The position numbers and the translations under genes were made by a program. A stretch of 33,942 nt of DNA from Alkalinema sp. FACHB-956 (GTDB taxonomy: Bacteria; Cyanobacteriota; Cyanobacteriia; Leptolyngbyales; Leptolyngbyaceae), in assembly GCF_014697025.1 (NCBI RefSeq), contig NZ_JACJRC010000045.1:1-33942 (forward strand), in the 5' to 3' direction. The notes under the pieces were generated by a model, which saw only the letters and a list, made by a program, of their open reading frames with translations, was not told the origin of the DNA and searched no databases. The first letter of the stretch is position 1; the number at the start of each line of letters is the position of its first letter. Below are positions 1-33,942 of this stretch, piece after piece.

Positions 1-61
1 CGTCCAATTCGATTGCTTCGATAACTCTGCGTCGAAAATCTTCACTGTAGGGGCGGGCCAT
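1..61 (-). CDS. IS630-family transposase, N-terminal fragment (runs off the left edge)
   Basis: Reading leftward from an ATG at 59-61, the window encodes MARPYSEDFRRRVIEAIELD before it is cut by the edge. This matches the opening of the helix-turn-helix domain of IS630-type transposases, which commonly begin with M-A-[KR]-P-Y-S-x-D-[FL]-R-x-[KR]-V-I-x-A-I. Only 20 codons are visible, so it cannot be said whether the gene is intact. The upstream side (62-125) ends in a terminal sequence that resembles the one at the right edge of the window, which supports the IS assignment. The role, if intact, would be DDE-type cut-and-paste transposition into TA dinucleotides. Confidence 0.8.
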   Translation of the reverse strand, partial: MARPYSEDFRRRVIEAIELD

Positions 62-125
62 GGTCAGCAGGGGGAATTACTCACTTCCCTTCTAGTCTAC
101 GTCCTAAGGTCGCTGGCTTTAGCTA
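1..125 (-). mobile_element. IS630-type insertion sequence, right-hand end (partial)
   Basis: The segment holds the transposase 5' end and about 60 bp of leader. Read inward on the minus strand from 127, the terminus is TA-TAGCTAAAGCCAG-CGACC-TTAGGACG (100-127). The element end at the right edge reads TA-TAGCTGTAGCCAG-TTTAG-TTAGGACG (33816-33843). The two agree at 21 of 28 positions, in the inverted arrangement expected for IS630 terminal repeats, with the outer TA fitting the TA target duplication of this family. The boundary at 125 (TA at 126-127) is inferred from this comparison. Confidence 0.7.
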
Positions 126-335
126 TACCTCTCTAGCCAGATGGGCAGAAAATGCCTCATTTCACCAAAGCTTCTGCACAGTACCGAAGCTTCTGCACAG
201 GATGGCGGCCATGCTTAACTTGCGGAAACCATACTGGAGTTATAGAGCTTCATTACGGAGACGGCCCCAGCACAATTCCTAGACCATCATTTTTCTGGGA
301 CACTGCTCTATATCCCCCTCTTTTCAGGTTGATCT

Positions 336-1115
336 ATGGCTAGCCTCGATCGCATTCTCATCTTCCCCATTAAATCCCTTGATGGATTGGAACTGACCTC
401 TGCGGAAATTGCTGGAGGAGGATCGCTAGTCGGCGATCGGGAATTCGTCATCGTCAACCCCCAAGGCCAGTGGATCAACGGCAAACGAACCGCTAAAGTC
501 CACTCTATCCGCGCCACCTACGACTGGCCCCAGCGTCGCGTCACCCTTGCGGCCCCCGGATTGGAAACCACAGTCTTCCACCTTGATGACGATCGGCCTG
601 CCCTGAACCAGTGGCTCAGCGATCATTTCAACGAACCCGTCCACTTGGAACACAATCTGGACACCGGATTCCCCGACGACCCCGACTCCCCCGGCCCGAC
701 TCTTATTTCCACCGCAACCCTCCAAACGATCTCCGACTGGTTCCAACTGCCCCTAGCAGACGTGCGATCGCGCTTTCGAACCAACCTCGAACTCGCTGCC
801 GAACAACCCTTTTGGGAAGACCAACTCTACCGCTCCGCCGACCAGCCCTACCCCTTCACGATCGGCGATGTGCAATTCCAGGGCATTAACCCCTGCCAGC
901 GCTGCATCGTTCCCACCCGCGACAGCCAATCTGGCACCGCCATCCCAGGCTTCCAAAAAACCTTCATCCAAAAGCGGCAGGCCACCTTGCCCCCCTGGGC
1001 TAACGCCAGCCGCTTCAATCATTTCTATCGCCTTGCGATCAACACCCGCATTGCACGATCGCAGGCCGGAAAACTCCTACAGATTGGGCAAACTTGCCGT
1101 CCGGTTGGCCTCTGA
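336..1115 (+). CDS. MOSC domain-containing protein (mARC/YcbX-like)
   Basis: This 259-residue protein has an N-terminal MOSC beta-barrel region (about residues 3-95, with IFPIKSLDG and GDREFVIVN) followed by the catalytic MOSC domain. The motif N-P-C187-Q-R-C190-I-V-P-T-R-D-S-Q-S-G matches the C-x-R-C-x-x-[PT]-T-x-D-x-x-[ST]-G signature of mARC and YcbX proteins, in which the second cysteine binds the molybdenum cofactor. R-F-R-x-N at 146-150 is the other conserved block. By family it should be a molybdenum-cofactor reductase acting on N-hydroxylated or related substrates; the substrate is unknown. The ATG at 336 has a weak TCAGG seven bases upstream. The last 39 bp overlap tail to tail with the gene on the other strand. 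There is no obvious partner gene. Confidence 0.9.
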   Translation: MASLDRILIFPIKSLDGLELTSAEIAGGGSLVGDREFVIVNPQGQWINGKRTAKVHSIRATYDWPQRRVTLAAPGLETTVFHLDDDRPALNQWLSDHFNEPVHLEHNLDTGFPDDPDSPGPTLISTATLQTISDWFQLPLADVRSRFRTNLELAAEQPFWEDQLYRSADQPYPFTIGDVQFQGINPCQRCIVPTRDSQSGTAIPGFQKTFIQKRQATLPPWANASRFNHFYRLAINTRIARSQAGKLLQIGQTCRPVGL

Positions 1116-1988
1116 CTTACCCACCACCCGCAGTCGCTGCGTCGCAATCGTAATCCCCGCATCGTGCCGCGCCAAAACGGCTGAAATCCAGCGAGTTTCC
1201 GGCATCTTAGCCGCCTGCGCTTGCTTGAAAAATCCCCCCGCTCGCAGGCGTTGTAGCTTCAGCCGTTGCACCGTAGGTGGCGTAGACTGCGGACGATTGA
1301 GTTCCCGCTCACTCAACAATTCCGCGATCGACGGAAACTCAATTTGCATGGTCTTCTGGCTCGCGAACAACGTTGGCTGCACCGTCTCACTCACGATCGT
1401 CCCCATGAGAAAATCATCCCCCACGGGTTCCTGCACGATCGCCTCAAAATTGAACTTCTGCCCCACAACCACCGTTTCCGGCAGATTAATTTTCACCGTA
1501 GGCGGCTTTTCGCCTAATGTCAGCACCGTTTGTTCCGCCAAAATCTCCTGCCGCACAATGCGATCGCCCTGGAACCGTTGCCTTGCCCGCAGTGTGCTGG
1601 TGATCGTCCACTGTTGGCCATTCCGCTCCTGCTTGCCCGTCACATAGGTCGTTGTTTCCACCTGCATCCCTGTTGACACCGGAGTCGCAGATTTCACCTC
1701 CGTGCGGTAGGTCAAATTGGGATATTGCTGCCACAGCTGCGTCAACGATTTTTCTAACGATTGCGTATTCAAGCCGTCGGAGTTGGAAAAATTGGGGCTA
1801 TAAAACTGCATCACTGCTTTCACATCCTTGCGGCTAGAAGCAGCATCCAATTGGTTCATCACGTCCTGCGGGCTTGCCGCGATCGCGCGATCGCCCACCA
1901 GAGAACCCATCACCGAGCCAGCCACTGAGCTAACCACTACCACTGTAATAGGCAAAACAGGCAGAAATTTTGTCCACAAACGACGCAT
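1077..1988 (-). CDS. secreted or membrane-anchored NTF2-like protein, conserved cyanobacterial hypothetical
   Basis: From the ATG at 1988 the product has 303 residues. It starts MRRLWTKFLPVLPITVVVVSS, a Sec signal or membrane anchor, with an A-I-A-A cleavage-like site about 35 residues in. An in-frame extension to 2108 exists, but it would bury this signal 40 residues inside the protein, so the later start is preferred. The next segment, about 100 residues starting at D-V-M-N-Q-L-D-A-A-S, has the helix-plus-sheet pattern of the SnoaL/NTF2-like fold. The rest is beta-rich with no recognised catalytic residues. It lies 127 bp downstream of ridA on the same strand and could be co-transcribed. 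Its 3' end overlaps the MOSC gene by 39 bp. Function is unknown; the NTF2-like call rests on pattern only. Confidence 0.75.
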   Translation of the reverse strand: MRRLWTKFLPVLPITVVVVSSVAGSVMGSLVGDRAIAASPQDVMNQLDAASSRKDVKAVMQFYSPNFSNSDGLNTQSLEKSLTQLWQQYPNLTYRTEVKSATPVSTGMQVETTTYVTGKQERNGQQWTITSTLRARQRFQGDRIVRQEILAEQTVLTLGEKPPTVKINLPETVVVGQKFNFEAIVQEPVGDDFLMGTIVSETVQPTLFASQKTMQIEFPSIAELLSERELNRPQSTPPTVQRLKLQRLRAGGFFKQAQAAKMPETRWISAVLARHDAGITIATQRLRVVGKSEANRTASLPNL

Positions 1989-2115
1989 ACCGGGTTTTTC
2001 CGTGCTTGAAGGGCTGCAACTAGTATAGGCGAGGGTGCGAAAGATTACCGCAATGGGCCTAGGACGATCGCGGTAATTAAACGCTATATCCCCGCAAAAT
2101 CTCTCCAAAATCCCC

Positions 2116-2505
2116 CTAGATCACCGCAATACAGTCAATTTCCACCAAGACATCCTTGGGCAGCCGCGCGACTTCTACACAGGCCCGAGCCGGAGCCGTT
2201 GCTTCATCAAAATACTGGCCATAGACAGCATTCACCGCTGCAAAATCGTTCATATCCTTCAGAAAGACTGTCGTTCGCACAACATCCCCAAAGGTCGCCC
2301 CCGCCGCCGCCAAGATAGCTTGCAGATTCGCCATCACCTTTTCCGTTTGTGCGGTCACATCGCTACCGCCTACCAGCGCCCCCGTGGCAGCATCCAGGGC
2401 AATTTGTCCCGCCACAAATACCATTTGTCCACTGGCAACGATCGCTTGGTTATAGGGGCCAACGGGCGCGGGCGCAGCTTGGGTTTGAATCACCGATCGT
2501 GACAT
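2116..2505 (-). CDS. ridA: RidA family reactive intermediate/imine deaminase
   Basis: The product has 129 residues, the normal length for RidA/YjgF/UK114. Family blocks are clear: P-V-G-P-Y-N-Q-A near the N-terminus, F-V-A-G-Q-I, T-E-K-V-M-A-N-L, V-R-T-T-V-F-L-K-D-M, and A-R-A-C-V-E-V-A-R-L-P near the C-terminus, where the arginine is the catalytic residue that contacts the imine carboxylate. RidA hydrolyses enamine/imine intermediates released by PLP enzymes such as threonine dehydratase, protecting other PLP enzymes; it acts as a trimer in the cytoplasm. An ATG two codons upstream (2511) is possible, but GGAAGG sits directly against it and is better placed for the ATG at 2505. Confidence 0.95.
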   Translation of the reverse strand: MSRSVIQTQAAPAPVGPYNQAIVASGQMVFVAGQIALDAATGALVGGSDVTAQTEKVMANLQAILAAAGATFGDVVRTTVFLKDMNDFAAVNAVYGQYFDEATAPARACVEVARLPKDVLVEIDCIAVI

Positions 2506-2630
2506 AACCATCCTTCCAACACATCAACCGTCAGATTGTACCGCAGGGGCTTGGTCTTTGCTGACCAGGATGCAACAGCTAGCCAGGATAGGGCGGCTAT
2601 CCAGAGCCAGCCAAGCGGCATCCACGGCCA

Positions 2631-4601
2631 TCACGCAGGCCCCCGAGGTTGCTTCGGCCAGGTGAAGTAAAAAGTTGTTCCCTGGCCAATTTGGGATTCC
2701 ACACGGATTGTTCCCGTTTCAGCTTCAATAATTTTCTTGACGATCGCTAAACCTACGCCGGTACTATCTTTCTTTTGGGAACTGCCGGTCTGGAACATGG
2801 TGAAAATGCTGGCTTGATCTTCCGGTGCAATCCCTGGCCCATCATCCGCCACCACAAACTCATAGAACTCCTTACGATCGACGACAGCAAGCCGAATCGT
2901 ACCATCGGGGCGATCGTGGTGTTTAATGCCATTGCCAATCAAATTTGCAAACACTTGAAACAGAAGTAACCGTTTCGTCAAAATTGTGGGGAAATCCGGC
3001 GCAATCTTCACAGTAAACGTGGTTGGAATCGCCAGAGAGTCCATCACCTCTAGCAATAGATCTGCCACTGCAACGGATTCGAGTTCAAAATTTACCCGCC
3101 CTACCCGTGCATAGTTAAGCAATCCACTAATCATCGCTTCCATACGGTAGACGCGACTGCGTAACAGCGCCATTTGTTGCTGCGTGTTTGCTTCCAGTTT
3201 GCCGTCTAAGTCTTCTTCAATCCATTCCGACAAATTGGCGATCGCCCGCAGCGGCGCTTTGAGATCATGGGACACCACATGCACAAAGCTATCGAGTTCT
3301 TTATTGCGCTCTTCCAAGGTGTCTTGCACATATTTCAGATCGGTGATGTCGGTATTGGTGCCAAACCAACGCAGAATTTTGCCATCCTCATCGGTAATGG
3401 GAATCGCCCGCGATAAAAACCAACGGTAGCTCCCCTCCTGTCCCCGCAGCGGGAAGGTATCCTCCCAGGTTTGTCCCGTTTCAACCACGCAGTGGCGATA
3501 GCGTTCTACCACCCGATCGAGATGGTCAGGATGGTGCACCTGTTGCCACCCCCACCCCTGCATCTGCTCCAGGGTCGTTCCGGTATATTCAAACCAACGA
3601 CGGTTGTACCAAAAGATCCAACCGTTAGCGTCTGCCATCCAAGCCAATTGCGAAATATTATCCGCCAGGGTTCGAAAGCGTGACTCACTCTCTAGAAACG
3701 CTGCCTCTGTGCGCTTCCGTTCATCAATGTCCTGCACCATCCCCCTCATTTGGAAGGGTTCATCCTGGGCATCAAAATAAAATCGCCCAAAGGCCGCCAC
3801 CCAATGCATCGACCCATCGTCCCAAACCACTCGATATTCTTCCGAGAAGTCCCGATCGCTCCCCCGAGCCTGCTCGATCGCGGATTCCACCCGAGCCAAG
3901 TCCTCTGGATGCACTCTCCTAGCCCAGTCCTCATAACTCCGTTCTGGCATTCCCGGTACATAGCCCCACAATCGTTCGTGATAGGGACTCCAAATAATAG
4001 TTTGAGTGGCTAAATCCCACTCCCAAGAGCCCATTTTGGCCGCATCCATAGCCAATGTTGCCCGTTGCATCGATTCTCGCACTTGGTTCATGGACTGTTC
4101 CAAATCAGCTGTCCGTTGGGCAACCTTCGCTTCTAGGACTTGATTGAGTTGGCGCACTTGGGCTTCCGCCTGCTGACGATCGTGGATTTGTTGTTGCAGT
4201 TCCTGATTCATCTCTGCCAACTGCGCAGGGCTAGGCAACAGCAATGCTTGGGGCATCAATTGCACTAGGGCGATCGCTGTATACAGAGAAATTAAAGCAG
4301 TCACAGCTTTAAGCATTCCTGACAACCAATAGGCGGGATGCCAGAGGGTCCAAATTTCCATGAGGTGCGTCGTACCGCAGGAAATAATAAACGCACCAAA
4401 TAATAGGAAAATCCAATCAAAGGGAAGATCTTTTCGCTGTCGGACAAAATAAACTAGCGTGATCGGAATGGAATAATAGGCCAAGGCAATCATGGCATCG
4501 GATAGCACATGCAGCCCAACCAAGTTTGTTTGCCAAAGATAACAGTGCCCATGGGGAATAAAAGAGCCAGATGCAAAGAGCGTTTTGATCAGATCTGCCA
4601 T
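2631..4601 (-). CDS. ethylene receptor-like hybrid sensor: ethylene-binding domain, two PAS domains, histidine kinase
   Basis: This is a 656-residue membrane sensor kinase. Residues 25-115 form three membrane helices of the plant ETR1 ethylene-binding type. The residues known to matter for copper and ethylene in ETR1 (D25, Y32, I62, C65, H69) all have counterparts at identical spacing: D35, Y42, I72, C75, H79. A coiled coil (about 125-180) leads to two PAS_3-type domains with PAC ends (about 190-297 and 308-425). The kinase follows: phosphoacceptor H445 in V-S-H-D-L-K-A-P-L, N-box N557, G1 D587-x-G, G2 G615-x-G-L. There is no receiver domain, and no response regulator gene is adjacent, so its partner is unknown. 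Synechocystis has a related receptor (SynEtr1). AGGGA lies seven bases before the ATG. Ethylene binding is inferred from residues. Confidence 0.93.
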   Translation of the reverse strand: MADLIKTLFASGSFIPHGHCYLWQTNLVGLHVLSDAMIALAYYSIPITLVYFVRQRKDLPFDWIFLLFGAFIISCGTTHLMEIWTLWHPAYWLSGMLKAVTALISLYTAIALVQLMPQALLLPSPAQLAEMNQELQQQIHDRQQAEAQVRQLNQVLEAKVAQRTADLEQSMNQVRESMQRATLAMDAAKMGSWEWDLATQTIIWSPYHERLWGYVPGMPERSYEDWARRVHPEDLARVESAIEQARGSDRDFSEEYRVVWDDGSMHWVAAFGRFYFDAQDEPFQMRGMVQDIDERKRTEAAFLESESRFRTLADNISQLAWMADANGWIFWYNRRWFEYTGTTLEQMQGWGWQQVHHPDHLDRVVERYRHCVVETGQTWEDTFPLRGQEGSYRWFLSRAIPITDEDGKILRWFGTNTDITDLKYVQDTLEERNKELDSFVHVVSHDLKAPLRAIANLSEWIEEDLDGKLEANTQQQMALLRSRVYRMEAMISGLLNYARVGRVNFELESVAVADLLLEVMDSLAIPTTFTVKIAPDFPTILTKRLLLFQVFANLIGNGIKHHDRPDGTIRLAVVDRKEFYEFVVADDGPGIAPEDQASIFTMFQTGSSQKKDSTGVGLAIVKKIIEAETGTIRVESQIGQGTTFYFTWPKQPRGPA

Positions 4602-4737
4602 GGCATTTCCCTAGGGTTAGTGGAGGCGTTCACGGGCGGGCTCAGAGTAGCGCACATCACCAATGGTTTGGCAACGGTGATGCAATTTGACAACTTCAGT
4701 CTGCAATGGACTAGTACTCTACAGTCAACCAAATATG

Positions 4738-4768
4738 TAGCGAATATTTAGCGAATATTTAGCGAATA
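4738..4768. repeat. 11-bp tandem repeat, about 2.8 copies
   Basis: The unit TAGCGAATATT occurs at 4738-4748 and 4749-4759, with a partial third copy at 4760-4768. It is AT-rich and lies about 140 bp upstream of the kinase start codon. Confidence 0.85.
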
Positions 4769-4997
4769 CGCAGTCATTCTGCCGCAAAACCGTGTGAGCT
4801 GGATTCAGCGATGCAGCAAAATTGATCGACTAGCAGCTATACAGACCAACAGCTATACAGAGTAAATTGAGTATCTTAAACGAGGGACGCGATTGTAATA
4901 GTCGTTGGGAAAACACTCAGCCATTTCAAAGAGCATTCCCCCCTAACCTGACTTTACGCCAGAGTTCTTCTGGACGCAATGCTTGTTTCTAGCCGCA

Positions 4998-5066
4998 GAC
5001 TTGTCCAGCATTAGACTTGTCCAGCATTAGACTTGTCCAGCATTAGACTTGTCCAGCATTAGACTT
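4998..5066. repeat. 16-bp perfect tandem repeat, four copies plus five bases
   Basis: The unit GACTTGTCCAGCATTA is repeated four times without a mismatch (4998-5061), and GACTT begins a fifth copy. There are no spacers, so it is not a CRISPR. Perfect identity suggests recent replication slippage. Confidence 0.95.
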
Positions 5067-5185
5067 TTGCTAGCAAGCTCAATTTTCTCCAAAAAATTCT
5101 CTCCGAACAATTCATGGAGGGGTCGCTGAACGATTCCCCTCACCCACTTTTCGTGATTCACACAATTACTTTTGACCCATCGATA

Positions 5186-6016
5186 TCAGCCCCCAATCTC
5201 AGTCCCCTGAGCCACCTTCTTCGCCTTTACCAAAAAAATTCTCATAACGTTCGGCACATCACGCGGGGGAAACGGCTCAGCATAGCGATCGAAATTCGCA
5301 TCGGCCTCCCCCGGTTGAACCACTTCAGCCTGCCAACCATACTGGGACAGTAGCTGTTCAGGGGTATCTGTCCCAAACTGAAAATAACCTTGATACGGCC
5401 CATACTCCAAACTTTGCAGATTAATGAGATCAAGGCCAAAGTGACTTCCCGGCATCACTAGGTTAGACACGGTTTGCAGGAGACGATGGGCTTGCACCTC
5501 TGAAAAATACATCAGTAAGCCTTCAACCAACCAAATTGACGGCAAGGTTGAAGCATACCCCGCTGATACCAGTTGGTCTTCCCAGGGCTGGGTTAGGTCA
5601 GCTCCAATTAAGTGATGCTGACAGGACGGGCTGCTGCCCTTCAGTAAGTTGGCCTTATAAGCCAAGACTTCTGGATAATCCAGTTCATACACTTTCACCT
5701 CTGGGGGCCAAGGCAGGCGATAAGCCCGAGTATCCAAGCCAGATGCGAGAATCACAATCTGTCCGACTGGAGTGCCCATCAGAAAATCGTCAAAAAATCG
5801 TGTCCGTACCGTTACATAGGCTTGATCCTGGGGGGTGAGTCGCAGGTCAACTTGTTGAAATGCTTCTTCGCCTGCCAGTTGCGCTGCAAACGGATCGGTA
5901 AATAGTCGATCGTCCCGGTTCGTTTCGCGGGCTCTCATGGCAGCCATCATACGGGCCGTGAACGGAACGAATTTGCTATAGTCTTCCGCGATCGAGTTAG
6001 GGATAATTTCACTCAT
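5186..6016 (-). CDS. class I SAM-dependent methyltransferase, LCMT/PPM1 type (TIGR00027-like)
   Basis: From the ATG at 6016 the product has 276 residues, typical of the family. The N-terminal block (MMAAMRARETNRDDRLFTDPFA) and the SAM-binding block I-V-I-L-A-S-G-L-D-T-R-A-Y-R-L-P-W-P are characteristic of the TIGR00027/leucine carboxyl methyltransferase family. Further blocks are Y-E-L-D-Y-P-E-V and W-L-V-E-G-L-L-M-Y-F-S. Members methylate small molecules or carboxyl groups; the substrate here is unknown. A GTG at 6037 extends the frame by seven codons, but the segment between carries a GAGAGG that could serve as a distant ribosome binding site for 6016. A five-copy tandem repeat lies directly upstream. 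It stands as a single gene. Confidence 0.9.
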   Translation of the reverse strand: MSEIIPNSIAEDYSKFVPFTARMMAAMRARETNRDDRLFTDPFAAQLAGEEAFQQVDLRLTPQDQAYVTVRTRFFDDFLMGTPVGQIVILASGLDTRAYRLPWPPEVKVYELDYPEVLAYKANLLKGSSPSCQHHLIGADLTQPWEDQLVSAGYASTLPSIWLVEGLLMYFSEVQAHRLLQTVSNLVMPGSHFGLDLINLQSLEYGPYQGYFQFGTDTPEQLLSQYGWQAEVVQPGEADANFDRYAEPFPPRDVPNVMRIFLVKAKKVAQGTEIGG

Positions 6017-6038
6017 ATTGGATAGAGACCCTCTCACT

Positions 6039-6103
6039 TTACAGGTTCAACTTACAGATTTAACTTACAGGTTTAACTTACAGATTCAACTTACAAATTT
6101 AAC
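6039..6103. repeat. 13-bp tandem repeat, five copies
   Basis: The unit TTACAGRTTYAAC occurs five times head to tail (6039-6103) with single-base variation at a few positions. It lies just upstream of the methyltransferase start, so it falls in its promoter or leader region and could change promoter spacing by slippage. Confidence 0.92.
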
Positions 6104-6268
6104 TGTGGAGCCATGTGTTTCAGTATAATGGCCCACCGCAAATATCACCGTGAGAATGGGCTTAAGTGAGAATGAACCTATCAATCGATCGTATGGCCTA
6201 CAATCCAACGCATCCCTCTATCGAACAGAAATCAGTACACCATTTCTATTATTAATACTTTTAGCCAT

Positions 6269-6302
6269 TAAAAATGCGACCAAATTTACAACTGGTCGCA
6301 TT
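6269..6302 (-). terminator. rho-independent terminator of the M16 protease gene
   Basis: A perfect 10-bp stem, AATGCGACCA (6273-6282) and TGGTCGCATT (6293-6302), encloses a 10-nt loop. Read on the minus strand the stem is followed by a T-run (ATTTTT), which fits termination of the minus-strand gene that ends at 6395. The rest of 6104-6394 holds no supportable gene. Confidence 0.8.
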
Positions 6303-6394
6303 CATGTTAGAAAATCTTTTTCTGATGCTTTGAAATGGGTAATCCCATTGAGCAACAGAAATCTATTTCAATCATTTTTGTAATGTTGAATCCA

Positions 6395-8050
6395 TTACTC
6401 CTTGGACAATACACGACCGATCGTCCGATTTTGCGGGGTAAAAGTCGCCTGAGCCACCCGCTGAATATCCGCTGGACTCACCGCCGCGATCGCATCGACT
6501 TGTTTAAACAAGTTGCGCCAACTCCCAGTTTTCACCTCATATTCCAGCAGCGCTTCCGCCATCCCGGAATTGGAATCCAGCGATCGCAACAACCCCGCCC
6601 GTGCTTGAGTCTTCACCCGATCGAGTTCCGTCTGATCCACCGGTTGTGTTTTCAACCGTTCAATTTCAGACTGCAACCCCTGCTGCACCTCTTCCAAGGT
6701 ATGCCCTGGAGCCGTCAGTGCATAGAACATAATCAAATTCGGATACTTATCTCCCGGAAACCCATTAAAGCCTTCCGCCGTTAAGGCCAGCTTTTTCTCT
6801 TCCACTAGCGACTTGTATAACCGCGAGGTGCGCCCATTGCTCAACAAACTCGCGATCGCCTCATACACTGCATTATCCGGATGGCTCAAAGCGGGGCGAT
6901 GGTAGCCCTCCAGATAAATCGGCTGGGAATTTAAGGTTAACGACACCTGCCGCATCTCCTGTTGGGGTGGTTCCGCTGGCAGGGTTTGGTTCGAGGCAGG
7001 TCGTTTGGCAAAACGCCCAAAATACGTCTGCGCCAGTTGTTTCACCTTATCTGGATCCGCATCTCCCACGATCGCAAAGGTCAAATTCTCCGGGACATAG
7101 TGCAGTTTGTAAAAGTCATAGACATCCTGCCGACTCATCCGCCGTAGATCCGCCTCAAAACCCACCACAGGCTGACGGTAGGGATGGACTTTGAACGCAG
7201 TCAGCAAAAACTCCTCAATCAATTTGCCGATCGGCGAATTATCCGTCCGCAATCGCCGCTCCTCCAAAATCACGGCCTTTTCCTTAAAGAACTCCCGAAA
7301 CACAGGATCCAAAAAGCGTTCCGATTCCAAGGACATCCACAGCTCTAATTTATTGGAGGGAAAACTGTAGAAATAGCGCGTTGCCTCCGCCGAGGTATTC
7401 GCATTCAAGCCCACACCGCCTGCCTGCTCAACAATTTGACCATACTTGTTTTGCTCGACTAGCGCTGCTGCTTGGGCTTCTACCCGATCGAACTCCGCCT
7501 GGAGTTGTGCGGCTTTTGCCTGATCCTTCGTAGCCTGGATCTTTGCCCAGAGGCCATCCTCCTGGGCTAGCAGTGCCTTTTCCTGGACGAAATCTTGAGT
7601 CCCAATCCGGGTCGTCCCCTTAAAGGCCAAATGCTCTAAAAAGTGAGAAATTCCCGTTTTGCCCGCCACTTCATCGGCACCGCCCACATCGGCATAGGTC
7701 AAGAAGGAAACGACGGGAGCATCGTGGCGCTCCAGCACAATAAACTTCATGCCATTGTCGAGGGTGAATTCTGTAATGTTGCGAATCACCCGATCGAGGT
7801 AGGGCTGAATCGACTGCGATGGGCTGGACTGGGGAGACTCAGACTTAGAAGACTCAGACTTAGAAGACTGGAACTGGGGAGTCTTGGACTGGGGAGCTTG
7901 GAGCTGGGGAGCACTCGATTGCGGCTGACTCGATGGGGGCATCATCTCTGTCCTAGCCCAAGCCGGACTGCCCAAAACGGTTCCGAACCACAATATCCCA
8001 GCACTCAGGAGCAGCAATAGACCCGCCCTCGATCGTCGTACCCTATCCAT
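6395..8050 (-). CDS. M16 family zinc metalloprotease (pitrilysin/insulinase type), exported
   Basis: The product has 551 residues. It begins with a signal peptide (charged N-terminus, LLLLLSAGILWFGTVLG, then P-A-W-A-R), followed by a Ser/Gln/Pro-rich low-complexity linker (about 38-82) and the peptidase domain. The inverted zinc motif H-x-x-E-H is intact: H136-F-L-E139-H140, inside G-I-S-H-F-L-E-H-L-A-F-K-G-T. The third ligand lies in V-I-L-E-E-R-R-L-R (E263 or E264). The C-terminal half is the second M16 domain. M16B enzymes often pair with an inactive partner encoded next door, but none is present here. It should degrade peptides in the periplasm or lumen. The start at the ATG of M-D-R-V-R gives a clean signal peptide. 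The gene has its own terminator at 6269-6302. Confidence 0.93.
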   Translation of the reverse strand: MDRVRRSRAGLLLLLSAGILWFGTVLGSPAWARTEMMPPSSQPQSSAPQLQAPQSKTPQFQSSKSESSKSESPQSSPSQSIQPYLDRVIRNITEFTLDNGMKFIVLERHDAPVVSFLTYADVGGADEVAGKTGISHFLEHLAFKGTTRIGTQDFVQEKALLAQEDGLWAKIQATKDQAKAAQLQAEFDRVEAQAAALVEQNKYGQIVEQAGGVGLNANTSAEATRYFYSFPSNKLELWMSLESERFLDPVFREFFKEKAVILEERRLRTDNSPIGKLIEEFLLTAFKVHPYRQPVVGFEADLRRMSRQDVYDFYKLHYVPENLTFAIVGDADPDKVKQLAQTYFGRFAKRPASNQTLPAEPPQQEMRQVSLTLNSQPIYLEGYHRPALSHPDNAVYEAIASLLSNGRTSRLYKSLVEEKKLALTAEGFNGFPGDKYPNLIMFYALTAPGHTLEEVQQGLQSEIERLKTQPVDQTELDRVKTQARAGLLRSLDSNSGMAEALLEYEVKTGSWRNLFKQVDAIAAVSPADIQRVAQATFTPQNRTIGRVLSKE

Positions 8051-8132
8051 AAAAACTCGAACTCAACAGCATTTATCTAGGATAGGCGAGGATCTCTAGG
8101 ATTGGGCGACCGCCTCGTTTAACCGAGAATCT

Positions 8133-8420
8133 CTAGGCCAAAAACCGTTGCCGATAAAGAATATAACTATCAAATAAGACTCCCACCAGACTAAAGGCAA
8201 AGCCGATCGTCACTAAGCCCATCCAAGGGTGACCTTCTCCAAAGGTAGACAAAAAGCTCAACACCTCAGACAAAAAGGCATGGCTACAGCCACCTAAACC
8301 GGGCAAAAAGCCCAGCCCCATTAACAACAACACGACAGCACTGACCAACAGCACAGGAGCCAAAAAGCTGAAGATCATTGCTAAAACTAGTGAACGAACA
8401 CAAATTGAGGCAGTACGCAT
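8133..8420 (-). CDS. small hypothetical membrane protein
   Basis: From the ATG at 8420 this encodes 95 residues. Two hydrophobic stretches are visible, one near the N-terminus (S-L-V-L-A-M-I-F-S-F-L-A-P-V-L-L-V-S-A-V-V-L-L-L) and one near the C-terminus (L-V-T-I-G-F-A-F-S-L-V-G-V-L-F-D-S-Y-I-L-Y), so a protein with two membrane passes is likely. A TTG at 8471 would add 17 residues, but it is not needed and starts before the hydrophobic segment. I do not recognise the family. It lies 82 bp upstream of the M16 protease gene on the same strand and may share a transcript with it. Confidence 0.65.
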   Translation of the reverse strand: MRTASICVRSLVLAMIFSFLAPVLLVSAVVLLLMGLGFLPGLGGCSHAFLSEVLSFLSTFGEGHPWMGLVTIGFAFSLVGVLFDSYILYRQRFLA

Positions 8421-8884
8421 AGGACAGAAAACAGGCACAGAGAAAACACCTGTAATTTCACTATCCTTCAAGATAGGAGGCGATCGGGCATTCTAGGAGG
8501 AGATTTGAGGAATCTTAAAAGAAATGCTAAACAATCAGTGACGTTAACAGTTTATGTAACATTTTAGATTCAATTTCTCATCATCATTCTCATTTAGCTA
8601 GTCATCAGATGAGTATGAACCGATGGAGTGTCACACTGAAACCCATCAATATCCCTGACTATTCCCCTAGGGCTCCTAATTTGCCTGGTTTCTTCCCGTC
8701 TACGCAATGTTAAAGGGACTGCCCTGCCTGGACAATCCCCCAAAGGCCCTCACCATGCCCGTGAGGTATTCGCTGATCAAATGCAGTTAAACTACAAGCG
8801 CAGTTAAACTACATGGTTAAACTACAAGCATGGTTAAACTACAAGCATGGTCAAACCACAAGCATGGTCAAACCACAAGCACGG
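8421..8884. other. intergenic region, AT-rich with tandem array at its right end
   Basis: No gene is supportable. A short stem CCTCAC (8748-8753) and GTGAGG (8761-8766) with a 7-nt loop lies 3' of gmk but lacks a T-run. A tandem array fills the right end and runs into the gmk stop codon. Confidence 0.45.
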
Positions 8885-8891
8885 TTAAACC
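8783..8891. repeat. degenerate tandem repeat (17-bp unit, about six copies) overlapping the gmk stop
   Basis: Units of the form TGG-TYAAAC-YACAAGCA follow each other from 8783 onward, first with GCAGTTAAACTACAA, then two copies with TTAAACTACAAGCA, two with TCAAACCACAAGCA, and a last CGGTTAAACC. The last unit contains the TTA at 8885-8887 that is the gmk stop codon on the minus strand, so the array has grown from or into the end of the coding region. Confidence 0.85.
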
Positions 8892-9451
8892 ATAGCAGCG
8901 GTGGCAAATACAGCCTCTTCTAGCCGCACCAAGGTTGAATCGAAATCATCATTGATAATTTGGATATCAAACTCGTTAGCAGCATCAATTTCCGCTTTGG
9001 CCCGTTGCAGGCGTTTCGCGATCGCATCATCGGAATCCTGGCCCCGCCCTCGGATCCGACTTTCCAATTCTTCTAAGGAAGGGGGCAAAATAAAGATGCG
9101 ATAGGCCGAGGGAAAGCTTTTGCGGATTTGGCGAGCCCCTTCTAGCTCAATCTCCAACACAACCCATTCTCCCCGTTGCAGCAACTCTTCCACCGAGGCT
9201 CGGGGCGTACCGTAGCAGTTGCCTGCGAACTCTGCCCATTCCAAAAATTCCCCATGGGCAACCATCCGCTCAAAGTCAGGCCGGGTAATAAATCGATAGT
9301 TCACCCCATCCACTTCTCCAGGCCGGGGCGATCGAGTCGTTGCCGAAAGTGACAATCGTAATGCAGGGTGGCGCGCCAGCAAGGATCGCAGCAATGTCCC
9401 TTTCCCAACGCCACTTGGACCTGTGATGACAATTAATCGACCTACGCCCAT
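8885..9451 (-). CDS. gmk: guanylate kinase
   Basis: The product has 188 residues. It phosphorylates GMP to GDP with ATP, in the cytoplasm, for GTP, RNA and DNA synthesis. The P-loop G11-P-S-G-V-G-K-G-T is complete. The GMP-binding blocks are recognisable ([27 protein letters not shown]), as is the lid region [15 protein letters not shown]. The ATG at 9451 is preferred over an upstream TTG at 9469 because the family starts shortly before the P-loop. The remA gene lies upstream on the same strand, an arrangement also seen in Firmicutes. The gap of about 390 bp and a possible terminator suggest separate transcription. Confidence 0.97.
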
Positions 9452-9656
9452 GATGCTTCTGTCCAACAAAATCAGAATGGTGAGATGAGAGAACCGTAAG
9501 ATAAAAACCAGAAATTGCTAAAAAGTCACTCAAGGAACCTTTTTAAACGAAAAAACAGCCTGGACATCCTTGGAAGGAAATCCATATTTCTAGTGTAGTT
9601 CCCCATCTTGCTACAGGACAGAACACCCTGGCAAGCAAAAAGATTTTTTATTTCAT

Positions 9657-9702
9657 AAAAAAATAGGCTGGCTCCCCTTCTCCTAAAGAACTGGCTTAGC
9701 CT
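9657..9702 (-). terminator. possible terminator between remA and gmk
   Basis: On the minus strand AGGCT (9698-9702 on the plus strand as AGCCT) pairs with AGCCT (9665-9669 as AGGCT), followed by TATTTTTTT (A-run at 9657-9663 on the plus strand). The stem is short and the loop long, so this is a weak candidate. The remaining intergenic sequence 9452-9845 holds no supportable gene. Confidence 0.35.
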
Positions 9703-9845
9703 AGCCCATCTCCCCCTCCAGGGATCTTTCCACCCAGCTGAACAATTGGGAAAGCACAGGGTCTTCGCTCAACCAATCCCCATCGGCCTCGATCGTCGAT
9801 TTTTACGGAGATCCCCCCCAATCCAATAGTTCCAATCCGATCGTT

Positions 9846-10109
9846 CTAATCATCGTGATTCGATTCCTTCGCAGTGACAAACCGATTGGCTACGGTTTCC
9901 GGTTGAATGGCGGACAAAATGACATGTCCAGAATCCGTAATAATCACAGCACGGGTACGCCGACCATAGGTGGCATCGACCAACTCGCCCCGTTCCCGCG
10001 CATCCGTAATAATCCGTTTGATGGGGGCAGATTCCGGGCTGACGATCGCAATCACCCGATTCGCAGACACAATGTTACCAAAACCAATATTAATTAACTT
10101 AATTTCCAT
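9846..10109 (-). CDS. remA: RemA-like extracellular matrix regulator (DUF370)
   Basis: The product has 87 residues and shows the DUF370 pattern throughout: [14 protein letters not shown] at the start, [15 protein letters not shown], then [33 protein letters not shown]. In Bacillus, RemA is a DNA-binding activator of biofilm matrix genes that assembles into oligomeric rings. Its role in cyanobacteria is not established, although exopolysaccharide genes lie a few kilobases away in this window. Two ATGs in tandem (10112 and 10109) are possible starts; the second matches the family N-terminus. It lies upstream of gmk in the same direction. Confidence 0.93.
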
Positions 10110-11055
10110 CATCAAAAACAGTCTTCAAGACCTTGTACAGAGCACACTTGAATTTTCCACGTTTTATCGTAACCGCAAAAATCTAATATGAACAGATCGA
10201 ACCTTACTCTCCTATCTCAATATTTTTATCTCGATCTTTCTCTCATAATGAGTGATCCAGAGATCTTTTGGCTTTTTAGTTGACAGTAATACAATTTGAT
10301 TCTTTCGCATCAGTGCTGTTTCAGGTTTTTCGCAGGTGAAAGAGCCAAAATCGAGGATTTTTATTAATCCAGAGGTCTCAATCTAGATATTTCAAGCATT
10401 CACCTCTACTTACTCCAGTTCTTTGCCTCAATGGCAGATCAAATAAGCCTCCCCTCCCTTCAAATCTTGGCATTGAGCCAGGGTAGACGTAGGACCTTCG
10501 GCCCTCACCCCCCTTGCCCCTCCTGACGGACACCCTACTCTGAACAAGCCCACATTGATGGCGATCGAGAACGGTCTGCCACCGATGCAGGCAGCAGCGC
10601 AAGGTTGAACCCTGGAAGTCCTACCCCATAAAATTGTTTAAAGGAGTTTAAAAATTGTGCAAAAAGTGAGAAGTTTCTCTAAATTTTGAGCCCCGTAAAC
10701 AGTTGACGAAACCACACAGTTCAGGCGCACAAAATTAGTGAGTGCAAGTGGTAGGTTCTCATTTCTATTCACTATTCCACTTAACTCTAAAACATTGCTC
10801 CATACAATGCATGGCATTGATGAATGCGATCAAAATGTGATCAAAAGTTCAGTTAACAGAGGAGTTAGAAATTTATATCAATACAAATAGAGAATTAGAT
10901 AAACATAGATAAATAATATAAAACCTTCATAAGGGCAGATTTTTTCCGATTTATTCACTATTTTCAGCTATCCCACTGTTGAAACCAGACTTCTTCCATC
11001 GCCTTGAGGCATTCCTACATTCCCCTTGGACAACCTGTTTCGTCTACACTCTGTC

Positions 11056-11091
11056 TGGGAGTCAACAGCGAACTGGGAGTCAACAGCGAAC
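11056..11091. repeat. 18-bp perfect tandem duplication
   Basis: TGGGAGTCAACAGCGAAC occurs twice head to tail with no mismatch. Confidence 0.9.
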
Positions 11092-11099
11092 CCTATTCT

Positions 11100-11147
11100 A
11101 GTCAAACCCACAGTCAAACCCACAGTTAAACCCAAGGTTAAACCCAC
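11100..11147. repeat. 12-bp tandem repeat, four copies
   Basis: The unit AGTCAAACCCAC occurs twice exactly and twice with changes (AGTTAAACCCAA, GGTTAAACCCAC). Confidence 0.9.
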
Positions 11148-11197
11148 TCTAGGCTAACTGGGTTTGCTGACAGGTTCAGGGTCTGACTCAACTCTGA

Positions 11198-11241
11198 ACT
11201 TAGGTCTGACTTAGGTCTGACTTAGGTCTCACTTAGGTCTG
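11198..11241. repeat. 11-bp tandem repeat, four copies
   Basis: The unit ACTTAGGTCTG is repeated four times, one copy with a final C in place of G. Confidence 0.92.
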
Positions 11242-11272
11242 ACCCAGATCTGAGACCCAATGAATCCATGAT

Positions 11273-11308
11273 ATAACTCTCTTCCTGGAGATAACTCTCT
11301 TCCTGTCC
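11273..11308. repeat. 18-bp tandem duplication just upstream of rqcH
   Basis: ATAACTCTCTTCCTGGAG is followed by ATAACTCTCTTCCTGTCC, with 15 of 18 bases identical. It ends 40 bp before the rqcH start, in its leader or promoter. Confidence 0.85.
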
Positions 11309-11348
11309 TCTCTAGCCCCATTCCCTATTACCCTAGGCAAATCGAACT

Positions 11349-13118
11349 GTGCAGCCCGTTGATTTCACCACTTTGATGGCGATTTGCCATGAGCTAAGGC
11401 AAACTTGGCTCCCCGCCCGTCTAGAACAAGTTTACCAACGCGATCGCTATACTCTTTCTCTGGCACTGCGCACATTACAGGGCCGGAGCTGGCTCACGAT
11501 TTCCTGGCATCCCCAAGCTGCACGGCTTCACATTGGCGATCCACCTCCCCGTCAACCCGATACGTTTACTTTTAGTCAACAGCTTTGGCATCAATTGGGG
11601 GGGTTGGCACTGGTAGCGATCGATCTGGTTGCCCCCTTCGAGCGGGTTCTCGTCCTCCAGTTTGCCAAGCGTCCTGGGGATCCAATTCTGTGGCAGGTGT
11701 ACGTGGAAATCATGGGGCAGTACAGCAATGTGATTTTGGTCAACCAAGCCCAGGAAATTGTGACTGCCGCTTACCAAGTGAGCGATCGTCAATCTCGAAT
11801 TCGATCGATCCAAACGGGGGATCCCTACGAACTCCCGCCCAGACCCACCAGTGCCGTTCCCACCCTGGAAGATCCCTACGATCGTTGGCAAGACCGCATT
11901 CAGTTGATCCCAGGGCCACTGGGAAAAACCTTACTGAAAACCTATCGCGGCCTCAGTTCTACCTTGGTGGCGGAGTTAGTCACCCATGCTGACCTCGATC
12001 CCACGATCGGCACGGATCAACTCCAAACCAGCGATTGGGAGCGATTATTTCAGGCTTGGCAAACCTGGCTGCATACCTTGGCAGATTGCACCTTTTCCCC
12101 CCACCTTACGGCGCAGGGTTACTCGGTGCTGGGCTGGAACCAACCGGAGGTTGCCCACCCAGGCGACTGGGCCAGTTTAACCGCTCAAGAAATTCTGCAA
12201 CGCTACTATACCGATCGCCTCAACGAACAAACCTTTCGGCAACTTCAGCACCAATTGCAGCAGCGACTGGCCAATCTTCTGAGTAAGCTATGCCTTAAAC
12301 GGGATGGCTTTCTCGATCGCCTCCAAGCCAGCGATCGATCGGATGAACTGCGGCAACAGGCTGATCTTCTAATGGCACATTTGCATTTGGGCGAACCCGG
12401 CATGAGCCAGATCGAACTCCCAGATTTTGAAACTGGACAACCGATTCGAGTTTCTCTCAGTCCGGAAAAAAATCTGGTACAAAACGCCCAAAGCTTATAT
12501 AAGCAGTACCAAAAACTGACCCGGGCCCGAGCGGCGATCGATCCCCTATTAGCCAACGTGCAGTCAGAAATCCATTATCTCGAACAGGTAGACACGGCTC
12601 TGCGCCAGTTGGAAACCTACACCACGATCGCCGATCTAGATACCCTCGAAGAAATTCGGGAAGAACTGATCCAGCAAGGCTACCTGGAGGATCCCACCTA
12701 TCGCCGGGAATCCCAGGGGCAAGATCGGGCCAGCGAACCCCACCATTACCCCACTCCCGCCGGGTTTGAACTTCTGATTGGCCGCAACAATCGCCAAAAT
12801 GACCAACTCACCTTTCGGACTGCGGGCGACTATGACCTCTGGTTCCACACCCAGGAAATCCCCGGCAGCCATGTACTACTGCGGATACCGCCAGGTAGCG
12901 TTCCCGACGAAGCCGATCTCCAATTCGCCGCTGACCTGGCCGCCTATTACAGCCAAGCCCGCCAAAGTGAACAGGTTCCCGTGATCTACACCCAGCCTAA
13001 GCATGTTTACAAACCCAAGGGAGCCAAGCCAGGAACGGTGATTTATAAACAGGAACAAATTCTTTGGGGCAATCCCCAACGGGGGTTATCCTGGCTTCGT
13101 GAAGAGAAAAAGATTTAG
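11349..13118 (+). CDS. rqcH: NFACT family protein, Rqc2/RqcH homologue (ribosome quality control)
   Basis: This 589-residue protein is the normal size for bacterial RqcH (FbpA/NFACT). Residues 1-230 form the NFACT-N region, opening with M-Q-P-V-D-F-T-T-L-M. A helix-hairpin and coiled-coil middle runs to about residue 440, including long Gln/Leu-rich helices. The NFACT-R RNA-binding domain is near the C-terminus, with G-F-E-L-L-I-G-R-N-N-R-Q-N-D, D-L-W-F-H-T-Q-E-I-P-G-S-H-V, and H-V-Y-K-P-K-G-A-K-P-G-T-V. RqcH binds stalled 50S-peptidyl-tRNA complexes and adds C-terminal alanine tails that mark nascent chains for degradation. The start is a GTG at 11349 with no strong ribosome binding site, chosen because it matches the family N-terminus. 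It is a single gene divergent from remA. Confidence 0.93.
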   Translation: MQPVDFTTLMAICHELRQTWLPARLEQVYQRDRYTLSLALRTLQGRSWLTISWHPQAARLHIGDPPPRQPDTFTFSQQLWHQLGGLALVAIDLVAPFERVLVLQFAKRPGDPILWQVYVEIMGQYSNVILVNQAQEIVTAAYQVSDRQSRIRSIQTGDPYELPPRPTSAVPTLEDPYDRWQDRIQLIPGPLGKTLLKTYRGLSSTLVAELVTHADLDPTIGTDQLQTSDWERLFQAWQTWLHTLADCTFSPHLTAQGYSVLGWNQPEVAHPGDWASLTAQEILQRYYTDRLNEQTFRQLQHQLQQRLANLLSKLCLKRDGFLDRLQASDRSDELRQQADLLMAHLHLGEPGMSQIELPDFETGQPIRVSLSPEKNLVQNAQSLYKQYQKLTRARAAIDPLLANVQSEIHYLEQVDTALRQLETYTTIADLDTLEEIREELIQQGYLEDPTYRRESQGQDRASEPHHYPTPAGFELLIGRNNRQNDQLTFRTAGDYDLWFHTQEIPGSHVLLRIPPGSVPDEADLQFAADLAAYYSQARQSEQVPVIYTQPKHVYKPKGAKPGTVIYKQEQILWGNPQRGLSWLREEKKI

Positions 13119-13218
13119 CTGCAAACGGATCCCAAGCATAACGATCCCAGTCACAGCGGTCGATCGTAAAATTTCGAAAGCATGTGAATTTTCGCAACGA
13201 ATTTTTCGTATTTTCTGT

Positions 13219-13224
13219 TACAAT
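13219..13224 (+). promoter_or_regulatory. putative -10 box of the small RNA candidate
   Basis: TACAAT preceded by TGT resembles a sigma-70 -10 box. No convincing -35 box is at 17 bp. Transcription would start near 13230. Confidence 0.4.
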
Positions 13225-13229
13225 CCTCA

Positions 13230-13383
13230 GTCAATAGGGATAAATACTCTAAAGAACCTTCTGCACGCTTGGGAACGCGCAGAATTGAGGTTCCTTCGAT
13301 GTGAGACGACAACAGAAAACCGTAATCAGGTTTACTTCAATTTAGTTGACCAGCTTCTAGGGAGAGGCTGGTCGATTTATTTT
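13230..13383 (+). ncRNA. candidate structured small RNA, about 155 nt
   Basis: Between rqcH and the glycosyltransferase gene there is a short stretch with a -10-like box, successive stem-loops and a strong terminator. Stem 1 is GAACCT (13254-13259) with AGGTTC (13288-13293), containing an inner stem TCTGC (13260-13264) with GCAGA (13279-13283). Stem 2 is AAACC (13317-13321) with GGTTT (13329-13333). The third is the terminator hairpin at 13348-13373. The stretch has no convincing coding frame. The 5' and 3' ends do not pair, which argues against 6S RNA, and I do not recognise a known cyanobacterial Yfr family. It could instead be the 3' untranslated region of rqcH. Confidence 0.4.
13348..13383 (+). 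terminator. rho-independent terminator
   Basis: GACCAGCT (13348-13355) pairs with GGCTGGTC (13366-13373), 8 bp with one G-T pair, followed by GATTTATTTT. It ends the small RNA candidate and/or rqcH. Confidence 0.85.
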
Positions 13384-13542
13384 AGAGCCGCGCAAGACCA
13401 CACAATCTTTATGCAGCCTAACCGCTTTGTGTAGCCTAGCCGCTATGCTAAATCGATGTCCGTGGGTCGATCGAGCCCCTCAGGAAAGCGCTCGGAAAGA
13501 CGATCGCCCGATTCCTCGCTAGCCTTTTGAAATCGTTCCTTT

Positions 13543-14703
13543 ATGCCAAGTTACGCCCTTGTCCATGAGTGGTTGACCCCCAAAGCCACTGGCGGATCCG
13601 AACTCGTCGTCCAGGAAATTTTGCAACATATCGATGCAGACCTCTACGCCCTGATTGACTTTGAGTCCCGCAATCCTAAGAGCTATCTCTATCGCCGCCA
13701 GATCGGCCACACATTTCTGCAACGGTTTCCCTTCGCAGAGCAAGGCGTACAGAAATACTTACCCTTGCTGCCCTTGGCGATCGAGCAGTTGGATTTGGGC
13801 CACTATGACATTATTTTGTCGTCCTCCCATGCCGTAGCCAAAGGCGTATTGACCAAAGCCCACCAAATGCATGTGTGTTACTGCCATGCCCCTATGCGTT
13901 ATGCCTGGGATTTGACCTTTGATTATCTCAGCAGCAGTCGATCGGGGCGGGGGTTACCCGGCATCCTGACCCGCTATTTACTGCACCAACTGCGCCAATG
14001 GGATGTTCTTTCGGCCAACCGAGTAGATTATTTTGTCGCCAATTCAAAAACGACAGCGCGACGGATTTGGCGGTGCTATCGGCGGGAGGCAGAGGTGATT
14101 TATCCCCCCGTCGCCGTCGATCGCTTTCCTCTCGTGACTGAAAAACAAGACTTTTATCTCACGGTTTCCCGATTGGTGAGTTACAAGAAGGTCGATTTGA
14201 TTGTCGAAGCCTTTAATCAACTGGGTTTACCGTTAGTGGTAATTGGTGATGGGCCAGACTTACCTAAAATCCGCCAACGTGCCAAAGCCAATATTCAACT
14301 GCTTGGCTGGCAATCCAATGCGGTGGTTGAACGCTACATGGCCCAAGCCAAAGCCTTTGTGTATGCGGCCTACGAGGATTTTGGCATCGCCCCGGTGGAA
14401 GCCCAAGCCTCTGGCACGCCTGTGATTGCCTATGCCGCCGGGGGCACCGGAGAAAGCGTGAAGGATGTTCGCCAGTGGGGATCCCAGGGTACAGGGATGC
14501 TCTTTCCCCAGCAGTCGATCGCCAGCTTACAGGAAACGATCCAAGCCTTTGAACGTCATTACCAACAACTGCAACCAGAGGTGATCCATCAGCACGCCCT
14601 GGGATTTCAGCCCACGGTCTTTCGCGATCGGTACTTGGAATTCCTCGATCGCAGCTACGCCCAGTTCCAAACCCAGCATCAATTCGATCGTCCCGACCTA
14701 TGA
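13543..14703 (+). CDS. glycosyltransferase family 4 protein (exopolysaccharide/O-antigen type)
   Basis: This 386-residue protein is a GT-B fold retaining glycosyltransferase. The N-terminal acceptor domain opens with Y-A-L-V-H-E-W-L-T-P-K-A-T-G-G-S-E. The C-terminal donor domain has L-T-V-S-R-L-V-S-Y-K-K, V-V-I-G-D-G-P and the E-x7-E motif of GT4 (E278-D-F-G-I-A-P-V-E286) followed by A-Q-A-S-G-T-P-V. It should add a sugar from a nucleotide donor to a lipid-linked glycan at the inner face of the membrane. A mannosyl- or fucosyltransferase role would fit the downstream gmd and fcl, but the donor cannot be read from sequence. The ATG has no clear ribosome binding site. It begins the exopolysaccharide block. 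Confidence 0.92.
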   Translation: MPSYALVHEWLTPKATGGSELVVQEILQHIDADLYALIDFESRNPKSYLYRRQIGHTFLQRFPFAEQGVQKYLPLLPLAIEQLDLGHYDIILSSSHAVAKGVLTKAHQMHVCYCHAPMRYAWDLTFDYLSSSRSGRGLPGILTRYLLHQLRQWDVLSANRVDYFVANSKTTARRIWRCYRREAEVIYPPVAVDRFPLVTEKQDFYLTVSRLVSYKKVDLIVEAFNQLGLPLVVIGDGPDLPKIRQRAKANIQLLGWQSNAVVERYMAQAKAFVYAAYEDFGIAPVEAQASGTPVIAYAAGGTGESVKDVRQWGSQGTGMLFPQQSIASLQETIQAFERHYQQLQPEVIHQHALGFQPTVFRDRYLEFLDRSYAQFQTQHQFDRPDL

Positions 14704-14881
14704 CAGGCAAGAGACTGTCCAAAAATTTGATCTTATTTAAGCCAAGTGGGGACGATCGCTTTATGATCGGAACTACATTTCTTCGAAAAAGTGAAAGCTT
14801 TTTTCGCAAAAATTTACAGTTTTTACGGAATCAAACCCACTTTTGTCGAAAAATCAGTGTGTGGTGTGGAGTATGCATAAT

Positions 14882-15589
14882 ATGACTGCCGATAGCCAAG
14901 TTGCTGCGGGCCAGGTCATTCGAAGTCGGTCAAAGTCTCGCCGGGGCAAACCGCCGCTTTGGACTTTACTGGATCGAGCGATCGTCAAACGCCTTTTTGA
15001 TATTGTTTTTTCTTTCTCTGTCCTCATTCTTTTCTCTCCGGTCTACCTGCTTTTGGCCCTACTGGTTGCCCTCAGTTCCGATGGGCCTGTGTTCTACATC
15101 CAAGAGCGCGTCGGTAAGCAGGGTCGGCACTTCGGCTGCATTAAATTCCGCACCATGGTTAATCACGCCGATCGGCTACTGGTGGAAATGTTGGCCAGTT
15201 CACCCCACCTACAACAAGAATTTGAGGACAATTTCAAGCTGAAACACGATCCGCGCATTACCTGGATCGGTCATTTTCTGCGGATCACCAGTTTGGATGA
15301 GTTCCCTCAGTTTTGGAACGTCCTGATGGGCGATATGAGCGTCGTTGGCCCACGCCCTTTGGTACCGGAAGAACTGCACCGCTACGGCGATGCGATCGAG
15401 CAAGTGCTTTCGATTCGACCCGGTATTACGGGCCTATGGCAGGTTTCTGGACGCAACGACATTCCCTATCCCCAACGAGTTCGCATGGATGCCTACTATG
15501 TGAACCATCGCCGATTCTGGTTAGATCTTTGGCTGATTGTCAAAACGGTGCGCGTTGTTCTTTTTCCCAAAAATAACGGTGCCTACTAG
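14882..15589 (+). CDS. polyprenyl-phosphate sugar-1-phosphate transferase (bacterial sugar transferase family)
   Basis: From the ATG at 14882 the product has 235 residues. It has one membrane segment (about 38-64, I-V-F-S-F-S-V-L-I-L-F-S-P-V-Y-L) after K-R-L-F-D, then the cytoplasmic catalytic domain with all family blocks: G-P-V-F-Y-I-Q-E-R-V-G (68-78), K-F-R-T-M (88-92), the D-E-x-P-Q block at S-L-D-E-F-P-Q-F-W-N-V-L, G-D-M-S-V-V-G-P-R-P and R-P-G-I-T-G-L-W-Q-V-S-G-R (179-191). It transfers a hexose-1-phosphate to undecaprenyl phosphate and so starts repeat-unit assembly. GGAG at 14868-14871 suits 14882; a TTG at 14843 and an ATG at 14873 are less likely. A near-perfect hairpin (14784-14806) sits in the 178-bp gap after the glycosyltransferase gene. 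Confidence 0.93.
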   Translation: MTADSQVAAGQVIRSRSKSRRGKPPLWTLLDRAIVKRLFDIVFSFSVLILFSPVYLLLALLVALSSDGPVFYIQERVGKQGRHFGCIKFRTMVNHADRLLVEMLASSPHLQQEFEDNFKLKHDPRITWIGHFLRITSLDEFPQFWNVLMGDMSVVGPRPLVPEELHRYGDAIEQVLSIRPGITGLWQVSGRNDIPYPQRVRMDAYYVNHRRFWLDLWLIVKTVRVVLFPKNNGAY

Positions 15590-15595
15590 ACATTT

Positions 15596-15615
15596 ACTGG
15601 TTCTTTACCAGTTTT
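15596..15615 (+). terminator. short terminator after the sugar transferase gene
   Basis: ACTGGT (15596-15601) pairs with ACCAGT (15607-15612) around a 5-nt loop and is followed by TTTT. It begins only 7 bases after the stop codon, so it could separate the first two exopolysaccharide genes from gmd. Confidence 0.5.
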
Positions 15616-16227
15616 CCACTGGGGGTTGACTAGGTTGTTACTGGGCCGTAACTCAGTAGAAAACCTCAATTTTGTCCCAGTCCACCCCCATCTTCGATAA
15701 AATCTGCATCAGGCATCTGGCGGAACTTTAAGGAGTCTTCGTACACACTTTGGCCGGACTTTATACGATCTTTCCTCAATTCAAGCTAGGCTATTGGCAC
15801 CTTCTTGAGATCAAAGAGTGAATGATGCATGACTTGAGGAATCTAGGACGCTGAAGCCCTGTTTGCAGCAATCTGTTTTCAGCAATACAGCGTAGAAAGA
15901 TCACTGTGAGTCGTTCCAATCACTCCGAATTGAGGGATTAATAAATTCATAAATTTCAATCTCGGACGATCGCTGATTAACGTTCTCATCCGTTCTAATC
16001 AGGGTTTTGCCTAAAAAGTTTGATTTTTATACGGATCCTTCATCTGGCTAGATGAGTTAACTAGAGACCAGACTTGGACTGGGATTAATCGATGGAGTTG
16101 ATCCAATCGGATTGATTCGAACTGTGGCAATTAGACTTTTGTCCTTCCACCAGATTCATCCCAACGCTAGTCTGTAATGATTTGTAAGTGTTTTGTATTG
16201 TGATTCGTAGGGAAGGAAAGAACTAGC
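15616..16227. other. intergenic region upstream of gmd
   Basis: No gene is supportable in these roughly 610 bp. The sequence is AT-leaning with no clear repeats. It must carry the gmd promoter, which I cannot place with confidence. A good ribosome binding site (GGAAGGA) lies just before the gmd ATG. Confidence 0.45.
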
Positions 16228-17298
16228 ATGACGCAACGTAAGCGGGCATTGATTACAGGGATTACCGGGCAAGATGGTTCCTATTTAAGCGAACTCTTGC
16301 TGGAGCAGGGCTACGAAGTGCACGGGATTATCCGTCGTACCTCCACCTTCAACACCGATCGGATCGACCACATCTACGAAGATCCGCACGCAGAAGGAGC
16401 ACGCCTGTTCCTGCACTACGGTGACCTGACCGATGGCACCATGCTGGGTCGCATCATCGAAGAAGTCCAACCCCACGAGATTTACAACCTGGGTGCCCAG
16501 TCCCACGTTCGGGTCAGCTTTGACTCTCCGGAATACACTGCTGACAGCGTAGGCATGGGGGCTCTGCGCCTATTGGAAGCCGTACGGGACTACCAGCAAC
16601 GCACTGGCAATGAAGTGCGTTATTACCAAGCCGGTTCTTCCGAAATGTACGGCAAAGTGCTGGAAGTGCCCCAGAGCGAACTAACCCCCTTCTATCCCCG
16701 CAGCCCCTATGCCTGCGCCAAGGTTTTTGCCCACTGGCAAACCGTCAATTACCGTGAGTCCTACAATCTATTTGCCTGCAACGGGATTCTGTTTAACCAT
16801 GAATCTCCCCGTCGAGGCGAAACCTTTGTGACCCGCAAAATTACCCGTGCAGTCGCTCGCATTGCAGCTGGGAAACAAAAGAAACTGTTCATGGGTAACC
16901 TGGATTCCAAGCGGGACTGGGGTTACGCTAAGGACTACGTGCGGGCTATGTGGCTGATGTTGCAGCAATCCGAACCCGATGATTACGTTGTAGCGACGGG
17001 TGAAACCCACTCGGTCAAAGAATTCCTCGATCTAGCCTTTAGTCGAGTCAACCTAGACTGGCAGCAGTATGTAGAATTTGATCCTCGCTATCTGCGCCCA
17101 GCAGAAGTGGATCTGTTGATTGGCACCCCTGCGAAGGCGAAGGAAAAGCTGGGTTGGGAACCCTCCGTTACCTTCGAAGAATTGGTCAATCTCATGGTGG
17201 ATGCGGATCTGCGGGCCGTCGGTATTGACGCCCCCGCTGGCCCAGTGAATTCCGAGAATGCGATCGTGCGGGAAAACGTAGCCGCGATGTCTTTCTAA
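16228..17298 (+). CDS. gmd: GDP-mannose 4,6-dehydratase
   Basis: The product has 356 residues, the normal length. It converts GDP-D-mannose to GDP-4-keto-6-deoxy-D-mannose, the first step to GDP-L-fucose and related deoxysugars, using bound NADP. The extended short-chain dehydrogenase features are complete: G11-I-T-G-Q-D-G17, the [11 protein letters not shown] block, the catalytic S-S-E in G-S-S-E-M-Y-G (136-142), and Y161-x-x-x-K165. [15 protein letters not shown] follows. It is followed by fcl, the next enzyme, on the same strand, but a terminator and a repeat array lie between, so the two are probably transcribed separately. Confidence 0.97.
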
Positions 17299-17362
17299 AT
17301 GCATCACTCTGAGATGCGTTGGTTTAAGCGATTTCTCCTGATGAGATAGCGGATTTTGGAAT

Positions 17363-17405
17363 AGGGACTGAGAGCATCTCAATAAGCTTTCTCAGTCCTT
17401 ATTTG
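17363..17405 (+). terminator. terminator after gmd
   Basis: GGACTGAGA (17365-17373) pairs perfectly with TCTCAGTCC (17390-17398), extendable outward to 11 pairs with a G-T, followed by TTATTTG. The loop is 16 nt. Confidence 0.75.
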
Positions 17406-17460
17406 TAAGTTCTTAACTGATACGTTCTTAACTTGTAAGTTCTTAGTTGCAAGATCTTGA

Positions 17461-18561
<1,101 letters not shown>

Positions 18562-18614
18562 GTCCTGAAATTCTCTACAGGATAGAAGCAATTTCTGTTG
18601 ATTCCGTATCTTCA

Positions 18615-18645
18615 AGGGAGCTCATCATTAGCTCCCTATTTTTAT
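18615..18645 (+). terminator. terminator after fcl
   Basis: A perfect 8-bp stem, AGGGAGCT (18615-18622) and AGCTCCCT (18630-18637), with a 7-nt loop is followed by ATTTTTATC. Confidence 0.88.
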
Positions 18646-18719
18646 CATCAGCACAATTTTGCGGCCAAGTTGGCGAGATAGGATGGATATCAAATCAATT
18701 TGTGATTGCGACACGTAAC

Positions 18720-18807
18720 GATCCCCCTCTAAATGCCCCTTATCAAGGGGGGACTTTGAGAGAAGTTGGCCAAATTCCCCCCTTGATAAGGGGGGATAGG
18801 GGGAATC
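18720..18807. repeat. MITE-like dispersed palindromic repeat
   Basis: About 88 bp begin GATCCCCCT and end AGGGGGAATC, with inner arms GCCCCTTATCAAGGGGGG and CCCCCCTTGATAAGGGGGG. Each arm is itself a hairpin and the arms are inverted with respect to each other. Elements of the form GATCCCCC...AAGGGGG...CCCCCTT...GGGGGATC are very common between genes in filamentous cyanobacteria. No coding frame is present. It probably moved by non-autonomous transposition, which is inference. Confidence 0.75.
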
Positions 18808-18877
18808 GGATCTGTAGCAGTGATGAATCAATTTAGTATGAGACATCGACTATCGCAGCAAGCTGGAAAGGGTTCCC

Positions 18878-19480
18878 ATGGGCGTAACGCGACATGAGTC
18901 CAACACAACAATAATGACGCTGGCTGAATATTTGGCCTATGACGATGGCACCGACACCCGCTACGAACTGGTGAACGGAGAACGATATCCCATGCCTTCT
19001 GAGAGTGATCTGAATAATCTCATCGCGATCGTGCTGCTGGCAGAATTTCTGAAGTTCCTGCCACCCATGCGCCTGCGACGGGGAACTGAACTCGTCACCA
19101 GTGGAACAAGAGCAACCATCCGCATTCCGGATTTAATGATTTTGCCCGATGAGCTGATCACCCTCCTCAGCGGTGCGAGCCGCAGTCTCATCACCCTGGA
19201 TATGCCACCCCCCATTTTGGTCATTGAAATTGCATCCCCCGGAGTCAGCAACCAAGACCGAGACTATCGGTTCAAGCGATCGGAATATGCAGCCCGAGGC
19301 ATTGAAGAGTATTGGATTGTGGATCCTACACAAGCAAAAGTAACCATCTTCACTTTGGTCGCTGGATTTTATGAAGAACAGGTTTTCACAAAGCGCGATC
19401 GCATTATTTCGCCCCATTACCCTGACTTTGGCTTGACCGTAGCGCAACTCCTGCAAAGTGGCAATTCCATGGGCAGCTAG
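18878..19480 (+). CDS. Uma2 family endonuclease (DUF820)
   Basis: The product has 200 residues, the usual size for Uma2 proteins, a PD-(D/E)XK-fold family greatly expanded in cyanobacteria. The family pattern is clear: M-T-L-A-E-Y-L-A-Y-D-D-G near the start, R-Y-E-L-V-N-G-E, then R-I-P-D-L-M-I-L with the active-site Asp, I-L-V-I-E-I-A-S-P with the Glu, followed by R-F-K-R-S-E-Y-A-A-R-G-I-E-E-Y-W-I-V-D-P. Nuclease activity is presumed from the fold; the biological role is unknown. GGAAAGGG precedes the ATG at 18878; an internal ATG 12 codons on is less well supported. Its stop codon TAG (19478-19480) interlocks with that of the convergent gene in the palindrome CTAG. Confidence 0.92.
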   Translation: MGVTRHESNTTIMTLAEYLAYDDGTDTRYELVNGERYPMPSESDLNNLIAIVLLAEFLKFLPPMRLRRGTELVTSGTRATIRIPDLMILPDELITLLSGASRSLITLDMPPPILVIEIASPGVSNQDRDYRFKRSEYAARGIEEYWIVDPTQAKVTIFTLVAGFYEEQVFTKRDRIISPHYPDFGLTVAQLLQSGNSMGS

Positions 19481-20931
19481 AACCGACAAAGTCCCGGCGG
19501 GCAAAGCTGCGGCAAGGGAAGAATGCATCGATCGCCCGTTTGCCAATCTAGCCGCACAATCCGGTGTTGGTTGGTATCCGCCACAAACAGCCAGTTTTGA
19601 GCGATCGCTAATCCCGCAGGTTCTGCAAAGTCAGTAAACATCGTTTTGCATTGCCCCGTCGCAGGATTGACCCGTTTAATTTTGTGGTTGTAGGTATCCG
19701 CCACCCAGAGATCGGGCTGATTACTGGATGGATCATAAGCAAGACCCAAGCAGTGTTGCAGCCGTACCCCTTCACCCTGGCCATCCAGATCGCCAAAGTC
19801 ATAGAGATTCCCCGATCCACAAACGCTCGTCACGATCGCATCTCCATCTAGCGCAATAGCCCGGACTGTACTGCTTTCACAATCTGCCACAAAGAGCGAT
19901 CGGCCATCCGTAGCCAACCCACTCGGCTGGGCAAAGGCTGCCCGCTCTGCATTGCCGTCGAAACAACCTTCCGCCCCAGTTCCTGCCCAGGTTTGCAACT
20001 GGTTTGTCACCATATCCAGTCGCCAAATCTGGTGGGATCCAGCCATAGCAATCCAGAGGGCGCGATCGTGCCAAAGCACATCCCAGGGGGAATTTAAGGC
20101 GACGTGCTGTGCCAGTCCGCCGTGGGGATGGAGCCAGGGACCTTGAACCCCTGTTCCCGCGATCGTGCTGACCTGCGTAGTTTTCAAGTCGATTTTGCGA
20201 ATGGCATGATTGCCCGTATCGGCCACGTATAGGACTTGCTTCTCTGGATCCAGCGCTAACCCTTGCGGATGGGAGAACTGAGCCGCAATGCCGTCACCAT
20301 CCTGAAATCCCGCCTGCCCCTGTCCGATCGTTTGGCTCATCTGTCCCAAAAAATCAGTCACGACAATGCGATGGTGACCAGAATCGGCAATGAAGAGGCG
20401 ATCGGAGGTGCGATCTGCCAGCACTTTACCGGGAAATCGTAGAGATTCTAGGTGCGGGTCGGGGGGTGGCGGGATCGCGATCGCGGGGGTCGCCTCGGAG
20501 CCTACGAGCGCCTGCAAAGCGGATTCAATGCGAGCCAACTGCCCTTCCCCGATCGCCGTCAGTACAACATAGCCCTGGGCATCAATCAGCACAAAGGTTG
20601 GATAGGCCCGCACCGCATAGGCATCCCAAATCCGTCGATCGTGATCCACAACCACGGGATGACGGATGTCGTAACGCGCGATCGCGCCTTGAATCCCCGC
20701 GATCGTATTTTCTGCATCAAATTTCGCCGTATGCACACCGATCAGCGTCAGGCACGAGTAATATTTTTCCGCCAGCTGGTGCAGCTCTGGCAAAATGTGC
20801 AGGCAGTTGATACAGCCGTAGGTCCAGAAATCCAACAAAATAGGCTGCCCCCGCAATGACGCGATCGAGAGAGCAGCACTATTCAACCAGGTTAAATTTT
20901 GAGGAAACTGGGGTGCACGCACACGAACCAT
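19477..20931 (-). CDS. NHLRC2-like protein: thioredoxin-like domain fused to NHL-repeat beta-propeller
   Basis: This 484-residue protein has a thioredoxin/TlpA-like domain (about 1-145) with L-L-D-F-W-T-Y-G-C40-I-N-C43-L-H-I-L-P-E-L, followed by NHL repeats (about 165-480) with recurring blocks such as L-F-I-A-D-S-G-H-H-R-I, L-Y-V-A-D-T-G-N-H-A-I-R, L-F-V-A-D-C-E-S-S-T-V-R and L-W-V-A-D-T-Y-N-H-K-I-K. The same order of domains and the C-I-N-C active-site motif occur in animal NHLRC2. No signal peptide is visible, so it is probably cytoplasmic. A redox role is inferred; the substrate is unknown. It lies 69 bp downstream of the giant gene on the same strand, so co-transcription is possible. It overlaps the Uma2 gene by 4 bp. 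Confidence 0.92.
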   Translation of the reverse strand: MVRVRAPQFPQNLTWLNSAALSIASLRGQPILLDFWTYGCINCLHILPELHQLAEKYYSCLTLIGVHTAKFDAENTIAGIQGAIARYDIRHPVVVDHDRRIWDAYAVRAYPTFVLIDAQGYVVLTAIGEGQLARIESALQALVGSEATPAIAIPPPPDPHLESLRFPGKVLADRTSDRLFIADSGHHRIVVTDFLGQMSQTIGQGQAGFQDGDGIAAQFSHPQGLALDPEKQVLYVADTGNHAIRKIDLKTTQVSTIAGTGVQGPWLHPHGGLAQHVALNSPWDVLWHDRALWIAMAGSHQIWRLDMVTNQLQTWAGTGAEGCFDGNAERAAFAQPSGLATDGRSLFVADCESSTVRAIALDGDAIVTSVCGSGNLYDFGDLDGQGEGVRLQHCLGLAYDPSSNQPDLWVADTYNHKIKRVNPATGQCKTMFTDFAEPAGLAIAQNWLFVADTNQHRIVRLDWQTGDRCILPLPQLCPPGLCRF

Positions 20932-21000
20932 GGGTCTAGCTCAGGGTTAACCGCAAAGGGCTAATTCCCAGCGTTGCACAATTGCACCCGTTGACGATCG

Positions 21001-24000
21001 CTATTGTTTCTCTGCCGTAGCCGAGGCTCCTGCCGTCACTGGTTTTGGATTGGCGGCTTTATTTGGCTCAGCAGTTTGATCGATCGGCGTGGAAGGCTTT
21101 AAGTACGCTTTCAGGTAATCATACTTATCTGCTGGGTTATCTGCCTTATCTGGCTTATTTGTCTGCACCTCAGATTTCTGTTCGGACACCTTTTTATCCG
21201 ATCCAGCTTGATCCGATCCAACCTTTTCAGATACAGCGGAACTGGTCGCAGGCTTCACCGGAGGCGCGATCGGAGCTACGGGTTTAGCAGGTGTAACAGA
21301 TTTAACCGGAGCCGCCGCTGGAACTGGAGCCACCGGTTTAGCGGGTGCAATGGGTTTCACGGCATCAGCTTTCACCGGGGTAACGGGCTTCACCGTGTTA
21401 GCCGCTTTCACAGGAGCTACCGCTTTAACTGGGGTAGCAGATTTAGCCGGTTGTCCGATCGTGGGTGCGCGATCGGGTTTGGACAATCCAGGCACACTCG
21501 GCTTAGATGCTGGAGCAGACGACACAGATCCACCTGTCTGAGCCGCAGGTTTGCTCGTTGTCACCGCTGTTTTTGGTGTCACTACTGTTTTTGGAGCAAC
21601 CACAGGTTTAGCCACAGGCGTGATCTTCACCTCAGGCTGTTTCACAGTCACTGCTTTGGGAGGATTGGTTAAGGCTTCTGGGCGAGCGATCGGACGAGCA
21701 GCAGGAGCCGTTTTTGTCGCCGTTGAGGCGGAAGGAGGAACAGATTGTTTGACCTCTTGCTTCACCTCAGCGCTTTTCAGCACTGGCTTAGCAGCTTCTG
21801 GCTTAGCAGCTTCTGGCTTAGAAACTTCTGGCTTAGCAGCTTCCGGTTTAACCGTATCAGCAGATTTCTTAAACCGTTCCAGGAAGCTATTCAACGGATT
21901 GGCCTCTGGAGTTGCGATCGCGCTAGATTTAATCGCGCCAGGTGTAACCGAACTCGGTTTAGCCGATGCAGACCCCTGGGGCTTGACCACAGGCTGCCGA
22001 TCGTCGGCTTGCTTCAAGCGCTTGACGAGTTCATCCAAACTTTCCGGTTGGGACACCGGAGCAGGCGTCACCACGGGCGCAGGTTTTGGAGCGGCAATAT
22101 TAGCCTTGGGCGCTGCGGGTGTCGGCACTGCAATTGCAGGAACCTTAGGCGCAGCCACTTTCGGGGCAACTGGTGGGGCAACTTTCGGGGCAATGGGGGC
22201 CGGAGGCGCGATCGTGACGGTTGGTTTAGGTGCAGCTGGTTTAGGTGCAGCTGGTTTAGGCGCGACTAGCGTAGGGGCGACTGGTTTCGCTGTGACCGTC
22301 GGACTTGCCTTCACGACAGGTTGCGCTGTGGGGCTACTAGCAGGTTTAACCGTTGGTTTAACCGATGTAGAAACGGTCGGTTTCGCGATCGATTTCGCCT
22401 CGGGCTTCACGGTTGCCTTCGGTTCTACAGACTTCGGTTCTACAGACTTCGGTGCGGGAGATTGAGGAGCCAACTTCGTCCCTGGCTGCGGGGCTAGCTT
22501 GCTCGGCTCCGGCTTTTTAGCTTCCGGCTTGACTTCCAGTTTGGCAGCAGGGGACGGTGTTGAAGATTTCACCGTTGGGGTAGTGACGGGTCTAGTTAAT
22601 GGTTTAGCCGTCACAGGTTTAGCCGTCACAGGTTTAGCCGTTGCGGCGGGTTGGGCGATCGGCGGAATCGCTGGTTTCCTGTCAGCTTTTACCGTTGGCT
22701 GACTTTCCACCTTGGTTTCCACCTGAGTGGTTTCCACCTGAGTTACTGACTTGCTCTCCGGCTTGCTCTCTGGCTTTTGGAACCGTTCTAAAAATCCCTT
22801 GAGAGGATTTTCAATTTTCTCCGGTGCGGTCGGAGTGGGGGCAGCTTTTGCCGCTGGTTGGCTCGTCGTTACGGGCTGAGGCGCGATCGCCGGGGCAATC
22901 GGTTTAGCCACTGGAACTACGGGTTTCACCGTTGGGACGATCGCTGGAGCCACGGGAGCTTTCGGGGCCACCTTGACCGCAGAGGCCGCAGGTGCTTTTG
23001 CCTCAGATTTTTTCTCTGCTGGAGCGGCCTTCACCGCTGGGCTGGTTTTAGCTGGGCTGGTTTTAGCTGGACTCGTTGCAGTCGCTGGAGTCGGCTTTGG
23101 AGCAGCTTTGGGCGCGATCGTGGTCACAGGGGTTGCAGCTGCTTTTGGAGCCGTTGTCGGCGCAGTCGTTGCTGGCTGACGGAACCGCTGAAGGAAGCCA
23201 CCTAGCGCATTCTGAGGGGATTGAGTTTCAGCTGTGGATGCAGGCTTAGCAACTTCAGGCTTAGTAACTTCAGGCTTAGCAACTTCAGGCTTCAGCGTTG
23301 TCACTTTTGCCGAAGGTGTCGGCGTCGGTACTGTCACCGCTGCGGGGCTGGGCGCAACGGGTTTCACGATCGGAGATTTCGGCGCTTGCGGTTGCTTAGC
23401 CACTGGCTGTTTAATCTCTGGTCGTTTAATTTCGGTTGACTTGACCTCTGGTTGCTTAACTTCCGGCTGCTTCACCGAGGACTTCACTGCTGGGGTCGCA
23501 GTGGGCAACGGGTTCACAACCTCGGGCTGCGTTTTAGCCTCGGGCTGGGCTGGAGAAGCTTTTCGGAAACGATCGAAGAAATTGCTGAAAGGCAACTCTT
23601 CCGCCTTAGCCTCAGGTTTCACCGCTTCCGGTTTCACTGAGGAAGGAACAGAGGACGGCTTTTCAGGCACCTTTTCAGGCACCTTAGTCTCTGTGGGTAC
23701 CTTCGTCTCTGGCAATTTCGCCGCTGGTTTGACCGTTGGCGGAACAGTGACCTTTGGCGCAAGCTTCACAGGTTCCGGAGTCTTCGCCTTCAGATCCGTA
23801 GGAATCGGCGTTTTCTCGATCGTCGGTTTAGCCTTCTCAGCTTCCGGCTTGGGTTGGGCGATCGCAGGTTTCAGTTCCTCCCGAACCTTGGGAGCTGGAC
23901 TCACGATCGGCGCAGGGGATGCCGCCGGAGAGGGTGATGCCGGAGCCGCAGGTTTCCGGAAACGATCCCAGAAGCCTCCGCCACTTGCCTTTTCCGTCGG

Positions 24001-26616
24001 TTTTTCGATCTGCTTTTCAGGTGCTGTCTTCAGTTTTTCAATTGTGGAAGTCGCCGCTTTGGAAGTCGTCGCCTTACTCCATTCTTCTTTCGGCGCAGCT
24101 GGTTTCGGGGCAACGGCAGGAACCTTCGGCGCAACCGGCACCGGAGAAGCTTCCGATTTAGGCGCAGTTATGGGCACCGGAATAGGCACCGGAGCGACCT
24201 TCGGCGCAGCAACCTTCGGCGCAATTAACGGAGCAGTAGATTTCACAGGGGCCACAGGCGCGATCGCGGGTTTAGGCGCAACCTCTTTGGCTTCGGGTTT
24301 AGCTACCGACTTCGCTTCGGGCTTTACTTCCGTTGCTTTCTGTTCAGCCGGAGGACGGGCCGCAGGACTAGCTTGGGGCGCTGCTGAAGGTTGGACTGCG
24401 GCTGGGGGGGCTGGCTTGCGGAAACGATCGAAGAACCCACCCTTTTTCTCAGTTTCTTTTTTCTCAACCGGCGGAGTCACCGTTGGAGCACTCGCCTTGG
24501 GCGCTGGAACGATCGGTGTAACGGCTGGCTTCGGCGCGGGTACAGGCTGACTCGGAGTAGGGGCCGCAGCTTTCCCTGGAATGGGAATCGGAATGGGAAT
24601 CGGGATCGGCACCACATTCGGCTTGGCAGTCGGCGCAGGTGAGATCGGGGGTTGAACCGGATTTGGAGGCGTTTGCAGCTTCACCGTTGCCGGTTCTGGC
24701 GTTTTCTCCCCCGCAGGACTTGCAGAAGGACTCGCAGAAGGTGTCACCGTAGGAGCGACAGAAGGCTGAACCTGGGATTGGACTTCTGGCTTGGCTTCTG
24801 CTTGAACCTCAGGTTTAACGTCCTTCGCTTTGGTTGATTCGGGCGCGGATTTGCGGAAGCGATCGAAAAATCCTCCCTTCTTCTGGGGCGGTGCTGTCTT
24901 AGCAGCCGCTTCCGGCACAGAAGTTTCCGGTGCTTTCAGCTTCACTGGAACCGGGGTCGGCGTTTCCGCCGCTTTGGACGGCTCAACCTGAGGCGTTTCC
25001 GCTTTCGGCGTTTCTACCTTAGGTGTTTCCACCTTAGGCGTCTCCAGTGAAGACGGAGCTGACTGCGGCACTACTTTAGCAGGCTCAACGGGTTTCGCAG
25101 ATTCGATCGGTTGAGGCGCGATCGAGGGTTTGACTTCTGTTCTACGCCCCGGAGACAGCTTAAAGAAACCTTTCTTAGCGGGGGCTTTTTCGGGGGGCAC
25201 CACTGGCACCGCAGGGGCAGGCTCTTCGACCTTCAACGGAGTAGGAACGGGCGCGGGAGAAACCACTGCTGGGGATTTCTCCGGTGCAGACAGCACTGGT
25301 TCTACAGGTTTTGCAGTTGGACTGGGAGAAGTGCTAGGGACAGCGCTAGGAGCTTTAGCTTTTTCCGCAGCCAGCTTGCCTTTTTTGACTTTTTGTTTTT
25401 CAGGCTGCGTCTCGGGTTTCGCTGATTCTGCTTTAGAATCCGACGATGATCCAATGGGAATCGGAATGGGAATCGGAATAGGCACAGCCCCAGGAGCCGC
25501 TTTGAGATCACCGGGTTTAATATCAGCCGATTTGAGATCTGCCGATCCTTTAGATTCGATCGCAGGGGTACTGGGCGCGGGCATCGGCTCAGGCGTTTTT
25601 TCCTTCGCAGATTCGGCAGGCTGTTGACTGGGCGCGGGCGAAGCCTCCGGCGAACCCGTTGGGGCTACCGTTGGCGAAACTACGGGACTGGGGACTGGCT
25701 CTGGGGGGTGATAGTTGGGATCCACTATTCCCCGCGCTTCAGCGATCGTCAATTCCCCTCGGGTCAGTTTAGATAAGGTGTCATTTCCCCCTGGCTCAAA
25801 GGTAAAGACCCGCGCCGTATTATTGGCGAAATTCTCGATCGCCCGACCTTTATCGTTAATAAATTCCAACTGAACCCAGTTTTGACCCGGTTTAAACCCC
25901 TTCAGATAAATCGGTTGCCAACGATCGAGGGTAAAGCTTTGTCCATTGACCGTTGCCTTAATCTTCCAATCCTCAACCTCATCCTTTTTATTACCTTGGG
26001 CAACTAAATGAAGCGGCGCATTGGTTAAGTAAAAATCCAAAAGAATGGGCTCGGCTCCATAGGTTCCCTGGGGCCGACTGTAGGTCAGCAATGGTTTATC
26101 AGGATCCGGCGTATTTTCCCCCGTCTTTGTTAAGACATGAAACGTAACTTGGGCATAGGCCCCATCATTTTTAAAACTCTCATGCCAAGGGCGAGAAGCA
26201 AACACCCGCAGCGTGTGGGTTCCTGGCGTCAAATCCTTTAGCTGCAACGGCTGGCTAACGTCATACACCGCCTGGTAGGGCTGATTATCTAAAAAGAGGT
26301 GCAGATGGGGCCCTAAACCAAATTTTGCATCTTTATAAATAGGCAGATCTTTGACGCGAAACCGCACATCAGCCGTCGTGTCCTGCAACACTTCATCGGC
26401 CTTCGGACTGATGACCGCAATTTGCGGCTGATACTTTTCCAGTACTTGACGCAGTTCCTGAATAACCAGCGGTGGCGACGCTTCTGATAGTTGTCCCGAG
26501 GTCTTCACCGAAGCAGCCAAAGCGGGGGAACCACTCCATAGACCCATCAGCAACATCACCAAGCCCAGGGCAACGGGCTTCTTTAAGGTTGTCCACCAGC
26601 GACGCCGTCCCACCAC
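21001..26616 (-). CDS. giant exported Pro/Ala/Lys-rich disordered protein with repeated F-x-R-F motifs
   Basis: From the GTG at 26616 the product has about 1871 residues. This start is preferred over a TTG at 26658 because AAGGAG (26626-26631) lies nine bases before it and the product opens directly with a signal peptide (G-R-R-R-W-W-T-T-L-K-K, then V-A-L-G-L-V-M-L-L-M-G-L-W, then S-P-A-L-A-A). The first 310 residues or so are folded and beta-rich, with P-Q-I-A-V-I-S-P, L-G-P-H-L-H-L-F-L-D-N-Q-P-Y and T-H-T-L-R-V-F-A-S-R, like tandem immunoglobulin-like modules. The remaining 1500 residues are Pro, Ala, Lys, Val, Glu, Thr and Ser, with (Pro-Ile)n runs and seven F-[FWL]-x-R-F-x-[KQ] motifs. 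Almost no aromatic residue lies outside the motifs. I do not recognise the family. It is divergent from psaA. Confidence 0.88.
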   Translation of the reverse strand: MVGRRRWWTTLKKPVALGLVMLLMGLWSGSPALAASVKTSGQLSEASPPLVIQELRQVLEKYQPQIAVISPKADEVLQDTTADVRFRVKDLPIYKDAKFGLGPHLHLFLDNQPYQAVYDVSQPLQLKDLTPGTHTLRVFASRPWHESFKNDGAYAQVTFHVLTKTGENTPDPDKPLLTYSRPQGTYGAEPILLDFYLTNAPLHLVAQGNKKDEVEDWKIKATVNGQSFTLDRWQPIYLKGFKPGQNWVQLEFINDKGRAIENFANNTARVFTFEPGGNDTLSKLTRGELTIAEARGIVDPNYHPPEPVPSPVVSPTVAPTGSPEASPAPSQQPAESAKEKTPEPMPAPSTPAIESKGSADLKSADIKPGDLKAAPGAVPIPIPIPIPIGSSSDSKAESAKPETQPEKQKVKKGKLAAEKAKAPSAVPSTSPSPTAKPVEPVLSAPEKSPAVVSPAPVPTPLKVEEPAPAVPVVPPEKAPAKKGFFKLSPGRRTEVKPSIAPQPIESAKPVEPAKVVPQSAPSSLETPKVETPKVETPKAETPQVEPSKAAETPTPVPVKLKAPETSVPEAAAKTAPPQKKGGFFDRFRKSAPESTKAKDVKPEVQAEAKPEVQSQVQPSVAPTVTPSASPSASPAGEKTPEPATVKLQTPPNPVQPPISPAPTAKPNVVPIPIPIPIPIPGKAAAPTPSQPVPAPKPAVTPIVPAPKASAPTVTPPVEKKETEKKGGFFDRFRKPAPPAAVQPSAAPQASPAARPPAEQKATEVKPEAKSVAKPEAKEVAPKPAIAPVAPVKSTAPLIAPKVAAPKVAPVPIPVPITAPKSEASPVPVAPKVPAVAPKPAAPKEEWSKATTSKAATSTIEKLKTAPEKQIEKPTEKASGGGFWDRFRKPAAPASPSPAASPAPIVSPAPKVREELKPAIAQPKPEAEKAKPTIEKTPIPTDLKAKTPEPVKLAPKVTVPPTVKPAAKLPETKVPTETKVPEKVPEKPSSVPSSVKPEAVKPEAKAEELPFSNFFDRFRKASPAQPEAKTQPEVVNPLPTATPAVKSSVKQPEVKQPEVKSTEIKRPEIKQPVAKQPQAPKSPIVKPVAPSPAAVTVPTPTPSAKVTTLKPEVAKPEVTKPEVAKPASTAETQSPQNALGGFLQRFRQPATTAPTTAPKAAATPVTTIAPKAAPKPTPATATSPAKTSPAKTSPAVKAAPAEKKSEAKAPAASAVKVAPKAPVAPAIVPTVKPVVPVAKPIAPAIAPQPVTTSQPAAKAAPTPTAPEKIENPLKGFLERFQKPESKPESKSVTQVETTQVETKVESQPTVKADRKPAIPPIAQPAATAKPVTAKPVTAKPLTRPVTTPTVKSSTPSPAAKLEVKPEAKKPEPSKLAPQPGTKLAPQSPAPKSVEPKSVEPKATVKPEAKSIAKPTVSTSVKPTVKPASSPTAQPVVKASPTVTAKPVAPTLVAPKPAAPKPAAPKPTVTIAPPAPIAPKVAPPVAPKVAAPKVPAIAVPTPAAPKANIAAPKPAPVVTPAPVSQPESLDELVKRLKQADDRQPVVKPQGSASAKPSSVTPGAIKSSAIATPEANPLNSFLERFKKSADTVKPEAAKPEVSKPEAAKPEAAKPVLKSAEVKQEVKQSVPPSASTATKTAPAARPIARPEALTNPPKAVTVKQPEVKITPVAKPVVAPKTVVTPKTAVTTSKPAAQTGGSVSSAPASKPSVPGLSKPDRAPTIGQPAKSATPVKAVAPVKAANTVKPVTPVKADAVKPIAPAKPVAPVPAAAPVKSVTPAKPVAPIAPPVKPATSSAVSEKVGSDQAGSDKKVSEQKSEVQTNKPDKADNPADKYDYLKAYLKPSTPIDQTAEPNKAANPKPVTAGASATAEKQ
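21865..24870 (-). other. seven aromatic-basic F-x-R-F motifs spaced through the disordered region
   Basis: On the minus strand, in order of translation: FFDRFRK (24850-24870), FFDRFRK (24415-24435), FWDRFRK (23953-23973), FFDRFRK (23560-23580), FLQRFRQ (23176-23196), FLERFQK (22774-22794) and FLERFKK (21865-21885). Most are preceded by K-K-G-G, G-G-G or N-x-L-x-x and followed by Pro, Ser or Ala. A divergent copy, K-K-G-F-F-K-L-S-P-G-R-R, precedes them near 25165, and an aromatic-free relative, L-D-E-L-V-K-R-L-K-Q, lies near 22020. Spacing is about 130-150 residues for most. Each could form a short amphipathic helix in a disordered chain. Confidence 0.85.
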
Positions 26617-26667
26617 GCGATCGTTCTCCTTATAAAAAACGAATTTTGTCAAAGGCAATACTATTTC

Positions 26668-26686
26668 CTATCTCAGCTTAAAGCCT
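26668..26686 (-). promoter_or_regulatory. shared leader element, copy in the giant gene's leader
   Basis: On the minus strand this reads AGGCTTTAAGCTGAGATAG, 18 of 19 bases identical to the copy in the psaA leader (27095-27113). It ends 52 bp before the GTG start. Confidence 0.6.
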
Positions 26687-26692
26687 ATGGGA

Positions 26693-26698
26693 ACTATA
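26693..26698 (-). promoter_or_regulatory. possible -10 box of the giant gene
   Basis: TATAGT on the minus strand lies just upstream of the shared 19-nt element, which would then begin at about the transcription start. No good -35 box was found at the usual distance. Confidence 0.3.
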
Positions 26699-27043
26699 GC
26701 GGAAAAGCCCGAAATCACTGGCCAATCCTCACGAAAGTCCATGAATCCTGGATCCAAACAGGCTTTCAGCATTGATCCCACTATTCTCATTTCTAAGAAG
26801 ACACGATCCTAAAATCATTCTTTTAATCATTTTCGTAACATTTGTTCACGTACACATTGAAATAACGTAATTGATCGCAATCAATTGTTGGCTTTCTCTT
26901 TTTCAATCATGAAGTTGTGTAAATGCTATTACTCCCCCCTTGACTTTTTGAGCTTTAAGAGTGCTCAAAAGCGCTATGTGATTTAGCTTTTAGGGTTTTT
27001 GAATTATTGTTAATCCTATCCAGAAACACTTTCGTTCAAGACC

Positions 27044-27049
27044 TATAAT
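27044..27049 (+). promoter_or_regulatory. putative -10 box of psaAB
   Basis: A perfect TATAAT lies 225 bp before the psaA ATG. No consensus -35 box is seen 17 bp upstream, which is common in light-regulated cyanobacterial promoters that depend on activators. Confidence 0.5.
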
Positions 27050-27094
27050 GACAGGCGTGAGAACCTAGTTCGAGCAGCGATCCCTTGCCAGTTA

Positions 27095-27113
27095 AGGCTT
27101 TTAGCTGAGATAG
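27095..27113 (+). promoter_or_regulatory. shared leader element, copy in the psaA leader
   Basis: AGGCTTTTAGCTGAGATAG, about 40 nt downstream of the presumed transcription start and 161 bp before the ATG. It is the inverted partner of 26668-26686. Confidence 0.6.
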
Positions 27114-27274
27114 TTAAGGGAGCTTTGCATAGACCTCACGGCACAAACCGCATTCTGGCTGATTCTTCAGCACCTTGGTCTTATCCAACATGGCTTGCGT
27201 TTGTAAAGTTAGTTCGTGCTGAGCACTGCCTATTAGGGATACCTCGTTCCTTTTCTAGAGAGAGGAGAGTCTCA

Positions 27275-29542
27275 ATGACAATCAGCCCACCGGAGCGCGA
27301 GGCGAAGGTGAAGGTTGTTGTCGATAAGGATCCGGTTCCGACTTCCACCGAAAAATGGGGTCAGCCTGGTCACTTCGATCGCACCCTCGCTAAGGGTCCC
27401 AAAACCACCACTTGGATTTGGAACCTCCACGCTAACGCTCACGACTTCGATAGCCATACTTCTGACTTAGAAGACGTATCTCGCAAAATTTTTAGCGCCC
27501 ACTTTGGTCATTTGGCCGTTGTGTTCATTTGGCTCAGTGGCATGTATTTTCATGGCGCTAAGTTTTCAAACTATGAAGCTTGGTTGACGGATCCCCTAGG
27601 TGTTAAGCCTAGTGCACAGGTCGTTTGGCCTATCGTCGGTCAAGAAATTTTGAATGGTGATGTCGGTGGTGGATTCCACGGCATCCAAATTACGTCTGGC
27701 TTATTCCAGATGTGGCGCGCCGCCGGTATTACAAACTCCTACCAGCTGTATGTGACTGCTATTGGTGGTCTGGTGATGGCTGGTTTGATGTTGTTCGCTG
27801 GCTGGTTCCACTACCACAAAGCAGCTCCGAAGCTGGAATGGTTCCAAAACGCCGAATCCATGATGAACCACCACTTGGCTGGTTTATTCGGTCTGGGTTC
27901 ACTGGCGTGGGCGGGTCACCAAATCCACGTTTCTCTGCCGATTAACGAACTGTTGGACAAGGGCGTTCCTGCGAGCAAGATTCCTCTGCCGCACGAGTTC
28001 ATCCTGAATCCTCAGTTGATGGCAGACATCTATCCCAGCTTTGCCAAGGGCTTAACCCCCTTCTTTACCTTAGACTGGGGCGCGTATGCTGACTTCCTGA
28101 CCTTCAAGGGTGGCTTGAACCCCGTGACCGGTGGCCTGTGGCTGACCGATACGGCGCACCACCACCTCGCACTGGCAGTGATGTTCATCGTGGCTGGTCA
28201 TATGTACCGCACGAACTGGGGCATTGGCCACAGCATGAAGGAAATCCTGGAAGCTAACGGGCCCGACCCCGTCATGATTACTGGGAATGGTCACAAGGGT
28301 CTATACGAAACCTTGACCACCTCTTGGCATGCAAACCTCGCTATTAACCTAGCGATCGGTGGCTCTGTCACCATCATCGTGGCTCAGCATATGTATGCAA
28401 TGCCACCCTATCCTTACCTGGCGACAGACTATGCGACGCAACTGTCGCTGTTCACCCACCACATGTGGATTGGCGGTTTCCTCATCGTAGGGGCTGCAGC
28501 TCACGGTGCCATCTTCATGGTGCGTGACTATGATCCCGTTGTAAACCAAGGCAACGTGTTGGATAACGTTATCCGTCACCGCGATGCCATCATCTCTCAC
28601 TTGAACTGGGTTTGTATCTTCCTCGGCTTCCATAGCTTTGGTCTGTACATTCACAACGACACCATGCGGGCCTTCGGACGTCCTCAGGACATGTTCTCCG
28701 ATACCGCAATCCAACTTCAGCCCATCTTTGCGCAGTGGGTGCAAGGCATCCATGCAGCTGCAACAGGTTTGGGTTCCACTGCTCCTGGTGCACTGGCTCC
28801 GGCAAGTGTTGCCTTCGGTGGAGATGTTGTAGCGGTCGGTGGCAAGGTTGCCATGATGCCGATCTCCCTGGGCACCGCAGACTTCCTGGTGCACCACATC
28901 CACGCCTTCACAATTCACGTGACGGTTCTCATCCTGTTGAAGGGTGTTCTGTTTGCCCGTAGCTCTCGTCTGATTCCAGACAAAGCAAATCTGGGCTTCC
29001 GCTTCCCTTGCGACGGGCCTGGTCGCGGCGGTACCTGCCAAGTTTCTGGTTGGGATCACGTTTTCCTAGGTCTGTTCTGGATGTACAACTCCATCTCGGT
29101 TGTGATTTTCCACTTCTCTTGGAAGATGCAGTCCGATGTCTGGGGTACTGTTTCGCCCGATGGTACTGTGAACCACATTACCTACGGCAACTTTGCTCAA
29201 AGCGCAATCACCATCAATGGTTGGCTGCGTGACTTCCTGTGGGCGCAAGCTTCTCAGGTCATCAACTCCTACGGTTCTGCACTGTCTGCTTACGGTCTCA
29301 TGTTCCTGGCCGCCCACTTCATCTGGGCCTTCAGCCTCATGTTCCTGTTCAGCGGTCGCGGCTACTGGCAAGAATTGATTGAGTCCATCGTTTGGGCACA
29401 CAACAAGCTAAAAGTGGCTCCTGCTATCCAGCCTCGTGCTCTGAGCATCATCCAGGGTCGAGCTGTGGGCGTGGCACACTACCTCTTAGGCGGAATCGCC
29501 ACTACGTGGGCGTTCTTCCTAGCTCGGTCACTTTCACTATGA
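27275..29542 (+). CDS. psaA: photosystem I P700 chlorophyll a apoprotein A1
   Basis: The product has 755 residues, as expected. It is one of the two large subunits of the photosystem I reaction centre in the thylakoid membrane, binding P700, A0, A1, the FX iron-sulfur cluster and most of the core antenna chlorophyll. Eleven membrane helices are evident. The FX motif F-P-C579-D-G-P-G-R-G-G-T-C588 is intact, and H681 in A-A-H-F-I-W-A-F-S corresponds to the P700 axial ligand. The many chlorophyll-binding His pairs ([15 protein letters not shown]) are present. The ATG at 27275 follows GAGGAG at good spacing and gives the family N-terminus M-T-I-S-P-P-E-R-E; an in-frame extension upstream is rejected. 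It is co-transcribed with psaB 25 bp downstream. Confidence 0.99.
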
Positions 29543-29567
29543 TGAGCCAGGAGGATTATTAGGACTT

Positions 29568-31796
29568 ATGGCGACTAAATTTCCAAAATTTAGCCAAGAC
29601 CTTGCCCAAGATCCGACGACTCGTCGTATTTGGTACGGGATCGCCACGGCTCATGACTTTGAAAGCCATGACGGAATGACGGAAGAGAAGCTCTATCAAA
29701 AGATCTTCGCAACCCACTTCGGTCACCTGGCAATCATCTTCCTGTGGGCTTCTGGCAGCCTGTTCCACGTTGCTTGGCAAGGCAACTTCGAGCAGTGGAT
29801 TAAAGATCCGCTGAATGTTAAACCGATCGCTCACGCGATTTTTGACCCTCAGTTTGGTAAGGGTGCCGTTGATGCCTTCACCCAGGCAGGCGCTTCCTAC
29901 CCTGTGGACATTGCTTACTCCGGTGTTTATCACTGGTGGTACACCATCGGGATGCGCACGGTTGGGGATCTGTATCAAGGTTCCATCTTCCTGCTCATTC
30001 TGTCTGCAATCCTGCTGTTTGCTGGTTGGCTGCACTTGCAACCCAAGTTCCGTCCCAGCTTGGCATGGTTCAAAAATGCTGAATCCCGTCTGAACCACCA
30101 CTTGGCTGGTTTGTTTGGGGTGAGCTCCCTGGCTTGGACTGGTCACCTAGTTCACGTCGCAATTCCTGAATCCCGTGGTCAACACGTGGGTTGGGACAAC
30201 TTCCTCTCTGTAGCGCCTCACCCCGCAGGTCTAGCTCCCTTCTTCACAGGGAACTGGGGTGTGTATGCACAGAACCCTGATACCGCTGGCCATGTCTTTG
30301 GCACAGCTCAAGGTGCAGGAACCGCAATTCTGACCTTCTTGGGTGGCTTCCATCCTCAGACCGAGTCCCTGTGGCTCACTGATATGGCCCACCACCATCT
30401 GGCAATTGCCGTCCTCTTCATCATTGCTGGTCACATGTACAAGACCAATTTTGGAATTGGTCACAGCATGAAAGAGATCATGGAAGCGCACAATCCTCCT
30501 AAAGGCACGCCCTTCGGCGGCATGATTGGGGATGGGCACAAAGGGATGTATGACACCTACAACAACTCCCTGCACTTCCAGCTCGGTTGGCACCTGGCTT
30601 GCTTGGGCGTAGTTACCTCTCTGGTAGCTCAGCACATGTACTCCATGCCTCCCTACGCGTTCATCGCGAAAGACTTCACCACGATGGCAGCGCTTTACAC
30701 CCATCACCAGTACATTGCTGGGTTCCTGATGGTTGGTGCTTTTGCCCATGGTGCAATCTTCCTGGTTCGTGACTACGATCCAGAAGCCAACAAAAACAAC
30801 GTTCTGGCACGGATGCTGGAGCACAAAGAGGCTCTCATCTCTCACCTGAGCTGGGCTTCCCTCTTCCTGGGCTTCCACACCCTGGGTCTGTACGTCCACA
30901 ACGACGTTGTGGTTGCTTTCGGAACTCCCGAAAAACAAATCCTGATTGAGCCTGTCTTCGGGCAATGGGTTCAAGCATCGTCTGGTAAGCTGCTCTACGG
31001 CCTCCAAACGCTGTTGTCCAACCCTGAAAGCGTGGCTTACACGGCTTATCCTAACTACGGTAACGTTTGGTTGCCGGGTTGGCTGGAAGCCATCAACAGT
31101 GGCAAGAACTCCTTGTTCCTGACGATCGGCCCTGGCGACTTCCTGGTACACCACGCGATCGCGTTGGGTCTGCACGTAACCACCTTGATTCTGGTCAAGG
31201 GCGCATTGGATGCTCGCGGCTCCAAGCTGATGCCCGACAAGAAAGACTTCGGCTATGCCTTCCCTTGTGATGGCCCCGGTCGTGGCGGTACTTGCGACAT
31301 CTCTGCATGGGATTCCTTCTACCTGTCCATGTTCTGGATGCTGAACACCATTGGCTGGGTTACGTTCTACTGGCACTGGAAACACCTGTCTATTTGGTCT
31401 GATAACGTGGCTCAATTCAACGAGTCTTCGACCTACTTGATGGGCTGGTTCCGTGACTATCTGTGGCAGTACTGTGCTCCGCTGATTAATGGTTACAACC
31501 CCTATGGCATGAACAACCTGGCTATCTGGGCATGGATCTTCCTGGGTGCTCACTTGGCTTGGGCAACTGGTTTCATGTTCCTGATTAGCTGGCGTGGTTA
31601 CTGGCAAGAGTTGATCGAAACCCTCGTTTGGGCACATGAGCGCACTCCTCTGGCGAACCTGGTTCGTTGGAAGGACAAGCCGGTGGCTCTGTCCATCGTG
31701 CAAGCACGCTTGGTTGGTTTAACTCACTTCACTGTGGGCTACATCTTTACCTACGCGGCGTTCTTGATTGCTTCGACTGCTGGTAAGTTCGGTTGA
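29568..31796 (+). CDS. psaB: photosystem I P700 chlorophyll a apoprotein A2
   Basis: The product has 742 residues and is the heterodimer partner of PsaA. It opens [22 protein letters not shown] and has the same eleven-helix plan. The second half of the FX site is present (F-P-C567-D-G-P-G-R-G-G-T-C576), as is the P700 ligand H662 in [10 protein letters not shown]. The end [13 protein letters not shown] is diagnostic. An AGGAGG lies 18 bases and TAGGA eight bases before the ATG. The loop near residues 308-322 ([16 protein letters not shown]) looks longer than I recall for Synechocystis, which is within normal lineage variation. It is the second gene of psaAB and ends at a strong terminator. 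Confidence 0.99.
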
Positions 31797-31818
31797 TCGA
31801 GCTAGTGATCTTTAACTG

Positions 31819-31847
31819 AAAAAGCCTCCCGTACGGGAGGCTTTTTT
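31819..31847 (+). terminator. strong rho-independent terminator of psaAB
   Basis: A perfect palindrome runs from AAAAAGCCTCCCGT (31819-31832) to ACGGGAGGCTTTTT (31833-31846), followed by more T. The GC-rich stem plus T-run, 22 bases after the psaB stop, is a textbook terminator, and its symmetry would also let it work on the other strand. Confidence 0.97.
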
Positions 31848-31948
31848 GTATTTAGATAATTGGGAAAAAATAGCGCAAAAAGCAGCAAATCTGAGGTTCG
31901 AGACTCCCGAAATCAGCCAAAATGAGGATGCTGTTTGTAGAAGTGCTT

Positions 31949-32956
31949 ATGAATAACTTTATTGCAGGCGTGGTTGCCGTTTTAGTTGCAGCATTTGGGT
32001 GGGTACTGTTTGGCAAGCCCAAAGGTGAAACAGAGAACAAATCAGAAAGTACAGAGATTGTTACGCCCCCCCAAACACAAAGTCCTCCTCCCGAACTTTC
32101 AACACCAAGCGAATCTGACCATCCATCCGCAGGTACAGCAGAAGTCACTGTTACAGAAGAACCCACTGCTACGGAAGGGGAGAGCATTACTGAACTACCA
32201 GCCCAAGCTGAAGAACCTGTTGATTTCAGTCACTCTGCATCCACGGGACAACCTAGTACAGACTCCTCCAGTATCAGCAATTTAGAAGATCCCTGGGCAG
32301 ATCCTTCAACGCAAGATAGCACCGAGGGCAGTATTACGTTTGATGCCATCACTGCAACAGATCTTTCTGAGCCTTCCGACGAAACACCGATCGAAATTAA
32401 TGTAGATGATGCGACACAAGTCATTGAATCCGAGGAGTTGAGCCCATCTCCGCCTGTTGCATCCACGCGTTACAACGTTGGTGAACCCATCACCGAAGCC
32501 CCCTTTGCAGCAATCCAAGATCCAAAGCGACCGAAAACCCCAGAATTACAGGATTTAAGCCAACAAATTCTAGACTGGGGAACCTCGAGACTCTTGAGTA
32601 ATGTTCCCAAAGTTCTAACCTACGCAACCCATAATGATCCCCTGATTCGGAGCTACGTAGCACTTGCGTTGGGGCAAATTGCGGCCCCTCATACAGTGAA
32701 AGCAGAGATCGAAAAAGTGATTCCTGTCCTTGGCAAGCTGAGTCAAGATAGCAATGGTGACGTAAGAGCGATCGCGATGAAAGCCTTGAGTTCGATCCAA
32801 TCCCCAGATGTTTTACCGTTTCTTGAAAAGGGGTTACTGAGCGCTTCTGGCCCAGTCAAGCAAGCCGCTAATACCGCTATCCAAAAGCTGAAGCTGAATT
32901 ACGGTAGTCAACCAGACCCATCCGAGATACCACCGTCTCTCCAGAAAAAGCCCTAG
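31949..32956 (+). CDS. membrane-anchored HEAT-repeat protein
   Basis: From the ATG at 31949 the product has 335 residues. It begins with a single membrane anchor (M-N-N-F-I-A-G-V-V-A-V-L-V-A-A-F-G-W-V-L-F-G-K), followed by about 170 residues of acidic Ser/Thr/Pro/Glu-rich disordered linker. The last 130 or so residues hold HEAT-like helical repeats, with D-P-L-I-R-S-Y-V-A-L-A-L-G-Q-I-A and G-D-V-R-A-I-A-M-K-A-L-S-S-I, like the phycobilisome-lyase/PBS HEAT class in form but not necessarily in function. An ATG at 31922 would add nine residues; the later start is preferred because AGAAG precedes it and it gives a compact anchor. It probably scaffolds protein contacts at the membrane. It lies after the psaAB terminator, so it needs its own promoter. 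Confidence 0.82.
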   Translation: MNNFIAGVVAVLVAAFGWVLFGKPKGETENKSESTEIVTPPQTQSPPPELSTPSESDHPSAGTAEVTVTEEPTATEGESITELPAQAEEPVDFSHSASTGQPSTDSSSISNLEDPWADPSTQDSTEGSITFDAITATDLSEPSDETPIEINVDDATQVIESEELSPSPPVASTRYNVGEPITEAPFAAIQDPKRPKTPELQDLSQQILDWGTSRLLSNVPKVLTYATHNDPLIRSYVALALGQIAAPHTVKAEIEKVIPVLGKLSQDSNGDVRAIAMKALSSIQSPDVLPFLEKGLLSASGPVKQAANTAIQKLKLNYGSQPDPSEIPPSLQKKP

Positions 32957-33033
32957 CATCCCCATCAGCTAACCTCTCTAGTCCAGTCACCGTGACCACT
33001 AGAAAGTCAGACAAGTTATAAATTCAGCAAGCG

Positions 33034-33075
33034 ACACCCAGAGGAGTGATTAATGCGATCAATTTCTCTGGGTGT
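33034..33075. terminator. 10-bp inverted repeat between convergent genes
   Basis: ACACCCAGAG (33034-33043) and CTCTGGGTGT (33066-33075) form a perfect 10-bp stem with a 22-nt loop in the 131-bp gap between the HEAT gene and the prepilin gene, which converge. There is no T-run on either side, so it may be a bidirectional transcription or RNA-end barrier rather than a classical terminator. Confidence 0.45.
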
Positions 33076-33087
33076 AATGCGTGAAAC

Positions 33088-33630
33088 TCAATAGCAATAA
33101 CGACCATTTTGTGGCGTCTTTTGATTACTCCCTGTACGGATCGCACCCAAAAGCGTAGAGACAATGACACAGCGTTTTTTAATGGGATCTTGCCCCATCG
33201 ACAAGGTGACTCGGCCAAGCTGACCATTTACATTGCCATAGTCATCAAATTGAACCAGATGTACGCCATTTTTAACCCGTAACGTCGTCTCACCATCAAT
33301 GCGCACCCCTGGGGGTAACGCTTTCCATTGTGTAGGGTCCTGATTTATTGGTGAGATCGCCCACTCAGTAGTCGCTTGATCTGTTTGTCGAACTTGAAAT
33401 TGATATCCTATTTTTTTGAGTTTCGCGAAATTCTGAGCCTGTTTCATCCCTTCTACAATTTCCGACTGCGCCACCCCAAGTCGCCAGTGCGTATAAAAAG
33501 ATAACCAGGCCGGAACGCCGATCGCTGCAATAATCCCCAAAATAGCCAATACAATTAACATCTCAATTAAGGTAAACCCTGTTTCCTGTTTTTTGGGGTT
33601 CGATCGTGGCCAAGAACTAAAGTAACGCAT
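33088..33630 (-). CDS. type IV prepilin-like protein, FimT/GspH type
   Basis: The product has 180 residues. It has a class III prepilin signal: a basic leader (M-R-Y-F-S-S-W-P-R-S-N-P-K-K-Q-E-T-G18) followed by F19-T-L-I-E23-M-L-I-V-L-A-I-L-G-I-I-A-A-I-G-V-P, so the prepilin peptidase PilD would cut after G18 and E23 is the conserved Glu5. The rest is a small beta-rich globular domain. FimT-like minor pseudopilins help start or tip the type IV pilus and in some bacteria bind DNA for uptake; the role here is inferred. It stands alone, with no other pilus gene next to it. Confidence 0.9.
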   Translation of the reverse strand: MRYFSSWPRSNPKKQETGFTLIEMLIVLAILGIIAAIGVPAWLSFYTHWRLGVAQSEIVEGMKQAQNFAKLKKIGYQFQVRQTDQATTEWAISPINQDPTQWKALPPGVRIDGETTLRVKNGVHLVQFDDYGNVNGQLGRVTLSMGQDPIKKRCVIVSTLLGAIRTGSNQKTPQNGRYCY

Positions 33631-33817
33631 AGACTTGAGTCCAAGTTATGAATAACCAATGAGATCAGCAGAGTACAATACCGTTAAATTACCCCACGAA
33701 TCAGACACACTAACAGATTATTGAAAGTTTAATCCCATCTAAACAGAACTTAGAAAAGCACTCCTTTAAATTACATTAGTCACGATTTCAACTACAGCTT
33801 CAACGCAATTTCAACTA

Positions 33818-33942
33818 TAGCTGTAGCCAGTTTAGTTAGGACGCTGCCTGATGGAGGACAGCTTCTATGGCCTCGCGCAAAGTTGGGTACTGATCTAACT
33901 GGCGACGAATCCGACTTTTCAACCAAGCCCAACACTTTTCAA
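33818..33942 (-). mobile_element. IS630-type insertion sequence, left-hand end (partial)
   Basis: The element begins at 33818 after a TA (33816-33817). Its terminal sequence TAGCTGTAGCCAG...TTAGGACG (33818-33843) matches, inverted, the end of the element at the left edge. The transposase stop codon lies inside this terminal repeat. The element runs off the right edge. Confidence 0.7.
33836..33942 (-). CDS. IS630-family transposase, C-terminal fragment (runs off the right edge)
   Basis: The visible 35 codons read E-K-C-W-A-W-L-K-S-R-I-R-R-Q-L, then D-Q-Y-P-T-L-R-E-A-I-E-A-V-L, and end H-Q-A-A-S before TAA (33836-33838). This is the C-terminal end of the DDE domain of IS630-type transposases: the E-K-x-W-x-x-[LI]-K block with the final acidic residue of the catalytic triad, and the L-R-[ED]-A-[IM] block. 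It has the same orientation as the fragment at the left edge. The gene's intactness cannot be judged. Confidence 0.85.
   Translation of the reverse strand, partial: EKCWAWLKSRIRRQLDQYPTLREAIEAVLHQAAS

Follow-up and report, generated by a model that had tools for sequence, protein, structure and literature searches.

A giant exported protein encoded divergently from psaAB in cyanobacteria, with a folded head and repeated aromatic motifs on a low-complexity tail: a possible membrane-side tether

The window, i.e. the whole stretch of 33,942 nucleotides analysed here, comes from the cyanobacterium Alkalinema sp. FACHB-956 (contig NZ_JACJRC010000045.1). It contains a minus-strand gene for a very long protein whose neighbours are the photosystem I (PSI) genes psaA and psaB and a thioredoxin/NHL-like gene (Table 1). 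The frame is open over 1,885 codons (21001-26658), and its first start is a TTG at 26658 that would give a protein of 1,885 residues; the GTG at 26616, with an AAGGAG sequence nine bases 5′ of it, appears the better start and residues are numbered from it throughout. Two antisense open reading frames of 304 and 438 codons overlie the tail region on the plus strand. They were set aside as genes, being presumably a side effect of the repetitive codons of the tail.

Table 1. Coordinates of the features at the locus, in window positions
Feature	Position	Strand	Basis or remark
Whole gene	21001..26616	-	GTG start at 26616, 1,871 aa
Sec signal peptide, residues 1-34 (ending ..VALGLVMLLMGLWSGSPALA, followed by AS)	26515..26616	-	without lipobox cysteine; read by eye
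First Fn3/Ig-like beta sandwich of head (predicted), residues about 63-163	26128..26430	-	AlphaFold2, VIA-align
Second Fn3/Ig-like beta sandwich of head (predicted), residues about 174-276	25789..26097	-	AlphaFold2, VIA-align
Low-complexity tail rich in P/A/K/V/T/S, residues 308-1871	21004..25695	-	composition; orthologue model
Divergent motif copy FFKLSPG, residue 484	25147..25167	-	sequence
Motif 1 FFDRFRK, residue 583	24850..24870	-	sequence
Motif 2 FFDRFRK, residue 728	24415..24435	-	sequence
Motif 3 FWDRFRK, residue 882	23953..23973	-	sequence
Motif 4 FFDRFRK, residue 1013	23560..23580	-	sequence
Motif 5 FLQRFRQ, residue 1141	23176..23196	-	sequence
Motif 6 FLERFQK, residue 1275	22774..22794	-	sequence
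Motif 7 FLERFKK, residue 1578	21865..21885	-	sequence
Amphipathic segment DELVKRL, residue 1528	22015..22035	-	sequence
Amphipathic segment DYLKAYL, residue 1833	21100..21120	-	sequence
Divergent intergenic region up to psaA ATG (27275)	26617..27274	.	
psaA	27275..29542	+	PF00223 match
psaB	29568..31796	+	PF00223 match

The original prediction had the protein exported by a signal peptide, and this held up: a putative Sec signal, read by eye, ends between ALA and AS. The signal region has no cysteine and the lipobox test of the window protein was therefore negative. Among 133 homologues sorted by regular expression, a lipobox-like cysteine follows the hydrophobic stretch in 84, an AxA site alone is found in 34, and 15 are assignable to neither class. 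Most homologues look like lipoproteins, and we tentatively read lipidation as the ancestral state of the family, the window protein and many members of its own family being without the lipobox cysteine. A 2025 study (PMC12341915) describes lumenal signal peptides as having more hydrophobic, helical H-regions than periplasmic ones; the H-region of the window protein is very hydrophobic, which by itself does not place it in either class.

The signal is followed by a head (residues 35-307) that matches no Pfam or NCBIfam family, in keeping with the original remark that no described family was recognised. A Pfam scan of the whole window protein gave just two sub-cut-off matches (E 0.11 and 0.17), an NCBIfam scan gave none, and a search of PDB sequences with the head profile gave a single match at E 0.6. 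The window head matches alignment A1, of which it is itself a row, at E 6.1e-148, and is 62-69% identical to the full heads of its own family. AlphaFold2 predicts two beta sandwiches plus short helices (272 residues, 49 sequences; pLDDT 87, pTM 0.83). The top Foldseek match of this model is an Fn3 pair (3pdd, CbhA Fn3; E 4.3e-9) and VIA-align gives Z-scores of up to 5.8 to Fn3-type modules. The beta-sandwich fold resembles that of CbhA Fn3 and of the CelAly B1 domain (9kvu), but the TM-score is low (0.26) and no Z-score reaches 8; the Foldseek and VIA rows listed do not single out any one structure as a specific relative. The head is thus modelled as two Fn3/Ig-like modules, a common fold, and we do not claim a specific kinship to the Fn3 superfamily.

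The tail, 1,564 residues long, bears the seven F-[FWL]-x-R-F-x-[KQ] motifs first noticed on it, and the description of a multivalent layout on a long low-complexity chain is confirmed. Successive motifs are 145, 154, 131, 128, 134 and 303 residues apart: the expected spacing of about 130-150 is roughly regular (128-154) except for one double gap (303). The divergent copy at residue 484 reads GFFKLSPGRR, and the C-terminal part holds two further amphipathic segments (Table 1). The tail is indeed poor in aromatic residues outside the motifs, since 18 of its 25 aromatics fall in seven ten-residue motif windows (70 residues in all), which hold 17 of the 20 F, one of the two W and none of the three Y. 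These windows also contain 12 of the 24 R of the tail but only 8 of its 203 K. A slightly looser pattern finds the same number of copies, seven, in the real tail, compared to a mean of 0.00005 and a maximum of 1 in 20,000 shuffles. Modelled as a helix, the motif has one aromatic and one cationic face, with an Eisenberg moment at 100 degrees of 0.65-0.77 (tail mean 0.28, 95th percentile 0.56); its beta-strand moment (0.31-0.56) is below the corresponding 95th percentile of 0.61. The net charge of the window tail is +0.064 per residue.

The codons of the seven copies differ synonymously, showing that the motif is not a recent DNA repeat and pointing to selection on the protein. We therefore rejected a DNA-level repeat or HIP1-like element as its source, a conclusion also based on orthologues that use FFNR beside FFDR. 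A degenerate DNA pattern of the motif has four matches in the own genome, three in the window gene and one in an unrelated frame of 93 codons. A narrower DNA pattern has 25 matches in 58 relatives, 15 of them in homologues of the window gene, one in a P-rich frame of 409 codons on another contig of one relative (G010) and nine in unrelated frames of up to 164 codons; a backwards control pattern has three.

To compare tails, we took the window and 100 unique, uncut tails of at least 100 residues from 134 loci (113 unique), leaving out shorter and cut tails; the majority of loci named here (L087-L166) were chosen as the best 80 of 493 candidates, and the set leans to close relatives. The motif is found in 44 to 58 of the 101 tails, depending on the strictness of the pattern: the strict form occurs in 44 (114 copies; shuffles 0.02), the form with R allowed at the fifth place in 50 (129 copies) and the broad form in 58 (146 copies; shuffles 0.18). 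It should be noted that the reversed broad pattern, used as a control, has 16 copies in 10 of the 101 tails, indicating that part of the motif signal is local richness in F and R. The 129 copies give the consensus K-G-G-F-F-[ND]-R-F-[RK]-R-P, and a GGFFNRR form is seen in several Nostocales. Over 78 alignable tail pairs (motif in both tails, lengths within 35%, more than 60% of the first tail aligned, linker identity 45-97%), motif identity was 79% vs. 59% for the linkers, and the motif was ahead in 72 of the 78, a result we count as support rather than proof, as ancestry is common to the pairs, pairs were selected for the motif and the aligner favours F. The motifs are present in homologues and the outcome proposed in advance as a refutation, conserved linkers with motifs lost, did not occur.

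The motif has been gained or lost repeatedly in the family: on a tree of 103 heads its presence requires 20 changes, at least 11 of them forced by well-supported branches. In the clade to which the window belongs (support 87/94, not starred), 18 of 18 rows have it. Longer tails hold more motifs (Spearman 0.67 over 96 tails), and tail length ranges from none to 1,661 residues in 106 unique uncut proteins, so that giant tails are one extreme of a range. Tails without a lipobox carry on average 1.86 motifs (35 tails, with the window and the otherwise unassigned L033 and L091 put in this group by eye) vs. 1.05 in 61 lipobox tails; we do not claim that extra motifs compensate for loss of the lipid anchor, as the comparison is confounded by ancestry and tail length. 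Across relatives the median motif spacing is 66 residues (n=79; 57 are 100 or less), and spacings are 66-189 in the giant tails L057 and L080, compared to 128-303 in the window. Tail net charge is mostly negative (median -0.055 per residue; positive in 22 of 101).

Other short segments recur in the tails. A DELVKRL-like pattern, L[VL][DKE][RK]L[LKN], is found in four other tails of the 101 (L036, L038, L047, L058), and DYLKxYL recurs, besides the window, only in the giant tail of the orthologue L057, four times as DYLKKYL; the remaining 99 tails are without it. Another enriched short motif, resembling LPEIIExP, has 50 copies in 30 of the 101 tails (shuffles 0.19) and is absent from that of the window. 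Other lineages carry different amphipathic, cationic segments in the tail or near its end, as judged by eye (L196, L198, L199, L203). These sequences suggest that the recurring trait is less a single exact motif than a general layout, in which short amphipathic grips are strung on a flexible spacer. The anticipated flexibility of the tail is in line with structure prediction: in the model of a 480-residue orthologue, the 220-residue tail has a pLDDT of about 33-47 per block, low confidence throughout, and its sole secondary structure is an equally low-confidence three-residue helix (371-373) within the second motif (367-375).

The divergence from psaAB is widely conserved. Of 54 fetched loci, 44 have psaA upstream in divergent orientation; in the ten others, the upstream sequence spans 1.7 kb or less in four, 4 kb in one and at least 7.8 kb, without psaA, in five. 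Among the head and PSI matches listed (G076 left out), 139 genomes have both places given; a PSI gene is within 12 kb of the head in 112, in every case divergent, and in the remaining 27 it is far off on the same contig (18 genomes) or on another contig (9). The linkage is nonetheless dispensable for the persistence of the gene.

The head was found in 54 of 58 relative genomes, the own genome included, and in 162 genomes of a phylum sample of 386, of which 185 have PSI. As read off the two match listings, 160 of these 185 PSI-bearing genomes have the head and 25 do not. Most cyanobacteria thus carry the head protein, except a few reduced or basal lineages. The 25 consist of 23 f2 genomes of 1.6-1.9 Mb, which we take to be Prochlorococcus-like, and two f16 genomes (G049, G286) that presumably correspond to Gloeomargarita. 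Neither the head nor CAAD/CurT was found in G047, which we assume to be Gloeobacter-like and to fit Gloeobacter violaceus; this genome has a rhodopsin. A laxer head search of 11 genomes matched two f2 genomes known to have the head and none of the other nine, and the stretches beside psaA in eight of those nine yielded no homologue, the best E-value being 1.8. G076, a genome from another class with 3% contamination, encodes a 242-residue homologue that has no tail. The Pfam model finds CAAD in all seven head-less genomes scanned (the two f16 and five Prochlorococcus-like genomes), arguing that the head is not required for thylakoids.

Three genomes permit the head to be separated from PSI. G196 has no PSI match, G230 and G313 have weak matches only, and the PSII matches of all three are fragments with stops. 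In each, the head is open and has a lipobox (GLIGCKD or GLISCKD), CAAD is kept, and 34 (G196) vs. 140 and 146 (G230/G313) residues follow the head. We infer that these genomes resemble those of the non-photosynthetic endosymbionts of rhopalodiacean diatoms. The R. gibberula endosymbiont genome is put at about 3.02 Mbp, more than 200 kb above that of E. turgida (PMC5638926), and the E. clementina endosymbiont is described as keeping thylakoid membranes though its photosystems are lost (PMC11070190). The head dN/dS between the three genomes is 0.10-0.15; purifying selection where PSI is not intact argues that the head is not a part of PSI. As photosynthesis was lost recently in these lines, the low dN/dS carries more weight here than the mere presence of the gene. 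The job of the head is thus not tied to PSI and could still belong to the thylakoid.

We tentatively favour a membrane-side tether, in which short amphipathic, cationic motifs would grip a membrane many times over, each time weakly. The exported head, with its two Fn3-like sandwiches, would lie on the non-cytoplasmic side of a cyanobacterial membrane, probably lipid-anchored in most species and free in that of the window, and hold a partner. The proline-rich tail would serve as a flexible spacer; its aromatic/cationic motifs, their copy number scaling with tail length, would form one or two amphipathic turns when they meet anionic membrane lipid and bind to it, and the chain would bridge or line membrane surfaces across the lumen or periplasm. 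Membrane binding, bridging, partner and compartment are what we infer; in an exported protein with a head that often looks lipid-anchored, a long spacer bearing numerous weak amphipathic grips would most simply serve to hold the same or an opposite membrane surface.

Several results led us to prefer the tether: the helical moment of the motif is two to three times the tail mean, the motif is far above chance and better conserved than the linkers, its number follows tail length, and the short helix in the orthologue tail model lies inside a motif. In addition, other lineages carry other amphipathic, cationic tail segments (judged by eye), and the lipobox-like cysteine would put 84 of 133 heads at a membrane surface. 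The head also persists without intact PSI in genomes resembling those of diatom endosymbionts, of which the one in E. clementina is reported to keep thylakoids (PMC11070190), and the Gloeobacter-like genome lacks it together with CAAD/CurT. On the other side, 51 of the 101 tails have no motif even if the fifth place may be R. Amphipathic turns of just seven residues bind membranes weakly, the mostly net-negative tails disfavour lying on anionic lipid and count against a purely electrostatic grip, and the orthologue tail model is of low confidence. The head is missing from 25 PSI-bearing genomes, the seven scanned having CAAD. As to the compartment, the psaAB linkage, the absence from the Gloeobacter-like genome and the retention in endosymbionts of the thylakoid-keeping kind lean to the thylakoid; the bulk of the tail, the lipobox and the lack of the head in Prochlorococcus-like genomes, which do have thylakoids, point rather to the envelope.

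A somewhat unlikely alternative is a periplasmic wall-spanning linker, with the head at the inner or outer membrane, the P-rich tail passing through the thick peptidoglycan and the motifs binding peptidoglycan or anionic polysaccharide. Long P-rich spacers like this tail are typical of wall-crossing proteins; the lipobox-like cysteine of most homologues and the conservation of the gene in endosymbiont-like genomes would also fit such a linker. So would the sugar/exopolysaccharide-type genes that adjoin the gene in the window and in L033, L034, L035, L037 and L049, but this neighbourhood is seen in just 5 of 54 loci. The linker is further disfavoured by the net-negative charge of most tails, by Pfam and NCBIfam scans that find no peptidoglycan-binding domain in the window protein, and by the Gloeobacter-like genome, which is without the head although Gloeobacter also has a wall.

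We consider it unlikely that the protein is specifically a lumenal thylakoid-architecture protein, acting as a zipper with its head, lipid-anchored or free, on one lumenal leaflet and its sticker tail on the facing one, thereby setting an adjustable lumen spacing. The gene would then have originated once the Gloeobacter line, which has no thylakoids, had branched off, have come to lie next to psaAB because thylakoid synthesis calls for both, and have been retained by diatom endosymbionts that have thylakoids without photosystems. Against a place in the lumen, a chain of 1,560 residues is bulky for it.

A condensate or network scaffold seems decidedly unlikely. The F and R of the motifs would attract each other as cation-pi stickers, with K/P/A linkers as spacers, and the tails would self-associate and gather the partners of the head. 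This would account for the concentration of aromatics and R in 70 of the 1,564 residues of the window tail and for the range of 1 to 7 motif copies in relatives, but one- and two-copy tails are common, too few alone for a network, and most homologues look lipid-anchored. Wall binding and self-association explain the same anatomy as the tether and are inseparable from it here.

That the protein is co-expressed with psaAB and serves in PSI assembly or as a docking factor in the lumen is quite improbable. The divergent arrangement described above (112 of 139 genomes listed; 44 of 54 loci with psaA) speaks for it, but the gene is unlinked in 27 of the 139 genomes, and the head is neither confined to PSI-bearing genomes nor found in all of them, being present in G196 and missing from 25 of 185; it is under purifying selection there and in G230 and G313. 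We make no claim of a shared promoter element: an RpaB/HLR1-type pattern, allowed up to three mismatches, occurs in 52 of 56 psaA-start intergenic regions vs. 37 of 56 for the reversed pattern (17 vs. 15 in 50 loci without a psaA start). Lastly, it is highly improbable that the tail is an inert low-complexity expansion with motifs as relics of repeat-unit duplication, as the regular spacing in L126 (65, 65, 65), the variable tail length and the motif-less half of the tails might suggest, since motifs are better conserved than linkers in 72 of the 78 pairs, are present throughout the window's clade and differ in synonymous codons between copies.

The known systems that come to mind are analogies, and each appears to fail a defining feature. 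CsoS2 is the cytosolic scaffold of the alpha-carboxysome and is encoded with carboxysome genes. The comparison with it made at the outset stands as far as the layout goes, a long disordered chain with many short conserved motifs and variable linkers; it does not extend further, since the window protein is exported, has a folded N-terminal head and lies near PSI rather than carboxysome genes, and its motif is not known to be related to those of CsoS2. TonB and TolA share a long P/K/E-rich stretch outside the cytoplasm, but the window protein has a cleavable-looking signal peptide and repeated aromatic motifs, and hmmscan against Pfam with the whole protein finds no C-terminal TonB or TolA domain at E ≤1. 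The connectors of outer membrane and wall (Lpp, OmpA, SlpA) resemble it in long reach and in the possible lipid anchor of most homologues; unlike them, it has no wall-binding domain in Pfam or NCBIfam scans. CurT/CAAD, like the head, is missing from the Gloeobacter-like genome and kept in the endosymbiont-like ones. CurT is reported as clearly missing in Gloeobacter, Yellowstone Synechococcus and Gloeomargarita (PMC6395441), a pattern partly similar to that of the head, yet the Pfam model finds CAAD in both f16 genomes. CAAD belongs to a separate Pfam family (PF14159) to which the window protein shows no match. Among the papers searched, supplementary tables excepted, neither model-strain locus tags nor other queries led to anything on the gene or the motif; the text matches to the motif strings that were listed look unrelated by title, and no mention of this gene was found in CyanoTag (PMC11804935).

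How cyanobacterial thylakoid and envelope membranes are spaced, lined and connected on their non-cytoplasmic side is poorly known. The gene described here is widespread, falls into no Pfam or NCBIfam family and is located beside PSI genes in most sampled lineages. The genomes in which it is kept after PSI loss form a natural control, and the natural variation of its tails, in length as well as in motif number (0 to 7), makes the relation of both to membrane spacing testable.

Giant orthologues of the studied gene were found at two of the fetched loci, L057 and L080. The L057 protein contains four DYLKKYL segments, a type of segment common to this giant and the window's protein only. A homologue of the thioredoxin/NHL-like protein encoded next to the gene in the window was present near it in 7 of the 54 fetched loci, both giants among them, and counterparts of the window's sugar-gene cluster lie close to it in L033, L034, L035, L037 and L049.

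Coordinates of the giant orthologues, the window neighbours and a tail-less homologue; window names were assigned by reading the sequence
Feature	Locus	Position	Strand	Remarks
Giant orthologue	L057	5018-10927	-	1,970 codons, stop to stop; 6 FFDRF-type motifs
Giant orthologue	L080	6434-11011	-	1,526 codons, stop to stop; 5 FWxRF-type motifs
Glycosyltransferase-, sugar-transferase-, GDP-mannose dehydratase-, GDP-fucose synthase-like gene cluster	window	13543-18561	+	
Thioredoxin-like + NHL-repeat-like protein	window	19477-20931	-	directly downstream of studied gene
Head homologue	L202 (genome G076)	5875-6603	+	tail-less, lipoprotein-like

Other short elements also occur in the tails. A second motif, LPPTLPEIIETP-like, is found in numerous Nostocales as well as in further relatives, L125, L129 and L161 being examples. 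In 51 cases the aromatic-arginine motif variant FFNRF is followed by a looser form of this second motif, at a distance of 17-28 residues in 23 of them; the second motif was not found in the window tail. A TELERRLG element is conserved in 11 of the 101 tails compared, every one within the window's clade of the head tree (L033, L034, L035, L036, L037, L045, L047, L049, L087, L091 and L139), and was not found in the window's own tail.

In the three Prochlorococcus-like genomes whose reading frames beside psaA were listed (L218, L219 and L222), a frame of 610-624 codons is divergent from psaA, occupying the place of the studied gene in other lineages. Read from its sequence, it looks like a cobalamin-pathway gene.

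The tail-less homologue belongs to a genome of another class, G076, in which PSI and PSII gave no matches; transfer or contamination possibly accounts for its presence there. Photosystems I and II have decayed in G196, G230 and G313 (loci L194-L196), where the head is under purifying selection. These genomes look like those of photosynthesis-less diatom endosymbionts, and provide a natural experiment, already at hand, for separating membrane-linked from photosynthesis-linked genes.
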